The notes under the pieces are model-generated. The model ran no database searches. It saw only the letters and a program-made list of their open reading frames with translations, and was not told where the DNA came from. Of a stretch of 64,000 nucleotides of DNA, positions 1 through 64,000 are shown in pieces. The stretch is taken from the NCBI GenBank assembly GCA_019456225.1, contig VRUI01000017.1, forward strand, positions 1 to 64,000. The letters run 5' to 3'. The position numbers were made by a program, and so were the translations under genes. The stretch's first letter is position 1. Every line of letters begins with the position of its first letter. This DNA is from Planctomycetota bacterium. GTDB lineage: Bacteria > Planctomycetota > Phycisphaerae > Sedimentisphaerales > Anaerohalosphaeraceae.

Positions 1-586
1 AATTTGATGCGGAATAATGGGGTTTATGGGGCCAATAGTATATGTTGACCCAGAATGTCACTCGGGGACATAGCGCGCGATTCCATCGGCGGTAATATCG
101 GTATTTTTATGTGTGGCAACAGGCGAGTTTATACTACGAAGTATGGTTTCGTAGTGCTCTTCTAAAATCAAGACAATTCTAAGCGGCAGCGAGGGTTGTA
201 AACGCTGTCGCCGCTTCATTCGTCTATGGCTCATTACACCGGAGAAATACATCATAACATACACGCTAACAAGTGTCTCGCTTCTTCAGGGGCCAGTATG
301 ATAACGCGCACTTCTTTTCAGGTTGTCACTAGATTTTATTTCGGGGTGCCCTGGGGGGAATGGTGCGATGTTTGCCTGACTAGAGCAATTAAATTTTTAG
401 TGTATTGCTTATGCCTGTTGCGGCTGTGACCAGCGGCGTTAGAAATACTCAGCAATGAACAGGATTGCCTGCGTTTTCTGCCTTGCCGGCCAAAGTCCTT
501 ACGACGGCCTAAGCCATACATAAAAAGTTTAAGTGCTCTAATTCTCTGGTCGTCGTTTAGCCTTCCTCGGTATTTCATGATGACCC
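1..586. repeat. Remnant of a dispersed element; no convincing gene
   Basis: No supported coding sequence is seen. Read on the minus strand, about 302 down to 30 matches the plus-strand stretch at 55,482-55,950. Shared parts include the start 'ctggcccc..gaagaagcgag', a middle encoding SLPL(K/R)I(D/V)LIL(R/E)EHY in one frame, and an end encoding RYV-E followed by HSGSTYTIGP. This copy has an in-frame stop before HSGS and lacks the tandem array present in the other copy. Bases 303-586 show no clear structure. The identity of the element is not recognised. Confidence 0.55.
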
Positions 587-622
587 AAAAAAAAGGGCTG
601 CAAGTAGAAACCTGCAACCCTC
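587..622 (-). terminator. Rho-independent terminator of the large secreted protein gene
   Basis: On the minus strand AGGGTTGCA and TGCAGCCCT form a 9-bp stem with one G-T pair around a short loop, followed by a run of eight T. It lies about 60 bases past the stop codon of the 680-5,266 gene. Confidence 0.75.
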
Positions 623-679
623 GTTTTTCTTCAAACATATTATACTGACAGATTCGTCAGCTTCGGTCATCTCCTGCGT

Positions 680-3600
680 CTACGGATCCCAGTGCTCTGC
701 AAGTTCCATAAAGTCGAGGATGTTGACTACCCCATCGCCTCCGGGCGGTGCAATGTCGGCGTCGGGATGATATCCAAGCCAGTTTGCCGTGATCAGACTG
801 AGCATTTCATATCCGTACTTTTTGCCCGCTGCCAATTCGACGATCTCTTCATCTGTCAGTTGCCGGTTATATATCCAGCCCTCATCAACCATCCCTTCAA
901 ATGATTCGTTCCTCCACTCAGGACTTCCGTTGTTGCCGATGTCGGCGAAGGTGTTAAGAGTATTAAGCCCGGTATATGTTCCTGCGGCCTTTTCAACTCC
1001 GTCGACATAAACTTTGTAAGAAGTTTCGTCCCATGTAAGAGCGACATGATAGCTCCGGTCGACAGTTAAGGTGTCAATGTCAGCTCTTAGTTCATGGCTG
1101 TCACCAAGCCCCAGCGTAAGAGAGCCATCCTTCAGGTAGATCTGGATTCTGTCACTCCAATCGCCTCCTGAATGCCCGAAGAGGTAGTTTGACAGACCTG
1201 CATTTTCAGGATAGGATATGGGAGTAAACCTTAACGCGATCGTTCCGGCAGATGTCTGCATATTTTCCATCGACACCTCTACCGCATCGTCGATCCCGTC
1301 AAAACTGACACTCCCTTCACCTGTAAAGACAGGCCCGCCTATCAATTCCGCCGTATTGCTATGGTCAGAGGAATCGGCGGCTGACGTGCCGGTGTTTTCG
1401 TCGAATTTCCAGTGTCCGACAAGAGATGTGTCACCGCCTGGGGGTTTCGAAAGACTGGCGATCTGTTCAGCGGTCAGAACATAATTGTAAATCCACGCTT
1501 CCTCAATCGATCCGTTAAGGGCTTCGTCACGTAACGCGGAATTACCATCATTGCCGATGTCTGCAAATGTGCTCATCGTGTCGAAGCCGGAGTAGCTTCC
1601 GGTTGCCTTAACCGCGCCGTCTACATAAACCGTATATTCGCTGCCGTTGAAGGTCAAGGCAACGAGATACCATTGGCCGGGCACGAATAGTTCGATGTTT
1701 ACACTCGAGGTGTGAGAATCGCCAAGCCCGATTGCCAGGCTGCCGCCGTCGAGGTATATCTGCAGTCTGTTCGACCATGTTCCGACGGTGTGGCCAAAGA
1801 GGTATTGCGAACCTGTTGGGTCTGTCTGCTGAGCCATTACGGCGACCGTTCCGGCAGATGTCTGCATTTTTTCCATGGACACTTCAACAGCGTCGTCGAC
1901 CCCGTCAAATGTTACCTGGCCGGTTCCGCTAAGAGCAGCACCATTGATTAAGACGGCGGTATTGCCGAAAGGCGACAGATCCTTTGACGATGATCCGCCG
2001 GGCTCGTTGAATTGCCAGCGGCCCACCATATCCTGGACGAACGCATAATTAAAGCTTACCTGGGCCATGCTGTTGCCGGCAAGGTCTTCTACATTGCTTA
2101 TTGTTATCTCGTAGTTGGTTGTCGAATCGTGTGCACTGGTTTCCAGCGTTACGGTGTTATTCTGTGCGTTTAGCGTCGCATTGCTGATCGAAATATTATT
2201 GTCAATAGAATAGTTGGCGATATTTGCTGCCGAACTGTCTTTGACAGCTTCGCTGAAAATGATCTCGACGAACATTTCGCCGAATGTTATCGTTGAAACT
2301 TGCGGCGGTGTAGTATCCGGTGCTGCAACGCCGTATTCAAATGCACCCCTGTCAAATCCGCTGCCAATTGGCCGTGCGTTTCCGGCAATGTCAGAATCGA
2401 GATCAATAGTCGTGCCGCTGTCGATGCTGTTACTGGATTCATTGAGCTTGAAATCGTCTGTGGATACATTTGCGATAAGCGGTCCGCCCGAAGCGTTTAT
2501 ACCGACAAAACCCGGGTTGCTTGCGACTATGTCGTTTGCCTGTAGTCCATATTGACCAAGAGAGACACCGAAAAGGTTGTAATCACCGCGATGCTGCGAA
2601 GCGTTGTAACTTGCTCCCATGTGCGAATAATTAATAGCGAGGATTATGTTGTTGTACATTTCGAGGTTTGTTACGTTTGTTCCGATGGAAAGTCCGCCGT
2701 AATCTCCGCCTGCCATGCCCCAGAAAGTATTGTTATAGAGTGTGATGTTGTCTGCCATTTGAATATACGAAAGGAAGCCGGTGTTGTCGTTGTTGTAGAA
2801 AATATTATTTGCAAACAAAATATTTCTGCAGTACTGCGCCGACGAAGATGCCCATCCGCCAAAGAAGAATGCCGATGTGCTTGGGATATTGTGAACAAAA
2901 TTCCCTACAAATTCACTGTTACTGACGTTAAATATTTCAAAACCGTCGCTGTGGCCGTTATAACAGGGCCCACATCCGCCGTCTGTGCCGCAGCCATGCA
3001 AGTCGTAGACTTCGTTATGAGAGATATTGAGATTGCTGGAGTCAAATATTTCCAATCCGTCATCGGCTCCGTCATGAATCAGGCACCCGTCGATCGTGAT
3101 GTACGAACTCGATTGGATTGAGACGCAGTTACATGAACCATTTGTCTGGTTGCTGGACGATCCCTGGTAGTTACCGTCGATGTCGCAATTTAGTACGGTA
3201 ATATTGTTTGAATTTGAAATATTCAATACACCGCCGCCGCCTGCACTGGTATTGTTCCAGCGAATTGCAGTTTGCCCCGGGGATCTGCCGTCAATGAAAA
3301 TATACGATGCACCCGAAAAACTGAACTCACCGAAAACTGCCTGGTCATTAGCGTAGGCAGTTGACCAGCCGGTCTCGACGCCGTGATCGCTAAGAGTGGC
3401 TTTCTTTAAGGTGCTGTACTGAGTCCCGGACGGAGGATCGTTAAATGTGTAATCCGGATATGTTCCGCCGGCGAAATAATACACGGCACCTCTTTGCAGC
3501 GTTGAAGGCAGATTTCTTAATGCCTGGCTCCAGGTGGTCCCGGAATTGCCGTTGTTTCCATCCGGAGAAATATAATATGCGTCACCGGTTGGCGGGTCTA

Positions 3601-5266
3601 CCGGACCGCCATTGTCGTCGGCAGCGGTTGTAAATGTTCCTTGCGCTGCGGAGTTACTCTGGTTGTTGGCGTTGTCATAACTGAAAACACTGTAATTATA
3701 GTCTGTTTCTGGTGTAAGCGAACTGTCGGTGAAGCTGTTAGTGTTGACGCTTCCGAGAGACTGGCCTTCTCTGTAAACCCTGTAACCGGACGCTAAGTCA
3801 CCGTCGGCAGCCGGCTGCGACGGAGTCCATGATAAGCTTATTGAGGTCGAACTAATATTGGTAGTCGTAAGCGACGTAGGAGGCAGCGGCGGAGTATTAT
3901 CCGGTTCCGGCGGGGTAGTATCGGGCCATATCCCGCCGTAATCTGCCCTGTATGCGTCCCACATATTTGCGGCAAAAGACGACATCTGTCTTTGCCATCC
4001 CGTTTCGATATTCATAAATCGATCCTGATAATCGAAAATGGAATCATGGTTCCACAGGTTTCTTACGCCCATGATCCTAGCCGAGAGCACCGCACCGGCC
4101 CAGCTGTTAGCCGTGCAGCATTGTCTATAATCCGCGGACCAGCTTTTGCTGTCCTTGTCCGGATGCGTTACATGCCTGATCCCCCATTCCGGCAGACCAA
4201 TGTCAGATGAGCTGTATCTGCCGCTGCTTACATCAGACTGGCTGACATAGAATGTCTGGTCGTCCTCGCCGAAATGTACATAGTCGGGATGACCATATCC
4301 ATAGCCGGCGACACCGGCTCGTCCGATGTTCATCATATCGCCGTCGCCGAGCACCAGTCCGGCAAAAAGGATGGGCCATTTTCTTCCGCTGGCATGCCCC
4401 CCGTCGCATACCCAGGTGCCGGTGCCGCCATCCTGTACAATTCCGAACAGGTCAATTCCAAGCTGGACATACCTTATCATAAGCGTTTCTTTGTCGGCGT
4501 TGGAGAAGTTCAGCTGCAGCATTAGCGAGCCGCTGCCTGCGTTTAAACTGATTTCACGTCCATAGTCAGGCATGTTTTCGGCGGGATGCATATAGCGTCC
4601 AAGCCATCCATTTGCATGGTCGATCCACGGCCTTTCAAAATAACGTTCAACCGTGCTCAACGACGGGGTACCTGGTACGGGAGTAAGATTTCCCAGGGGA
4701 GAATAGTCCAACTGGCTTTTATTGAACCTGATCGTTTTGGGATTGTTGCAGTATGGAGGCCTGAAAGATCCTGCCGGCGGCGCCGAGGAAAGAACGGTCA
4801 AAATCGCACTGGTCCTTGTCTGAGGAAGATTTCCTCCCGCAGAAAAGCTTATCGAAGATACGAGCGAACTGCCGGTGGCGAGTGTCAATCGATTCGACGA
4901 TGATACGTTAAGGGCGAAATTCAAAGCGTCGCTGTATTGCCCTCCGCCGCCGTACATCGAGCTGTCATAGCCCTGCATCGTACCTCCTGAAGGAGACGGG
5001 TTGACCATCGAACCGTTCATTACTCTCCCGCCGCCCGTTGACGGCGGATTAATACTGATTATCGTAACCGGTCCTACAACCCAGTAGTCTCCGTTGGCAA
5101 ATTGGCCTGTCTGGTAGTCACCGTCAAACGTCCATGTGATTCCGAACTGACTGACCTGCGTTGCCCCAAATGAATTAGCACATATAAAAATGCTAAGTGT
5201 GATAAATGGCAGCATTATCGCTATGCGAATCTTCGATGATTTAGAAATTGATTTTCTGAAACTCAT
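680..5266 (-). CDS. Large secreted beta-helix/LamG protein with dockerin-like tail
   Basis: Predicted extracellular protein of about 1,528 residues. The start at 5,266 is preferred over an ATG 12 codons upstream because AGGGGG lies 7 bases before it and a clean signal peptide follows (basic N-terminus, hydrophobic core, cut near ANSFGA). Order: an unrecognised N-terminal region (to about 450), a fibronectin type III domain (about 470-555), an Asn/Ser-rich right-handed parallel beta-helix (about 570-990), a SwmB/Ig-like domain opening with DTTPPQV, two LamG/concanavalin-like domains that closely resemble each other (both contain FDG-DDAVEVSME), and a short C-terminal dockerin-like segment (GGDGVVNILDF...EHW) typical of Planctomycete secreted proteins. 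It sits at the end of the minus-strand EPS arm and may bind or process polysaccharide. No catalytic residues were identified. Confidence 0.85.
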   Translation of the reverse strand: MSFRKSISKSSKIRIAIMLPFITLSIFICANSFGATQVSQFGITWTFDGDYQTGQFANGDYWVVGPVTIISINPPSTGGGRVMNGSMVNPSPSGGTMQGYDSSMYGGGGQYSDALNFALNVSSSNRLTLATGSSLVSSISFSAGGNLPQTRTSAILTVLSSAPPAGSFRPPYCNNPKTIRFNKSQLDYSPLGNLTPVPGTPSLSTVERYFERPWIDHANGWLGRYMHPAENMPDYGREISLNAGSGSLMLQLNFSNADKETLMIRYVQLGIDLFGIVQDGGTGTWVCDGGHASGRKWPILFAGLVLGDGDMMNIGRAGVAGYGYGHPDYVHFGEDDQTFYVSQSDVSSGRYSSSDIGLPEWGIRHVTHPDKDSKSWSADYRQCCTANSWAGAVLSARIMGVRNLWNHDSIFDYQDRFMNIETGWQRQMSSFAANMWDAYRADYGGIWPDTTPPEPDNTPPLPPTSLTTTNISSTSISLSWTPSQPAADGDLASGYRVYREGQSLGSVNTNSFTDSSLTPETDYNYSVFSYDNANNQSNSAAQGTFTTAADDNGGPVDPPTGDAYYISPDGNNGNSGTTWSQALRNLPSTLQRGAVYYFAGGTYPDYTFNDPPSGTQYSTLKKATLSDHGVETGWSTAYANDQAVFGEFSFSGASYIFIDGRSPGQTAIRWNNTSAGGGGVLNISNSNNITVLNCDIDGNYQGSSSNQTNGSCNCVSIQSSSYITIDGCLIHDGADDGLEIFDSSNLNISHNEVYDLHGCGTDGGCGPCYNGHSDGFEIFNVSNSEFVGNFVHNIPSTSAFFFGGWASSSAQYCRNILFANNIFYNNDNTGFLSYIQMADNITLYNNTFWGMAGGDYGGLSIGTNVTNLEMYNNIILAINYSHMGASYNASQHRGDYNLFGVSLGQYGLQANDIVASNPGFVGINASGGPLIANVSTDDFKLNESSNSIDSGTTIDLDSDIAGNARPIGSGFDRGAFEYGVAAPDTTPPQVSTITFGEMFVEIIFSEAVKDSSAANIANYSIDNNISISNATLNAQNNTVTLETSAHDSTTNYEITISNVEDLAGNSMAQVSFNYAFVQDMVGRWQFNEPGGSSSKDLSPFGNTAVLINGAALSGTGQVTFDGVDDAVEVSMEKMQTSAGTVAVMAQQTDPTGSQYLFGHTVGTWSNRLQIYLDGGSLAIGLGDSHTSSVNIELFVPGQWYLVALTFNGSEYTVYVDGAVKATGSYSGFDTMSTFADIGNDGNSALRDEALNGSIEEAWIYNYVLTAEQIASLSKPPGGDTSLVGHWKFDENTGTSAADSSDHSNTAELIGGPVFTGEGSVSFDGIDDAVEVSMENMQTSAGTIALRFTPISYPENAGLSNYLFGHSGGDWSDRIQIYLKDGSLTLGLGDSHELRADIDTLTVDRSYHVALTWDETSYKVYVDGVEKAAGTYTGLNTLNTFADIGNNGSPEWRNESFEGMVDEGWIYNRQLTDEEIVELAAGKKYGYEMLSLITANWLGYHPDADIAPPGGDGVVNILDFMELAEHWDP

Positions 5267-5364
5267 GATATTTCCCCCTGTAAATATTTTACCTGACTTC
5301 ATTAAATACTAAAATCGAATGTATTTTTATTTTTGAAACAAATGTTTTGTACAAGATTAGTGCT

Positions 5365-6669
5365 TTAGTCTGTGTTTAAACAGCCGTTTGTCCTGGGCAA
5401 TGGTCTGGGCGATCTTCTTATGCAAATTGTTGTCGGCACAGTTGCTATGCTGCGGCGTTGGCTTATGAAACTGACACAGGCGAATTGAAGATACAGCAGC
5501 ATCGTGATCTGGCCAAAGTATGATACACCGAAAAAAGAAACACAATGCCCCATTATCGAAACGGACATCGCCCAACATATCCATCTGGTTTGTCCGTGTT
5601 GAGATATTATTGATGCCCTCCCCGTCAGACGAATTGCGCAGCCTACTATAAAAATAAAAATGAGCATTGTGACAAGACCGCCTGTTATTCCTTCGATAAT
5701 GAACTGATTTGTAATGTCGCCTGCCCATACTCCCCACTTTTCGACGTTTTTGCAGCCGATCAACGCCCATTCACTGAAATGTGATATTGTCTGATTGATA
5801 AGCTCGTAGCGGTGGTATCCCGTTGATCCGCTGAAAATATTCACACGCGAGATCAAATGCCAGACCGGGGCTTTCATTACCAGATGGAGCCCCGTAATAA
5901 GACAGACAAGTCCTATGAAAATCACTTTTCCGTCCATCCTGAACCTGTAGATAAACCAGAATCCGACGATCGCACCTGCCGTCATGACAGGCGTGCTTGA
6001 ACCGCTAAGGAAAACGCACGTACCTGCCGCTGCGATTGCGGAAAAAAAGAAAATTTTGTTCATCTTCGCCTTGATACACCCGTAAAAGAGCGGCAAAAGA
6101 TTCGCCCAGAACAATCCCATCATGATGGGATGGGGAAACGGCCCGCTGCACCTGTAACGGCCGCGATGAAACATTGCCGTCGAACGCCCGAAACTTGAAA
6201 ACAGGCTCTCCTGGTTCATTCTTTCATAGATCATTAATGGGGCGGATACGATCGCGAAAAATGCAAATAGTTTGATCGTAAAAAATACGTCATCCCACGA
6301 AGTCAGACTTCTCCTGAAAATGTAGTATAACCCCAAACAGTCGAATATTACGCCCGATTTATAGATCACCGACCGCATAGTATGCCACTGAATGATATAG
6401 ATTATTGTGCCGGACATCACCCATGTAAGTATTAGTTTGTCAAACAGATTCCAGCGTATCGGCTTTTTATCGACCGTTATTAAAAGCTTCAGTAACCCAA
6501 ACAGCACTACCATCCGCAGGGGAGTGAAATCCAGGCCCATAATTATTACTCGCTGGTCAGCTGGAACGATACACGCAGCCATCACAAAAGGAAGCAGGAT
6601 CCATTTGCGGGGAAGGAATAAAACCATGATTATCAGCAATACGCTGATCGTTATAGTTGGAGTTTGCAT
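5365..6669 (-). CDS. O-antigen ligase/polymerase-like membrane protein (Wzy/WaaL family)
   Basis: Integral membrane protein of 434 residues with about ten hydrophobic segments, several very short loops and one long periplasmic-type loop (about residues 290-335, containing GSTGYHRYELINQTI and the conserved-looking H-E/R positions). This layout fits the O-antigen ligase/polymerase (Wzy_C) family, which joins repeat units on the periplasmic face. It lies beside a flippase and glycosyltransferases on the same strand, which supports a Wzy polymerase in a Wzx/Wzy pathway. The start ATG has no strong ribosome site. The family is too divergent to separate polymerase from ligase by eye. Confidence 0.75.
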   Translation of the reverse strand: MQTPTITISVLLIIMVLFLPRKWILLPFVMAACIVPADQRVIIMGLDFTPLRMVVLFGLLKLLITVDKKPIRWNLFDKLILTWVMSGTIIYIIQWHTMRSVIYKSGVIFDCLGLYYIFRRSLTSWDDVFFTIKLFAFFAIVSAPLMIYERMNQESLFSSFGRSTAMFHRGRYRCSGPFPHPIMMGLFWANLLPLFYGCIKAKMNKIFFFSAIAAAGTCVFLSGSSTPVMTAGAIVGFWFIYRFRMDGKVIFIGLVCLITGLHLVMKAPVWHLISRVNIFSGSTGYHRYELINQTISHFSEWALIGCKNVEKWGVWAGDITNQFIIEGITGGLVTMLIFIFIVGCAIRLTGRASIISQHGQTRWICWAMSVSIMGHCVSFFGVSYFGQITMLLYLQFACVSFISQRRSIATVPTTICIRRSPRPLPRTNGCLNTD

Positions 6670-6690
6670 ATATACTTTTCTACTTTAAAC

Positions 6691-6916
6691 AATAAACGTA
6701 ACCATTCACAGTTTTTTTTGACAGGATTACAGGATAAAAAAAAGATTATGAAAAGATCATAGCCTGTGTTTATACGGTTTATAATAAAATGGGATTTTGA
6801 ATTTTGGTAAAGATAAGGTAGAAGTAAAACGAAAAGTTAAAAATTTATAATCATCCTGTTATCCTGTCAAAAAAGAGAGCTTAGAGTGATTAACAGGAAA
6901 ACCCGTGAACGGTTAC
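6691..6916. repeat. Nested inverted-repeat element (MITE-like) between EPS genes
   Basis: Two nested inverted repeats flank an AT-rich core. The inner arms at 6,714-6,735 and 6,853-6,874 match over 22 bases with one mismatch (core TTGACAGGATTACAGGAT). The outer arms at 6,698-6,709 and 6,905-6,916 match over 12 bases with one mismatch (GTAACCATTCAC against GTAACCGTTCAC). There is no open frame inside. It looks like a small non-coding dispersed element between the polymerase and GT2 genes. Confidence 0.6.
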
Positions 6917-6925
6917 CAATAAACA

Positions 6926-7972
6926 TTAGACATTTTCTAATTGGCCTGTCATTTCGTCTGTCTCGTTTATTTTGCAATGTTTCCTTACAAACCTGAAATG
7001 CTGCCATTTAAAATACCGCCATTTAACGATCATTAAGAGTCTAAGCGGGTAATGCAGGAAACTGTTAGTTACGCCCATGTATAATAAATGTGATTTGATC
7101 GATCGAGGCAGTTTACTCTTGATCATTCGTGCCAGCCTTGCGTTTCTTTCCCAGAACGCTGAAGACAGCGTAGTCCGCACGCATTTTTTAGTCAGGTAAT
7201 CTATCGCGGACTTGACGTTGTGTTTTCTGGCCAGATATAAATGACAGTTTACCGTAGCCCTGACAAAACTTGCCATTTTCGGCAGGCTCTGTGTGTTACT
7301 CGCTGATTCCAGTCTTACAGTATATGTTGACATAGCTTCGTCAATATAATGTGTACCCGACAGCATTGAAAGCTCGATGAACATCGGGATATCGGTTGCG
7401 CCTGTATACTTTTCATTACTGTAAATATTTGAATCCAACAGGACCTTGTCTAACAGTTTTTTCCTGGTCATTACCGTACAGGTCAAAATGTTATATCCGT
7501 TCCACCCTCTGAATACGCAAAAATCTTTTGGCGGAAGATTGTCCGTAGTTTTAAAGAAGTCCTGAATTTCAAGCCCATACTCCTCAAAGTATCTGTTCTG
7601 GTCGGAATGAACTAAACCGCATTCGGGATGCATCTCCAGATATTTGCATTGCTTTTCGAGCTTCTTAGAGTCATGCCAGTAGTCATCTCCTTCGCAAAAG
7701 GCAATATATTTTCCCATGCACGCCCCCACAGTTCGAATCGAATTCTTAAGCATCCCGACATTTTCGTCCGAAGTAACCACTCGTATTATATTCGGATGTT
7801 TTTCCTGGTATTTTAAAACGATTTCACGTGTCCTATCAGTCGAACAATCCTCGCCGATGACCAACTCGAAAGGAAATTTTGTCTTTTGCACAAGCACACT
7901 TTCGATAGCCCTGGCAATATAAGATTCATGGTTATAAGTGAGCATATAGACACTAATTAATGGTGTGCTCAT
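6926..7972 (-). CDS. Family 2 glycosyltransferase
   Basis: GT-A-fold glycosyltransferase of about 348 residues, cytoplasmic or membrane-associated, that adds a sugar to the EPS repeat unit. The N-terminus has ISVYMLTYNHESYIARAIES, then ELVIGEDCSTDRTREI and the metal-binding region AFCEGDDYWHD (DxD equivalent at GDD). A second in-frame ATG at 7,972 is chosen because GGGGGAG precedes it, whereas the ATG at 7,984 has no ribosome site. The spacing is short (3 bases), so the choice is not certain. It follows the flippase gene by about 30 bases on the same strand. The acceptor and donor sugars cannot be read from the sequence. Confidence 0.88.
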   Translation of the reverse strand: MSTPLISVYMLTYNHESYIARAIESVLVQKTKFPFELVIGEDCSTDRTREIVLKYQEKHPNIIRVVTSDENVGMLKNSIRTVGACMGKYIAFCEGDDYWHDSKKLEKQCKYLEMHPECGLVHSDQNRYFEEYGLEIQDFFKTTDNLPPKDFCVFRGWNGYNILTCTVMTRKKLLDKVLLDSNIYSNEKYTGATDIPMFIELSMLSGTHYIDEAMSTYTVRLESASNTQSLPKMASFVRATVNCHLYLARKHNVKSAIDYLTKKCVRTTLSSAFWERNARLARMIKSKLPRSIKSHLLYMGVTNSFLHYPLRLLMIVKWRYFKWQHFRFVRKHCKINETDEMTGQLENV

Positions 7973-8005
7973 TTTCTCCCCCATTCAAAATAACTTAAGT
8001 TTGTT

Positions 8006-9463
8006 TTATGCAAATTGTAAAAATGTCAGCTTGCCGGCAGCGTAAATACGGATTTCCTCAAATGCGGACAGTCTGAATATTCTGCACAATCCTATGTAAA
8101 CGACAACACCGACGATAGCCTGCGTCAAAAACAGCGAAAGAACGCTCTCGAATGGAACATATTTCAAACTATAAACAACGGCGCCCATCAGCACGGCCGC
8201 AAATAAATATGGTGTCATATCCCAAAGCTGTTCCATGATCGGATAATCTATCATCCGGGCAGTGAAAAACGTATTTATATACAATCCGGCGATCGACACG
8301 ATGATCTGCCCCCAGATCATCGCTGATATCCCCCAGCGGTAAGTAACAAAAATACTGATAACGATTAAAGCTTTTTTAATGATCTCAAGTCTAAAGAACA
8401 GGTCCGATCGCCCCTTTGCCATCAGCAAATTTAAATTGATCGAATGAATCGGATACATCAAACCTACCAGGCATAATAATTGCAGATATGGGATGCTCTC
8501 CGCCCATTTGTCCGTTAAAAGCAGCAATACTACCGGCCTGGCCGTTACCAGTATTCCGATCATCAAAGGAAAGTTAGCCAAAGCCAGAAATGACAGAGCC
8601 TTTTTCATTCCTCTTTTTAAATGCAGGTTATCATTTTGTATCGAAGAAAACACAGGAAACGCCACACGAGTTACCACACTTGTTATATTTTGCGTTGTTA
8701 ACTGCTGCCACGATTTAGCACGAACATAATATCCCAGATCGCCTACCGTGAATATCTTACCTATCACAACCAGGTAAATATTCATGAATATCTGATCGAG
8801 TAAGCCTGAAAATAATAATTTTGAGCCAAAGGAGAACATACTTCTTAGAGAACGATAACTGAATTTAGCCGCCGGTCGCCAGTTGCCGATCCACCAAAGC
8901 AAAATCGCTCTCAGCAGCGATGCTGAAACTATTTGTATTGCCAGGCTCCAGACTCCGAATCCGCGTAAAGCCAAAAATATCCCGATTCCGCCGGAGATAA
9001 CCGTCGCTGTCATCCCAACTTTCAATTGACTCTTAAAATCAACATTTTTAGTCAGCAGTGTAGTCTGAATAAGTCCGAATGAGTTGATAATAAGATTTAG
9101 AGACAGAAAACGAGTCAATGGCACTAATTTCGGTTCATTGTAGAACGCCCCGATCCACGGCGATATCAGGCACATTAAACCGGCTGCTGCAAAACCAATG
9201 AGGATGTTAAAGTAAAAAATGGAACACTCGTCGATATGGGTCGCATTTTTTTTCTGTATCAACGCCGAACCAAAGCCGCTATCGAGAAATGTCTGAGCAA
9301 TCGCCGTAAATATTACAAGCATACCGATCAGCCCAAACTCTTTTGGGACGAGCAGCCTGGCAAGGATTATTGAAATAATAAACTGAACTCCCTGCTGTCC
9401 AAAGCGTTCAATAAAACTCCACAAAACGCCGTGTGCCGCTTTTCTTTTAAGTTCGCTGCTCAT
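8006..9463 (-). CDS. Wzx-type oligosaccharide flippase (MOP superfamily)
   Basis: Membrane protein of 485 residues with about 12-14 hydrophobic segments. It starts with the typical LKRKAAHGVLWSFIERFGQQ and continues with QFIISIILARLLVPKEFGLIGM, the opening pattern of polysacc_synt_3/WzxC-like flippases. It would move undecaprenyl-linked repeat units to the outer face of the inner membrane. It is tightly spaced with the acyltransferase upstream (11 bases) and the GT2 gene downstream, so the three probably share a transcript. The ribosome site GAGGG is very close to the ATG. Confidence 0.9.
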   Translation of the reverse strand: MSSELKRKAAHGVLWSFIERFGQQGVQFIISIILARLLVPKEFGLIGMLVIFTAIAQTFLDSGFGSALIQKKNATHIDECSIFYFNILIGFAAAGLMCLISPWIGAFYNEPKLVPLTRFLSLNLIINSFGLIQTTLLTKNVDFKSQLKVGMTATVISGGIGIFLALRGFGVWSLAIQIVSASLLRAILLWWIGNWRPAAKFSYRSLRSMFSFGSKLLFSGLLDQIFMNIYLVVIGKIFTVGDLGYYVRAKSWQQLTTQNITSVVTRVAFPVFSSIQNDNLHLKRGMKKALSFLALANFPLMIGILVTARPVVLLLLTDKWAESIPYLQLLCLVGLMYPIHSINLNLLMAKGRSDLFFRLEIIKKALIVISIFVTYRWGISAMIWGQIIVSIAGLYINTFFTARMIDYPIMEQLWDMTPYLFAAVLMGAVVYSLKYVPFESVLSLFLTQAIVGVVVYIGLCRIFRLSAFEEIRIYAAGKLTFLQFA

Positions 9464-9474
9464 CGACCCTCACT

Positions 9475-10059
9475 TTACCTGCCGGCAATTGTCACGATTT
9501 TATCAGATACTAATTGTGCCCCGAGCTGGAGGGCCTCTCTCGATCTGCTTGCGATTTTTCTCGCCGGGATCCCTGAATACGTTGTCCACGGTTCTGTCCT
9601 TCGGACAACCATACTCATCGCTCCAACTGCGGTTCCTTCCGAAAGGATGCAGCCCGGTAAAATAACACTGCTGGAGCCGATCAGCGAATGTCTGCAAAGA
9701 ATGACTTTGCCCTTCTTAACCTTTCTGTACTCGGGAGGGGCCATTGGACTTATAAGGCTGCTGCCGCCAAAATCATCCGATTGCGCAAAAATGCACACTC
9801 TGTGGGATATGCCGGAAAAATCTTCCATGATTATCCCCGCATCGCCGGCGATAAGAATGCTGGAGGAGCCAATGTGTACGTAATTGCCGATATGGATATT
9901 TCCGCTTAAAATACAAAAATCGTCGATCCTGACATTACTTTCGATTGTTATGTTTTTGGGGTCATAGAACCTGGCGTCGCGGCTTAGCAATACATTTTCA
10001 CCGACACTGCAAAATCCGATCTCATCGATCTGGTACCTGCTTAGAAAGTTGGAATCCAT
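9475..10059 (-). CDS. Hexapeptide-repeat acyltransferase (VioB-like)
   Basis: Left-handed beta-helix acyltransferase of 194 residues. Hexapeptide rungs run through NVRIDDFCILSGNIHIGNYVHIGSSSIL, with a loop containing the likely catalytic His in GISHRVCIFAQSDDF. A second set of rungs leads to GIPARKI, a usual end of the fold. The length and the pairing with a VioA-like aminotransferase directly upstream suggest N-acylation of a 4-amino-4,6-dideoxyhexose nucleotide. Pairing and function are inferred from family knowledge. The ribosome site AAAGGT lies 6 bases before the ATG. It could alternatively O-acetylate another sugar. Confidence 0.8.
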   Translation of the reverse strand: MDSNFLSRYQIDEIGFCSVGENVLLSRDARFYDPKNITIESNVRIDDFCILSGNIHIGNYVHIGSSSILIAGDAGIIMEDFSGISHRVCIFAQSDDFGGSSLISPMAPPEYRKVKKGKVILCRHSLIGSSSVILPGCILSEGTAVGAMSMVVRRTEPWTTYSGIPARKIASRSREALQLGAQLVSDKIVTIAGR

Positions 10060-10084
10060 CTTGTTACCTTTTGCTTTAAATAAA

Positions 10085-11272
10085 TCAAATGCCGCCGGTT
10101 GCTACTTCCAGTGGTTTTTTGCTTCGTAAATATTCTTTTTCTTTGTTTCTGCCGATCTCAATAATTATGTCGCAAATCTTTTGTACGTCATCCAGCGAAA
10201 GATCGTAATAGATCGGCAATGTAAGGATGCTATCGGCAACTGCTCTTGCCACGGTTAAAGGAGTGTCAATCGCAAGACTTCTGTAACATGGGAAATCGCA
10301 AACCAGCGGATAAAAATAACGCCTCGCAAAGATATTATACTCCTTAAGTCTTTCATGCAGTTCGTCACGACTCATTGAGAATTCGCCTTCGTTTACCTCT
10401 ACCGGCATATAGCAGTAGTTATAGGTGATGTCATCCGGCAGTCGCCGCGGCAGCGTTATCCCATCAACATCGCAAAGCCTTTGGCGATAAAGTTCGGTTA
10501 TCTGCCTCCTTTTTTCGATAATATCATCGAGGTGCTTTAATACCATGCTCCCCATAACCGCCTGTATCTCGTTCATCTTGGCGTTAGTGCCCGGCATTAC
10601 AACTTCCACTTCATTTTCAAAACCAAAGTTCTTAAGATAGTTAAAGGTTTTTTTCAGGCTGGAATTCTTAAACGACAGCATTCCGCCTTCTATAGAATGA
10701 TACAGTTTTGTCGCATGAAAGCTGAACATATTCATGTCGCCAAAATGAACGATCGACTTGTTTCCTATCCGAACGCCAAAAGCATGGGCCGCGTCATAGA
10801 TCAGCTTTAAATTATGCCTCCTTGCAATGTCAGCAAGGGCATTATGCCTGCATGGATGACCAAATACGTGCACAGCAAGGATAGCCGATGTCCACGGAGT
10901 TATCGCAGCTTCGACCTTATCAGGATCGAGTGTGTAGTAATCCGGCTCAATGTCGACAAATATCGGTCGGATCTTATTCCAGAATAATGCATGAGTGGTC
11001 GCCACAAAAGTAAAAGGCGTAGTTATCACCTCACCGGAAATCCCCATACCCTGCAAACCGATCTGCAAAGCCAAAGTACCGTTGTTGAAAAGGCAGATAT
11101 TGTCAGATTCAAAATGATTCGAGAGTTCCCTGGTAAAGCGTTTCAGGATCGGACCATCGTTGGTAAGCCACTGGTTATCCCAGATCTCGCTCAGGTTATC
11201 GCAAAACTCATCCAGCGAAGGTAAAAAGGGCTTAGTAACATAAACAGGTTTTTCAAATCGTTCGATACTCAA
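10085..11272 (-). CDS. DegT/DnrJ/EryC1 sugar aminotransferase (VioA-like)
   Basis: PLP-dependent sugar-nucleotide aminotransferase of 395 residues. The N-terminal block YVTKPFLPSLDEF...IWDNQWLTNDGP and the block CLFNNGTLALQIGLQ match the dTDP-4-amino-4,6-dideoxyglucose aminotransferase (VioA) type. The PLP lysine is in SFHATKLYHSIEGG, and DAAHAFG carries the ring-binding Asp. Translation appears to start at a TTG (11,272) with AGGA 8 bases upstream. It is the first gene of the minus-strand EPS arm. The substrate is most likely a 4-keto-6-deoxyhexose nucleotide, an assignment by resemblance only. Confidence 0.87.
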   Translation of the reverse strand: MSIERFEKPVYVTKPFLPSLDEFCDNLSEIWDNQWLTNDGPILKRFTRELSNHFESDNICLFNNGTLALQIGLQGMGISGEVITTPFTFVATTHALFWNKIRPIFVDIEPDYYTLDPDKVEAAITPWTSAILAVHVFGHPCRHNALADIARRHNLKLIYDAAHAFGVRIGNKSIVHFGDMNMFSFHATKLYHSIEGGMLSFKNSSLKKTFNYLKNFGFENEVEVVMPGTNAKMNEIQAVMGSMVLKHLDDIIEKRRQITELYRQRLCDVDGITLPRRLPDDITYNYCYMPVEVNEGEFSMSRDELHERLKEYNIFARRYFYPLVCDFPCYRSLAIDTPLTVARAVADSILTLPIYYDLSLDDVQKICDIIIEIGRNKEKEYLRSKKPLEVATGGI

Positions 11273-11306
11273 AATATTGGTCCTGATAGCAGTCTGTTAG
11301 TCTGAC

Positions 11307-11330
11307 TGGACTCCGTCCCCGTCGGTTACA
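11307..11330 (+). repeat. 24-base inverted repeat, left copy
   Basis: This stretch (begins TGGACTCCGTCC, ends GGTTACA) is the exact reverse complement of 12,684-12,707. The two copies bracket the epsI-like gene, 1,353 bases apart. Confidence 0.85.
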
Positions 11331-11400
11331 ATACACCTTATATAACTTTCTCAAACAGGGGGATACGTCAGGATACGAATTTATCTTAATGAATGCCACG

Positions 11401-11460
11401 GCCGACGGGCCGAGTCCTCAATTCGTAATTCCAAACTGACCAACAGGTCAGTTGGTTGAT
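11401..11460. repeat. Dispersed hairpin repeat (TCCTCAATT/AACTGACC family), copy 1
   Basis: GGCCGAGTCCTCAATTCGT followed by AATT and CCAAACTGACC-AACA-GGTCAGTTGG, a stem-loop. Related copies are at 29,521-29,580 and 31,033-31,088. Confidence 0.7.
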
Positions 11461-11934
11461 TTTCCCCCGTGATAAATTTCAATAAAATATTCGACCAATA
11501 ATTGCTATTGCTGAATCAAAAAAGAGAAATCTTAAGATAATTTTGCAATGCTGATTTTCCCTCAAAATGACGCTAATACTTAAGGCCTAACAGGTTTTAC
11601 AGACAAATTCTTCGTCATTATTAAAAAGTTGGAACTTTATTCTAAATACGCATGCCAAAACCTCCGAAAAGAACTCTGGTCAGAAAATCATCGATCCTGA
11701 CACGTTATTTAAAGTGTTGGCGGGGGTATTAAAGATTTTTTGGCCGGAATTTGGGGGCAGTAAAACCATACATGAAAAAACGAAAACTCTTTGATAGAAG
11801 TAATTCAGTTTTCAGTTTATTTCAGGCTGGCCGTTAGGCAGCCGTAAATATTGATTCTATCAAGTATTTGACTGGGGGGCAGTACTGTTAACGCTTTAGG
11901 GGAAAAGCATACTTCTAAGAATAAGTCGATTGTT

Positions 11935-12585
11935 GTGTCATTGCTTGCCATGGTACTTCTGGTTATCACAGGAACGGTATACAGGTATGCAGCGGCTCAC
12001 TTCCACTCGATATCCGCAGAGCCGATTTACCTTAAGGTCCCTCTTAAAGAGTTTCCGTCTATAGTTGGTAACTGGACCGGCACCGACGTTATGATCTCAG
12101 AAACAATACTCAAAGTCGCTAACAATGACGACTATCTCATGCGAAACTACAAAAACAGCGTGACCGGTCAGTCGGTAACTCTATATATAGCTTTTTCGGC
12201 GAGACCTTCGACAATGCGGGGCCACAGGCCCGAGGTTTGTTATCCGTCAAACGGCTGGGTGCATGACAATTCCACCAAAGGCCAGGTCCCACTGGTATCC
12301 GGAGGCGCCTTGTCATGCCTGATACACAGATTTCATAAGCCTTCGCCAAAATCCGGCAACGCTATAGTTTTAAATTATTACATTCTTGACGGTCGGCCTG
12401 TCACGAATGAAGACGACTTCTCCGGACTGAAATACAGAATGGTAAATTATTCTCGAAAAGCTAAAAGATTTGTAACTCAGGTTCAGATCAGTTCTTCGAT
12501 GACAAATTCTGTTATTGCAGCCGCTTCGGAGTTTGGCGATCTAATATTGGAATTCTTCCAGAATACCGACGCCGCTAAGAAGTAA
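11935..12585 (+). CDS. EpsI family exosortase-associated protein
   Basis: Membrane-anchored periplasmic protein of about 216 residues with one N-terminal hydrophobic segment (LLAMVLLVITGTVYRY). It carries the EpsI signature region VTLYIAFSARPSTMRGHRPEVCYPSNGW, in which RPEVCYP.GW is strongly typical. EpsI domains accompany or are fused to exosortases in PEP-CTERM systems; here it is separate, about 4 kb upstream of the exosortase. The start is uncertain. GTG at 11,935 is the first standard start in frame and has no adjacent ribosome site. The frame is open back to 11,872, and AGGGGA sits at 11,898-11,903. The true N-terminus may be longer with a rare start codon. Confidence 0.85.
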   Translation: MSLLAMVLLVITGTVYRYAAAHFHSISAEPIYLKVPLKEFPSIVGNWTGTDVMISETILKVANNDDYLMRNYKNSVTGQSVTLYIAFSARPSTMRGHRPEVCYPSNGWVHDNSTKGQVPLVSGGALSCLIHRFHKPSPKSGNAIVLNYYILDGRPVTNEDDFSGLKYRMVNYSRKAKRFVTQVQISSSMTNSVIAAASEFGDLILEFFQNTDAAKK

Positions 12586-12683
12586 AAAATACAATATGTG
12601 CCATGGCCGGCACTAAGGGCCTTATTTTGGGCCTGGCTCATAGATATGAAAACACTATGGGCAGGGGGTTTTAATTTCCTCGA

Positions 12684-12707
12684 TGTAACCGACGGGGACG
12701 GAGTCCA
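12684..12707 (-). repeat. 24-base inverted repeat, right copy
   Basis: Exact reverse complement of 11,307-11,330. It lies 33 bases upstream of the GT2 start at 12,741, in its probable leader. Confidence 0.85.
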
Positions 12708-12740
12708 TCTACTACTGACAAATACAAGGGGTTTGAAAAT

Positions 12741-13691
12741 ATGGATGTATCAGTGATCATAGTAAACTGGAATACTCGCCAGCTGCTCTTCGATTGCCTC
12801 AAATCGCTGAAGGATACCACTAATAATATCATTTATGAAGTTATCATTGTTGATAATAATTCCTCGGATGATTCAGTGGAGATGGTCGCGGAACATTTCC
12901 CCGATGCAAATCTGATTGTTAATGATAAGAACCTGGGATTTGCAGCGGCAAATAACCAGGGCATTGAAATATCACAGGGGAGATACGTACTTCTCTTAAA
13001 TAGCGATACCGTTCTATACGAAGGTGCGATCGAGAAAAATGTCGTTTATGCCGACGAAAACCCGGACGCAGCGGTATTCGGCTGCCGCGTGATGAACTCC
13101 CTTGACGATGTCGATATGACCTGTTTTTGTTTTCCAACACTTCGCAGCTTATTTTTCAGCATAACCGGCCTTGAACATGCTTTCAAAATGAACCGCCTGT
13201 TTGGCGGTGAAAGGATGCGGTGGTGGCCGCGAGATACGTTCCGCAAGATCGATGTCGTAACGGGAGTGTACATGTTCACCAGAAAAAGAGCCATAGATGA
13301 AGTAGGGATGATGGATGATTCGTTCTTTTTTTACTACGAAGAAACAGACTGGTGCTATCGATTCGCAAAGGCAGGCTGGAAGAGGCTTTTCAATCCAGAA
13401 GCGGTTATCCTGCATGTCGGCGGCGGAGGACAAAGCTCATCGAATGCTGCCCTGAAAATGTTTGTCCAGCAGCAGAAAAGCTGTCTTATCTATTTCAAAA
13501 AACACAAAGGACCGTTAAAAACATTCATCGCCAGAATGCTGCTTGCCTTGGGTTATGCCTGCAGATCGATTTACTGGTCCTCGGTGATTGTCTGCAAAAA
13601 ACTAATCGCAGCCCAGACGAGCCATCACATTTCAAATAAGATGAAAACTCAAGCAGCAGTGAAATATCTGCTATTCGGCATCGAGCCATGA
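12741..13691 (+). CDS. Family 2 glycosyltransferase, rhamnosyltransferase-like
   Basis: GT-A glycosyltransferase of 316 residues. The N-terminal SVIIVNWNTRQLL, then VIIVDNNSSDDS and the motif LNSDTVL (DxD equivalent NSD), then FFFYYEETDWCYRFAKAGW with the catalytic E-D pair. This set is typical of WbbL/rhamnosyltransferase-like GT2 enzymes. C-terminal hydrophobic and basic residues suggest membrane association. AAGGGG precedes the ATG by 9 bases. It opens a run of co-directional genes with gaps of only a few bases, indicating an operon. The sugar donor is not deducible. Confidence 0.88.
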   Translation: MDVSVIIVNWNTRQLLFDCLKSLKDTTNNIIYEVIIVDNNSSDDSVEMVAEHFPDANLIVNDKNLGFAAANNQGIEISQGRYVLLLNSDTVLYEGAIEKNVVYADENPDAAVFGCRVMNSLDDVDMTCFCFPTLRSLFFSITGLEHAFKMNRLFGGERMRWWPRDTFRKIDVVTGVYMFTRKRAIDEVGMMDDSFFFYYEETDWCYRFAKAGWKRLFNPEAVILHVGGGGQSSSNAALKMFVQQQKSCLIYFKKHKGPLKTFIARMLLALGYACRSIYWSSVIVCKKLIAAQTSHHISNKMKTQAAVKYLLFGIEP

Positions 13692-13698
13692 GGATCGT

Positions 13699-14496
13699 AT
13701 GATCAAAGAAACCGTCAAAATGTCGCTGGCAATAGGGTACGCGGCCTATCTAAAGATAATGAAAGTAAACTGCCGCAAAGTCGTGCTTTACTACCACGAC
13801 ATAAAAAAGGAACATGCTTTGGGCTTTAGGAAACAGATGAAATACCTGGCCGACACGTACAAAGTCGTAAAACCTTCCGAGATCAAATCGACAGATCCGG
13901 ATAATCATGAGCACCTGGTGGCAATAACGATTGACGATGCCTTTAAGAATGTCTATGAAAATGCTCTGCCGATCCTGAAAGACTTTGATCTGCCGGCAGC
14001 GGTATTTGCACCTGCCGGTAATCTCGGCAGCAGGCCTCTGTGGCATATACCGGAAGGTTGTCAGACTAAGCAGTATCAGATTATGACTGATCAACAGGTT
14101 TTAGACGTCGACAGACAGGGTTTTGAAGTTTTTTCGCATTCTTATTCTCACCCGATGCTTACCGAGATAGATGGAGATGAACTTATCAATGAAATAGTCG
14201 GTTCAAAACAGCATCTTGAGCAATTACTCGGGCATGAAGTTACAGCGATAAGTTATCCCCACGGCGATCATGACGAAAAAGTCCGCGATGCCGTCAAACA
14301 GGCAGGTTATACGCTTGGCTTTACGATATCGCCTGCGATGGTTAACGAAAATACCGATCCGATGAAGATAGGACGCTTTAAAGTGATGCCTGACGAAAGC
14401 TTTGTTAAGTTTAAGCTTAAATGCAGCGGCGCGTTTCACGCGATGGCAGCCATATATTCGCTAAAGGCTGCCGCGAAAAAGAAATTCAACTTGTAA
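13699..14496 (+). CDS. Polysaccharide deacetylase (NodB family), exosortase-locus type
   Basis: NodB-homology deacetylase of 265 residues. The motif 1 position reads TIDDAFKNVYENALPIL (the two Asp of the usual TFDD), motif 2 reads FSHSYSHPML (the HxxxH zinc ligands) and motif 3 reads ISYPHG. It is expected to remove N-acetyl groups from the EPS in a metal-dependent way. Deacetylases of this kind are regular members of PEP-CTERM/EPS loci (the TIGR03006-type family). It has no evident signal peptide, so location is unclear. It starts 7 bases after the GT2 stop and ends 11 bases before the FemAB-like start. Confidence 0.88.
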   Translation: MIKETVKMSLAIGYAAYLKIMKVNCRKVVLYYHDIKKEHALGFRKQMKYLADTYKVVKPSEIKSTDPDNHEHLVAITIDDAFKNVYENALPILKDFDLPAAVFAPAGNLGSRPLWHIPEGCQTKQYQIMTDQQVLDVDRQGFEVFSHSYSHPMLTEIDGDELINEIVGSKQHLEQLLGHEVTAISYPHGDHDEKVRDAVKQAGYTLGFTISPAMVNENTDPMKIGRFKVMPDESFVKFKLKCSGAFHAMAAIYSLKAAAKKKFNL

Positions 14497-14507
14497 GGAG
14501 AACATGC

Positions 14508-15545
14508 ATGTCATATACGGTTAATATAGACAACTTTGACAGTTCTTATTGGCAGGAGCAGGCTAAGGAATTTGCTGATTATTCACTTTATCAGACATGG
14601 CCCTATCAGGAGAACCGCGCACAAATGGACAGTTGCAGTCTCAGCAGGGCCGTCGTAACAGATGAAAACGGCCAGGTCTGTCTGATGTGCCAGGTTCGTA
14701 TAAAGGAAGTTAAGGCTCTCGGTCTGAAAGTAGGGTATGTACAATGGGGGCCTCTGGTGAGAGGAAAAGACGATCAGCTAAAGTGTTCTGTGGATGCTTT
14801 AGTTGAGTTGAAAAATGCTTACGTTGAAAACATGGTAAATGTGCTGAGAGTCGTTCCGAATATGCCCGCCCATGCCGTTGGCTCGGAATTTTGCCAACTG
14901 CTGAAATCCGCCGGATTTAAACACAGCAGTAAATCGGCGCGATACAGGACTATAGCCATTAATTTTGATAATGGCGAGGAAGGCATAAGAAAAGGCATGT
15001 CCCAAAACTATCGAAGGGGACTTAAGAAAACAGAAAACTCGCAATTAGAGATTCGCCGTCAGGATGACGGTGAAGGATTTTCGGTCTTCAGTGAGATGTA
15101 TTCAGATTTGCAGCAAGCCAAGGGGTTTGGCGGCTTGCATATGGACGAATTCAGTAATCCGCAACAGATGCTCTCCGATGATGAGAAATTGAGTTTGCTG
15201 CTTCTATATAACGAAGACAGGCCCATTTCAGGCATTCTAAGCACTAACCTGGGAGACTCCGGTATGCTTTTACTCGCCGTTTCCAATGAAGAAGGCCGAA
15301 AACTGAAAGGCGCTTATCCTACCTGGTTTGCCAGCGTAATGCTCGCTCTTGAAAGTGGAAAAATACGTTATGATCTTGGCGGTATAGACCCGGAAAAGAA
15401 TCCCGGCGTTTACAATTTTAAATCGAGAATGGGCGGAGCGGAATTATATTATGTAGGGGCTTATGACGCATTCTCAAGCACAACAGTCAAAGCAATATGG
15501 GCAGTTTCAGATACTGTCAGAAACTTCCTAAAATTCCGGAGTTGA
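14508..15545 (+). CDS. FemAB-like (GNAT-fold) protein of exosortase loci
   Basis: Protein of 345 residues with the FemAB/BioF2-like acyltransferase fold. Evidence is the middle block SQNYRRGLKKTENSQLEIRR and the C-terminal block KGAYPTWFASVMLALESGK..YDLGGIDPEKNPGVYNFKSRMGG, which is strongly conserved in this family (FK..GG). FemAB-related proteins are known partners of PEP-CTERM systems (TIGR03019-type). The reaction is probably transfer of an aminoacyl group to a glycan or lipid-linked unit, but this is not established. The start at 14,508 has AAGGAG 7 bases upstream. An upstream in-frame ATG at 14,421 would overlap the deacetylase and is rejected. Confidence 0.85.
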   Translation: MSYTVNIDNFDSSYWQEQAKEFADYSLYQTWPYQENRAQMDSCSLSRAVVTDENGQVCLMCQVRIKEVKALGLKVGYVQWGPLVRGKDDQLKCSVDALVELKNAYVENMVNVLRVVPNMPAHAVGSEFCQLLKSAGFKHSSKSARYRTIAINFDNGEEGIRKGMSQNYRRGLKKTENSQLEIRRQDDGEGFSVFSEMYSDLQQAKGFGGLHMDEFSNPQQMLSDDEKLSLLLLYNEDRPISGILSTNLGDSGMLLLAVSNEEGRKLKGAYPTWFASVMLALESGKIRYDLGGIDPEKNPGVYNFKSRMGGAELYYVGAYDAFSSTTVKAIWAVSDTVRNFLKFRS

Positions 15546-15598
15546 TGTCTGATATTCGACCTGTCCGGAAAACAGTCGACCCCTCAAAGGAGAATGAG

Positions 15599-16063
15599 AT
15601 GGAGGAAAGAAATAAAAAAATATGTCTCGCCGCATCTGCAGGCGGACACCTTACGCAATTGCTGAAAATGGTTGAAAGCTGGGAGGGATACGAAGCTGTT
15701 TATGTATCCACATCGCAGGTAGCCGCTTCAAAACTCGCACAACTCGGAAAAACATATATCGTCGGCGAGTGTAACCGGCAGCATATTATCGAGTGTCTCA
15801 AAGTTTTCATGCGATGTATCTTTGTCGCAGTGAAAGAGCGTCCTGATTATGTCCTCAGCACCGGCGCGGCTCCCGGCTTTTTCGTCTGTATGACCGCAAA
15901 ACTATTCGGTGCCAGGATCATCTGGGTTGACAGCATAGCAAACGTAAAAAAGCTTTCAATGAGCGGAAGGCTTATCAGGCCCTTTGCCGACCTTTTCCTT
16001 ACACAGTGGCCCGAGCTGCAGGACAGTACCAAAGGTATCGAATACCAGGGAGGTATAATATGA
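15599..16063 (+). CDS. Alg14/PssD-like glycosyltransferase subunit
   Basis: Protein of 154 residues resembling Alg14/PssD/EpsE, the membrane-anchoring half of a two-part glycosyltransferase. It shows ICLAASAGGHLTQLLKM, then RPDYVLSTGAAPGFFVCMTAKLFGARIIWVDSIA, both typical. The start at 15,599 is preferred because AAAGGAG lies 6 bases upstream; a start at 15,545 would overlap the FemAB-like stop and has no ribosome site. Its stop overlaps the start of the Alg13-like partner (ATGA), so the two are translationally coupled. Together they probably add a hexose or uronic acid to the lipid-linked precursor. Confidence 0.85.
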   Translation: MEERNKKICLAASAGGHLTQLLKMVESWEGYEAVYVSTSQVAASKLAQLGKTYIVGECNRQHIIECLKVFMRCIFVAVKERPDYVLSTGAAPGFFVCMTAKLFGARIIWVDSIANVKKLSMSGRLIRPFADLFLTQWPELQDSTKGIEYQGGII

Positions 16064-16545
16064 TTTTTGTTACAGTCGGCACACTTTACCCTTTTGATCG
16101 TCTTGTCGGCGCAGTAGATGACGCTGTCGCAAACGGCTTAATAACAGAAGAGGTCTTCGCCCAGATCGGCGTAGGAGCACAAAAACCAAAGTACATTGAA
16201 AGCGTCGAATCGCTTGATAAACTGACTTTTGACAAGGTTATTACCGAATCTTCATGCATGATCAGCCATGCCGGAATGGGAAGCATACAAGCCGCACTCA
16301 GCAAGAATAAACCTTTGCTTGTCATGCCTCGCTTGTATAAGTACTCCGAGAACATTAATGATCACCAGGTCGCCACGGCTGAAAAATTTGAGGAACTTGG
16401 CCATCTGCTCGCGGTCTACCATCAGGACCAGATCCCGCAAAGGCTCGAAGATATCAAAACCTTCGTACCGGCTCAGCGATATACGCAGGTCGACAAGGTC
16501 GTTGAAAGAATCTCAGAATTTCTAAACTGTTTAGACAGCAAATAA
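16060..16545 (+). CDS. Alg13/PssE-like glycosyltransferase catalytic subunit
   Basis: Protein of 161 residues with the C-terminal half of a GT28/GT-B enzyme: MIFVTVGTLYPFDRLV, then ESSCMISHAGMGSIQAALSKNKPLLVMPR and NDHQVATAEKFEELGHL. The AGMGSI and E..NDHQ motifs belong to the nucleotide-sugar-binding half of Alg13/MurG enzymes. GGGAGG lies 7 bases before the ATG at 16,060, which overlaps the upstream stop. The separate catalytic and membrane subunits are usual for bacterial EPS loci such as PssDE. Confidence 0.87.
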   Translation: MIFVTVGTLYPFDRLVGAVDDAVANGLITEEVFAQIGVGAQKPKYIESVESLDKLTFDKVITESSCMISHAGMGSIQAALSKNKPLLVMPRLYKYSENINDHQVATAEKFEELGHLLAVYHQDQIPQRLEDIKTFVPAQRYTQVDKVVERISEFLNCLDSK

Positions 16546-16567
16546 GATGAAAATAAGGATAAAATGA

Positions 16568-18514
16568 TTGAAATCAAAAACTTCGATAATTGAGCGGTCA
16601 GCTGCCGCAATACTTGTTGCCGACATGGACTTCGGAAGATGTGCCGTTGCCTCTAAGCTGCCAAGAGCCTTATGGCCCGTCGGTGAAAAGACCGTGCTCC
16701 AGCGACTCGTCGACCATATTGCCGCTGAAGAGATAAAGAACATCGTGATATGTTCTGCCGTCGACCCTGTAATACTCGGAAAGTCTCTTGAAATACCGGA
16801 AGGCGTAGAGGTCAGATTTCATAAGGAACTTTTCCCGCGGGGTACTGCCGGAAGCATCTTTGACGCATGGCATATAGCCGCCGCAGAACTGCTGCTTGTT
16901 TTTCACGCCGAGATCGTCTCGGCGCCGGATATCGAAACCATTCTCTCGGCTCATCAGCAATCCCAGGCGGATATGACCATACTATTTAATCCAGTTTCCG
17001 ACGAAGATACACATCCATCCGAAACGGCTCAGATATACGTTTGTGAGCAAACTATAATTGAAGACATACCGCAAGATGGGTACTGCGACATAAAGGAAAC
17101 TCTCATTCCCAGACTTGTGCAAAATTCCAAGACGATCTTTGCCGTGGAAATGTCTTCCGGAGTCGGCAATTTCCGTAACTGGCAGCAATACCTTACAGCG
17201 GTTGCCTCTTACATTAAATTAAATGACACAAACCATATCGACGAAACTGCCCAAATGGAACAAGGAGTAAAAATAATCGGCCCTGTAGTTATTTGCCAAA
17301 ATGCCAGGATCGGATCGAATACGCTTATATTAGGCCCTGTAGTCATCGGCAAAGACGTTAAAATAGACGCTGATTGCGTAATATCCGAAAGCGTGATCTG
17401 GCAGCGATCCCGCATCGGCAAAAACTGCTTAATTCAGAGGTCCCTCCTCAACCAGCGATCGTATGTCGCACCGTCCAACACAGTCTCGCAAACTCTCCTT
17501 ACTCGCAAAGCAGCAAGGACATACAGACTTCCAGCCCGGCTGGATTCTGTTGCGGCAAATATAAGAAATAAGATGGAGGCTCCGATGAGCAGCCTGAAAG
17601 GCATATTTACAAGATCAAGCGGATATCTCCGCGGGAAAATACGCCGGGACACATCGTATATAAGGTGGATTACCGGGTCGCTTATCTTTATCGCATTCCT
17701 GTGGAGTTACTGGTCGAGCGTCTTTACGGACCTGTGGGCAATTTGGATGCAAAGCGACGAGTACTCCAGCGGCCTGCTCGTTCCACTGATTACCGCTTAC
17801 ATAATCTGGACAAGACGAAAGAAAATCGCCGCCTGCAAGATCACCCCGTCATTATGGGGTCTCGTACTCTTCGCCTTTGCGCAGGCATTCAGATTCTTCG
17901 GACTTTTCTTCATGTACGATTCCGCAGAGCGAATTTCAATGCTGATAACCGTTTCAGCATTGATACTTTTGTTGTTCGGATGGAAAATTCTTGCCAGACT
18001 CACGACTGTACTTCTCTTTCTGACGCTAATGATTCCTCTTCCTAACAGCGTCCACCGCCACCTGATGATCCCTCTTCAAAACTGGGCGACAACATCGGCG
18101 GTATATTGTCTCGAAACTATAGGATTCACAGTTTTCAGAGAGGGTAACGTAATTAATCTAAACGGCGTAACTGTCGCGGTCGCAGAGGCGTGTAACGGCC
18201 TTAGAATGATCACGTCATTTCTCGTAATAAGCTCAATGGTCGCATTGCTCGTTAAACGTGACCTTTTGCAGAAGCTAATAATAGTGGTATCAAGTATCCC
18301 AATAGCCTTACTTTGCAATACTATTCGATTGACAGCAACCTCGGTAGCCTTTACATACATCGATTCTGCAAGATGGGAGGGAGCCTTTCATGACTTTGGG
18401 GGACTGGCGATGATGCCTGTAGCGATTGCGATCATCGTCCTGGAACTTTGGGTACTCTCCTATATCTTTGTTCCGGCAGAAACGCTGCCCCAGCAGGTAA
18501 TAACCAGGAAATAA
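16568..18514 (+). CDS. Exosortase fused to a nucleotidyltransferase/hexapeptide-like module
   Basis: Protein of 648 residues. Residues about 340-640 form a multi-pass membrane exosortase with the full catalytic set: Cys542 in VAEACNGLRM, Arg587 in CNTIRLTA and His608 in FHDFGG. Exosortases cut PEP-CTERM proteins and pass them to a further carrier. Residues about 10-220 resemble an NDP-sugar pyrophosphorylase (SKLPRALWPVGEKTVLQRL, PRGTAGSIFDAW), and 230-310 are hexapeptide-like (IIGPVVICQNARIGS). The usual GGxGxRL nucleotide loop is missing and the metal-site Asp region reads FHAEI, so catalysis is unlikely. Translation uses a TTG at 16,568 with AAGGA 8 bases upstream; the ATG four bases earlier ends after nine codons. 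The fusion has no in-frame break. No EpsI domain is attached. Confidence 0.9.
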   Translation: MKSKTSIIERSAAAILVADMDFGRCAVASKLPRALWPVGEKTVLQRLVDHIAAEEIKNIVICSAVDPVILGKSLEIPEGVEVRFHKELFPRGTAGSIFDAWHIAAAELLLVFHAEIVSAPDIETILSAHQQSQADMTILFNPVSDEDTHPSETAQIYVCEQTIIEDIPQDGYCDIKETLIPRLVQNSKTIFAVEMSSGVGNFRNWQQYLTAVASYIKLNDTNHIDETAQMEQGVKIIGPVVICQNARIGSNTLILGPVVIGKDVKIDADCVISESVIWQRSRIGKNCLIQRSLLNQRSYVAPSNTVSQTLLTRKAARTYRLPARLDSVAANIRNKMEAPMSSLKGIFTRSSGYLRGKIRRDTSYIRWITGSLIFIAFLWSYWSSVFTDLWAIWMQSDEYSSGLLVPLITAYIIWTRRKKIAACKITPSLWGLVLFAFAQAFRFFGLFFMYDSAERISMLITVSALILLLFGWKILARLTTVLLFLTLMIPLPNSVHRHLMIPLQNWATTSAVYCLETIGFTVFREGNVINLNGVTVAVAEACNGLRMITSFLVISSMVALLVKRDLLQKLIIVVSSIPIALLCNTIRLTATSVAFTYIDSARWEGAFHDFGGLAMMPVAIAIIVLELWVLSYIFVPAETLPQQVITRK

Positions 18515-18590
18515 GAAAAAGAAGCTATCGATTTTGAAACCAGCCAACGATCAGCTTGAGCAGGATAATTTGATGTCAGGAGAAATTGAA

Positions 18591-20846
18591 ATGAACGATA
18601 TACAAAAAAACGAGGGATACCAACCTTATCAGGCCATCCAGTATGATGCTTTTGCCGAAGACGTCCAGGCTGTCTCTCATATAAAATTACTGTTTATCAT
18701 TGCAAGACGATGGCGAATGGTAATCGGTCTTTCACTCATCATCAGCATTGTCATTATCCCGTTTATCTGGCTCATTGGAAGGAACTACTTCGAAACTGAA
18801 TGTGCCGTAAGGGTTACTCCAATAATATCACCAATACTCTTCAGGGATTTCGAGTCAGATATTCCCATGCCGAATTATGAAAATTTTGTAAATACACAAG
18901 CCGCTTTAATGAGCAGTAATAATGTCCTTAACCGTGTCGCCGACGAGCTCAACGGCAAGGGTCTCGAATTCTTTGAAGGCGAAGATAACTATGCGATCGC
19001 CCTGAAACTCGCAATTAAAAGATCAAAAATCGTCGTAGAGCCCGTTATGAACACAGAGCTTGTCAGTTTAGGGATGAAAACGCCGAAACCCCGGCAAGCC
19101 GAACAGATACTCAACGCCTTCATCAGGGCCTATATGGGCGTCATCGCTTCAGACGAGGTTAGAGGAGGCGACCAGAAGCTTGCGATACTCGAAGAAAAAA
19201 GAAGACGTATGGAAGACCAGATAAGCAGACAACGAGAAGAAATTCGCCGCCTTGCCGAGGAATACGGTACCGCAACGCTTGGCGGACGATATGAGATGAT
19301 GCTCCAGCAGGTCGTTAGCCTTCAAAATGAAGCTACCACCTTAGAGATACAGCGAATGTCTTTAGAAGCAAACATCAAAATGAGCGAAGGACAGGTAAGT
19401 CAGCAACTCCGGCCCGATGAACTGTTGGGATTGAGAAACACTTTCGTAAACTCAGACCTTACGATGCAAACACTCTCAGCCGATCTTGCCGAACAGGAGA
19501 CTCTCGTTCTTGAATTAAAGCAGGTCATGGTCGCCGATAGCGACAGGCTTCTTCAGCAAGCGGCGGTGCTTACCTCATTGAAGGAGTCCATTAAACAGAG
19601 AGAAAGGGAAATGATCGAAAAGTTTAACACCGAGTTCCAGGCCGCCATGGTAATGAACAAGCAGTATAACCTTACCGATCTGAAATCACAGTTGGAAACT
19701 AATAAAGAATATGGAAAAAGAATGCTCGATACGCTTCAAAAAGCTAACCATGAAGCGATAAGAATGGGAAGAAAACAGCTTACTATAAATAACCTTCAGG
19801 AAAAACTCGCAAGAATGAAAGATATCGCCAATACCGTCAACCAGCGTATTGATCAATTGCAATTGGAACGAAAAAGGCCGGCAAGAGTTACAATAGCCTA
19901 CATGGCAAGCAGCGTTCCTGCCCAAAGCATGAAGATTAGATTTACTGTTATTGTTATTTTTGCTTCAATTTGCTTTTCATCGATGCTGATATTACTGCTC
20001 GAAAAGCTGGACACCTCCCTTCGCAGCCCCGAGGATTTAGCGTCATCGGCCGGCATAAATATAATAGGAACCACCACCAGTCCCGAGAACATCGACAGTG
20101 CAATGCTTACACGCCTCCTTGCCGAAGACTACCGGACAATACGCGCAAACATCGGATTGATAAAACCAAACACCAGTAAAAAGATCATAGTCGTAACAAG
20201 TCCCGGCATCGGTGACGGTAAGACTACCTTTGCCGTTAACCTGGCGACAAGTTTCGCCAAATCAGGAAAAAAAACACTCCTTATTGACGGCGATCTCAGA
20301 AAGCCGGATATCGCGGCAACTTTAAATCTGCCCGGAAACCTTCGCGGCCTGCAGGACCTGCTCGAAGGCGCAGAACCGCAAAGAGCCGTTTACACGATGC
20401 CATTGACCGGAATCGATATCCTTGCCTCTGACAGAAGCAATACTGCAAACGCCCTGGATATTCTGGCCAGGCCGGACACGGCAAAAACTATCAGAAGCAT
20501 TTGCACCCATTATGACCACGTCATCATCGACACACCACCGCTTCTTGCTTTTACTGACGCCATGCTCTGGGCAAAGATCGCCGACGGCATAATCCTTACC
20601 AGTTTTGTCGATCGAACCTGCAGTTCCGCATTTAAAGAAGCTGTCGAACGGATCGGCCAGATAGATACAACCCTTATCGGGGCCGTCGTAAATAACGTCC
20701 AGAACAACGATTCCTACCGTTACAGCGGTTTTGGTTACGATTGCGGCGAAGAATACGGCATAGTAGGTTGGCCATTGAAAGAAGACAAGGATGCGGCATT
20801 ACTGCTGGCCACACAACCTCAGCAAGATACCGACCCAAAAACATAA
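18591..20846 (+). CDS. Wzz-BY-kinase: chain-length determinant with tyrosine autokinase
   Basis: Protein of about 751 residues. It has an N-terminal Wzz domain with the first membrane segment (MVIGLSLIISIVIIPFIWLI), a long periplasmic coiled-coil region, a second membrane segment (FTVIVIFASICFSSMLILL) and a cytoplasmic BY-kinase. Kinase motifs are Walker A TSPGIGDGKTTFAVNLA, Walker A' LLIDGDLRKPD and Walker B HVIIDTPPL. The C-terminal tail is tyrosine-bearing (SYRYSGFGYDCGEEYG), the autophosphorylation cluster. It sets polymer length and regulates assembly. The start at 18,591 has AGGAG 8 bases upstream; 18,573 (AGGA, 7 bases) and a TTG at 18,534 are alternatives. It follows the exosortase closely. 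Confidence 0.9.
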   Translation: MNDIQKNEGYQPYQAIQYDAFAEDVQAVSHIKLLFIIARRWRMVIGLSLIISIVIIPFIWLIGRNYFETECAVRVTPIISPILFRDFESDIPMPNYENFVNTQAALMSSNNVLNRVADELNGKGLEFFEGEDNYAIALKLAIKRSKIVVEPVMNTELVSLGMKTPKPRQAEQILNAFIRAYMGVIASDEVRGGDQKLAILEEKRRRMEDQISRQREEIRRLAEEYGTATLGGRYEMMLQQVVSLQNEATTLEIQRMSLEANIKMSEGQVSQQLRPDELLGLRNTFVNSDLTMQTLSADLAEQETLVLELKQVMVADSDRLLQQAAVLTSLKESIKQREREMIEKFNTEFQAAMVMNKQYNLTDLKSQLETNKEYGKRMLDTLQKANHEAIRMGRKQLTINNLQEKLARMKDIANTVNQRIDQLQLERKRPARVTIAYMASSVPAQSMKIRFTVIVIFASICFSSMLILLLEKLDTSLRSPEDLASSAGINIIGTTTSPENIDSAMLTRLLAEDYRTIRANIGLIKPNTSKKIIVVTSPGIGDGKTTFAVNLATSFAKSGKKTLLIDGDLRKPDIAATLNLPGNLRGLQDLLEGAEPQRAVYTMPLTGIDILASDRSNTANALDILARPDTAKTIRSICTHYDHVIIDTPPLLAFTDAMLWAKIADGIILTSFVDRTCSSAFKEAVERIGQIDTTLIGAVVNNVQNNDSYRYSGFGYDCGEEYGIVGWPLKEDKDAALLLATQPQQDTDPKT

Positions 20847-20861
20847 ACCATAAAAACAGAG

Positions 20862-20887
20862 CAAAAGCCCGAAGTGCAGGGAAATAA
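20862..20887. repeat. Dispersed repeat (AAAAGCCCGAA..CAGGGA family), copy 1
   Basis: CAAAAGCCCGAAGTGCAGGG followed by AAATAA. Related sequences occur at 30,928-30,982 and 43,961-43,996. Here its CAGGGA end doubles as the ribosome site of the gene starting at 20,888. Confidence 0.55.
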
Positions 20888-22519
20888 ATGCAAATAACCA
20901 TAATACATTCTCAAAAAGATCACTCCGCAAATGACTGCAGATTTTTACGGTTTGCGATTTCAAACCGCAACACTGCCTCTGTCGTCCTGAAAGGCATCTC
21001 TGCGTCCGACAAGGTTACCAAAGGCCCCAGGTTCGTAGCAATGCCCGCCCAATGGTATGCGCCGGATCTTGCCGGTCAAACAAAGATCATTTCATACGAT
21101 GATAATACGATAGAACTTCCGCTTGACGGTTATAATGAAAAGTGGATCGTCTTGATAAATGGAAGGTATGCAGCAAACACGGATATTCAGATGCTCGCCG
21201 ACATTGCGGATTCTAGTGATGCAGATATGCTCGTCGTCAATGTCGATATAAACCTCGCCGCTTATTGCGAAAAACCCCGGATAACTCCATCCAGTCACGT
21301 GGTAGGCTTTAGCAGATGGTACTCAGATTCAATTACTCCTGCTCCGATACCCAAAAAATGGCCGCACTACCTATTCGTTAGAACCGACGTGCTTGGTTCT
21401 CTGCTCTCAAATAACCATTTGCCGTTAAGCTTTGAAACCCTGCTTCACAGATCCCGGAAAAATGCGGTCAAAATAACAAGCCTTTCTGTCGGCGGAACCT
21501 TTCTTGACCTCGATACGCCGGATGGACTTCTCAAATACACAACTTCAGTGCTCAGCAGAATAAATTGCCCGACCGGAATTTCCGGCAAAAACACAAAATT
21601 CTATGGAAACGTTTTGACTGGAGAAAACGTAACTTTCGGTGAAAATGTAAAGATTATTGGTCCCGCGATCATAGAAGATAATGTCTCTGTCCAGGACGAT
21701 GCGATTATAAATAATTCCATAATCGCATCGGGCCAGACCCTTCAAGCCGGCCAGGTCGTCACTAATACCATACACATCGAAAACTCATGCCGGAATATGC
21801 AATCGGCGCCAATCACATTGCCGGCCTCAAAAAAACCGGACTTTATATTCTCAGGTAAACTCGATCGAACAAAAAAATATAGCGCATTCAGAAGATGGCC
21901 CTTGTTTTCATATCCTCGTATCGTTAAGAGGTTTATTGATCTGACAGGTTCGGCCTTTATTTTGACGCTTTTGGCACCGGTCTTTTTAGTAATTGCGATA
22001 CTGATAAAAATAACCTCGCGCGGACCGGTTTTTTACAAAGCTGTCAGACAGGGCAAATACGGCAGGCCAATAAAATGCCTCAAATTCAGAACAATGGTCG
22101 CCGGCGCCGAAACGATGCAGGAAAAACTAAGAGTCGTAAACGAAGTCGACGGGCCGCAGTTCAAAATCGTTCACGATCCGCGAATAAGCAGCGTAGGACG
22201 ATTTCTCCGGGATACATGTCTCGATGAGACTCCGCAGTTTATAAACGTACTCCTGGGCCAAATGTCAATAGTCGGCCCCAGACCGTCACCGGAGAACGAA
22301 AATTCACAATGTCCCTGGTGGCGCGACGCAAGGCTGTCGGTAAGACCGGGAATTACCGGCCTCTGGCAAATTTCCAGAACACGCTGCCCATCGAGAGATT
22401 TCCAGGAATGGGTCTATTACGATACGGAATACGTAAGGAAAATTACGCTGAAGGCGGACCTGTGCATATGTTTTAAAACGGTCATGAAACTAATAAACGA
22501 TTTCATAGACCAATTCTAA
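20888..22519 (+). CDS. Priming glycosyltransferase fused to a nucleotidyltransferase-like module
   Basis: Protein of 543 residues. The C-terminal part (about 335-543) is a bacterial sugar transferase that links the first sugar phosphate to undecaprenyl phosphate. It has a membrane hairpin (FILTLLAPVFLVIAILIKI), then GPVFYKAVRQGKYGRPIKCLKFRTM, LRDTCLDETPQFINVLLGQMSIVGPRP and RPGITGLWQISRT. The N-terminal part resembles an NDP-sugar nucleotidyltransferase without its nucleotide loop (KWIVLINGRYAANTDIQMLA, and GGTFLDLDTPDGLLKY near the end of that domain), followed by hexapeptide rungs (IIGPAIIEDNVSVQDDAII). The layout parallels the exosortase fusion three genes back. It is the last of the tightly packed genes before a gap. 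Confidence 0.9.
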   Translation: MQITIIHSQKDHSANDCRFLRFAISNRNTASVVLKGISASDKVTKGPRFVAMPAQWYAPDLAGQTKIISYDDNTIELPLDGYNEKWIVLINGRYAANTDIQMLADIADSSDADMLVVNVDINLAAYCEKPRITPSSHVVGFSRWYSDSITPAPIPKKWPHYLFVRTDVLGSLLSNNHLPLSFETLLHRSRKNAVKITSLSVGGTFLDLDTPDGLLKYTTSVLSRINCPTGISGKNTKFYGNVLTGENVTFGENVKIIGPAIIEDNVSVQDDAIINNSIIASGQTLQAGQVVTNTIHIENSCRNMQSAPITLPASKKPDFIFSGKLDRTKKYSAFRRWPLFSYPRIVKRFIDLTGSAFILTLLAPVFLVIAILIKITSRGPVFYKAVRQGKYGRPIKCLKFRTMVAGAETMQEKLRVVNEVDGPQFKIVHDPRISSVGRFLRDTCLDETPQFINVLLGQMSIVGPRPSPENENSQCPWWRDARLSVRPGITGLWQISRTRCPSRDFQEWVYYDTEYVRKITLKADLCICFKTVMKLINDFIDQF

Positions 22520-23009
22520 TAATAATGTAACCGTTTATGGTGAAAGAACCACGAATGGACACTAATAAACTTAGGGCGGCCAAGCCGCAACCAAAGCTTA
22601 AAAAAATGAATATCCAATAACGAACAAGGAATATCGAATAACGAAATAAAAACAGCGGTGCTTGTTTTGTAGGGTGCCGCTTGCAACTTTTGTAACTTTG
22701 GCTTGTTTTGCTTTTTTGCCACAGAGGAAAAAGAGGACCACAGAGGGATAAGAGAGAAATAGTTGGGCCAGTTTTAATATCGACATAAATATTTGTGAGA
22801 TAACCGGTTATAAGTTTTAGTTTCTAAAAAACGTGCATAAAAAACAAGAAGTTGAAAGATTGTAGTACTAATAAAAAAACGATGATAAATGGACGAATGT
22901 GCAGTGTACCCAATATCAGTTTGTATTCATCCGCCGCGGCGGATTGGTGACTCACCAGATGTGAACGGTCACAAAATAATCAATAATAAATTATAAATTG
23001 GAAACTATC
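22520..23009. other. Intergenic region holding a long degenerate repeat
   Basis: No supported gene. It contains the extended repeat at 22,604-22,760, a short GC hairpin near 22,930 (CCGCCGCGGCGG) and AT-rich sequence before the TPR gene. The promoter of the TPR gene is probably here but was not identified. Confidence 0.5.
22604..22760 (+). repeat. Extended dispersed repeat, copy A
   Basis: It starts AATATCCAATAACGAACAAG, includes ACAGCGGTGCTTG and CTTGCAACTTTTGTAACT, and ends CCACAGAGGAAAAAGAGG. An inverted, roughly three-quarters identical copy lies at 62,334-62,505. The AATATC/AACGAA head is repeated again at 43,853-43,900 and 44,046-44,096. One frame encodes KQRCL-C---LATFV--LPQRK-R in both long copies, but neither has a start codon. 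Confidence 0.7.
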
Positions 23010-26000
23010 ATGACTCGAACAAAAATCAACTTAAAACCTTTGATTGTTATATTTATTTCAATAGTAACACTGGCGATGACTACTCTTTGCCTTAGGCAGT
23101 GGAATCGAAACCACAGGGCGGGGCTTGGGCTTCGCGACGGCACTGAGGCATTTGAAAACAAGCAGTGGCAGCTCGCCGCCGAAAACCTCGGCAAATATAT
23201 CGTAATATTCCCGGACGACGTGTCTGCGATAATGAAATATGCCGAGGCGCAGATCAATATTACCCCAATGAACGCAGGCACGATCAATCAGGCTCTAAAC
23301 TCATACAGAAAGGTACTAAGGATCGACCCGACTCACAAAAAGGCAGTACTGAGCCTTATGAATATATACATGCACCTCATGAAAATTCCCGCTGAAGCCG
23401 AACTGGTAGCAACAGAATTCCTGAAACGGCGCCAGGACTCTAAAGTGCGTCGCTCACTTGCCATGTCATACTACCAACAGCGTAAATTCGCAGAAGCTCG
23501 CCAGGAACTAATGCGTATTATAAAGGACGATCCTGCAGAGGTTACCGCATACGCACTCCTTGCGCGGCTTGTCGAAAAACGCCCACAGGAATTTACCGAG
23601 ACTCCGCAAAAACTCTACGACCAGGCTGTAACCGGTTGTCCTGCCAATCCCCTGGCATATATTGTACGGGGAGAATACTACTTAAGGCAGTCAAATAAAT
23701 CAGACGCCGTAAATGACTTTATTAAAGCGGAAAAACTATCCCTCTCTGATATTACTGTCAGGCTCAGGCTCGCCGAAGCTTTCTTTAATTCTTCAATGCC
23801 GGAAAAAACCAGGACACATCTTCGCCGAGCCGCGTCCTCTGATCCGGACAATATCAGAATATGGCAGTTGTGGGCAAAACTTGCATTACGCAATAGTTCA
23901 CCCCGGGAAATGGCAGACGTCGCTCGCAGGGGCTGTCAGTCACTTACCGCCGATCTACTTCTCTTTCTTCCAATAGCTGCCGAGTTGTATATCAGATGCG
24001 ATGACTTTGACAATGCTTCACAGGCCATCGCTCAGCTTAAAAAATCTGAAGATTCCGCCGCAAAAGTAGCCTACCTGCAGGGACTTATGGCAAGGAGGCA
24101 GGGCGATACGTTAAAGGCAATTAAGCTGTGGTATAAGGCGGCAAAAGCGGGCCTTACTTACGATCAGCTTGATATTTCTTTAGCATCGGCTCTTGCAGGC
24201 ACAGGCGACATAAATTCGGCTATTGTGCGACTGAGAAATTATACAACGCGTGAAAACTACCTCCCACACGCAAACCTTATGCTTGCCGAATTCCTCGCCC
24301 AGACCGGCAAATACGCCCAAGCTGCCGAATTTACTAATAAATATTTGCAAGAACACCCGGAAAGTCTCAAGGCCCAATTGATGCTGTTAGGCTTTCAAAG
24401 CCGGATAAACTCGCAATATGCCGAAAAGCCGTCAATGATCCCCATGGAAAAGCTCCAGGAGAATCTTTTAAATAAAATGCAAAGCTCAATGATTTCTCTT
24501 ACTGAGTCGATTGCTGCAATAGGCGTTTCCATTGAAAACCAAAACCCGGATTTTGCCAGGAAAATGATCGACAGCTTAATAAAACAGCATCCGTCAAACC
24601 AGGACGTTATGCTCGCGGAGCTCGAAGTTCTCACCGCCGAAAACGATACGGAAACCGCAATGACAAAACTCCGTCAGTTACCCGAAAAATTCCCGAATTC
24701 CGTCAAGGTTATGCGATATTTTACCGCCTTTCATATCCAACAAAACGATCTGGGCGCTTGCGAAGATGTGTTGTCGAAATGCCGTCTCACTGCCGTCTCA
24801 CCTGATGATGCCAGGGCAATAAAAATGCTCCTTACCGAAGTTTATGAAAGATCGCGGCAGTACGATAAAGCCTGGGCGATATTGAAGTCGCTGCAGAAAA
24901 AAGATCCTTCAGATATAACGATAAACAGGTGGCTCATCGCCATTGCACCAGGCGCCGAAATGACCGGTCAGACCCAGAACCTGATCGATAAGATCAAGGC
25001 CGCGGAAGGCCCCAGGGGCTGGCAGTGGAGATTCGAACAGGCAAAGCTGTGGTTTAAGTCGGACAGCTTCAAAAAACACTACGAACAGATCATCAGCTAT
25101 CTTATGGAAAACCTCAAAAACAACCCGGAAGATCAGCCAAGCCGCCTCCTCGTCGCGGCAACTTACGAAAAATCAGGAAATATCCAGCTTGCATCTTCTA
25201 CATACAAACAGGCACTTATTTATTCGCCGGATGATATTGAGATCACCCTTGCCGCCGTCGCGGCAATGCACAAAGCCGGCGAGTACAACCTTGCAGAACA
25301 AATCATTGGCAAAGCAAGATCTACCGGAATGACAGACAAAAGGCTTTCCGCGCTAGAGCTGAACAGTCACATCAGAAGGGGAAATTATTCATCCGCCGGC
25401 TTAATAGCCCGGAAACTTTCAGCAGACGACCCTGATAATATGAAATTAAAGCTATCGCTGGCCATGTTGAACATACGTGATAAAAAATTCGATCAGGCAG
25501 GTATCGCCCTTAGCGAGTTAAAAAAAGACAACCCCGATTCAGTTGCGGTAACCGCGGCTCTCGTAGATCTCAATATTCACCTCAGTGCACCTGGCAAGGC
25601 GATTGCCGATTGCAACGAACTTCTAAATAAAGTCTCAAACGCAAATGCATATACGCTTCGCGGAAGAACTTACATGCGGATTCGAAATCTTTCAAATGCC
25701 GCCGAAGACCTTCAAACGGCCCTCCATATGAATCCCGAGGCAATACCAACTATGATACTTCTGGCACGTACTTATCAGTCTCAAGGTCTATCGGACAAAG
25801 CAGTTCGTCTCATTGCAAATGCACTCGAAAAGGCACCGGATAATTTCGAAGCACATAAAACGGCAGCGTTGATCTATCTTACTTCCGAAGATCCGGATGT
25901 CACCGCAAAAACAACAAAAGTGATGGAAAAGGCATTGGAAATAAACCCTGATGACATCGAAATGCTCATGCTAAAAGCCAGGGTACTCTTTGCCAAAGGT

Positions 26001-27182
26001 ACAAAAACTGCTAACCGCAAGGCCGTAAAGATACTACGGAAAGCAACCCGCCTCGACCCAACGTATCCGCAGGTATGGGCGATCTTAGCCGAAATAAATC
26101 TCGTGAGAAAAGATTACATTATGGCCATGGATAACATTATGACAGGACTTTCATACCTTCCGGGCAACAGACTGCTCTATCTCTCCAAGGCGAGAATAGA
26201 AGCTGCTCAAAACCCGCAACTTGCCGTAGAAACTCTTACCCGCCTGCGAGAAAAGTATCCCGAAGACACTGACATCGCCATATATCTCGCATACATGTAC
26301 ATAAATGCCGGCCAAAGCTCGGCGGCAGTAAAATTAATTCGTTCTCTTTCCGCAGATAATAGCAGCACCGGCAACCAGAAAATACAAGCAGCCCTCGCCG
26401 AAGCCCTCTACGCAGACGGCAAAATTACCGAGTCGATGAAAATTATAAATTCTCTATATAAGTCATACCCCGACTCAAAAACACCATTTCTGGCCTATGT
26501 CAGAATACTTAAATCACACAATAAATGGAACGAATTATCAGAAGTCGTACTAAAATGGTACCGCGACCACGATAATAACTCCAGGGTAGCTATGGCGATA
26601 ATTCAGCAAATACTCAATTATGAAAATCCGCCATCAGTCGATTGCTCTGAAGTCATTCTTAATGGGATCATTGATGAAGATTACGGCAATGTCGACGCTC
26701 TCAATGCCCTCGGAGTACTGCTGCATATTACAGGCCGATCCGATCAGGCACTCAAGTATTACGAAAAGGTGCTCATGATCGACCCTGAAAGAATCGTCGC
26801 CATCAACAACATGGCATGGATACTTTGCGAAGAGCAAAGCAAATACGACCAGGCCCTTGAACTTACAAGCACCGGACTGTCAAAATATCCCGATTACGCC
26901 GATCTTATAGACACCGCAGGCGTCGCAAGATATCGATTGGGGCAGTATGAAAAATCTATCAGCGAATTCAAAAAATGCATCCTGCTTAGAAAAAATACAG
27001 AATCCGCGGCAGCAAGCGTACATTTCCACATCGCAAGATCGCTTGAAAAACTCGGCCGATTCGCCGAAGCCAATGAACACCTTAAAAAGGCCATAGAAAT
27101 AAACAAATTAAATGGCGGGCTGTCCTCCGGACAACTCACCGAAGTCAATATGTTATTGTCCGAAATTTCTGAGAGGTATTAA
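23010..27182 (+). CDS. Giant TPR protein, PrsT-like, of the exosortase locus
   Basis: Protein of about 1,390 residues. After a basic start there is one membrane segment (PLIVIFISIVTLAMTTLCL), then almost the whole length is tandem tetratricopeptide repeats (for example ALNSYRKVLRIDPTHKKAVL and ALKYYEKVLMIDPERIVAINN). Size and context match PrsT, the TPR protein of PEP-CTERM systems, thought to act as a periplasmic scaffold in EPS or protein sorting. PrsT proteins are often lipoproteins. Here no convincing lipobox is seen, so an uncleaved anchor is more likely. ATG at 23,010 is preferred to the TTG at 22,998. It is followed at once by the LuxR-type gene. Confidence 0.85.
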   Translation: MTRTKINLKPLIVIFISIVTLAMTTLCLRQWNRNHRAGLGLRDGTEAFENKQWQLAAENLGKYIVIFPDDVSAIMKYAEAQINITPMNAGTINQALNSYRKVLRIDPTHKKAVLSLMNIYMHLMKIPAEAELVATEFLKRRQDSKVRRSLAMSYYQQRKFAEARQELMRIIKDDPAEVTAYALLARLVEKRPQEFTETPQKLYDQAVTGCPANPLAYIVRGEYYLRQSNKSDAVNDFIKAEKLSLSDITVRLRLAEAFFNSSMPEKTRTHLRRAASSDPDNIRIWQLWAKLALRNSSPREMADVARRGCQSLTADLLLFLPIAAELYIRCDDFDNASQAIAQLKKSEDSAAKVAYLQGLMARRQGDTLKAIKLWYKAAKAGLTYDQLDISLASALAGTGDINSAIVRLRNYTTRENYLPHANLMLAEFLAQTGKYAQAAEFTNKYLQEHPESLKAQLMLLGFQSRINSQYAEKPSMIPMEKLQENLLNKMQSSMISLTESIAAIGVSIENQNPDFARKMIDSLIKQHPSNQDVMLAELEVLTAENDTETAMTKLRQLPEKFPNSVKVMRYFTAFHIQQNDLGACEDVLSKCRLTAVSPDDARAIKMLLTEVYERSRQYDKAWAILKSLQKKDPSDITINRWLIAIAPGAEMTGQTQNLIDKIKAAEGPRGWQWRFEQAKLWFKSDSFKKHYEQIISYLMENLKNNPEDQPSRLLVAATYEKSGNIQLASSTYKQALIYSPDDIEITLAAVAAMHKAGEYNLAEQIIGKARSTGMTDKRLSALELNSHIRRGNYSSAGLIARKLSADDPDNMKLKLSLAMLNIRDKKFDQAGIALSELKKDNPDSVAVTAALVDLNIHLSAPGKAIADCNELLNKVSNANAYTLRGRTYMRIRNLSNAAEDLQTALHMNPEAIPTMILLARTYQSQGLSDKAVRLIANALEKAPDNFEAHKTAALIYLTSEDPDVTAKTTKVMEKALEINPDDIEMLMLKARVLFAKGTKTANRKAVKILRKATRLDPTYPQVWAILAEINLVRKDYIMAMDNIMTGLSYLPGNRLLYLSKARIEAAQNPQLAVETLTRLREKYPEDTDIAIYLAYMYINAGQSSAAVKLIRSLSADNSSTGNQKIQAALAEALYADGKITESMKIINSLYKSYPDSKTPFLAYVRILKSHNKWNELSEVVLKWYRDHDNNSRVAMAIIQQILNYENPPSVDCSEVILNGIIDEDYGNVDALNALGVLLHITGRSDQALKYYEKVLMIDPERIVAINNMAWILCEEQSKYDQALELTSTGLSKYPDYADLIDTAGVARYRLGQYEKSISEFKKCILLRKNTESAAASVHFHIARSLEKLGRFAEANEHLKKAIEINKLNGGLSSGQLTEVNMLLSEISERY

Positions 27183-27183
27183 A

Positions 27184-27585
27184 ATGTCGATTACAATGAA
27201 CAGTCAAAGTGTAACAGATGCCGATAGTGCATCCGAATTCTCATCCGTTACGTTACTGAATGAGCAGCAATGGAGCTATCTGCAGACAAAATACAATATG
27301 ACAAGAAGAGAAATGCAGATCGCGAAGCTGGTATGCAGAGGCCTCGGTAACGAGGATATTGCACAGTCTTTAACAATCAGGCATGGAACTGTCAAAACCC
27401 ACATACGGAATCTTTACAGAAAACTGTGGGTACACAACAAAATATCAATGCTGCTTAGATTCATACAGGATGCTTCGGTCTTTTTCAGCAATCCAGGCAG
27501 TCCGCTACAGATGCTGATAGATACAAAGCAGACAAATGAAGCTGAGCAGGAAAATGAAACACAATGCCAGGAAGCGGTTCTATAA
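27184..27585 (+). CDS. LuxR-type helix-turn-helix regulator
   Basis: Protein of 133 residues with a C-terminal LuxR/GerE helix-turn-helix (MTRREMQIAKLVCRGLGNEDIA, then HGTVKTHIRNLYRKLWVHNK). There is no receiver or ligand domain, only a short Ser-rich N-terminus. GAGG lies 7 bases before the ATG, which is one base after the TPR stop, so the two genes are probably cotranscribed. A likely role is local control of this exosortase/EPS locus, inferred from position. Signal input is unknown. It may pair with an unlinked sensor or act by abundance. Confidence 0.85.
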   Translation: MSITMNSQSVTDADSASEFSSVTLLNEQQWSYLQTKYNMTRREMQIAKLVCRGLGNEDIAQSLTIRHGTVKTHIRNLYRKLWVHNKISMLLRFIQDASVFFSNPGSPLQMLIDTKQTNEAEQENETQCQEAVL

Positions 27586-27601
27586 CCTGGCATATGTTCC
27601 C

Positions 27602-27632
27602 ACAGGAAGTATAATTACTTCCTGTTATTTCT
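27602..27632 (+). terminator. Terminator hairpin after the LuxR-type gene
   Basis: ACAGGAAGTA-TAAT-TACTTCCTGT, a perfect 10-bp stem, followed by TATTTCT. It ends the plus-strand EPS operon. Confidence 0.75.
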
Positions 27633-27649
27633 CACACCTTTACTTGCCG

Positions 27650-27686
27650 TTTCTCCCGGGTACATCTAGGACCCGGGAGAAATTAT
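27650..27686 (+). terminator. Second strong hairpin, terminator-like
   Basis: TTTCTCCCGGG and CCCGGGAGAAA form a perfect 11-bp stem around an 11-base loop, followed by TTATT. It could act as a back-up terminator in either direction or as an RNA-stabilising end. Confidence 0.6.
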
Positions 27687-27902
27687 TGCGCACCTTCTAC
27701 CACTAACGGATTAATACTAAAAAAACACTTTCATAGCAGATTGAGTTTTTTCAGTTATTTTTTTGAAAACATACACAAATTATAAACCCTTCGCCAAAAA
27801 CAAACGTATTTAGTAATAGCAAATATAACGACGATCAAGACTGATCAAAATGTATTAGTCAAAATGATCTAATGGTATTTAACAGAACTGAAGGAGGTAA
27901 AA

Positions 27903-28022
27903 ATGAGGACGGTAATGTTTTTATTATTGCTTCTTGCTGCTGCCATGATACAAGGGAGGACAGTTTCAAAAGGACTGTTTCAAAACACTGTAGCAGTATA
28001 CGAATCTGTGGAGGGTAGGTGA
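27903..28022 (+). CDS. Small secreted peptide, 39 residues
   Basis: A short open frame with a near-perfect ribosome site (GAAGGAGGT, then AAAA before ATG). The product is MRTVMFLLLLLAAAMIQG followed by 21 mostly polar residues (RTVSKGLF...ESVEGR). The N-terminus is a textbook signal-peptide core, possibly cut near IQG, which would leave about 20 residues outside. It sits after two terminators and upstream of the PEP-CTERM gene on the same strand. The function is unknown; candidates are a signalling peptide, a leader or a small partner of the PEP-CTERM protein. It could also be a leftover 5' end of a longer gene. Confidence 0.6.
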   Translation: MRTVMFLLLLLAAAMIQGRTVSKGLFQNTVAVYESVEGR

Positions 28023-28155
28023 TGTTGAGTAGCGCTTCAGCTACATATAACTAATGGCGCATAACTAAGAGGATTAGCGTCTTGAAGTGGGGGCTACGGA
28101 GAAGGAGAATCTGCCATGCCTCATTTATTAACCATATAATGAAAGGGGCTTTACT

Positions 28156-28572
28156 ATGAAAAAGTTAATTATAATTCTGTTATTGACAACATTTTGCAGT
28201 ACTTCTATGGCAGGTATTTCAGGCAAATCATTTGATTCCTTGTATGAAGATCTCTTGGAGTTATTGAATTTGAATCGAGATGATGATGAACCTGTACAGG
28301 AGGTCGATGTCAAAAACGATAGTTTAGATGACTTGTACACTTCCCCGGACCAAAGCTATACAACGCCGGTTAATACTGACACAGAAACCTATTTGGATGA
28401 TTCAACGCTGCCTGGATCTGACGTGATTCCAGAAGGCGTAATCGATCCTGACCAGGGTGGAATTAACAACCCTGATTCGCCTGTATTAACTACTCCTGAA
28501 CCATGTTCGATCATACTGTCCAGCCTGGGCCTTGGGATACTCGGATATCTCAAGAGACGCCGGGCGATCTAG
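28156..28572 (+). CDS. Small acidic PEP-CTERM protein, likely exosortase substrate
   Basis: Protein of 138 residues. It has a signal peptide (MKKLIIILLLTTFCSTSMAG), an acidic Asp/Glu/Pro/Thr-rich middle (RDDDEPVQEVDVKNDSLDD) and a C-terminal sorting signal of PEP at residues 114-116, a hydrophobic segment (CSIILSSLGLGILGYL) and a basic end (KRRRAI). This tripartite tail defines PEP-CTERM proteins handled by exosortase. AGGGG precedes the ATG by 7 bases. It is the only PEP-CTERM protein found in this window and lies within 10 kb of the exosortase, so it is a natural candidate substrate. The middle part is unlike any domain I recognise. Confidence 0.88.
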   Translation: MKKLIIILLLTTFCSTSMAGISGKSFDSLYEDLLELLNLNRDDDEPVQEVDVKNDSLDDLYTSPDQSYTTPVNTDTETYLDDSTLPGSDVIPEGVIDPDQGGINNPDSPVLTTPEPCSIILSSLGLGILGYLKRRRAI

Positions 28573-28608
28573 CCTGCTGCTCTCCGGGCAATAGTGTGTT
28601 TTATATAG

Positions 28609-28647
28609 AATCGGCGGTGAATGATAAGTTTACCGCCGATTTTTTTA
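28609..28647 (+). terminator. Rho-independent terminator of the PEP-CTERM gene
   Basis: AATCGGCGGT and ACCGCCGATT form a perfect 10-bp stem, followed by a T-rich tail (TTTTTT). Confidence 0.85.
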
Positions 28648-28668
28648 TAACTCCTTACTCCTTACTAT

Positions 28669-29472
28669 TTACGCCTTACGCCACGTCCCGATTCCATCCC
28701 ACCAAATACCGATATGATTGATCGCGACGGTTTCATTGTATTGCTCCTTATACGCATCCTCAGCCATCTCAAGCAGTTGTCGCATACACTCTATTCCGCC
28801 AAGATGCCACGCATGCCCTCCCATCTCGACTACCTGTGCTTCAACGTTGCCGCAGCCGATCTTATGCTCTGCAAGAAGCCTTGCAAGGTCGATCGCCCGG
28901 CCTCTAAGCTCAATCTCACGCTGTTTTCTGTTGATAGACTCCATTTCCATCAGTTCTGCCATTAGTCGCTCATTGTCTTTCTGAATACGTTTCTGCAGCT
29001 CCTTCATTTCAGTTATACGTTCTTTCCTGTGCTCTCTGCTTGCAGGCAGAAGCATCTCCACGACGCTTACGGCAGGGTCGACAAGGATCCACACCAGAAA
29101 AGTTGAAAACAGTGTACCGGTAGTTGCAGAGATCATCAATTCGAATCCATTTTGTGTAAATTTTGTTGCTGTCAGACCTGCGGCCCCGCCGAGGAAGGGT
29201 GCGATATCATAGAATGTCAGGTAGCTTCTGCTGCACGTTAAAGGATGCTCAAGCTCAATTTTCTGACTTCGTGATACTCCTCTGAACATCGCGAACGAAT
29301 AGACCAGCATAAGAAAAAATATAAATGTACCGGAATGTCCGGACAGTGAAAAAATCACCCACCAATGAAGACCCGCCTCTCGAAGCGCAACGATCATTAA
29401 AAAGACGCTGCCGGCAATAAACCAGCAGGTACTGGCGATATGAATAAATTTCAAAAGACGATTAGAAGACAT
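28669..29472 (-). CDS. Hypothetical membrane protein with cytoplasmic coiled coil
   Basis: Protein of 267 residues, not recognised. The N-terminal half has four hydrophobic segments (including FIHIASTCWFIAGSVFLMIVAL and SGTFIFFLMLVYSFAMF). The C-terminal half is charged and helical (KERITEMKELQKRIQKDNERLMAELMEMESINRK), probably a coiled coil, ending in a compact segment rich in His and Trp (EMGGHAWHLGGIECM). It sits between the PEP-CTERM gene and wza on the opposite strand from the former. It could be part of the envelope system or an unrelated neighbour. The ribosome site is weak. Confidence 0.7.
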   Translation of the reverse strand: MSSNRLLKFIHIASTCWFIAGSVFLMIVALREAGLHWWVIFSLSGHSGTFIFFLMLVYSFAMFRGVSRSQKIELEHPLTCSRSYLTFYDIAPFLGGAAGLTATKFTQNGFELMISATTGTLFSTFLVWILVDPAVSVVEMLLPASREHRKERITEMKELQKRIQKDNERLMAELMEMESINRKQREIELRGRAIDLARLLAEHKIGCGNVEAQVVEMGGHAWHLGGIECMRQLLEMAEDAYKEQYNETVAINHIGIWWDGIGTWRKA

Positions 29473-29520
29473 TATTATTCCAAATCAACTTCGGCCATCA
29501 GGTTGCAAATAAGACTTTTG

Positions 29521-29580
29521 ACGGGCCGAATCCTCAATTAGTAATTGCTGATTTCAAACTGAACAACTGGTCAGTTTGAA
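29521..29580. repeat. Dispersed hairpin repeat (TCCTCAATT/AACTGACC family), copy 2
   Basis: GGGCCGAATCCTCAATTAGT then TTCAAACTGAAC-AACT-GGTCAGTTTGAA, a stem-loop with one mismatch, directly after the wza stop on the minus strand. It is related to 11,401-11,460 and 31,033-31,088. Confidence 0.7.
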
Positions 29581-29584
29581 TATA

Positions 29585-30337
29585 TTACGGTCCAACACCA
29601 CCAACACCACCTCCACCAACACCACCGGTACCAGTGACAACTCTGATAGCGGTTGCACCTCCAATGATCGGAGCGACCAGTTCGCTAACCGTCAGCCCTA
29701 TTGCCGCTAGAATGGTAGGGGGGACATAGATGACGTCGCCTTCTTCAAGGAGCACATTTTTCCTCATATCTCCATATTTGATCATCTTATGGAAATTAAC
29801 TTTGCATATCTGCCCCTTAACATCTTTCCCGGTCGACGGTCTCACCAGTCGAATTCTCTCTTCCCACGCCTGGAACGTCGGCACCGCTTTGGCAATAGCA
29901 GACATCACAGTCTCCCGCCCGCTAAACAGTTTTGCCCCCGGATCTCTAACCTGACCGATTATATAATATAGTTTACTCGCAAAGCCGGACACCTGAACAT
30001 CGATAGGGTGTTCGTCCCGCAATTTATAAACATGCGATATCCTGTCCATCAGGATTTTCGCGACCTCATCCGGAGTTTTCCCGGCCACTGAAACGTCTCC
30101 GATGATCTCATAAGAAACCTTCCCGTCAGCCCGAATAACCTGAGCCTGAGCATGAAGTTCGGGTATACGCGTTGCGCTGATCGTAATCTCGTCAGCCGGC
30201 TGCAGTCTATACTCTTCAAGTGTAACGTTGACTTCATGAGGCTTTTTAAAAGAACTAACATTTTTATTACTACAATTATAGCAGCCGCCGACTAAAAATA
30301 ATAAAACCTGTAGAGTTAGAATATACGAAGTCTTCAT
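29585..30337 (-). CDS. Wza-like polysaccharide export lipoprotein
   Basis: Outer-membrane export protein of 250 residues. It has a lipoprotein signal with lipobox LVGGC (Cys19), then a Poly_export domain starting YRLQPADEITISATRIPELH and a SLBB-type region (YYIIGQVRDPGAKLF). Wza-type proteins form the channel through which the polymer leaves the cell. It is shorter than classical Wza (about 380 residues), as is usual in PEP-CTERM loci. The C-terminus ends in a glycine-rich tail (GTGGVGGGGVGGVGP), which is unusual. CAGGGGG lies 7 bases before the ATG. It belongs functionally with the EPS locus although it is on the other strand. Confidence 0.88.
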   Translation of the reverse strand: MKTSYILTLQVLLFLVGGCYNCSNKNVSSFKKPHEVNVTLEEYRLQPADEITISATRIPELHAQAQVIRADGKVSYEIIGDVSVAGKTPDEVAKILMDRISHVYKLRDEHPIDVQVSGFASKLYYIIGQVRDPGAKLFSGRETVMSAIAKAVPTFQAWEERIRLVRPSTGKDVKGQICKVNFHKMIKYGDMRKNVLLEEGDVIYVPPTILAAIGLTVSELVAPIIGGATAIRVVTGTGGVGGGGVGGVGP

Positions 30338-30677
30338 TTATACGCCCCCTGTCTCTTTGATCTATTAAATACCCCGCGATCGCACCGCCAAGGCTGATTA
30401 TACATACTAACCAAAATCTCGGCACCATAACCTTACGACTGAATGTGCAAAATGCTAACAAATCAAGCATTTCCCTTAACCATAATATATTATACCATCA
30501 ATCGTTAGCTTTACGGACTAATCCGATCCGGCAATTATAAACTTTTTACTTATTATCAGTATCATCCTGAACCAACGCCAATACAACTCGTACAATAAAT
30601 GACACTTTTGCAATTAAAAATGAGTGAGAAAAAAAAACTGTTGACTCAATTCCGGGGGTGAAAATGGGGGTGAAAAA
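30338..30677. other. Intergenic region upstream of wza
   Basis: About 340 bases, AT-rich. It should hold the wza promoter and that of the small plus-strand gene at 30,678. No repeat was seen. A minus-strand frame at 30,276-30,428 (50 codons, one hydrophobic segment) overlaps the wza start and has no good ribosome site, so it is not called. Confidence 0.4.
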
Positions 30678-30920
30678 ATGGATGAGTCAGTTGAAAAAAC
30701 TATTACAGAGTTGCTGGACCATATGAAGTTTATCGCCGATTTACAGTCTGGTAAATACGGCGTTATTTCAAAGCCGAAACAGATGGAAGACTGCGTCGAT
30801 GAAATGAAGGATTCATTGAACAATCTCAGTTTCGTTATCAAATATATAGTATTTGACCTGGAAGCAACAAGAAGGGAGAATTATTCGTTAAGAAAACTGC
30901 TCGAAAAAAAACGAAGATAA
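30678..30920 (+). CDS. Small helical protein of unknown function
   Basis: Protein of 80 residues (MDESVEKTITELLDHMKFIA...), rich in Glu and Lys, with heptad-like leucines and a basic end (LRKLLEKKRR). It is probably a short coiled coil. GGGGGTG lies 5 bases before the ATG. It has no recognised family. It stands alone between wza and mdh, followed by a dispersed repeat. Confidence 0.55.
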   Translation: MDESVEKTITELLDHMKFIADLQSGKYGVISKPKQMEDCVDEMKDSLNNLSFVIKYIVFDLEATRRENYSLRKLLEKKRR

Positions 30921-30927
30921 TAAAAAA

Positions 30928-30982
30928 GCAAAAGCCCGAAGCGCACAAAAAGCGGTAGCACCGCAAGCGCAGGGATAAAACC
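30928..30982. repeat. Dispersed repeat (AAAAGCCCGAA..CAGGGA family), copy 2
   Basis: AAAAGCCCGAAGCGC and GCGCAGGGATAAAACC separated by a short hairpin (GCGGTAGCACCGC). Related to 20,862-20,887 and 43,961-43,996. Confidence 0.55.
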
Positions 30983-31032
30983 GTTACAATAAAACAGTCT
31001 CGGCCGTCCTGCCCTGAGTTTGTCGAAGGGAA

Positions 31033-31088
31033 GGCCGTATCCTCAATTCGTAATTAGTAATTCTCAAACTGACCAAAGGTCAGTTTGA
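31033..31088. repeat. Dispersed hairpin repeat (TCCTCAATT/AACTGACC family), copy 3
   Basis: GGCCGTATCCTCAATTCGT then CTCAAACTGACC-AAA-GGTCAGTTTGAG, a perfect 12-bp stem. It lies just after the mdh stop codon on the minus strand, where it could act as a transcript end, though no T-run follows. Confidence 0.75.
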
Positions 31089-31093
31089 GCGGC

Positions 31094-32026
31094 CTATATC
31101 ATTTTCTCAACTTTTTCAACCAGTGCCTTGACGTGGTTTACCGATTCGTTGAGATCGGCAGTCTCCTTTTCGTTCAGATTCAGGGTCAAAACATTTGCTA
31201 CTCCGCCAGAGCCAAGCATAACAGGAACACCAACAAAAGCCCCGCCGATTCCGTATTCCCCCTGACAGTATGCACAGCAGCTCATTATGGTTTTAGAGTC
31301 GTTAAGAATCGCTTCGACCATCTTGACCGCTCCGCAAGCCGGTGCATAGTATGCGCTGTAACCGAGCAGGTTCACTATCTCAATACCTCCCTTTCGGGCA
31401 CGTTCTATCAGTGCTTCGATTTTCTCAGGTGCCATCAATTCCGGCAGCGGAATTCCGGCAATCGAAGTGAACCGCGGAAGAGGAACCATGTCATCACCGT
31501 GGCCGCCCATTAGCACCCCGCGAATATCGCCAATATCAACTCCCAGTTCTTCAGCGATAAAACATGCGAACCTTGCCGAATCCAGGGCACCTGCCATGCC
31601 AATAACACGTTTCTTATCAAATCCGCTGACTTTTGCAGCTACATGTGTCATCGCATCAAGCGGATTGCAAACTACGATAATAATGCAGTTTGGAGACGTA
31701 CGTACGATCTGTTCGGTTACGGACTTTACAATTCCGGCGTTTTTGGCCAGAAGGTCGTCCCTGCTCATGCCAGGCTTTCGCGGCATACCGCTGGTAATGA
31801 TGACAATATCACTGTTGACCGTCAAAGACCAGTCAGTAGTTCCAAGAAGATTTCCGGCGGAAGCATAAACACCTTTTGCTTCTGCCAGGTCCAGTGCCTT
31901 GCCTTCGCCCATACCCTTGACTATGTCCAGAAGAACGACATCACCCAAGCCTTTTGAAGCAATAATTTGTGCGGTAGTGGCACCAACATTGCCGGCGCCA
32001 ACAACTGTAATCTTCGCTTTACTCAC
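31094..32026 (-). CDS. mdh: Malate dehydrogenase (LDH-like type)
   Basis: NAD-dependent malate dehydrogenase of 310 residues, converting malate and oxaloacetate in the TCA cycle or its reductive branch. It shows the Rossmann motif VGAGNVGATTA with the NAD-selecting Asp in VVLLDI, then the substrate loop MPRKPGMSRDDL (Arg pair), DSARF with the substrate Arg and GGHGDDMVPL with the catalytic His. The Arg in the loop position specifies malate rather than lactate. It starts at a GTG with AGGAG 6 bases upstream; the ATG two bases earlier runs straight into a stop. It appears to be a single-gene unit. Confidence 0.93.
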   Translation of the reverse strand: MSKAKITVVGAGNVGATTAQIIASKGLGDVVLLDIVKGMGEGKALDLAEAKGVYASAGNLLGTTDWSLTVNSDIVIITSGMPRKPGMSRDDLLAKNAGIVKSVTEQIVRTSPNCIIIVVCNPLDAMTHVAAKVSGFDKKRVIGMAGALDSARFACFIAEELGVDIGDIRGVLMGGHGDDMVPLPRFTSIAGIPLPELMAPEKIEALIERARKGGIEIVNLLGYSAYYAPACGAVKMVEAILNDSKTIMSCCAYCQGEYGIGGAFVGVPVMLGSGGVANVLTLNLNEKETADLNESVNHVKALVEKVEKMI

Positions 32027-32092
32027 ATTTAACTCCTATTATAATTTAAATTAGCAGATGTTTTTAGTATTCCATTTTATATCTTAGCTCAG

Positions 32093-34015
32093 CTAGCCAT
32101 GACGCATCCGAATCTCTTTATTAAAAAGCCTGAGCTGAACATCAATTGCCTCGATCGCCCACTCGATATAGTGAAGCTGGTGAGCCGGCTTGCCGTTCCG
32201 CTCTGTCATCAGCCCATGCTGAATGATCTTCAAAAATCGGCTCCTCGTATGCCTGCTGATTTCCGTAGGATTGTCTGACCACTCTTTTAGCTCTTCATAC
32301 TGATTCCTCAACCGCTTGCTGGAGTTCAACTGCAGCGGAGTCAGGTAATCGGCCGGGTTATACGCGATCTGCAAACCCTTCAGTGCCATAATGATCGGCT
32401 CATAATTCGCCCTGGCGTCAAGCCTCATAAACTTATACTGCTGCGTATACGTCGTCGCGTGAGAGGGCGATCTTTCCGCGATTCCATCACTGCGAAGCTG
32501 TGACATACGCTTGCTCGAACGCGCAAAGACAAGCTCTTCGCCATATTTATCCTGACGAATCTCATCGTGCCCCATACGAGAAACCCACAGCCTTCCGGAC
32601 CTGTGCAGTTCGGTACCGCCGCCAAGGGCAAACAAACATTTAACAATACTAAGCCGCAGCATCCGCTGGCTTTGTCTCTGACGCTTTTGCAGCTGGAACG
32701 ACAGATGCAAACTATGCGGCTTAACCGGGTAAAACACGCATATCTCATGAATAAGCTGGTTCAAAAGCCACGGATCAGCAGTAGCCGGTTTAGACAGCTC
32801 ACCCATAATATTCAGCCTGCCGGGTGCAAACTCCAGAAAACCTTTACGCCGCGATATCTTGCTGCTCAATCCGTGATCGTCGATATAACCGCCAAGCTTC
32901 CACGTTAAAATATCAAGCCGAAAATCCTCAAAGTACTTAAATGCGTCAAATACATGATCGATCGATCCGCTATCTTTTCTGATCGTATTGAACCCAAGGT
33001 TACTAAGCTCAAGCTCGGCGCCCATCGGCATGATACCGGTCTGCCGGTTAACCCGAACCCGCTCAAGTTCGCTCCGCATCAAACGCGAATCGAATACACT
33101 GTCAGAGGCACTAACGGCATACTTAACATAGTCAACAAGGTCGTATTGACCGTCGCAGGGCATAGTATCGATACACTGCTTAAGTATCATCTCGATCGCC
33201 GAAACATTAGCGTTCATCATCCTCAGCGCAATAAGCATACTAACGCACCGCGTAAAATACCGCGGAGACGTCCCAAGCCTTTCAACCTCAAAACGGTACC
33301 GATCCTGGATCGTCTGTTCGATCTGATTGAACATCACCTGCTTAACCATCAGCCCGATATAATTGGAAATATACGGAACTGCTTCCGGTTCGTCGAACAG
33401 ATGCTTAATAGTCGGATAGGGCCGGTCAAGCTCATGCTCAAGGTAATAGTCGCTTATTGTCCCGCTGTCAAGATAACTGACAACAAGGTCACGTTCTGTC
33501 GTACCAAGAAGCTCACGCCTTGCTCTGCGTTCGGTATCGGCATCCTGAGATTCCTCACCGGGACGCGTATCATCTTTCAGGAATTTCTCGATACGCTTGC
33601 GAAGCCAAAGCTCATGGATAAGATTGACATGAAATCGGTCGCCAAACCGCCGGCGCATCGATCTGTGACTAACAAGGTACGCCTCCGCATCAACCTCACC
33701 GTCGGCCGTAGACACCGTAACGGTCTCACGCTCATAGAGTTTACCTTCATAACGGTCGATCTCCGCAAATGCCTCAAAAGGTACGTCATAGATAATCATA
33801 CCCTCAAGCTTGGCAACGGCCTTCTTTACCGCATAATAATAAACATTGTCAGGGCTAACCTTACGATACCCCGCAAGAAGTGCAAGCTCAGCCCTAAGAA
33901 GTTTCTCATGATTAAGCGCAGGATTCAGACCAAAGCTAAGCCCGCAAACAGACTTAAAAATTGAAGGATCACGCATGGACCCATAAACAAACATATTAAA
34001 AGTTTTTTCTTCCAT
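32093..34015 (-). CDS. GGCT-like N-terminus fused to an amidoligase-like region
   Basis: Protein of 640 residues. Residues 1-115 look like a gamma-glutamylcyclotransferase/AIG2 domain: FVYGSMRDP at 9-17 (the substrate-binding YGxL-type loop), LEGMIIYDV around the acidic residue Glu71 and IDRYEG at 86-91. A charged linker follows. From about 330 onward, MGAELELSNLGF resembles the first motif of amidoligases (GxExE, the glutamine-synthetase-like fold), and FLEFAPGRLN and KPHSLHLSFQLQ could be later strands with metal or nucleotide ligands. Association of the two families is known in peptide-amide metabolism. The amidoligase assignment is tentative. A TCGCC-TTC-GGCGA hairpin stands just before the ATG. 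Confidence 0.6.
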   Translation of the reverse strand: MEEKTFNMFVYGSMRDPSIFKSVCGLSFGLNPALNHEKLLRAELALLAGYRKVSPDNVYYYAVKKAVAKLEGMIIYDVPFEAFAEIDRYEGKLYERETVTVSTADGEVDAEAYLVSHRSMRRRFGDRFHVNLIHELWLRKRIEKFLKDDTRPGEESQDADTERRARRELLGTTERDLVVSYLDSGTISDYYLEHELDRPYPTIKHLFDEPEAVPYISNYIGLMVKQVMFNQIEQTIQDRYRFEVERLGTSPRYFTRCVSMLIALRMMNANVSAIEMILKQCIDTMPCDGQYDLVDYVKYAVSASDSVFDSRLMRSELERVRVNRQTGIMPMGAELELSNLGFNTIRKDSGSIDHVFDAFKYFEDFRLDILTWKLGGYIDDHGLSSKISRRKGFLEFAPGRLNIMGELSKPATADPWLLNQLIHEICVFYPVKPHSLHLSFQLQKRQRQSQRMLRLSIVKCLFALGGGTELHRSGRLWVSRMGHDEIRQDKYGEELVFARSSKRMSQLRSDGIAERSPSHATTYTQQYKFMRLDARANYEPIIMALKGLQIAYNPADYLTPLQLNSSKRLRNQYEELKEWSDNPTEISRHTRSRFLKIIQHGLMTERNGKPAHQLHYIEWAIEAIDVQLRLFNKEIRMRHG

Positions 34016-34085
34016 ATGAAATAGTATCGCCGAAGGCGATCCCCTTTTAAGTTTTCATCGTTGCCCGACTTACGACTTACGAAAT

Positions 34086-35237
34086 TCAATGCACAATTTT
34101 CGTGACATGCGCGTGAATACAAATAAGAATTTCATAACAAATAGTCCCGGCGATATCTGCCAATGCATAAGCACTGCACGCCGATTCCCTGTCGTTGTCA
34201 ATTATCGTAGCCATCTGCCCGACCGACACGTTTTTCACATCCGTAACATCGATCAGCACCTGGTCCATACAAACTCGTCCGACAACATCGACCACCTTAC
34301 CGGCGACGATCATCTTTGCATTATTCGAGAAAGCCCGCCAGTACCCGTCGGCATACCCATGCGGAATGATCCCAATAACCGTATCACGTTTCGTAACAAA
34401 AGAGCACCCATAGCTGACCGCATGCCCCTTCGGTATCTTCTTGAGACGAATGATCGGTGCCTGCAGCTTAACAACCGGCTCAAGATCAACAGGCGCATCG
34501 GCCATTGGCCTCGAGTAATACCCGTATAAACTAATACCGCACCGAACCATATCGAAATGAGCCTCCGGAATCTTTATCGTCGCCGCACTATTGGCCGCAT
34601 GAACGATAACATCTTTCCGTTGACGAATCTTCGTCTTATCGAGAAACTCCTGGAAATTCGCCAACTGCTCATAAGCATAGCTAAGGTCCTCTTCATCTGC
34701 CGTCGCAAAATGCGTATATACCCCTGCAAGCCGCGTATTTTCACACGCGTCGATCTTTTCAATAAGCTTTTCGGCATATTCCCCGTCAACACCGCACCTG
34801 CCCATACCCGTTTCGATATTAACATGCAGATTAACTACATGATTGCTGCCGGAAAGAACAATTGCCGCATGTTTGATCGCCTCAAGGGAAGAAATTGTAC
34901 AATGAAAATCCCGTTTTCCGCAAAAGTCGATCAGGTCGGGTGCCATAAACTCGTTGATCGCTTCAAGTATAAATATCTTTTGTTTTTTCACCAGGGTTGA
35001 AATATGGATCGCTTCATAAACACTGCTGACCGCGAAAAAATCAACCTCCGCCTCTTTAAGAATATTAACCGTCTCCTCGATACCATGCCCGTATGCGTTA
35101 GCTTTTACAACGGCGCACATCTTCGTCCCATCCGGACAAAGCCCCTTAAGTTTACGCATATTACCCAGCAGGGCACCGGAATAAACATGAGCCTGAAGAT
35201 CAGGCCGCATAAGTTTCTGAGATCGATAAAGACGCAT
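34086..35237 (-). CDS. alr: Alanine racemase
   Basis: PLP-dependent alanine racemase of about 383 residues, making D-alanine for peptidoglycan. The PLP lysine is in CAVVKANAYGHG, the catalytic Tyr region reads AVSYGCSF and the C-terminal domain shows PHGYADGYWR and VGRVCMDQVLIDVT, all family signatures. The start is taken at MRLYRSQKLM (35,237), since an ATG 11 codons upstream has no ribosome site; both are possible. Conserved alr genes support that at least some members of this lineage have peptidoglycan. Confidence 0.92.
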   Translation of the reverse strand: MRLYRSQKLMRPDLQAHVYSGALLGNMRKLKGLCPDGTKMCAVVKANAYGHGIEETVNILKEAEVDFFAVSSVYEAIHISTLVKKQKIFILEAINEFMAPDLIDFCGKRDFHCTISSLEAIKHAAIVLSGSNHVVNLHVNIETGMGRCGVDGEYAEKLIEKIDACENTRLAGVYTHFATADEEDLSYAYEQLANFQEFLDKTKIRQRKDVIVHAANSAATIKIPEAHFDMVRCGISLYGYYSRPMADAPVDLEPVVKLQAPIIRLKKIPKGHAVSYGCSFVTKRDTVIGIIPHGYADGYWRAFSNNAKMIVAGKVVDVVGRVCMDQVLIDVTDVKNVSVGQMATIIDNDRESACSAYALADIAGTICYEILICIHAHVTKIVH

Positions 35238-35294
35238 AAAATTCCATTCTTTCCGGCATTTGATTGACAAATACTAATAACAAATTAAAATCGC

Positions 35295-35310
35295 GGGAGC
35301 GCAAGCTCCC
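35295..35310 (-). repeat. GGGAGC-GCAA-GCTCCC hairpin, copy 1
   Basis: Perfect 6-bp GC-rich stem with a 4-base loop, between a GT2 gene and alr on the minus strand. Identical hairpins occur at 38,675-38,690 and 59,214-59,229. On the minus strand each is followed by CGCG or CTCGC and a short T-rich run, so they may terminate or attenuate transcription. Confidence 0.7.
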
Positions 35311-35430
35311 CGATCAGACTTAACAATAAAAATGATCGTTAACAAAAAACAAGATAACAGACAACTTAACAAAAAAAACATCCCGTTTTATTATATATTA
35401 TCTTCATGGCCTTCATGGTAAAAACACACC

Positions 35431-36171
35431 TCACGCCTCACGATTAATCTCTTTCCGGAGCCTGAGCAATTCCTTAAACGCCCGAAAAATAACAGATAAA
35501 TTCGCACCCGTCGAGGAACCCGCCGTCCGGGGGTAATGATGCACACCGCGTTGAACAACAGTATACCCTTTCTTCAGCGACCGTGCCAGGATCTCCGCAT
35601 CGATCAAAGCACCGGTACTCTGCATCTCAATATCGTCAAATATCTTACGTTTAAAAAGTTTGAAAGCGCAGTCAATATCCCGAACCTTCATGCCAAAAAC
35701 AAAACACACCAGCTTACCCCAGCACCACGCGTTGAGCTTGCGGACAGGACCATCCTTACGGTTAAGCCTGTAGCAGCTGACAATATCATACTCACCCATA
35801 AGCCCGAGCAGCTCCGGCATCTCGGAAATATCAAATTGCCCGTCACCGTCGGTATAGAATACAAGTTCCTTGCTCGCGGCATGAAAACCCGTTTGAAGCG
35901 CACTGCCGTACCCAAGATTAGTTTGGTGATGAATTGCCACAACCTCGGCGATCTCACCGGCAAGCCGATCCGAAACTTCCCGCGTACTGTCACTGCTGCC
36001 GTCATCGACAATAATAACCTCAAAATCCTCGCTAACACCCCGAAGCACCTCAACAGCCTTAACAACAAGCACCTCAACAGAATCCCCTTCATTATAACAA
36101 GGAAAAAAAACGCTGACAGAACGCCCCCGCACACCCTCACCAACTTCAACGTTATCACCAATATCATTCAT
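35431..36171 (-). CDS. Polyprenol-phosphate sugar synthase-like GT2 (DPM1 type)
   Basis: Glycosyltransferase of 246 residues close in pattern to dolichol-phosphate mannose synthases: VFFPCYNEGDSVEVLV, EVIIVDDGSSDSTREV, YTDGDGQFD (the DGDGQFD metal motif), RKDGPVRKLNAWCWGKLV and KKGYTVVQRGVHHYPRTAGSSTG. Such enzymes make polyprenyl-phosphate sugars used by membrane GT-C transferases. Directly upstream is a large GT-C-like membrane protein, so the two may form a donor and transferase pair. The C-terminal membrane segments of some family members are absent. Confidence 0.87.
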   Translation of the reverse strand: MNDIGDNVEVGEGVRGRSVSVFFPCYNEGDSVEVLVVKAVEVLRGVSEDFEVIIVDDGSSDSTREVSDRLAGEIAEVVAIHHQTNLGYGSALQTGFHAASKELVFYTDGDGQFDISEMPELLGLMGEYDIVSCYRLNRKDGPVRKLNAWCWGKLVCFVFGMKVRDIDCAFKLFKRKIFDDIEMQSTGALIDAEILARSLKKGYTVVQRGVHHYPRTAGSSTGANLSVIFRAFKELLRLRKEINREA

Positions 36172-36225
36172 AAGCTAAATCTATCCCTTTTGCTGCCCGT
36201 TGCCCGCTGCCCGTCGTACGTATAT

Positions 36226-38637
36226 TTACCATTTGTACTCCAAAGCTATCTTGCCGCGTTCTTTTGTGAATTGAGTACTATACTCTGAGTACTCTTTAGC
36301 TTTTTTGGGATTGCTTTTCGAATAAGTCCTTGCCAGGAAATATATTCCCACACGTGCCGCGTCAAGCCTCATGGCATATCCGCCTTCTTCGGACATTTTC
36401 TCTTTATTCGTGATAAAATCCTGAATATATTTCTCAGCGAATGTAATAGCGCGTTTGCGAACGGGGCCGTATCCGCTCGCACGCCTAATTTGAGACATAG
36501 AGCTGTTGGACGCGCTGATATTAAAAGCTTTTTTCGCGTAATTAAATCCCTCTACCACCTGTTTGACAGTTGCAGGACGACGAGACAAATTTACCGCCGA
36601 AAGCGTGAGGTTTTCAGAATACTCATTAGGAAACTTCGCTTGCTTTTTCAGTACTTTATTGTATAGATCTTTCCCTTTTTTCATGGTTTTATTGACATAC
36701 ATCTGCTGATGGTCGTCCATATAAACCAGCACCCATTCCGGATGAGCAGACATTGCAAGCGGAAAATAGTTCACCTTTCCTGGTTCGTTGTTAGGCCTGA
36801 ACTGAGAAGACGGCAAAACAAAAACCCAGATATCGCGCTTCTTCATCTCCTTGTTCAAAAACTCGCCGATAAGCTTCATGTCCTCACTGCCGTTTTTGAT
36901 AAGGCGATTGGCTCTGCGTTCATCATTCGGTATCACACGCCCGTCTTTAGTCCTTATCGCACCGCCGCCATACAGACGCCGCCAAGTCTGAAAATCCTCA
37001 TGGCTGTATGCCGCCTGGGCACGGCCGTCCTGAAACAGTTGGAGCGGGGTACGACCCGTCTTGGGATCTGGCTTCTGCCCAAATGCTAACGCACCCCCCT
37101 CGGTCCAGTAATTAAACATATTGCCGCTAAGCTCGTTATCACGCATAAACTGGCAAACGTCAAAAGGTTTGACATTAGAAGCAGTCATACGCATAAACAC
37201 ACTGTCGCGAATATTGTCATTCGGCCACGGATCAAGATATATCTTCTTAAACTTGGCCCCCCAGAAACCACCGAAGGCCAAAGTCACAACCGCCGCAAAA
37301 ATAATAACCCCGCGGTTAAACTTAACCGGAAGAGCAGGCATTTCAAGCTTGCCTTTAAGCAAAAAGTTACGTTTCGAAAGAATCATCCGAACACTCTGTT
37401 CGAGCATCATAGCCATTACCGGGCAAGCCGCACCCGCCGCGATAGGGATAAACCTTCGAGATTTAACAGCCATATAAACACTAAGTCCGGCGATAAAGAT
37501 GAACGCAGGGTTGACCTTCGGCCATTTCTTAAATATATCAGGTGTTTTTTGCCTGGCCCGTCTTCGTGTGTTCACCTGGACCACGGGTCTGAGAAATCTC
37601 GTAATGCACCATAAAATTAACACTACCCACATAATAATAAACATAATCAAAAATGGCCACGAACTGCCGACCGGGTTATCCAGTTTAAACGCCGAATGCC
37701 ATTCATTAACACTCCGCCACGACTCGGCATGCTCACTGAGACTGATCTCGAATGTATGAGTAAGATTCGTAAGGTGGAAAGGATTAAAAAGTACCATCGC
37801 GAAAAACGCCGCAAACCCGGCCCCGATAGCATGGTATACTCCCTTGATGCCGACTGAGTAAAACCGCTTCTGGAAAGGAATGCAAATAAAGTTAAATCCG
37901 ATAAAAGGAAACATCATCATAAACACATAGATATACCCGCCGTGAACGTTCGACCAGAAAACGGTTAATGGAACGATCAGCCAGATATAACGATAGTTCT
38001 TATAGATCGCAAGCGCCATAATTAGCAGCAGGATCGCCGCAAGAACATTTGCGTAACAAGCAGGCCTGATATCTAAGAACGTTCGCCCGACAAACATCGC
38101 CATCGCCGACGCACCTGCCGACGAAGGTACGCTTACCCCGATAAGCCGCGCAAAGAAAAACAGGCTAAACACCTCGATGGTAAAGATTATGAACTTCCAG
38201 TAGACCAGCCCGTCATAGTTGTATTCGCCGCCGCGGCCCAATCTCTTGGCAAACTGATAAAACGTCGTATGAGTAAGCCAGTTCTGGTTGACCCACCCGG
38301 TAGGGTGCCATTTCTTTACGGTTTCAATATCAAATTTCCCGGCGATATTCCGCGCCCACTTGGGCCACGTCTTGATCGTCTCTTTGGTAGGTCCCGCTTT
38401 ATGGCTGTTGGCGCTGAAAGGTTCGACGGTATCGACCCCATGGTTGGAGTGATGCCGGCCGCAAGCCATAGCAACCCAAGTATCGCCCGCCGCAACCATA
38501 TGTGTGCACGCATGAAACGTAAACACAAGCATACCGGCAAGAAACACCAAAGTAGGCCACCCGGAAAAAACACTACGCCCATCATCGATCTTCAAAGGTT
38601 TAATATTCTCATTAACACTATCCAATTCAGCAGCCAT
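36226..38637 (-). CDS. Large polytopic membrane protein, GT-C-like
   Basis: Protein of 803 residues, family not recognised with certainty. About ten membrane segments occupy residues 25-480, then a soluble C-terminal region with helical, TPR-like character (NRLIKNGSEDMKLIGEFLNK, YSKSNPKKAKEYSEYSTQF). The first extracytoplasmic loop starts AAGDTWVAMACGRHHSNHG and later contains WHPTGWVNQNWLTHTTFYQ; an acidic residue in this loop and the W-rich stretch fit GT-C glycosyltransferases. AGGA lies 8 bases before the ATG. It precedes the DPM1-like gene on the same strand. A role in protein or lipid glycosylation is inferred from this pairing only. Confidence 0.65.
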   Translation of the reverse strand: MAAELDSVNENIKPLKIDDGRSVFSGWPTLVFLAGMLVFTFHACTHMVAAGDTWVAMACGRHHSNHGVDTVEPFSANSHKAGPTKETIKTWPKWARNIAGKFDIETVKKWHPTGWVNQNWLTHTTFYQFAKRLGRGGEYNYDGLVYWKFIIFTIEVFSLFFFARLIGVSVPSSAGASAMAMFVGRTFLDIRPACYANVLAAILLLIMALAIYKNYRYIWLIVPLTVFWSNVHGGYIYVFMMMFPFIGFNFICIPFQKRFYSVGIKGVYHAIGAGFAAFFAMVLFNPFHLTNLTHTFEISLSEHAESWRSVNEWHSAFKLDNPVGSSWPFLIMFIIMWVVLILWCITRFLRPVVQVNTRRRARQKTPDIFKKWPKVNPAFIFIAGLSVYMAVKSRRFIPIAAGAACPVMAMMLEQSVRMILSKRNFLLKGKLEMPALPVKFNRGVIIFAAVVTLAFGGFWGAKFKKIYLDPWPNDNIRDSVFMRMTASNVKPFDVCQFMRDNELSGNMFNYWTEGGALAFGQKPDPKTGRTPLQLFQDGRAQAAYSHEDFQTWRRLYGGGAIRTKDGRVIPNDERRANRLIKNGSEDMKLIGEFLNKEMKKRDIWVFVLPSSQFRPNNEPGKVNYFPLAMSAHPEWVLVYMDDHQQMYVNKTMKKGKDLYNKVLKKQAKFPNEYSENLTLSAVNLSRRPATVKQVVEGFNYAKKAFNISASNSSMSQIRRASGYGPVRKRAITFAEKYIQDFITNKEKMSEEGGYAMRLDAARVGIYFLARTYSKSNPKKAKEYSEYSTQFTKERGKIALEYKW

Positions 38638-38674
38638 AAACCATTTCCTGTTAAAATCGCATTGGTAAAAGCGA

Positions 38675-38690
38675 GGGAGCGCAAGCTCCC
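38675..38690 (-). repeat. GGGAGC-GCAA-GCTCCC hairpin, copy 2
   Basis: Same palindrome as 35,295-35,310, between the aminotransferase and the GT-C-like gene, followed about 15 bases on by another small hairpin (TCGCC-GAA-GGCGA). Confidence 0.7.
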
Positions 38691-38756
38691 CGATAATTAA
38701 ACAGCCTCGCCGAAGGCGAATCCTTCATTATACATTATACAACAATCATTATACAT

Positions 38757-39941
38757 TTAGCTGAGCCATTCCACTATTCTGTCAATGCCTTTATCGATCT
38801 GCTCGACAGAGCAAGCAAAGCTCAACCGAACATTCTTAGGGCACCCAAACGGATCGCCCGGAACGACGGCAACCTTGGCGTCTTCAAGCAGAGCCTTGGC
38901 AAAATCAGTACTGTTTTCGATCTGAGCGCCTCCTATATTTCGACCATAATGAGCTGTAACATCAGGAAAACAGTAGAAAGCTCCCGTAGGCACCTTGCAT
39001 TCGATACCTTCGATAGCATTAAGCCGCTCGGCCATATATGCTCCGCGCTTTTCAAACTCAACCACCATCTTCTCGACAGCACCGGTCGTATCCTTAAGCG
39101 CCGCGATAGCCGCATCCTGGCAGAACGTCACAGGATTCTGCGTCATATGCGACTGAAGCCTGCCCATCGCCTTGATCGCTTCAAGCGGCCCCGCCGTATA
39201 CCCAAGGCGCCACCCGGTCATAGCGTACGCTTTGCTAAGTCCGTTGATAGTAAGTGTTCGGTTATACGCATCCTCGCTAAGCGACGCAAAGCTGACAAAC
39301 TTTGTGCCGCGATAGACCAGCTTTTCATATATCTCGTCGGACATAACCATAACATCGGTTCCTTCCAGCGTTTTTGCAAGTGCCGCAAGTTCCTCGGGAG
39401 TATAAGAAAAACCGCCCGGATTGTTTGGCGAGTTAAGCACCAGCATGGCGGTCTTATCGGTTATCGCTGCCGAAAGCTCTTCAGGAGTGATCTTGTAGGA
39501 GTTATTCTCATCAGTCTTAACGACGACAGGAACCCCGCCGGCCAGTTTGACAGTCTCAGGATACGTCACCCAGTAGGGCGTAGGCAAAAGAACCTCGTCA
39601 CCCGGATCGATAACAGCCTGCATCGCTTCATATACAGAGTGTTTCGCCCCGATATTGACAATGATCTGATCAGGCGAATAGTCAAGCCCGTTATCGGTTT
39701 TGAATTTTTCGCTGATAGCCTTGCGAAGTTCAGGTATCCCCGGCGTTGCCGTATACCCCGTCTTGCCGGCTTTCATAGCCGCGATCGCCGCATCCTTGAT
39801 AAAATCAGGCGTATCAAAGTCCGGCTCACCCGCTCCATAGCTGACAACATCGATACCTGCAGCCTTCATTTCCTTAGCCCGTCCCGTAACCGCCATAGTA
39901 GCAGAAGCCGGAACCCCGGCAGCTCTAGCACTAATCTTCAT
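38757..39941 (-). CDS. Class I aminotransferase, aspartate aminotransferase type
   Basis: PLP enzyme of 394 residues of the Ib subgroup of fold-type I aminotransferases. It shows VVSYGAGEPDFDTP, KTGYTATPGIPELRKAI, NSPNNPGGFSY and the PLP lysine in NGLSKAYAMTGWRLGY, with the carboxylate-binding Arg in NVRLSFACS. It would interconvert aspartate and oxaloacetate (possibly also prephenate or other acids). AAGG lies 9 bases before the ATG. Ib members vary in substrate, so the precise gene symbol is left open. Confidence 0.9.
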   Translation of the reverse strand: MKISARAAGVPASATMAVTGRAKEMKAAGIDVVSYGAGEPDFDTPDFIKDAAIAAMKAGKTGYTATPGIPELRKAISEKFKTDNGLDYSPDQIIVNIGAKHSVYEAMQAVIDPGDEVLLPTPYWVTYPETVKLAGGVPVVVKTDENNSYKITPEELSAAITDKTAMLVLNSPNNPGGFSYTPEELAALAKTLEGTDVMVMSDEIYEKLVYRGTKFVSFASLSEDAYNRTLTINGLSKAYAMTGWRLGYTAGPLEAIKAMGRLQSHMTQNPVTFCQDAAIAALKDTTGAVEKMVVEFEKRGAYMAERLNAIEGIECKVPTGAFYCFPDVTAHYGRNIGGAQIENSTDFAKALLEDAKVAVVPGDPFGCPKNVRLSFACSVEQIDKGIDRIVEWLS

Positions 39942-40361
39942 AATAATCTACCTTATAAAAAAGTTAATATTGTTTTTTAGCTTTTCTTCATGCCTTCATG
40001 TCCTGTTATGAGGCCACACCTCAAAAACATGAAAAGCACGAAAAACGCCCAAAATCGCCAAATTAAACCACAAAACAAGATAATCGTCAAGCTAAATACA
40101 AAGAAAAAAAACTGTAATTTGAAAGAAATTCGATTGTCAGATTATTTTCAGGTGGGTTTTCATTGTTTTTTTATGAAAATAACATAATCCATATTGAATA
40201 CATAGACGTATGGGACTACAATGGTCATATATGAGCCTGGGGTATTACTTTGGTACAAAGCGGTTGCTATCAATCAAAATGGCCGTATTTTAAGTACACA
40301 AATCCATGTACGTGCAGGGTTTTCCAGGCTTTTTAAGATTTATTTTTGTAGGAATAGAGCA
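39942..40361. other. AT-rich intergenic region, no gene seen
   Basis: About 420 bases with A-runs and short CTTCATG repeats. A 65-codon and a longer plus-strand frame lack ribosome sites and any recognisable composition. It probably contains the promoter of the HPP gene. Confidence 0.4.
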
Positions 40362-40922
40362 ATGGCACTAGACGAGCAAACAAAACGATCTTTTTTCTCA
40401 AAGATGAAAGGAGCATCGAAGAGTCCCCCGATGGTAAGTCTCTCGGAAATTGGATGGTCGTGGCTGGGTGCATTTCTCGGCATCACTGCGGTATCATACA
40501 TCAATTTCAATATACTTGGAAATTCAGACTTTGTATTGATGATTGGTTCTTTTGGGGCATCTGCAGTTCTAATATACGGAGCCATTAAAAGCCCATTTGC
40601 CCAGCCCAGAAACTTCATAGGCGGCCATGTACTCTCAGCGATAGTAGGCGTTACCTGTTACAAGATTTTCCCTTCACAAATGTGGTTAGCCTCCTCCCTT
40701 GCTGTCGCAACTGCCATTGCAGTTATGCACTTTACAAAAACATCACATCCGCCAGGGGGCGCAACCTCACTGATCGCCGTAATAGGAAGTGCAAAGATAC
40801 ACAGTCTAGGCTATTTATACGCATTAATACCAGTAGGCCTTGGTGCAGTAATTATGCTTGTAGTTGCTTTACTAGTAAATAACATACCAAAAAACAGAAG
40901 GTATCCAGAGTTTTGGATATGA
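40362..40922 (+). CDS. HPP family membrane protein
   Basis: Protein of 186 residues with about four or five membrane segments and the family motif HPPGGATSL (residues about 128-136). HPP proteins are small integral membrane proteins, some proposed to carry nitrite; function in most bacteria is open. Other typical blocks are IGSFGASAVLIYGA, SPFAQPRNFIGGH and LYALIPVGLGAVIM. The start at 40,362 is chosen because AGGA lies 8 bases upstream and the membrane topology fits; the frame is open for 47 codons further upstream without support. Confidence 0.88.
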   Translation: MALDEQTKRSFFSKMKGASKSPPMVSLSEIGWSWLGAFLGITAVSYINFNILGNSDFVLMIGSFGASAVLIYGAIKSPFAQPRNFIGGHVLSAIVGVTCYKIFPSQMWLASSLAVATAIAVMHFTKTSHPPGGATSLIAVIGSAKIHSLGYLYALIPVGLGAVIMLVVALLVNNIPKNRRYPEFWI

Positions 40923-41045
40923 TTGAATAATTGATCAAATGCGCATAAAAAAACGCTGCAAACAGGATTGTATGGCGTAAACAGGATCGAGAGGGCATAA
41001 GCTCACTAAATTACGACTTGGGCAGGCAGATCGATACGATAATAA

Positions 41046-41408
41046 CTAATCTTTTCGATTATCAAGGCCGTTGATTAGCCCCGAGATCATTTTGGCGATT
41101 ATTACCAGGCTGCTACGGAATTCCGAGTTGTCAGAATCTGTAATATATCCTTTGCCTCTGGCTATTTCCAGCAGGGGGACACATTCCTGCACACTGCCCC
41201 GGGCGATCACAAAGAAGTGTTTTCGGTCGGGTTTTGTCAAACGGCCGTTTCCCTCAGCGATATTAGCCGCTACAGAAACAGAGGCTCGATTCAATTGGTC
41301 TGCAAGAAAATGGTAATTACGGGGAAAATTTGAGGTAAGAGTTGTAACACGCTCAGCAAGATCAACGGCTTTCTGGTAAACATCAAGATTCTCAAACATA
41401 AAGCCCAT
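41046..41408 (-). CDS. Four-helix-bundle protein (23S rRNA intervening-sequence type)
   Basis: Protein of 120 residues of the four helix bundle family first seen in 23S rRNA intervening sequences: FENLDVYQKAVDLAERV, NYHFLADQLNRASVSVAANIAEGNGR and a C-terminal helix. Role unknown. The start at 41,408 has AGGAG 5 bases upstream. The same frame stays open upstream through a tandem repeat and right across the tRNA-Pro gene, so an automatic call beginning near 41,603 would wrongly translate the tRNA. Confidence 0.85.
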   Translation of the reverse strand: MGFMFENLDVYQKAVDLAERVTTLTSNFPRNYHFLADQLNRASVSVAANIAEGNGRLTKPDRKHFFVIARGSVQECVPLLEIARGKGYITDSDNSEFRSSLVIIAKMISGLINGLDNRKD

Positions 41409-41415
41409 AAATTCT

Positions 41416-41500
41416 CCTGTTCCACTTCTCACCTGCTCTAGTTTTTGAGCAAAGCCCAAAAACTCCACCTGCTCACCTGTTCCACTTCTCAACTGCTCTA
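41416..41500. repeat. Direct repeat between tRNA-Pro and the four-helix-bundle gene
   Basis: Two 25-base copies (CCTGTTCCACTTCTCA-CTGCTCTA) at 41,416-41,440 and 41,476-41,500, one mismatch, 60 bases apart. In the leader of the minus-strand gene. Confidence 0.8.
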
Positions 41501-41526
41501 TTTTTTTTGCTAAAAAGCAAAAAAAA

Positions 41527-41600
<74 letters not shown>

Positions 41601-41810
41601 CAAATATCACGAATTCGTCAAAATACACTATATAACCAAAAAATACAACAAAAAATTTAATATTTCCGCTTTTTGGGTCATGAACCAGTCAAAAACCACA
41701 AAAAACCTCAACTGAACCTCATTTTACGCCGAAATCTTAATTATACATTATTCATTAGACAATATGGAACATCCGCCTTTGGCGGAGACATTTGAAAAGG
41801 GCCGATAACA

Positions 41811-42062
41811 ATGCTGACTTTGGAAGATATTAAACCGATCGAATCAAACGAATGCCCTCAGCCGACTGCTGAGATGGATTTCCTCATCGCCCAGAAGATG
41901 ATGTACCAGATCACGACCGTCACCTGGCCCCAGCCGTATGACGGATCGCAAGGCAAGTCCTACAAAAAAACATACGAAATGACCCTCAGTGACTTCCTCG
42001 AACACTGGCACGTAAATCTCGACAAAAACACCGAAAACGTAATAAGCATAAAGCCAATATAA
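41811..42062 (+). CDS. Small conserved-looking hypothetical protein
   Basis: Protein of 83 residues (MLTLEDIKPIESNECPQP...), soluble and acidic at the N-terminus, with a Trp/Tyr/His-rich middle (YQITTVTWPQPYDG, FLEHWHVNLDKN). Not recognised. A weak AAGGG lies 9 bases before the ATG. Sequence composition is protein-like, and it is next to another small gene on the opposite strand, nearly end to end. Confidence 0.55.
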   Translation: MLTLEDIKPIESNECPQPTAEMDFLIAQKMMYQITTVTWPQPYDGSQGKSYKKTYEMTLSDFLEHWHVNLDKNTENVISIKPI

Positions 42063-42066
42063 ACAC

Positions 42067-42249
42067 TTATTTCACTTTCCTTTTGATCGTAGGATGCTCC
42101 TTACCGGGAACCTCCCACCCATGCGGGCTTTTGCGATTCATCCGCATCGGTTGAATATGTTTATGCCTCTCTTGCGGCGTAATATCCTGAGAATAACACG
42201 CCCGGATTACCGGCATATTTACCGCCATATGTCTTTTGATCCTATCCAT
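42067..42249 (-). CDS. Small basic hypothetical protein
   Basis: Protein of 60 residues starting MDRIKRHMAVNMPVIRACYS and ending in a Lys-rich tail (KEHPTIKRKVK). Strongly basic, no signal peptide and not recognised; nucleic-acid binding is possible. GGGAG lies 8 bases before the ATG at 42,249, which supports translation. An upstream ATG at 42,276 is not supported. Confidence 0.55.
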   Translation of the reverse strand: MDRIKRHMAVNMPVIRACYSQDITPQERHKHIQPMRMNRKSPHGWEVPGKEHPTIKRKVK

Positions 42250-42383
42250 ACTTACACTCCCTTCGTATTCACACAAGGTTCAAATCGCTCCGCTCTGCAT
42301 TAATAAATACGCTGTATACGCGGTTTTTTTATTGCAATAACTTATAAAGCTATACACGCGTAATTAATTATACCATTCTGGTA

Positions 42384-42542
42384 TCACAGCGAACCAAGCC
42401 ATACTGCAAACGTCACAATTGCGATCAGTGCAGCCGCGACAGCCACGGCCTGAACCCTCTCATCATGAATAAACCGCTGAAAACGTGCCCCCGCATGAAG
42501 CTCGGAAAAGTGCAGTCCTTTCATTGGATGTAAATGATACAT
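42384..42542 (-). CDS. Small membrane protein, 52 residues
   Basis: An open frame of 52 codons with AAGGGG 7 bases before its ATG. The product MYHLHPMKGLHFSELHAGARF is followed by QRFIHDERVQA and one C-terminal membrane helix (AVAVAAALIAIVTFAVWLGSL). It is divergent from the 76-residue gene at 42,650 and shows the same plan: short amphipathic N-terminus, R-F-hydrophobic-H/D stretch, then a membrane helix. The two are probably distant paralogs. Function unknown. Confidence 0.6.
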   Translation of the reverse strand: MYHLHPMKGLHFSELHAGARFQRFIHDERVQAVAVAAALIAIVTFAVWLGSL

Positions 42543-42649
42543 TTTACTACCCCTTCAATAAAACACTCTCTCACAATCTGATACGAAAAATAAATGCCGC
42601 CGACACAATAAAACGTATATATTAATGTTCAAAGCAGGGAGGTGACAAA

Positions 42650-42880
42650 ATGTATGCGTTAAACAAAAAATCATGGCCGAATCTAAGAAGCGAGTTTCAA
42701 ACCCGCCCGCCTGTGCAAAGGCTGGCTCATTTCCTCGATAGCTCTCGCCTCTGGGCAGCAGTGGGTTCAATATTCGTTCTCACCCTGATCATCGCAGCAG
42801 TGACGGCAATAGCAATGCTGGCCCTCTGGATTTCAAATATAGACCTGTCAACCTTCGATCCGACACCAATGTTGAAATAG
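42650..42880 (+). CDS. Small membrane protein, 76 residues
   Basis: Protein of 76 residues with MYALNKKSWPNLRSEFQTRP, then VQRLAHFLDSSRLWAAV and a membrane helix (IFVLTLIIAAVTAIAMLALWI). GGGAGGTG lies 5 bases before the ATG, one of the better ribosome sites in the window. It faces the related 52-residue gene across about 107 bases that must hold both promoters. A terminator follows. Not recognised; a small regulatory membrane protein or toxin-like peptide are possibilities without further evidence. Confidence 0.65.
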   Translation: MYALNKKSWPNLRSEFQTRPPVQRLAHFLDSSRLWAAVGSIFVLTLIIAAVTAIAMLALWISNIDLSTFDPTPMLK

Positions 42881-43275
42881 ATACGATCCACCGATCAAGC
42901 CAGGCTCACAACTCACAAAAAAAGAGGAACAGTCAAATTGCTGTCCCTCTTTTTAGCTGCCCAGACAAGATTTTGCCCTATAGCCTTCCTTTCTCTTGCC
43001 GCCGCCGCGACAAGTGGAAGTCGCATCTTACTTTATTAACTATGAGCAACTACAAAGCCTACGCTCAAAACTGGAAAATGTGCCAAAATACCTCCTGCAG
43101 GACTGAAAAACCAGCGACAAAGCAGACCTGGCGTATTTGCTTTGCCGGGTTGTCGAATTACCTTGATTTTTGAAGATAACTTTCTTGTTAATTTCCTGTC
43201 CATTGCTGCCGATGTAATCAGGCACCGGCGGCGCGGCCGGCCATCTAAGAAAAACAATAATTGGGGGATTTAGTA
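42881..43275. other. Intergenic region with a bidirectional terminator
   Basis: Apart from the hairpin at 42,917-42,954 nothing is recognised. Short open frames here have no ribosome sites. Confidence 0.4.
42917..42954. terminator. Bidirectional terminator hairpin
   Basis: AAAAAAAGAGG-ACAG and CTGTCCCTCTTTTT form a 9-bp stem (one mismatch) with an A-run before and a T-run after. Confidence 0.75.
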
Positions 43276-43836
43276 ATGGTTGAGCAGACTATATTAAACG
43301 GTATCGCGGTAGGGGAGCTTTCTGATTGTATGAGCAGTTTGAGACAGAGTCCCGATATCGGCAAGTGCACTTTTAAGGCTACCTGCAAATGGGTAAGCGG
43401 TGCTTACTGCCAGACGGAGATCAGTGATTTTTTTGCATCCGGAGAGGTAATCCACCGCGACAAGACTCATGTCCTCGAAGGCGACGAACCGGTCGTTCTG
43501 ATGGGAAGCGACCTGGGAGCAAATGCTACAGAGGCGCTTTTGCATGCACTGGGAGCTTGTCTTAGCGCCTCGTTTATCTATCATGCCACCGACCAGGGAA
43601 TAGACATAGAAAGCCTCGAGATCGACCTGCAGGGCAACATCGACATAAACGGGTTTCTCGGCCTTAATGAAGAGATCCGCAACGGCTTTGAAAGTATAGA
43701 AGTAACTTTCAGGGTCAAGTCCGATGCGCCAAGAGAAAAGATCGAAGAACTCTGCAACTATGCCCAAAAGCGCTCGCCCGTATTCGACACAGTAACAAAC
43801 CCGGTACCGGTCAACGTCTCACTTGCTGACGAATAA
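43276..43836 (+). CDS. OsmC family protein
   Basis: Protein of 186 residues with the OsmC/Ohr fold: GSDLGANATEALLHALGACLSASF carries the first conserved Cys, and the C-terminal half has KSDAPREKIEELCNYAQKRSPVFDTV. The second redox Cys expected in the motif CPV before the last helix is replaced by Ser (SPVFDT), though another Cys lies eight residues before it, so peroxide reduction by the usual pair is doubtful. ATG 43,276 is preferred to a TTG at 43,261 since GGGGGA precedes it. Confidence 0.87.
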   Translation: MVEQTILNGIAVGELSDCMSSLRQSPDIGKCTFKATCKWVSGAYCQTEISDFFASGEVIHRDKTHVLEGDEPVVLMGSDLGANATEALLHALGACLSASFIYHATDQGIDIESLEIDLQGNIDINGFLGLNEEIRNGFESIEVTFRVKSDAPREKIEELCNYAQKRSPVFDTVTNPVPVNVSLADE

Positions 43837-44226
43837 AGAGTAATTTTTCACTTGGATATTGGCTGTTCCTTGTTCGTTATTGGATATTCAAAAAACGTTC
43901 AAACCCGTACTGTGGGCATCTTGCCCACAGCATTGTGCTTTGCATCGCAGAATCCCCAAATAAAAACCCGAAACGCCAGCGCAGGGATAAAACGCTAAGA
44001 ATACAGATTGACCTCAAAGTCCTGCCCAAACCGGCCAAAGGCCGGTCAATTGGTTATTCGATATTCCTTGTTCGTTATTGGATATTCAAAAAACGCTGGA
44101 ATAGGCTGCGCTCACCCCGTTTTCCTGTCAGCAAATTTACTCCTTTACAATCGCCCAACAATTATTTATAATCAATAGGTTCCTTATTTGAATTATAATC
44201 TTTTTTGAAACATGGCAGGATATAGA
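43837..44226. repeat. Intergenic cluster of dispersed repeats
   Basis: Two copies of the GTTCCTTGTTCGTTATTGGA..TATTCAAAAAACG repeat (about 43,868-43,902 and 44,060-44,096) surround one copy of the AACCCGAA..GCGCAGGGATAAAAC repeat (43,961-43,996) and a CCGGCC-AAA-GGCCGG hairpin (about 44,031-44,045). No gene is seen. Confidence 0.65.
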
Positions 44227-45486
44227 ATGAATAATAAGCTAAGCATTTTGAATTGTCGTTTGTTTGTTTTTGTGGCATTTTTTTCTATCTTGTTTTTTGG
44301 GATCAATTGTGCTAATGCCAAGATAATCGAGGTTTCGCCCTCGAAATTCAGCGAAATATATCCTGCAATGTGGTTCAGTCCATCTACCGGTGAGATCGCT
44401 GCGATAACTGTAGTTGATGAGAAACCGCCGGCGCCAAAGTTTGAGGTATGGATAGAACCTGGTGACCCGGAATTTGCTTTTTTAAATTCTTCTGACAAAG
44501 GCTTTGTTTACCTCGGGATCGGAGACGAAGTGTTTAAAAATCCTGATATCCCAAAAAAGTTTAAGCTTAATAACAAATTACACCATTTGATCAAACCGAA
44601 ACAGGTGCTCTTCAGGCCTGTATACCTGTGCAAAGGAAAAAAAGGTAATTGCATTATACAGATTATAAACTTTGATGATAGCAGCCAGAAAATTCGATTT
44701 AAGTGGAGGCCTGCCAGTGCCGGTTCTGATCCGGATGCTGTTTTAGCGTTGCTCTTTAAAGAGGGTACGCCGGAACCGAATGATGTTGAGATCAAAGCTA
44801 TCTATGGCATACTTTATCAGCGTATGCTGAAACAGATCGATCTGGATGGAATTAAGAAACTGGTTGAGCAACTGGGTTCTGATGATAAAGCGGTTAGGAA
44901 TAAAGCTTTACAGGAATTGGAAAAGCGGGTTCGCCTCAAGCAGCCCGTGATCGAAAGCCCTGGATCAATTTTCCCTATGACCGGAACGCCTGCTCAGGTA
45001 TGGGGCAAATATGCAGAAAATCTGGAAGTTGCCGTTAATGTTAAGATACCTTTGATCATAAAAGATCTTCGCTCGTCCATGCATAAAAGTATGAAACGTT
45101 ACGAGGCACTCGTTTATTTAGGTGAGAATTGCCCTCATCCCGCTTTTCTACCGATTTTAAAAGCAATAGCTCTTGACAAAAAGGAAGGATTAGGGATGAC
45201 AGCTATTCGAAGCATAGCAGCGATACCTCATAAAGGTATGATAGATTTTCTTATCGATCGGCTAACTGCTAAACCAATAGTAATAGCGTTGAATACTTAT
45301 GAGCGTTTGCAAGCTTTGGCAGGGGCACCTAATGACCTAATCGTATATTTTGATGTCAAAAAGTCATGGGAAGGCGTAGACTGGGAAAGCACTAAAAAGA
45401 ATTACAAAAAATGGTGGAAAAAGCATAAAGACGGATACGATTTTTCCAAAAGATTACCGCCAATGCAGCATGTTGGCGGAATGTAA
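44227..45486 (+). CDS. Exported HEAT-repeat-like protein
   Basis: Protein of about 419 residues with a signal peptide (MNNKLSILNCRLFVFVAFFS, cut near NCANA). The N-terminal half is beta-rich and unrecognised; the C-terminal half has HEAT-like helices (LVEQLGSDDKAVRNKALQEL, ALVYLGENCPHPAFLPILKA, GMTAIRSIAAIPHKGMIDFL). It stands directly before a sulfatase, at the start of a run of exported glycan-use proteins. AGGA lies 7 bases before the ATG at 44,227. Its role is unknown; it may help bind protein partners in the periplasm. Confidence 0.75.
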   Translation: MNNKLSILNCRLFVFVAFFSILFFGINCANAKIIEVSPSKFSEIYPAMWFSPSTGEIAAITVVDEKPPAPKFEVWIEPGDPEFAFLNSSDKGFVYLGIGDEVFKNPDIPKKFKLNNKLHHLIKPKQVLFRPVYLCKGKKGNCIIQIINFDDSSQKIRFKWRPASAGSDPDAVLALLFKEGTPEPNDVEIKAIYGILYQRMLKQIDLDGIKKLVEQLGSDDKAVRNKALQELEKRVRLKQPVIESPGSIFPMTGTPAQVWGKYAENLEVAVNVKIPLIIKDLRSSMHKSMKRYEALVYLGENCPHPAFLPILKAIALDKKEGLGMTAIRSIAAIPHKGMIDFLIDRLTAKPIVIALNTYERLQALAGAPNDLIVYFDVKKSWEGVDWESTKKNYKKWWKKHKDGYDFSKRLPPMQHVGGM

Positions 45487-45539
45487 ACTGAATATTGGAT
45501 TTTAAATATCACCAGAAATTAATAACTAAGGAATAAAAC

Positions 45540-46919
45540 ATGAACTGCAAACTTATTAATCTCGTACTTATCGCACTAATCGCTTTCTCGTCTATCGCCT
45601 GTGCAACACCGCGAAAGCCCAACGTTCTTCTCATCATGGTAGACGATCTTGGTTACCATGACCTTGGCTGTTACGGTCATCCTAAGATCAAGACGCCTGT
45701 GTTGGACAATCTCGCCAAAGGCGGCATCAGGCTTACAAGCTTCTACGCCGGTGCGACTGTTTGTACTCCTTCACGTATGGCTCTTATGACCGGTGCATAT
45801 CCGTCCAGGGTCGGCTGGGAGATTGGTGTTATGGGATACAAAATGGGCTTCCATGACGGCATGAGCCCGGAGGCCCTGACGATAGCCGAGATATTCAAAT
45901 CCGAAGGATACGCCACCGCCATCTCCGGCAAATGGCACATTGGCGACCAGCCCGAGACCCGGCCGGGCGCACAGGGCTTCGACAGTTCCTACTACAGCTC
46001 TCACAGCAACAACCAAACCAGAAATACCTGGCGCGGCGATGAGATCGTTGAGAAAAAGAACGTCAACCGGATGCTAACAGAACAGTTCACAACCGAAGCG
46101 ATACGTTTCATCAAGGAAACAAAGGACAAACCCTTCTTCCTGTATCTGCCATACACAGCCCCCCATTTCCCCGTCCAGCCGCATCCAGATTGGAAGGGCA
46201 AATCCAGCTTTGGCAAATACGGCGATGTTGTTGAAGAGGTCGATTTCCGCATCGGCGAAATTTTCAAAACGCTTAAAGACCAGAAAGTCTACGACAACAC
46301 AATAATAGTCTTCATCTCAGACAACGGACCAAATCCGCACAAGACGTCGGGCTGTCTTCCGTATCGCGGCTCGAAATGGAGCTCCCTCGAAGGCGGAACA
46401 CGCGTCCCCGGCATCGTCAGCTGGCCCGGTGTTATCCCGGCAGGGCAGGAAACCGGCGAGATCGTCGCTGCCATCGACCTGCTGCCGACCCTTTGCACCG
46501 CCTGTGGAATCGACTGGAAAAAGAAAACCACCGGCACACCGCCTGTAGACGGCATCGATTCATGGAACATCATGCTCGGTAAAAAAGGCGCCAAAGGACG
46601 CAAGGACCTGCTCTACTGGCACGGCATGGGAGACTTCCACGCGATCCGGCAGGGCGACTGGAAGCTGTTCTTCGACCGCCAGACCGCTGTTACCGGCTTC
46701 GGGACCAAAAGGAAAACAGCCGAACAAGCCGAAAAGATAAAAGCATTCTCCGAGGGAAACGCTCCGCTGCTGTTCAACGTAACAGACGACCCCGGCGAAA
46801 CGGTCGATCTGAGCGAAAAATACCCCCAAAAAGTCAAACAGCTAAAGGCCCTCGCCGACAAAAGAATAAAAGAAATAAAAACCGGAAAGATCCTCCCCAT
46901 CCACAAACCAAAACCGTAG
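45540..46919 (+). CDS. Secreted sulfatase (formylglycine type)
   Basis: Sulfatase of 459 residues that removes sulfate esters, probably from a polysaccharide. It has a signal peptide, then the metal-binding Asp pair in LLIMVDDLGYHDLG and the formylglycine site CTPSRMALMTGAYPSR with Cys75 to be oxidised. Further marks are SGKWHIG, FFLYLPYTAPHFPV and VFISDNGPN. The CxPSR form needs an aerobic-type (FGE) or anaerobic maturase elsewhere in the genome. AAGGA lies 7 bases before the ATG. Planctomycetes carry many such enzymes. The substrate is unknown; the rhamnosidase nearby may point to a rhamnose-containing sulfated glycan. Confidence 0.93.
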   Translation: MNCKLINLVLIALIAFSSIACATPRKPNVLLIMVDDLGYHDLGCYGHPKIKTPVLDNLAKGGIRLTSFYAGATVCTPSRMALMTGAYPSRVGWEIGVMGYKMGFHDGMSPEALTIAEIFKSEGYATAISGKWHIGDQPETRPGAQGFDSSYYSSHSNNQTRNTWRGDEIVEKKNVNRMLTEQFTTEAIRFIKETKDKPFFLYLPYTAPHFPVQPHPDWKGKSSFGKYGDVVEEVDFRIGEIFKTLKDQKVYDNTIIVFISDNGPNPHKTSGCLPYRGSKWSSLEGGTRVPGIVSWPGVIPAGQETGEIVAAIDLLPTLCTACGIDWKKKTTGTPPVDGIDSWNIMLGKKGAKGRKDLLYWHGMGDFHAIRQGDWKLFFDRQTAVTGFGTKRKTAEQAEKIKAFSEGNAPLLFNVTDDPGETVDLSEKYPQKVKQLKALADKRIKEIKTGKILPIHKPKP

Positions 46920-47163
46920 TGTTGGCTTCCAGCCTACTGCGAACGTCACCGGTGCAAAAAAAAGTCAAAAAAATGAAAATATTGGCAATTTCACAGCTGT
47001 AGCGAGCGTTTTTATTATTACTTAGCGGTAATGAGTGGGTTAGGGATGGCCTGTGTCGCTTATTTGTTTTCCGCTAATTTTAATTGCTTATAATCCGATA
47101 TGTTGTTAGAATATTACCCACGTTATCAAAATTAGAACTTTTTTTTAAATATGGAGTTTAGAT

Positions 47164-48525
47164 ATGAAAGACAAGTTATCACGGAGAAATTTTCTGAAGA
47201 CATCCGGCGCCGCTGCAGGTGCGGCGTTTGCGTTTAACATTGTCCCAAGTAGCGTTTTTGGTGCCGACGCGCCGAGTAACAAGCTCAACATCGCCGGCAT
47301 AGGTATCGGCGGAATGGGATTTGGCAACCTTAACGGATGTGCCGGTGAAAACATCGTTGCACTTTGCGATGTCGACTCGGGCGGCCATACAGCAGGGGCA
47401 CGCAAAAAATTCCCCAAGGCAAAGGTCTTTAAAGACTTCCGTGTCATGTTCGACAAAATGGACAAAGACATCGACGCTGTTATCGTCGCCACTCCCGACC
47501 ACACACACGCTGTGATCACTATGGAAGCCATGCGTCGCGGCAAACACGTATACTGCCAGAAACCCCTGACTCATACTGTTTTTGAATCCAGGAAGATCGC
47601 AGAAGCTGCGAAGACATTCGGCGTAGTCACCCAGATGGGTAACCAGGGCCATTCGTCGAATAATACACGCAAACTTAAGGAATGGCTCGAAGACGGTGCT
47701 ATTGGCGATGTTAAGCAGGTTTACGGCTGGACAGACAGACCCGTAGGCGGGCAGGTATACTCGGACTTTGCCGTCAAGGCCAGATCAAAGGACACTCCCC
47801 CGATCCCGGATACACTTAACTGGGATCTCTGGCTTGGCCCGGTCGCTCACAGACCGTATCATCCGGATTATGTTCCTACAAAATGGAGAGCATGGCAGGA
47901 CTTCGGTACCGGCCCGCTCGGTGATATGGGTTGCCATATTCTTGACCCTTCATTCTGGGCACTGGATCTGGGCGCACCGGAAAGCGTACAGGCTACCACT
48001 TCGCACTGGGAAAAGGACGTAATGAATGAGACTTTCCCAAGGGCTTCTATTGTACGCTTTAAGTTCCCGGCTCGCGGAAAACGTCCGCCGGTTAAGCTGA
48101 CATGGTCGGATGGAAGACTTCTTCCCCCGGTTCCGGAATTCTTTGAGTCAGGCAGAAAGTTCACCAGAAGCGGAGCACTACTCATCGGTGAAAAGGGCGG
48201 TATCATGCACGGATCGCACGGAGCAGGCGGCATGAGGATCGTACCGGAGGTTCAGCACAGAGAATACAAAAAACCCGCAGAGAAGTACCCGAGAGTCGGC
48301 ACATGGCATGTGAAGGACTGGCTGAGAGCATGCAAAGGCGGGCGGGCGTGTTGTTCGCCGTTCGAGTATGGTGCGGCTCTTACCGAGATGGCACTTTTGG
48401 GTATGTGCGCTATCAGAATGCCTAATAAACTGCTCAAGTGGGATACAAAGGCCCTGAAGTTCACAAACAACGAAAAGGCCAACGAACTGCTCCACATAGA
48501 CTACCGCAAAGGCTGGAAACTATAA
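47164..48525 (+). CDS. Tat-exported Gfo/Idh/MocA family oxidoreductase
   Basis: Protein of 453 residues. A Tat signal (LSRRNFLKTSGAAAGAAFAF) is followed by an NAD(P)-binding fold (LNIAGIGIGGMGFGNLNGC), CQKPLTHTVFESRKIAEAA with the catalytic Lys of the EKP-like motif, and a C-terminal domain typical of planctomycete GFO_IDH_MocA proteins (PTKWRAWQDFGTGPLGDMGCHI). Such proteins act on sugars or sugar derivatives, some in periplasmic glycan breakdown. GGAG lies 7 bases before the ATG. It forms part of the glycan neighbourhood, followed by a terminator hairpin. Confidence 0.9.
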   Translation: MKDKLSRRNFLKTSGAAAGAAFAFNIVPSSVFGADAPSNKLNIAGIGIGGMGFGNLNGCAGENIVALCDVDSGGHTAGARKKFPKAKVFKDFRVMFDKMDKDIDAVIVATPDHTHAVITMEAMRRGKHVYCQKPLTHTVFESRKIAEAAKTFGVVTQMGNQGHSSNNTRKLKEWLEDGAIGDVKQVYGWTDRPVGGQVYSDFAVKARSKDTPPIPDTLNWDLWLGPVAHRPYHPDYVPTKWRAWQDFGTGPLGDMGCHILDPSFWALDLGAPESVQATTSHWEKDVMNETFPRASIVRFKFPARGKRPPVKLTWSDGRLLPPVPEFFESGRKFTRSGALLIGEKGGIMHGSHGAGGMRIVPEVQHREYKKPAEKYPRVGTWHVKDWLRACKGGRACCSPFEYGAALTEMALLGMCAIRMPNKLLKWDTKALKFTNNEKANELLHIDYRKGWKL

Positions 48526-48993
48526 ACCAAAACCAGAAACTATAAACCAAAATCAAAAAGTGAGATGCTTGTGCTAGCCGTGCGAGTATTTCACTTTTTT
48601 TTTGAACAGCAGATCGCCTATATTATCCTTAGAATCCCTTGCTTGGTGTATGTTTTATAATCAAAAATGCCTCCCCCGCAAGGCCGAATCATTCATTATA
48701 CATTAGACAATAAACATTAGACATTTTCAAAGGTACACTATGCACTTTTAAATCCTTTGTTACAAGGTAAATATTCGGTTATTTCAAGAACTTTCATGAA
48801 ATTTGGTTTTTCTTTCTTGTTATGCTCTTTCATTTGAGGTTTTTTTGCCAAATTCGACGGTAGTGATTCAGAATCACCGATTTTTGCCTGTTTTGTGTTG
48901 ACCTTTTTGGGTTTTCTGATATTCTATTAGCAAAGAGGCTTGGCGGTCCGTCGTGGCAGATGAGCCATACATTTTTTTAGGAGTTATTTGGGC
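48526..48993. other. Intergenic region between oxidoreductase and rhamnosidase
   Basis: It contains a terminator (48,556-48,606), an ATTATACATTAGACAATAAA type short repeat near 48,695-48,732 (similar to 41,741-41,765 and 38,727-38,757), and AT-rich sequence leading to the rhamnosidase. No gene is seen. Confidence 0.45.
48556..48606 (+). terminator. Terminator after the Gfo/Idh/MocA gene
   Basis: AAAAAGTGA and TCACTTTTT close an outer stem, with an inner ATGCTTG/CGAGTAT stem. The run continues with TTTTTTTTT. Confidence 0.65.
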
Positions 48994-51147
48994 ATGAAGA
49001 AAAAGAATACCAATCTATCACGGCTTACTATTGTCCTGAGTGTTATTATTTGCGGAAATGCCTGTGCCGGAGGTGACGGGCCGGATGGCTTGATGGTTGA
49101 ATTGCTCTCAGGTTCGGCTGTTTCGGGGATTACGGATCCGACACCGGAATTCGGCTGGGTAGTGCATTCATCGAGCAAAAATGATATGCAGTCTGCTTAT
49201 CGTATACTCGTTTCGAGCGACCTGAAAAAACTTGCCAAAGAGCAGGGGGATATGTTCGACAGCAGCAAGATTCTATCGGTGTCATCGATCGATGTTTCGT
49301 ATGGCGGTAAACCGCTGGCTTCCAGGCAGTTCTATTACTGGAAAGTCAAGACGTGGTGTACGCTTGGCGGCGAAAGTAAGTGGTCAAATCCTGCGATGTT
49401 CAAGACGGGCAATGTTAGCGGTAAGTATGCGACGACGCGGTACCGGCTTGTGCAGACAGAGGTCGCCCCGGTGAGTATTGTCAAAAAGGGCAGCGGGCAC
49501 TATCTGATTGATTTTGGTAAAGTGGCGTTCGGGTTTTTGCGGCTTGATCCGGGTGAGCTTAAAAGCGATTGCGAGATAGAAGTGCATTTCGGCGAACGGG
49601 GTAACTCCGAAGGGATCATCACAGACCTGGGCAGGACCACGGTTCGTTATTACAAAGTTACACAGACGCTTAAGAAGGGCGGAGGCAAGATTGATGTTCG
49701 CAATCCAATAGACAAACGCAATACCGGCAGCCGGGCTATTCAGCTGCCGAAGGAGATCGGGGTTATTTCGCCGTTTCGTTATATCGAGCTGGTTAACTTC
49801 CCGGGTAAGCTTACGAAAGATATGGTCAGGCAGGTTGCTGTTCATTATCCTTTCGATGAAAGTGCCTCTACCTTTGAGTCGTCCAGTAAGGTTCTTGACG
49901 ATATCTGGGCGCTTTGCAAGTACAGCATGAAGGCGACTAGTTTCTGTGGTGTTTATGTCGACGGTGACCGCGAGCGGATACCTTATGAGGCCGACGCGTA
50001 TATCAACCAGCTTAGCCATTATGGCGTTGACCGTGAGTATACGCTGGCTCGTTACAGCCACGAATACCTGCTGGCAAATCCCACCTGGCCGACCGAATGG
50101 AAGCAGCACTCTGTTATGATGGCCTGGGCGGATTATATGTATACGGGCAACACCGAATCGCTGGCGGCGAATTACGAGATTTTGAAAACCAAAAAGACGC
50201 TGGAGTTTAAGGCCGGTCAAGACGGATTGCTCAGGACTGGCGGGAAGAAACGCCGCGGTGACCGGGATATCGTTGACTGGCCATACTCCGAACGGGATGG
50301 TTATGTGTTTACGGAAGTCAATACCGTTGTCAATGCGTTCTACTATAAGACGCTTTTGCAGATGGCAGATATCGCCGCGGCGATCGGCAAGGACGTTGAC
50401 GCTAAGGAATATTTAAAGAAGGCCGCTAACGTTAAGAAGGTTTTCAACAAGGTTTTGTTTGATGAAAAACGAGGACTGTACGTTGACGGTACAGGAACCG
50501 ACCACGCATCGCTTCACGCGAATATGATGCCGCTGGCTTTTGGGCTGGTTCCGGCGGATCGGCAGAAGTCTGTTGCTGACTTTGTGGTTTCAAAGGGGAT
50601 GGCGTGCAGTGTTTATGCGGCTCAGTACCTGATGGAGGCTTTGTATGAAAGCGGGCGGACCGATGCGGCACTGCAGCGGTTAACCTCTAAGGATATTCGC
50701 AGCTGGTACAACATGCTTCGGGTTGGGTCAACTATCACACTTGAAGCGTGGGATGACAAGTTTAAACCTAACCAGGACTGGAACCATGCGTGGGGGGCTG
50801 TGCCGGGTAACATCATTCCAAGATACCTGCTTGGGGTTCGTCCTTTGGAGGCGGGTTTCGGTAAAATTCTGATCCAGCCGCAGCCGGCATCGCTGAAAAA
50901 GGCGACGGCCACTATCCCGACGATACGCGGGACAGTAGGCGTATCATTCGAGAACAAACCTCAGGGGGCGTTCACGTTGAAGGTTGATGTCCCGGTTAAT
51001 GTTGTTGCACGCGTAGGTTTGCCTGTAGGAGATAAGCAAACGAAAACGCTAACAGTTGACGGAAAGAGGGTAAAAGCACAGCTTAAAGACGGATACCTGT
51101 TCGTAGATGGAATCGGCAGCGGAACGCATACATTGATCCGCAAATAA
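48994..51147 (+). CDS. Secreted alpha-L-rhamnosidase-like protein (GH78 type)
   Basis: Protein of about 717 residues with a signal peptide (LTIVLSVIICGNACAG). The N-terminal Ig-like domain is of the GH78 type (TPEFGWVVHSSSKNDMQSAY, QFYYWKVKTWCTLGGESKW), followed by a beta-sandwich and an alpha/alpha-toroid catalytic region (VYVDGDRERIPYEADAYINQL, NPTWPTEWKQHSVMMAWADY, LEAWDDKFKPNQDWNHAWGA) and a C-terminal beta domain. These correspond to the acidic catalytic loop and the WxHxWG end motif of alpha-L-rhamnosidases. It would release terminal rhamnose. TAGGAG lies 10 bases before ATG 48,994; a TTG two codons upstream is an alternative. Confidence 0.85.
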   Translation: MKKKNTNLSRLTIVLSVIICGNACAGGDGPDGLMVELLSGSAVSGITDPTPEFGWVVHSSSKNDMQSAYRILVSSDLKKLAKEQGDMFDSSKILSVSSIDVSYGGKPLASRQFYYWKVKTWCTLGGESKWSNPAMFKTGNVSGKYATTRYRLVQTEVAPVSIVKKGSGHYLIDFGKVAFGFLRLDPGELKSDCEIEVHFGERGNSEGIITDLGRTTVRYYKVTQTLKKGGGKIDVRNPIDKRNTGSRAIQLPKEIGVISPFRYIELVNFPGKLTKDMVRQVAVHYPFDESASTFESSSKVLDDIWALCKYSMKATSFCGVYVDGDRERIPYEADAYINQLSHYGVDREYTLARYSHEYLLANPTWPTEWKQHSVMMAWADYMYTGNTESLAANYEILKTKKTLEFKAGQDGLLRTGGKKRRGDRDIVDWPYSERDGYVFTEVNTVVNAFYYKTLLQMADIAAAIGKDVDAKEYLKKAANVKKVFNKVLFDEKRGLYVDGTGTDHASLHANMMPLAFGLVPADRQKSVADFVVSKGMACSVYAAQYLMEALYESGRTDAALQRLTSKDIRSWYNMLRVGSTITLEAWDDKFKPNQDWNHAWGAVPGNIIPRYLLGVRPLEAGFGKILIQPQPASLKKATATIPTIRGTVGVSFENKPQGAFTLKVDVPVNVVARVGLPVGDKQTKTLTVDGKRVKAQLKDGYLFVDGIGSGTHTLIRK

Positions 51148-51489
51148 ACAAGGAGCGGCGTGGGGAAAAAAAGCACTTTTACCCAAGCTACTTGTCTAAA
51201 TATGACATAGCCGGTAATTCTTAAAGCGGGCTCATCGCTTCGGCTCTAAAATCATTGTACAACAGACTTACGAGCGAGGTATTTTTATTAACTCAAACTG
51301 ACCGAAAACGGGCTAGAAAACAATATAAACCACTACAACTAAAGAGTTTACGTGTTATCTTTTTTTTAATAAAATAGCCTCGGCCCGCGTTGAGCGAAGC
51401 GAAATCCGCCGTAGGCGGAAAACCTTGTTTTTCATTTTTGATTTATTCAACACAATTTGAACCAACTTTTTGGGAGTTGAACCAATTTT
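51148..51489. other. Convergent intergenic region, no gene seen
   Basis: About 340 bases between convergent genes. It contains a TCCGCC-GTA-GGCGGA hairpin near 51,404-51,420 and the repeated words CAAACTGACCGAAAA and AACTTTTTGGGAGTTGAACC/AATTTTTTAAAA. No clear terminator T-run was found. Confidence 0.4.
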
Positions 51490-54400
51490 TTAAAATGTAG
51501 CGATTAGTTTATTTTGCTTCCTTAATTTTTTGATGCTTTCCATTATGCTTCTTCTGGTTATTACTTCCGGGTAATCCTTTGCGATTTTGGCTAGTCGGTT
51601 GATGCTTGCTTTGTCGCCTATGCGGCCTATGGCTATTGCTGCTTGCTGACGCACGCTTGGGGCGTTGTCGAAATTTTCCAGGGCTGCAAATAATGCCGGC
51701 AGTGCTTTCTTTTGCTTTAGCATTCCGAGTGACCATGCGGCGGCTGGGCGGAAAAATGGACGCCAACCCTTGTAGATTATGTGCGTTGGCGGGGTGTTCA
51801 GGCCGAGGGATGTTTCTGTCGGTTCGTTTTGCAGTATGTCAAGGAGTAAATCGGCTGAGGCTTTATCTTCAATCTTGCCCAGAGCTCTGATCAGGTAGAA
51901 ACAGCACCAGTTTCGTTTCTCGGAATCTTTGCCGGATCTGTATTTGCTTATCAGGTTTGCGATTTGGCCGGCGTGTTTTTTGTCGTTGCAAACGACAGAG
52001 AGTACCTGTGCGGCTCTTGCTTGAGCGGAGTATTTTCGGATATGGCCCTGGGCGTGGGGGGAGAGGCTTACCGCAGCTGCCAGGGCGTTATTTGGTTTTG
52101 GTTTGGTGTTTGCCAGGACTGCCAGGCATGCCTGGATCACGTTTTCTGATTGTCCGGCGGCGGCGATTATTCGCTGCGATAATGCTTCGTAACTATCCAG
52201 CTCGTAAAGAAGCCCGCGATCTTTGTCGGCAGGGATTGACTCTATGATCTTTGCAACTAACGGCTGTGTGTTTTTTGTTTGCATGCGGTCGAACGCTTCG
52301 AGCATGCGGTAGTGCAGAATGGAGGAATGGCAGCCCATTAGCCAGCTGTGCTCTGCGGTGCGGAAAACATAGTCACTGAAACTGTTTAATTTCGCGAATG
52401 CCGATAGCAAGGCTTTCTCGGCGTTGGGCGAGCCAATCAGGCCCAATGCCTCGGCGGCAGTTGCGGAGATATATATTGGTTTCTGGCCGTAGCCAAGCTC
52501 GTGGAATCCGCCGCCGCCCTTTTTTGTCAGGTTGTCGTTCATTATGGATGTGAGCAGTTCGATAGAGTCGGTGTCTTTGAGGAAACCGAGGGATCGCATT
52601 GCTGTGATAAGAACTCGCAGCTGGGCGTTGGAGTTGTCGGTGAGGTATTTGCGGATCGCACTTGTTGCTTTATTGCCGCCGATGTGTCCCAGGGTTTGTA
52701 GTGCCGTTATTGTGTCTTGAGGGTCGGTGGTGGTTGTTGACAGCGTTGTGATGAGCTTGGCTTCAATAGCAATCCAGTCCGGTTTTTTCCATGAATCTTT
52801 GTTGCCGGTCGCGGTGAGGTGGGCAAGTGCGAGGCGGATGGCGTTTTTGACTGTGGCGTTTGAGTTTTTTAATGCGGCATAGAGCGATGCGACTGCCTTG
52901 CGATTTCCGCAGGCCGATAGTGATAATGCGGCGGCGGTTCTTATCTCAGGGCTTTTTTCGTTAAGTAATGCATTGCTTAAGACTGGTACAAATTTTCGGT
53001 CGTGAAGGATGCCCATTCGGCGGATCGCTGACAATCTGATATTGATATTTGTATCTTTTGCTTCGTTGATCAATTGTTCGGCAGTTGTTGGCAGATTAAT
53101 CGCGGCTGCTTCGCGGAAGCGTTCCATCTGTAAATTCAGTACTCCGCCGTTTGCGCCGTTGTTTGCTCTGAAGCGGTGGGGGTTTCCCTGGGCAAGAAGT
53201 TTTAGCGGCCTGGACATTATTGCCTTTGACAATCTCATTGCTGCCGGGGCACTTGAAGCGGGCGCGTGACAGCCTACGCATGCGCGTTGCTCGCCGGGAC
53301 GAACGTATATCCATGACATCTCGTTGACGATGGGTCTGCCCTCGGCGTCCACTGCCTGCATGGCGAGGGGGCGGTCAGCTGGGACTTCGACATAGAATGA
53401 CCCGTCAGAGGCGAGGGGGACGGTGCCCAGCTCGACGGCTTCTGTGCCGATGTGGGCATAGATTGTCTTTGTTGGTTCGAGGGTGAACGGCTGGCCCTCG
53501 TAGATCCTGACGGCCTTGACTCGTTTGAGGTCTGCCGAGTCGTGCTGGGTGTTCAGGACGTTTTGGCAATAGAGGAATCCGGTTTTGCTGAGGCTGCGGT
53601 CGGCAACAGGGTCGACCATGGACGGCCTTAGCATTGGCCTGGTCCTTTGGGCGAGGTGGACTACTGAATGGATGTCGTCTTTGGCATAACCTTTCGTTAT
53701 ATTTGCCGCATTGCCATCCGGCATGTTCAGGTTTTCGGCGGCGAGTATTTCGGTTATTTCTTTAGTCGTCGGGTCAAAAACCAGCAGCCTTGTTCGTTTT
53801 ATGGAGGTACACAGCAAACGGCTGTCGGGCAATGGGGACATGTCGTACGGGATAAAACCATTTACCAAAGGCTCACCCGTAGCCGACAATGAAGTTACAA
53901 CGCCTTTCTGGTTGATCGCTACTACCTTTCCGTCGGGCAGGGGGGCAACACTGCCTACGCCATACTGTCTGAGCCATCTGGAATTGGCCTCGGCGCCGAC
54001 ATTTTTTTCATATTTGATGGGCCCGCGTCCGGGACCGATGATTACCTGTCCGCCCGTTCCGTCCATGCGGACCTGGTGGAGGTGGGTCTCGACCTTTGCA
54101 CGCTCGAAGAAATTATCCGATCTGATAAATGTTAGCGATCCGCTCGCCGTTACGCGCGGTTCACGGTCGGCTACGATGTGGTAGGTAATCGGTAAAATGT
54201 TTTTTCCGTCGGCGTCACAACCAAACAACGATGAAGCGAACTTGGCATGATATTCTTCACGAGAACCGATGCGTGTCGAGCTAAAGACGATGCGGCCGTC
54301 GGGCAGTTCTACCGGGTCATAGTCATGGAACGGGCCGTCTGTCAACTGGCGGAGATTACTGCCGTCCGGGCTAACCGCGTAGATGTGATAGTACGCCTGG

Positions 54401-55356
54401 CCCTTTTTGGCGAGCGAGAAATAGACTGTCTTGCCGTCATAGGAAACGCTGGGCGATCCGAGGACTCCGCCTTCGGCATCGCATAAGACTGTCAACTTGC
54501 CATCGGGCTTAAATGGAATGAGGCTGATCAACTGGCGGCCTATCGCCGACGGAGTAGGCGGGTCCATCTCGAAGTACGCGCGGCTGCCGCGGATATTCTG
54601 AATATAATTGTTTTTGTCGTGATGAACGAACCGCAGGTGACCACGAACAAAGACTACTCCATTGGCAAATATATCATCCTTAAAAGCAGTTTCCTTCTTG
54701 TAAACAACCGGCCGAGCAGGAGGTTTTCTTTTTACAGTGGATTTGCCGAAAGCAACATTGCCCCAGGGCCGGCATCCATATTCGCCTGCAACTTTAGATT
54801 TTATCCAGGTTTCGCCCGGGGTAAAGCCTGTCTCGTTCCAGCCCTTTTCTTTTTTGGCGTTACTTATCCATCCGGCATCGCTGGAAAGCTCAAACTTTTT
54901 GCCGTTTTCAAATACGACCTTCATCTTGACGATCAAACCGGCCGGTCCGACAAGTGTATTAACGGCTTCTACGGCGATCGCGTTCTGCTCGATAATGAGA
55001 TGTTTGCTTATGTCGATTTTCTTCGGGCGGTTCCAGGCGCTATTGTCGGGGTCGCTTTGTCCGACTTTTTTGCCGTTGATAAAAAGCGTCCACAGATTAT
55101 CGCATGTAATAATGACCTCGCCGGAGACGGGTTTAGAGCCAGCTGGAAACTGAAACCCTTTGTGGAAATAAATAGTCTCGGCCGGAGCACTTGTCGCTGG
55201 ATTTGCTGCTGAACCGCCCCATATCCACTTGGCTTGTTTGAAATTGATGGGCTTATCTTTGTCGGCCCCGCAAGCAACCGATGAGGCAATAAGAATCGCC
55301 AGAATTAGAAAAATAATCTTGCCGGAAAGGAAATTAACGTATCTTTTCTTGTTCAT
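51490..55356 (-). CDS. HzsA-related exported protein with CXXCH and HEAT repeats
   Basis: Protein of 1,288 residues with a signal peptide (IIFLILAILIASSVACGA). Order: an N-terminal carbohydrate-binding-like domain of the rhamnosidase N type (KWIWGGSAANPATSAPAETI, TLFINGKKVGQSDPDN), a beta-propeller resembling the hydrazine-synthase alpha-subunit middle domain (GSPSVSYDGKTVYFS, YDPVELPDGRIVFSSTR), a single heme c site CVGCH near residue 693, and a long C-terminal HEAT array (about 780-1,288). Planctomycetes encode many HzsA-related proteins that do not make hydrazine; here the extra sugar-binding-like domain and the neighbours suggest work on glycans. AAGGTGG lies 4 bases before the ATG. Confidence 0.82.
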   Translation of the reverse strand: MNKKRYVNFLSGKIIFLILAILIASSVACGADKDKPINFKQAKWIWGGSAANPATSAPAETIYFHKGFQFPAGSKPVSGEVIITCDNLWTLFINGKKVGQSDPDNSAWNRPKKIDISKHLIIEQNAIAVEAVNTLVGPAGLIVKMKVVFENGKKFELSSDAGWISNAKKEKGWNETGFTPGETWIKSKVAGEYGCRPWGNVAFGKSTVKRKPPARPVVYKKETAFKDDIFANGVVFVRGHLRFVHHDKNNYIQNIRGSRAYFEMDPPTPSAIGRQLISLIPFKPDGKLTVLCDAEGGVLGSPSVSYDGKTVYFSLAKKGQAYYHIYAVSPDGSNLRQLTDGPFHDYDPVELPDGRIVFSSTRIGSREEYHAKFASSLFGCDADGKNILPITYHIVADREPRVTASGSLTFIRSDNFFERAKVETHLHQVRMDGTGGQVIIGPGRGPIKYEKNVGAEANSRWLRQYGVGSVAPLPDGKVVAINQKGVVTSLSATGEPLVNGFIPYDMSPLPDSRLLCTSIKRTRLLVFDPTTKEITEILAAENLNMPDGNAANITKGYAKDDIHSVVHLAQRTRPMLRPSMVDPVADRSLSKTGFLYCQNVLNTQHDSADLKRVKAVRIYEGQPFTLEPTKTIYAHIGTEAVELGTVPLASDGSFYVEVPADRPLAMQAVDAEGRPIVNEMSWIYVRPGEQRACVGCHAPASSAPAAMRLSKAIMSRPLKLLAQGNPHRFRANNGANGGVLNLQMERFREAAAINLPTTAEQLINEAKDTNINIRLSAIRRMGILHDRKFVPVLSNALLNEKSPEIRTAAALSLSACGNRKAVASLYAALKNSNATVKNAIRLALAHLTATGNKDSWKKPDWIAIEAKLITTLSTTTTDPQDTITALQTLGHIGGNKATSAIRKYLTDNSNAQLRVLITAMRSLGFLKDTDSIELLTSIMNDNLTKKGGGGFHELGYGQKPIYISATAAEALGLIGSPNAEKALLSAFAKLNSFSDYVFRTAEHSWLMGCHSSILHYRMLEAFDRMQTKNTQPLVAKIIESIPADKDRGLLYELDSYEALSQRIIAAAGQSENVIQACLAVLANTKPKPNNALAAAVSLSPHAQGHIRKYSAQARAAQVLSVVCNDKKHAGQIANLISKYRSGKDSEKRNWCCFYLIRALGKIEDKASADLLLDILQNEPTETSLGLNTPPTHIIYKGWRPFFRPAAAWSLGMLKQKKALPALFAALENFDNAPSVRQQAAIAIGRIGDKASINRLAKIAKDYPEVITRRSIMESIKKLRKQNKLIATF

Positions 55357-55481
55357 TACGCCACCTTACAAAAGAAAATTGCTTAACTTTAGATATATTA
55401 GCCGAATAAGCCGTTAAAGTCAATAGGACGCTGCATCGGCATGAAATATTGCGGGTATTACCCAAAAACGACTCTATGAGC

Positions 55482-55950
55482 ATACTGGCCCCCTGAAGAA
55501 GCGAGACACTTGTTAGGGTGTATGTTATGATGTATTTCTCCGGTGTAATGAGCCGTAGGCGAATGAAACCGGAGAAATACACTCGAAAACTTGAAAGGAG
55601 TCTAATATGGGTAGAAGAAGTGCAGCGTTTAACACCCTCGCTGCCGCTTAAAATTGACTTGATTTTAAGGGAGCACTACGGTCTTCAGCAGAAAGACAAA
55701 AAAACCCAAAAAGCCCAATAACCCAAAAGCCCAAAAGCCCCAAAGTCCAAAAGCCCAAAAGTCCCAAAACCCAATAACCCAAAAGCCCAAAAGCCCCAAA
55801 GTCCAAAAGCCCAAAAGTCCCAAAACCCAATAACCCAAAAGTCCAAAAACCCCAAAGTCCAAAAACCCAAAAGCCCCAAAGTCCAAAAACCCAAAAGTGC
55901 GCGCTATGTCGACGAGCGACATTCCGGGTCAACATATACTATTGGCCCTG
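55482..55950 (+). repeat. Dispersed element copy interrupted by a tandem array
   Basis: The left (55,482-55,672) and right (55,900-55,950) parts match the minus-strand element at the window start. Between them is a tandem array (55,714-55,895). Short frames in both copies encode related peptides (MYVMMYFSGVMSRRRMKPEK here), but none has protein-like length or conserved ends, so the element is probably non-coding or decayed. Confidence 0.6.
55714..55895. repeat. Tandem repeat array, period 56 bases
   Basis: A higher-order unit of 56 bases, itself built from CCCAAAAGCC-like 10-mers. It starts at 55,714, 55,770 and 55,826: the first two units are nearly identical and the third is degenerate. 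It has no unique spacers, so it is not a CRISPR array. Confidence 0.85.
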
Positions 55951-56042
55951 TAACTTGTCTTTATCTGCAGTTTTTGGGATGAAAAAGCAAAATCAAAAAA
56001 CGAGATTGTATTGCGGCAAACAGGCTCGCGGCACCTCGGGGG

Positions 56043-57020
56043 CTATGGTTTTTCGGCGAGCATTATTGCTCTTATCGGGGCTGGGTGTCCCTCTATTGTT
56101 AGGTTTTCGTTTTGCTTGTCCAGATAGTCTGGCAAGGATTCGTAGTGCATCCACTCTGTGCTGCGTTGTTCTTTGGTGGTTGTTTTTGTTATGTCTATTA
56201 TCCTTGCGTTGACGAATCCGGCGGCCTCTACCCATTTTTTAAGAAGGGCCGGCGACGGTATGTTCCAAACGTTTCGCATCTTTCCGTATCTGCCTTCAGG
56301 TACGAGCATTTCTTCGCCGTCGCTTTCGATTACCAGGGTTTCGAGCACCAGTTCACCGCCGGATTTCAATGCCCCCTTAAGTCGTTCGATATGTTCGGCC
56401 GCATCCTTGCGGTGATACAGTACCCCCATCGAAAAAACCGCATCAAAGCAATGAGCGTCTACAGGCATCTCGTCAATACCCAGCGGCAGTACGGAGGCCA
56501 TATCAGTCTGCACATATTTATTCAATAGCTGAAATTGTGTCACAAACAGCAGCATAGGGTCGATCCCAACAACAGCTGTTGCACCTGCTCCGAGCATTCT
56601 CAAACAGTGATACCCGTTGCCGCATCCAACATCCAAAACGGTTTTGCCGGCAAGTGGTTTGATGCAGCCGATAAGCCTTTGCCATTTCAGATCGGACCGC
56701 CATTCGGTGTCGATCTTAATGCCGAACAGCTCAAACGGCCCCTTACGCCATGGGTGCAGTTTCATCAGGTTTTCGATGATTTCAGGTCGCAGTTTCGCGT
56801 CAACGTCGCCGGCGCTGCCAATGCCGACAGTGTCGCTGCTGAGATCAATAGCCAAACCATCAACTGCCGGAAGCGCCTCTATCGCGGCAAACCATTTTGC
56901 CAGGTCGCCATGTTTAAGGTTTACAAAATAATTCTCGATCCCAGGCGCAATATCAGCGGCAAATTTTTCCAGCCCTGAATTGCCCAGATGGGTTAAGAAT
57001 TTTTGGAAATCTATTTTCAT
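56043..57020 (-). CDS. cmoB: tRNA U34 carboxymethyltransferase CmoB
   Basis: Protein of 325 residues, the same length as Escherichia coli CmoB (323). It transfers the carboxymethyl group of carboxy-SAM to 5-hydroxyuridine-34 of certain tRNAs, giving cmo5U. It shows the SAM/Cx-SAM fold VLDVGCGNGYHCLRMLGAGA, HPWRKGPFELFGIKIDTEWRSDLKW upstream of it (highly typical of CmoB), VFSMGVLYHRKD and MRNVWNIPS. Its ATG overlaps the cmoA stop by four bases (ATGA), so the pair is coupled. Confidence 0.95.
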   Translation of the reverse strand: MKIDFQKFLTHLGNSGLEKFAADIAPGIENYFVNLKHGDLAKWFAAIEALPAVDGLAIDLSSDTVGIGSAGDVDAKLRPEIIENLMKLHPWRKGPFELFGIKIDTEWRSDLKWQRLIGCIKPLAGKTVLDVGCGNGYHCLRMLGAGATAVVGIDPMLLFVTQFQLLNKYVQTDMASVLPLGIDEMPVDAHCFDAVFSMGVLYHRKDAAEHIERLKGALKSGGELVLETLVIESDGEEMLVPEGRYGKMRNVWNIPSPALLKKWVEAAGFVNARIIDITKTTTKEQRSTEWMHYESLPDYLDKQNENLTIEGHPAPIRAIMLAEKP

Positions 57021-57751
57021 TTGAACGCTGCAAGTGAGACAAAGTTAAAGCATTTAAACCATACGTAGGACTTTTTGAATCCCGCCTCGGAAAGTCGTTT
57101 CTGGTGCGTTTTCAGGGTGTCCGGGATCAGTACGTTTTCCAGCGATTTTCGTTTCTGGCTGACCTCCATATCGCTGTAACCGTGCAGTTTTTTAAAGTTA
57201 TGGTGCATGCTGATCTGGAAGTCGTCTTCGTCGCTGTCTTCATAGGCGATCTTTTCGGAAAGGACCAGCACGCCGCCATCGTTGGTTCCGTCGTAAATCT
57301 TTTGTATCATTTCATCACGTCTTGTGGGCGCAAGAAACTGGAGTACGAAATTCATTACGGCGACAGAGGCGTTTTCGATCTTCATGTCGAGTATATCTGA
57401 CTGAATAATATCGACAGGCACATCGCAAGAGTCCGCCTCAACGATCTTGCGGCATTTCTCGACCATCGCCGCCGAATTGTCAACGGCGGTAATGCGGCAG
57501 TTGTCGGCAGCGATCCCATGCCGCATCGCCAGCGTCGAAGCACCCAGCGAACACCCCAGGTCATAGCAATTGCTCCCGGCGGAGGCGTACTGTTCGGCGA
57601 TAACCTTCGTCATTGCGATAACGGTAGCATACCCCGGCACAGACCGCTGGATCATATCATCAAAGACCGACACAACCTGCTCGTCAAAAACAAAATCCGA
57701 AATACGCTCACGGTACTCAGAAAAAATACGATCACTTTTATTGTTACTCAT
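57017..57751 (-). CDS. cmoA: Carboxy-SAM synthase CmoA
   Basis: Protein of 244 residues that makes carboxy-S-adenosyl-methionine from SAM and prephenate for CmoB. Marks: FVFDEQVVSVFDDMIQRSVPGY, NCYDLGCSLGASTLAMRHG (the nucleotide-binding loop) and MNFVLQFLAPTRRDEMIQKI, all standard for CmoA. Length is usual (E. coli 247). It is the first gene of a two-gene unit; no good ribosome site is visible before its ATG. Confidence 0.95.
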   Translation of the reverse strand: MSNNKSDRIFSEYRERISDFVFDEQVVSVFDDMIQRSVPGYATVIAMTKVIAEQYASAGSNCYDLGCSLGASTLAMRHGIAADNCRITAVDNSAAMVEKCRKIVEADSCDVPVDIIQSDILDMKIENASVAVMNFVLQFLAPTRRDEMIQKIYDGTNDGGVLVLSEKIAYEDSDEDDFQISMHHNFKKLHGYSDMEVSQKRKSLENVLIPDTLKTHQKRLSEAGFKKSYVWFKCFNFVSLAAFK

Positions 57752-57886
57752 GCAAAAAATCCGCTAAAAATCAAATCATTTCTCAGCCCATAAGTCTATC
57801 ACAAATTCGCAAAAAATGAGACATCATTTTTTATATAAACGGACAATTTGGTCGATTTTCGGGATTTGAGAGGTTTTTTACATAAG

Positions 57887-59185
57887 TCACGAAAGGAAGA
57901 ATTTAACTCGATCTTCAAGATCGCTGTCTTTTATCGTCTCTTTTGCTTCGTTTAGTGCGCCGGTTTTTGCGTTGTCGGCGCCGGTCATTATTTTATAGGC
58001 CTGCTGCCGCTCGCCGTCTATCGTTTTCATCTGCCCTGTAAGACCGATGTCGGCGATCGCGCTGTGGGCGCATCCGTTGGGGCACCCGGAGATCGCGATG
58101 GTCTTGTCAGTTCCAGAGCCTTTTAATGCCTTAGATAATCTTGCCGCTGCTTCGGGGCAGTTTGCAAGTCCGTTAGGGCACGTCGTATTTCCCGGGCAAG
58201 CGATGATCATCGGCAGATCGGTGAACGCCTGCAATTCGCTCGGAAGTTCAAAGCTGTTTTCCGAGTAGATGTCAATGCCGTGGCTCAGATTAATCCGGAT
58301 GTGGGCGCCGGCGTCCTGCACTGCTTTGGCCAGCGACAGGGCGTCTTGGACGTCCAGGTTACCGGCGATGGTTTGGATAGTCGCGATTTTAGTTGTTGCC
58401 AACCCCTTACTCAGCCGCTGCTGCTGCACTTGCGGCAGTTTCTTTTCCCCGTCGAAATATTCATTGAGCAGTTCCACAAAGGCCGCATCGCCCAGGCGTT
58501 GCCTTACGTGACGCAATCTTGCCTTGCGGCGGTTTTCACGGTCGCCATGCTCTGCAAACAATTTCGCTGCCGCCAGTCCCAAAGGGATCACTTCGTCAAT
58601 CGAAAGTTCCTCGAAAAGTACGATGCCGGTTTCTGGTTTTGGTCCGAGCGAGCCTGCGCCTACTACCTTTACTGTATCTGCCGATGTTGCTATAAATGCC
58701 AGGCAGTTGGCGTATGGTCTCGACTTCGGATCTGCGCAGCCCGCAAAGCTGACCTTGAACTTGCGGTGCATCTGGTCGAGAACGTCGCTTTGGCCGAATG
58801 CCTGCTTCATCTGTATAGCCAGCGGTTCTACGTCCCAGGCGTCGGCGTTAAACTTGCAGCACGGGCAGACCGTTATATTTCTAAGGCTGTCACTGCCGGC
58901 GCCGAACGTGGCGAATCCGACAGCCTCAATTCTGTCGAGCACCGTCTGTGCATCTGCGTCGGCGACATTGTGAAACTCAATGTCCTGCCTCGTAGTCAGG
59001 TGCAGGGGGGTTGAGCCTGTTAGTTCTATCGCGATTTCCGCGATTTGCCGAAGCTGGTCAGCTGTTATATTTCCGGCGAATATTGGTATTCTCTGCATAA
59101 AGAGACCTTCCTGTTTTTGCGGGTATGTTCCGAAAAGTTTTGTAGGTTTCGGGTTGATCCGATTTTCAAATATTGTGTCAGTCAT
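57887..59185 (-). CDS. Ferredoxin-type sulfite (or nitrite) reductase
   Basis: Siroheme and 4Fe-4S reductase of 432 residues; context points to sulfite reduction to sulfide. The cluster/siroheme cysteines form CPGNTTC (C-x5-C) and GCPNGC (C-x3-C) in the C-terminal half, the standard spacing. The first half keeps the family start PLHLTTRQDIEFHNV and DSLRNITVC. It is shorter than common assimilatory enzymes (about 550-600). Extra cysteines in the first half (VCPCCKF and AGCADPKSRPYANC) are unusual. AAAGGA lies 9 bases before the ATG. Last gene of the sulfate-assimilation series. Confidence 0.88.
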   Translation of the reverse strand: MTDTIFENRINPKPTKLFGTYPQKQEGLFMQRIPIFAGNITADQLRQIAEIAIELTGSTPLHLTTRQDIEFHNVADADAQTVLDRIEAVGFATFGAGSDSLRNITVCPCCKFNADAWDVEPLAIQMKQAFGQSDVLDQMHRKFKVSFAGCADPKSRPYANCLAFIATSADTVKVVGAGSLGPKPETGIVLFEELSIDEVIPLGLAAAKLFAEHGDRENRRKARLRHVRQRLGDAAFVELLNEYFDGEKKLPQVQQQRLSKGLATTKIATIQTIAGNLDVQDALSLAKAVQDAGAHIRINLSHGIDIYSENSFELPSELQAFTDLPMIIACPGNTTCPNGLANCPEAAARLSKALKGSGTDKTIAISGCPNGCAHSAIADIGLTGQMKTIDGERQQAYKIMTGADNAKTGALNEAKETIKDSDLEDRVKFFLS

Positions 59186-59213
59186 AGCGATTTATCCTTT
59201 GTTCTAAAAACGC

Positions 59214-59229
59214 GGGAGCGCAAGCTCCC
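59214..59229 (-). repeat. GGGAGC-GCAA-GCTCCC hairpin, copy 3
   Basis: Same palindrome as 35,295-35,310, upstream of the sulfite reductase gene. On the minus strand it is followed by GCG and TTTTT, the best terminator-like context among the three copies. Confidence 0.7.
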
Positions 59230-59352
59230 CCGATCTGATTCAACGAAAAGATTAATGCCCAAAAGTCTCACAAACCTAAACGCCTTTTCTCTATATTTTT
59301 AATCCGCGTAATCTGCGTAATCCGCGGATAAATTCATTTACTTCTCCCTTTT

Positions 59353-61200
59353 TTACAAATAATACTCCGGCAGATAGTTCCGTTCCGTCAGCAGTTTCGC
59401 GATCGCTGTCGCTGATTGCTCTGTATTTGAACCGGAGTCCAGATGCAAGTCAAGCTTTGAATCGGTTAGTGTTTCAGAGTCTATGCCTACTACCAGCGAT
59501 TGGCCCGGATGGTTCAGCCTTTTCAGGATCGACAGTTCATATTCTTCCAGCTCGCTTACCGTCGCAATCATGATCATCCCGGCATCTGTGAAGAGGTGCG
59601 AGATTTCGCCCAGCCGCCTGATGTATTCGTCGCGAAGGTTTTCGTTGTCTATGTCGCTGTCTATTCCAAGCAGTGAGTTGTCCAGGCCCAGGTAGTAGAC
59701 GTGTCTTCCGGCCTCGAAGAGTTTTTCTTCGAGCTTCTGGGCCACGCTTATTTTACCGGTTCCCGCCGGTCCGCTTATTACGACGAGCGTGGATTTCTGG
59801 CCGCAGCGTTCAGCACGTTTCAGTGGAGTGATCCGGCTTCGCTGCCAACTCTTTTCACGCTGGATAACGTGGGCGGTGATCAGGTCGTTGCTGTTTTCTT
59901 CAGCTTCGAGGATTACGCCGCCGCCTGCGATCTGATAGTTGTCGATCAGCACGAAACGGCCAGTCTGGGCGATGTCTGCCGATAGATCAAAAGCAATCGG
60001 CTTAACGGTTTCCAGAACACACTCTGTCACGTCATGCCGCTCGATATGAGAGCGGTTGTTTTCAGTGGAAAGATCCGACGCGTCCAGTACGGTGTTAATG
60101 CTTTTTAGCCACACCGGAACCCTCGCCGTCGCCAGCTTTAATATGTAGCGCTTATTAAAGATAAGCGGCTCTTTGCCCAGCCAGAACAGGCTTGTCTTAA
60201 GCTGAGTCGATATCTTCGGTGCAGGCTCATCCGCCCTGGAGACTATCTCGCCAGGCTGGATATAGATCTGCTTTTCCATCGTAAACCCGGTTGACTGGCC
60301 GGCGAAGGCACTGTTTGTACTCGGTGCGTTGAACACTTCAATGGTGGAAACTTTCGACCGTTTTCCGGACGGGTAGAATACTACCTCGTCGCCGACATTC
60401 AGAGTGCCGGTTTCGATGTTGCCGGCGATTATCCTGCGGTCGTCATCCTCCTCGGTGAATTTGTAGATGTCCTGAATGGGAAGACGCAGCGGCTGATCGA
60501 CCGGTGCGGGCTCTTTTTTAAACTCATCAAGAGACTGCAAAATCGTCGGCCCGTCGTACCAGCTCATTATTTTACTGGGTGTGGCGATGAAGTCTCCGTC
60601 GCGGGCGCTTACCGGTATGAACCGTTCGGCTTTGACGTTTATCTGCGATAGGAAGTCGGTGTATTCCGCGCATACCGCGTTGAATACGTCTTGTGAGTGG
60701 TCGACCAGGTCCATCTTGTTGACCGCGACGACGATCTGCTTAATGCCAAGCATGCTAAGCAGGTAACCGTGCCGGCGTGAGTTTTCCTGTACGCCTTCGT
60801 AGGCATCGATCAACAGAACGGCCGCTTCTGCACGGGCAGCTCCGCTGATCATGTTTTTCAGGAACTCGATATGCCCGGGTGCGTCGATCAGGATATACTC
60901 GCGTTTGTCGGATTTAAAGAAGCATCTCGCAGAATCAATAGTTATCCCCTGTGCCTGCTCATCTTTTAACGCGTCCAGCAGAAAAGCATATTCGAATGGT
61001 CGTGCGTTCTGTGCGCAGCGGGCCTTAACCTCTTCAAGCTTTCCCTGCGGAAGCGAGTTTGTATCGGCCAGCAGCCGACCAACGAGAGTACTTTTGCCAT
61101 GGTCAACATGCCCAATAATCACAATATTCATCTTCTGGCGATCGCTAAACTCCTGCGATTGCTCGATTGATAAATTCTCAAATTCTGTTGTATTATTCAT
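59353..61200 (-). CDS. cysN: Sulfate adenylyltransferase subunit CysN with a degenerate CysC domain
   Basis: Protein of about 615 residues. Residues 1-430 are the GTPase subunit of ATP sulfurylase: [43 protein letters not shown], with beta-barrel domains after. It works with CysD to make APS. Residues about 455-615 resemble APS kinase ([20 protein letters not shown]), but the P-loop Ser/Thr after Lys is Ile and the DGD-N-R motif reads LGLDNSLLG, so kinase activity is doubtful. The start at 61,200 has AAGGA upstream. A large hairpin separates it from cysD. Confidence 0.92.
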
Positions 61201-61237
61201 AATTCGATATTCCTTAGTTGCCTGCAATATACTTTCA

Positions 61238-61313
61238 GGGTGGCACCTTCAAGCGAAGCTTGTGGGTGCTCTGTGTCAAACACCCACAAGCCTGCGGCTT
61301 GAAGGTGCCACCC
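61238..61313. repeat. Large perfect hairpin between cysD and cysN
   Basis: Outer arms at 61,238-61,254 and 61,297-61,313 are exact complements over 17 bases (GGGTGGCACCTTCAAGC). Inner arms at 61,259-61,268 and 61,281-61,290 (CTTGTGGGTG) are exact complements over 10 bases, around a 12-base loop. No T-run follows on either strand, so it is more likely an element insertion or RNA-stability structure than a terminator. Confidence 0.85.
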
Positions 61314-61346
61314 ATTATTTCTTTTGGCAAGATGCCGGTAGTTTCT

Positions 61347-62240
61347 TTACATATAACCGTCACGTCGCAGTGTTTCCAAACCACCGCCGTCTTCGGCGTC
61401 TTGCTGGCGGCCGGAGCGTTCGGCAATGTCAGCGAACTTTCCGCCTGCCAGTTCGTCAATTATTTCCTGTACGTTCTTTGCCGTCGAATCCACTGTCCCG
61501 GTACAAGGGGCGCATCCTAATGACCTGTAGCGTTTTCCGTTTCCATTGTCAAAATACAGGTCGATTATGGGGATGTTTTCCCTCTGAATGTATTGCCAGA
61601 TGTTCAGTTCTGTCCAGTCGAGCAGGGGGTGTATCCGTATATGTGTCCCCGGGGCAAAATCCGTGTTAAACTGGTTCCATAGTTCCGGCGGCTGTTCGGC
61701 GATGTCCCATTCGCTGTGATGGTCGCGCGGCGAGAAGTACCGCTCTTTGCTTCGGCTGCCTTCTTCGTCTGCGCGGGCCCCGACTATTACGCCGGTAAAC
61801 GCCTGCGGGTTCTCGTCCAGTTCGTATTTGCCGGTTTTATGGTTCATAACCTGCCGTGGCCAATCGCCGCTTAGCGTGTGTTTGAGCGGTTCGCTTTTTA
61901 GCTTTTTGCAGCATGCGATTCGGTCGAGATTACCATCGGGAAAAGTCTGCTTGCTTTCGAGAGCTTTAGTGTTTTGGCCGACGATCATGTGGAGATTCCA
62001 CTCTAAAGCGAAGCGGTCGCGGTACTCGATCATTGACGGTATCTTGTTGCCCGTATCAATGTGCATCAGCGGGATCGGGACATGCCCGAAGAAAGCTTTG
62101 CGAGCCAGCCACAACAGAACGGTGCTGTCCTTACCGATAGACCACAGCATCACAAGATCCTTAAAAGACCTGTAAGCCTGCCGAAGTATATAAACGCTCT
62201 GAGCTTCCAGAACATCAAGTTGAGTCATAGTATTTTCCAT
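61347..62240 (-). CDS. cysD: Sulfate adenylyltransferase subunit CysD
   Basis: Protein of 297 residues, the ATP pyrophosphatase subunit of ATP sulfurylase, which makes APS from sulfate and ATP. PP-loop motif [20 protein letters not shown], then [40 protein letters not shown] and the C-terminal [12 protein letters not shown], all conserved. Length matches the family (about 300). It lies between cysH and cysN on the same strand. A second ATG four codons in (62,228) is possible. Confidence 0.95.
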
Positions 62241-62333
62241 AATTAATTATCATCCCCAAAATATAATTCTTTATTTGGCAACAAGTTACATTAAAAACCA
62301 TATAATACTAACTTCTGCCTTTATTTCTCTTTT

Positions 62334-62505
62334 TTTTAAAATCTTTTCTCTTATCTCTCTCTTTTCCTCGTTTTCCTCTGTGGCAAAATAACCGCCAGAA
62401 ACAAAACTGCCATAACAAAAGTTGCAAGCAGTATTCCACAAATCAAACAACGCTGTTTTTTACTTCATTATTCGATATTCCGTGTTGGATATTGGATATT
62501 TATTT
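62334..62505 (-). repeat. Extended dispersed repeat, copy B
   Basis: Inverted relative of 22,604-22,760. Read on the minus strand it contains GGAATATCGAATAATGAAG, ACAGCGTTGTTTG, CTTGCAACTTTTGTTATGGC and CCACAGAGGAAAACGAGG in the same order. It lies in the cysH-cysD gap. Confidence 0.7.
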
Positions 62506-62508
62506 TTT

Positions 62509-63225
62509 TCATTTAAGATGAAGCCCGCATTCCTTATGTTCGGGTTTTTCCCACCACCAACGGCCCGCACGAATATCCTGGCCGTCTTCAACCGCCCTTG
62601 TGCACGGTGCGCATCCGATGCTTGGGTATCCCTTATCGTGCAGGGCGTTGTAGGGAACTTTGTTTTCTCTTATGTAGTCCCACACCTGCTCGGTCGTCCA
62701 GTCAAGCAGCGGCGACAGTTTGATCACATTAAAATTGCTGTCCCACTGGATGGGCTCGAGGTCTTCCCTTGTGACCGACTGTTCTTTGCGAAGGCCGCAT
62801 ATCCAGACCTGCACGTCTTTCAGTGCACGTTTAAGCGGTTCGATCTTTCTGATGTGGCAGCAGTTTTTGCGGTTTTCCAGGCTATGATAGAAGGAGTTTG
62901 GCCCGTGATCCAGCAGCATTTGTTCTATCAGCCGGCTGTCTGGAAACATCATTCTAATATTGATGTCGTATTTGTCGTTAGTTTTTTCGATGACATCATA
63001 AGTCTCTTGCGGCAGACGGCCGGTGTCAAGAGTGAATATCTCTGTTGTCGATTTTATCTTGCATATCATGTCTGTAAGCACCTGGTCCTCTGCGGCCATA
63101 CTGGAGGAAAAGGCGACTTTGCCCTGGTAGTCCCGCAGGAAGTATCCCAGCAGGTCCTGGGCCGAATATCCGGCAAGCTCGGTTTTCAAGTGTTCCAGTG
63201 ACGATGATTTTTGTTCTTTTGCCAT
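62509..63225 (-). CDS. cysH: APS reductase (4Fe-4S, assimilatory type)
   Basis: Protein of 238 residues that reduces APS to sulfite using thioredoxin or glutaredoxin. PP-loop-like VAFSSSMAAEDQVLTDM, TLDTGRLPQETYDVI, then the cluster cysteines KNCCHIRK near residue 120 and GCAPC near 204 (CC...CxxC) and the catalytic ECGLH at the C-terminus. The CC/CxxC pair marks the 4Fe-4S APS-specific branch, as opposed to PAPS reductases that lack it. The start at 63,225 is preferred; an upstream ATG at 63,291 overlaps the DUF2061 gene. Confidence 0.93.
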   Translation of the reverse strand: MAKEQKSSSLEHLKTELAGYSAQDLLGYFLRDYQGKVAFSSSMAAEDQVLTDMICKIKSTTEIFTLDTGRLPQETYDVIEKTNDKYDINIRMMFPDSRLIEQMLLDHGPNSFYHSLENRKNCCHIRKIEPLKRALKDVQVWICGLRKEQSVTREDLEPIQWDSNFNVIKLSPLLDWTTEQVWDYIRENKVPYNALHDKGYPSIGCAPCTRAVEDGQDIRAGRWWWEKPEHKECGLHLK

Positions 63226-63239
63226 TATGATTCTTCTTT

Positions 63240-63461
63240 CTATATCTGGTAGTCGGGCTCTTTCATTTTTCCAAAGTTCGAACGAATCCACGCTCGTTCA
63301 TGTAAATAGTATGCCGCAAATTTTATAAACGTATCCAGCAGACCGATCTTAGCGGCAGTTTCAACCGATCCGATCATTATCCAAGAGACCAAAAATGTAA
63401 CAAAAGTGGCAATAACACGCCAACTCAGTGCCTTGGCAATACTTCTTCTATGTGATTCCAT
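63240..63461 (-). CDS. DUF2061 small membrane protein
   Basis: Protein of 73 residues with the DUF2061 pattern: RRSIAKALSWRVIATFVTFLVSW, then ETAAKIGLLDTFIKFAAYYLHERAW. Two membrane segments are predicted. DUF2061 genes often lie near sulfate assimilation genes, but the function is unknown. AGGGG lies 5 bases before the ATG; the gene is 49 bases after the Rrf2-type gene and 14 bases before cysH. Confidence 0.9.
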   Translation of the reverse strand: MESHRRSIAKALSWRVIATFVTFLVSWIMIGSVETAAKIGLLDTFIKFAAYYLHERAWIRSNFGKMKEPDYQI

Positions 63462-63474
63462 TGTTACCCCTGTA

Positions 63475-63504
63475 ATCCTATGTCCTGGTAGGATATAGTG
63501 TCAA
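63475..63504 (-). promoter_or_regulatory. Possible operator/promoter before the DUF2061-cysH genes
   Basis: On the minus strand TTGACA (63,504-63,499) and TAGGAT (63,480-63,475) are 18 bases apart, and an inverted repeat ATCCTA/TAGGAT spans the spacer and the second element. It could be a promoter with an overlapping Rrf2-type operator. The predicted start would fall at the ribosome site of the DUF2061 gene, so an operator alone or a chance match is also possible. Confidence 0.3.
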
Positions 63505-63510
63505 AAAAAA

Positions 63511-63963
63511 CTAAATAATATAATTTGCGACATATTCGGCTCTGTTTTTCAATTCTTCGTCAAGCATGTCTTTTAGTGTCATCTCTTCGCAGATCTCGCT
63601 AATTGCCTGATTTATTCTGCTTATTGCGTGTTTTAAGACGAAATCACCCCTGTGTTTTGGCTGCATATTAGGCGGTTCAAAGCTCTCAGGCGATTTCTCT
63701 AAAAAACGTATTACCTGGGCTATCGTTATCGCCTCAGGCGATTTGGCAAGCAGGTATCCGCCGGATTTGCCCCGTACAGAGCGAACAAACCCGCCATGTT
63801 TCAGATCGTTGAGTATGATCTCCAAAAAGCGAGACGGTATTCCCTGAGCCTTTGCAAGTGTTCGTACGCAAACCGGAGCACTTCGGCGTCGCAAAGCAAG
63901 CTCGAACAGGGCCTTAATCGCATAGCTGCTCTTTTTCGAAATATTAAAATAAGTAAGCGTCAT
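63511..63963 (-). CDS. Rrf2 family transcriptional regulator (CymR-like)
   Basis: Protein of 150 residues with the Rrf2 winged helix: SKKSSYAIKALFELALRR, VRTLAKAQGIPSRFLEIILNDLKHGGFVRSVRGKSGGYLLAKSPEAITIAQVI. The three cysteines that hold the cluster in IscR/NsrR types are not present, so it is closer to CymR, which senses cysteine supply through partner proteins. At the head of the sulfate-assimilation genes it is the natural candidate regulator. GAGG lies about 7 bases before the ATG. Confidence 0.92.
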   Translation of the reverse strand: MTLTYFNISKKSSYAIKALFELALRRRSAPVCVRTLAKAQGIPSRFLEIILNDLKHGGFVRSVRGKSGGYLLAKSPEAITIAQVIRFLEKSPESFEPPNMQPKHRGDFVLKHAISRINQAISEICEEMTLKDMLDEELKNRAEYVANYII

Positions 63964-64000
63964 ATTTATACCTCACTAAACCAATCGGAATACTAGTATA

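Follow-up and report, generated by a model that had tools for sequence, protein, structure and literature searches.

The window analysed here, a stretch of 64,000 nucleotides from a Planctomycetota bacterium (contig VRUI01000017.1 of assembly GCA_019456225.1), raises the question of why an exosortase should be joined, in one reading frame, to a domain resembling a sugar nucleotidyltransferase. The link between exosortases and exopolysaccharide (EPS) has so far been mainly one of gene neighbourhood and, to our knowledge, it is not settled what exosortases attach proteins to. Exosortases were described as strongly associated with EPS gene context, their fusion partners being EpsI and CAAX-protease-like domains (Haft 2006, PMC1569441), and no published report of an exosortase-nucleotidyltransferase fusion was found in the open-access literature. 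The gene and its parts are as follows.

16568-18514, + strand: fusion gene, pseudo-nucleotidyltransferase, left-handed beta-helix and exosortase (648 aa; open frame, same single-frame architecture in many relatives)
16595-17212, + strand: pseudo-nucleotidyltransferase domain, residues 10-215 (Pfam NTP_transferase 6e-7, motif counts, predicted fold, Foldseek GMPP/AGPase)
17240-17497, + strand: left-handed beta-helix (hexapeptide) domain, residues 225-310 (LbH_EIF2B 3.3e-12, Hexapep 5.3e-7, strand pattern of the model)
17498-17662, + strand: poorly conserved linker, residues 311-365 (lowest conservation, 0.22; low model confidence)
17663-18487, + strand: exosortase domain, residues 366-640, with Cys542/Arg587/His608 (Exosortase_EpsH 1.8e-54, TIGR02602, triad in 54/54)

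The frame runs uninterrupted from a TTG at 16568, with AAGGA 8 bases on its 5' side, to a stop at 18514, and the Pfam domains follow along it in the order NTP_transferase (residues 30-147), Hexapep/LbH_EIF2B (225-309) and Exosortase_EpsH (375-630), so that all three families named for a domain search in the original prediction were matched. The C-terminal half scored 185 bits against Exosortase_EpsH (PF09721, cutoff 25.7) and 144.5 bits against TIGR02602 (NCBIfam, cutoff 105.6), which places it among the exosortases, and the three triad residues were invariant in all of the 54 distinct fused proteins taken for alignment. The claim that a single frame joins a complete exosortase to the N-terminal half was thereby borne out. 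None of the named subtypes with curated cutoffs (XrtA, XrtB, XrtD, XrtV, XrtW and others) was reached, the best scores being 176.5 of 400 bits for XrtD and 167.8 of 425 bits for XrtW. Given that the genome holds 15 PEP-CTERM matches above cutoff, of which one, borderline, lies in the window beside the cassette (28156-28572), the exosortase has probable substrates in its own genome. In its domain, Cys-Arg-His triad, EPS gene context, accompanying PrsT-like TPR and EpsI genes and genomic PEP-CTERM proteins it resembles the EpsH family (PF09721/TIGR02602) at large; it differs from the fusions in PMC1569441 in carrying an N-terminal pseudo-nucleotidyltransferase with a beta-helix.

The N-terminal half scored 29.7 bits against NTP_transferase (PF00483, cutoff 21.2), consistent with membership of that fold, and in the predicted model most of residues 30-215 were confident, with loop 20-29 and the linker poor. 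The best Foldseek matches of the module were GMPP structures, including GMPPA/GMPPB, with E values from 1.8e-11 (the top match, 7x8k) to 1e-9; AGPase and HddC were also matched. A sequence search likewise retrieved GMPP enzymes, the GMPPA/GMPPB complex being among the closest solved relatives. Residues 1-320 were thus predicted to have a nucleotidyltransferase fold, and the structural outcome that would have spoken against the original prediction did not occur. With about 85 residues the helix is short, of the size found in GMPP/AGPase-type proteins, which made a hexapeptide acyltransferase unlikely.

The GGxGxRL loop and the metal-site Asp, which had been described as lost, were indeed missing, with LVADMDFGRC in the place of the loop (family consensus LAGGRDFGRC) and Glu115 at the first metal position. 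The motif LAGGxGTRLxPLTxxxPKPLxPV of the true enzymes encoded in the same genome aligned in one register to the family consensus LAGGRDFGRCPLASRLPTALWPV, and in the fusion the GxGxRL loop with its catalytic Arg was absent, DFGRC occurring instead with the Arg displaced by one residue. Among the 62 homologues used for N-terminal motif counts this Arg, one residue past the canonical position, was retained in 47, which indicated a changed loop and not a plain loss of it; the f19 clade was without even the shifted Arg. The catalytic Lys of PKP was present in none of the 62 (the window protein has Arg33 there), the first metal position was Asp in 1/62 and the second in 0/62. From the metal position to GIY there were 42 residues in the window protein versus 75 in the GalU-like protein of its own genome, a spacing that leaves no room for an EKP-bearing segment; the T137-I156 stretch was about 20 residues in most homologues, and the EKP segment is apparently missing in nearly all 62. 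An active pyrophosphorylase was rejected on these motif counts.

Other parts of the pocket were kept. Gly92 and Gly95 of the GTAG loop were invariant in 54/54 fused proteins, and Asp174 was kept in 54, Lys176 in 53 and Glu177 in 52 of the same 54, so that GTAG and GYxDIKExLIP were nearly invariant in a domain where many other positions vary freely. In most pairs the module had diverged more quickly than the exosortase, but the module's dN/dS of 0.06-0.38 (eight pairs) indicated that it is kept by selection. Judged from these sequences, residues 1-320 are a pseudoenzyme related to GDP-mannose pyrophosphorylase, complete with the oligomerising beta-helix. The module shares the fold and the short left-handed beta-helix with GDP-mannose pyrophosphorylase and GMPPA, and with GMPPA also the loss of catalysis and the retention of pocket motifs; it differs from both in its attachment to a membrane exosortase, its altered P-loop and its apparently missing EKP segment, and in that no catalytic partner was found linked to the fusion.

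The genes around the fusion that bear on its role are the following.

11935-12585, + strand: EpsI-type exosortase partner (DUF3485), a separate gene (PF11984 1.8e-21; TIGR02914 over cutoff)
15497-16545, + strand: PssD and PssE glycosyltransferase pair, just upstream and recurrent there (NF041549 and NF041548, each slightly below cutoff)
18534-20846, + strand: Wzc-type BY-kinase/chain-length protein, the next gene after a 19-base gap (TIGR01007 over cutoff)
20888-22519, + strand: EPS-initiating sugar transferase (PHPT), with a degenerate homologue of the module in its N-terminal ~300 residues (Bac_transf, hhalign)
22998-27182, + strand: PrsT-like TPR protein (TIGR02917 6.3e-82, 276 bits, below the cutoff of 312)
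27112-27585, + strand: LuxR-type DNA-binding protein, a recurrent neighbour (GerE 5.9e-15)
28156-28572, + strand: probable exosortase substrate with a C-terminal PEP-CTERM signal (PF07589 at 28489-28563, borderline cutoff)

The usual order of the cassette was PssD/E, fusion, Wzc kinase, PHPT and PrsT-like TPR protein, and in the window PssE ends 22 bases before the fusion. The Wzc-type gene lay just 3' of the fusion in all tabulated fused loci except L083, and after EpsI in family f19, while PHPT followed Wzc in nearly all fused loci with enough sequence (L095 was the exception). The PrsT-like protein commonly came after PHPT, often with the LuxR-type gene. In five loci (L084, L085, L086, L092 and L109) the module stood by itself before Wzc and PHPT with no directly adjacent exosortase, which indicated that its constant partners are EPS genes and that the exosortase is an optional addition.

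PHPT, with 543 residues, belongs by its catalytic domain to Bac_transf (PF02397, 5.2e-58 over residues 347-536), and its N-terminus matched LbH_EIF2B and Hexapep in Pfam. This second module (20888-21900) was absent from the original prediction, as was the paralogous split locus described below. When PHPT N-termini were compared with the fusion module by hhalign the score was 99.9% over 332 columns, with 99.7% for the beta-helix alone and 75% (E 2.6e-5) for the nucleotidyltransferase parts alone. The overall score is dominated by the beta-helix; we regard homology as strong for the helix and as likely for the two modules as a whole, the PHPT copy being the more degenerate. In family f19 the PHPT N-terminus matched other PHPT N-termini and gave no match to the module, so a contact through the beta-helix cannot be universal. 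The PHPT model had a mean pLDDT of 38 and was used only to note beta-helix strands. PHPT resembles the large monotopic phosphoglycosyl transferases WbaP and WcaJ in having a non-catalytic domain before the sugar transferase domain, but that domain is here a degenerate nucleotidyltransferase with a beta-helix, and the PF13727 accessory domain gave no Pfam match on PHPT up to E = 1.

From the architecture, its conservation, the loss of catalytic residues, the two-module homology and the gene order, all read directly from the sequences, we infer a complex, a ligand and a coupling of sorting to EPS. The reading that we prefer, with a probability of roughly 0.5, is that the exosortase is fused to a non-catalytic cytoplasmic EPS-initiation module and is held in, or controlled by, that assembly. 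The module would belong to the cytoplasmic face of the EPS-initiation machinery; given that it carries no evident signal peptide it should be cytoplasmic, where PHPT should also act. The exosortase would be held in or governed by the assembly most likely through contact between the related modules, the retained pocket would probably bind a nucleotide sugar or nucleotide as part of this hold or control, and PEP-CTERM proteins would then be sorted where and when polysaccharide is started. The accessory domain of WbaP is non-catalytic and senses nucleotides (PMC10942596), and non-catalytic GMPPA binds GDP-mannose and regulates GMPPB (PMC11228364); these precedents favour a non-catalytic EPS-coupling module.

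Both a sensor of EPS precursors and a device that positions the exosortase had been proposed originally. Positioning at the EPS machinery has the better genomic support, since a homologous module sits on PHPT of the same cassette and the module also occurs alone before Wzc and PHPT, whereas sugar-nucleotide sensing would have only the retained pocket motifs and the precedents of WbaP and GMPPA to draw on. We therefore favour tethering over sensing as the role of the module. Four observations count against the preferred reading: the pocket loop (residues 20-29) has low confidence in the model, which makes an open pocket putative, the two-module homology is strong mainly in the beta-helix, the PHPT N-terminus of family f19 does not match the module, and disruption of EpsH in Methylobacillus left methanolan production unaffected (PMC1569441), so that EPS does not in general depend on an exosortase. 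A more elaborate version, in which the related dead modules on exosortase and PHPT form one membrane complex gated by nucleotide sugar, and cleavage of PEP-CTERM proteins, perhaps with their attachment to the nascent lipid-linked glycan, is confined to the sites where this glycan is begun, seems doubtful to us.

Here the exosortase carries, as a conserved covalent attachment, a module that the EPS-initiating transferase also has; the genomes thereby give direct evidence that the two are functionally connected, with concrete residues and partners for testing. The same finding suggests that Planctomycetota have a family of pseudoenzymes that stand at the first step of polysaccharide synthesis, and protein sorting and slime-polysaccharide synthesis may be physically or metabolically coupled in many planctomycetes.

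The alternative that survives best is that the module is purely a scaffold for oligomerisation or docking, with its pocket motifs kept for folding and nothing sensed. The examined catalytic groups are gone, beta-helix domains of such proteins commonly oligomerise, and gene order together with the shared module would explain tethering without any ligand; the near-invariance of GTAG and GYxDIKExLIP, however, exceeds the apparent need of a purely structural role, and we regard the scaffold as possible at well below even odds. An action in trans, in which the module would place or inhibit precursor synthesis at the membrane through a genuine sugar nucleotidyltransferase, much as GMPPA regulates GMPPB, would fit the GMPPA/GMPPB complex among its closest solved relatives and the genuine-looking nucleotidyltransferases with intact loops encoded in the genome. 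Such a role is unlikely given that the genes conserved beside the fusion encode Wzc and PHPT and that the contig of the window has no NTP_transferase match besides the fusion itself. It is very unlikely that the module has stayed enzymatically active through a modified active site, in which the conserved DFGR loop replaces GxGTR: the loop has a strong consensus of its own and mostly keeps the displaced Arg, but the catalytic Lys is lost throughout, the metal-binding Asp residues almost without exception and the EKP segment apparently too, and in the f19 clade the displaced Arg has also gone.

By our own count, about 52 of the 397 genomes in the class sample carry the fusion in a single frame (47 with one match and 5 with two matches in one frame), and many other loci of this sample end at contig borders. 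In the phylum sample three genomes beyond the class (family f57) have it as well. Besides the genome of the window, about 18 of 59 relatives had a near-full-length match in one frame (own count), and the named fusion-bearing records were Phycisphaerae and Sedimentisphaerales assemblies or unclassified planctomycetes. Recurrence in so many genomes ruled out chance or assembly error as the origin of the fusion. The proposed search for the same architecture in other Planctomycetes thus succeeded, and the opposite case, separate halves elsewhere and a unique error here, came out negative.

Separate genes for module (455 aa) and exosortase (328 aa) were present in a second cassette of the same genome (contig 50, C50, locus L008), and likewise as adjacent genes in L046. 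In both trees these split copies were nested among the fused ones, suggesting that the split is secondary. Three further loci (L029, L031 and L105) look unfused in the exosortase tree merely through the ends of their contigs. As the trees have no outgroup, they are compatible with one event or with two behind the f19 fusion and the main one. A fusion in decay, or one produced only by annotation, as the split versions and the faster divergence of the module in most pairs might suggest, is scarcely credible and already largely refuted, given that one frame is kept throughout the order and the class and outside them, that dN/dS lies well below 1 and that the split copies are nested.

A third and more distant exosortase of the same genome (L009:1844-8763, contig 75) is accompanied by EpsI-like and giant TPR genes of its own, with no pseudo-nucleotidyltransferase at that locus. 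The 343-aa protein L010, also from this genome and a weak match to the module, resembles LpxD and was set aside.

On contig 50 an array of 33 heptamers, 234 bases long, separates the split module and exosortase genes, and related arrays occur within the gene for the module and at the end of the exosortase gene (TTTGCTN-type, L008:14277-14510, 15163-15386 and 13168-13305). A strict six-copy heptamer pattern was found in this genome only at these arrays and on contig 109. Sulfate-activation genes of CysN/CysC type and CysD-like (L008:15842-18724) immediately precede the split module gene, hinting at a sulfated polysaccharide. In the window, a CysN-like protein is encoded at 59353-61227, its C-terminal APS-kinase match spanning only about half of that domain. 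The 640-residue protein at 32093-34015 has a gamma-glutamyl cyclotransferase-like N-terminus and a long C-terminal part with no Pfam match, and the 1288-residue protein at 51490-55356 has HEAT repeats, PD40 repeats, one CxxCH motif and a match to the middle domain of hydrazine synthase alpha (9.6e-18).
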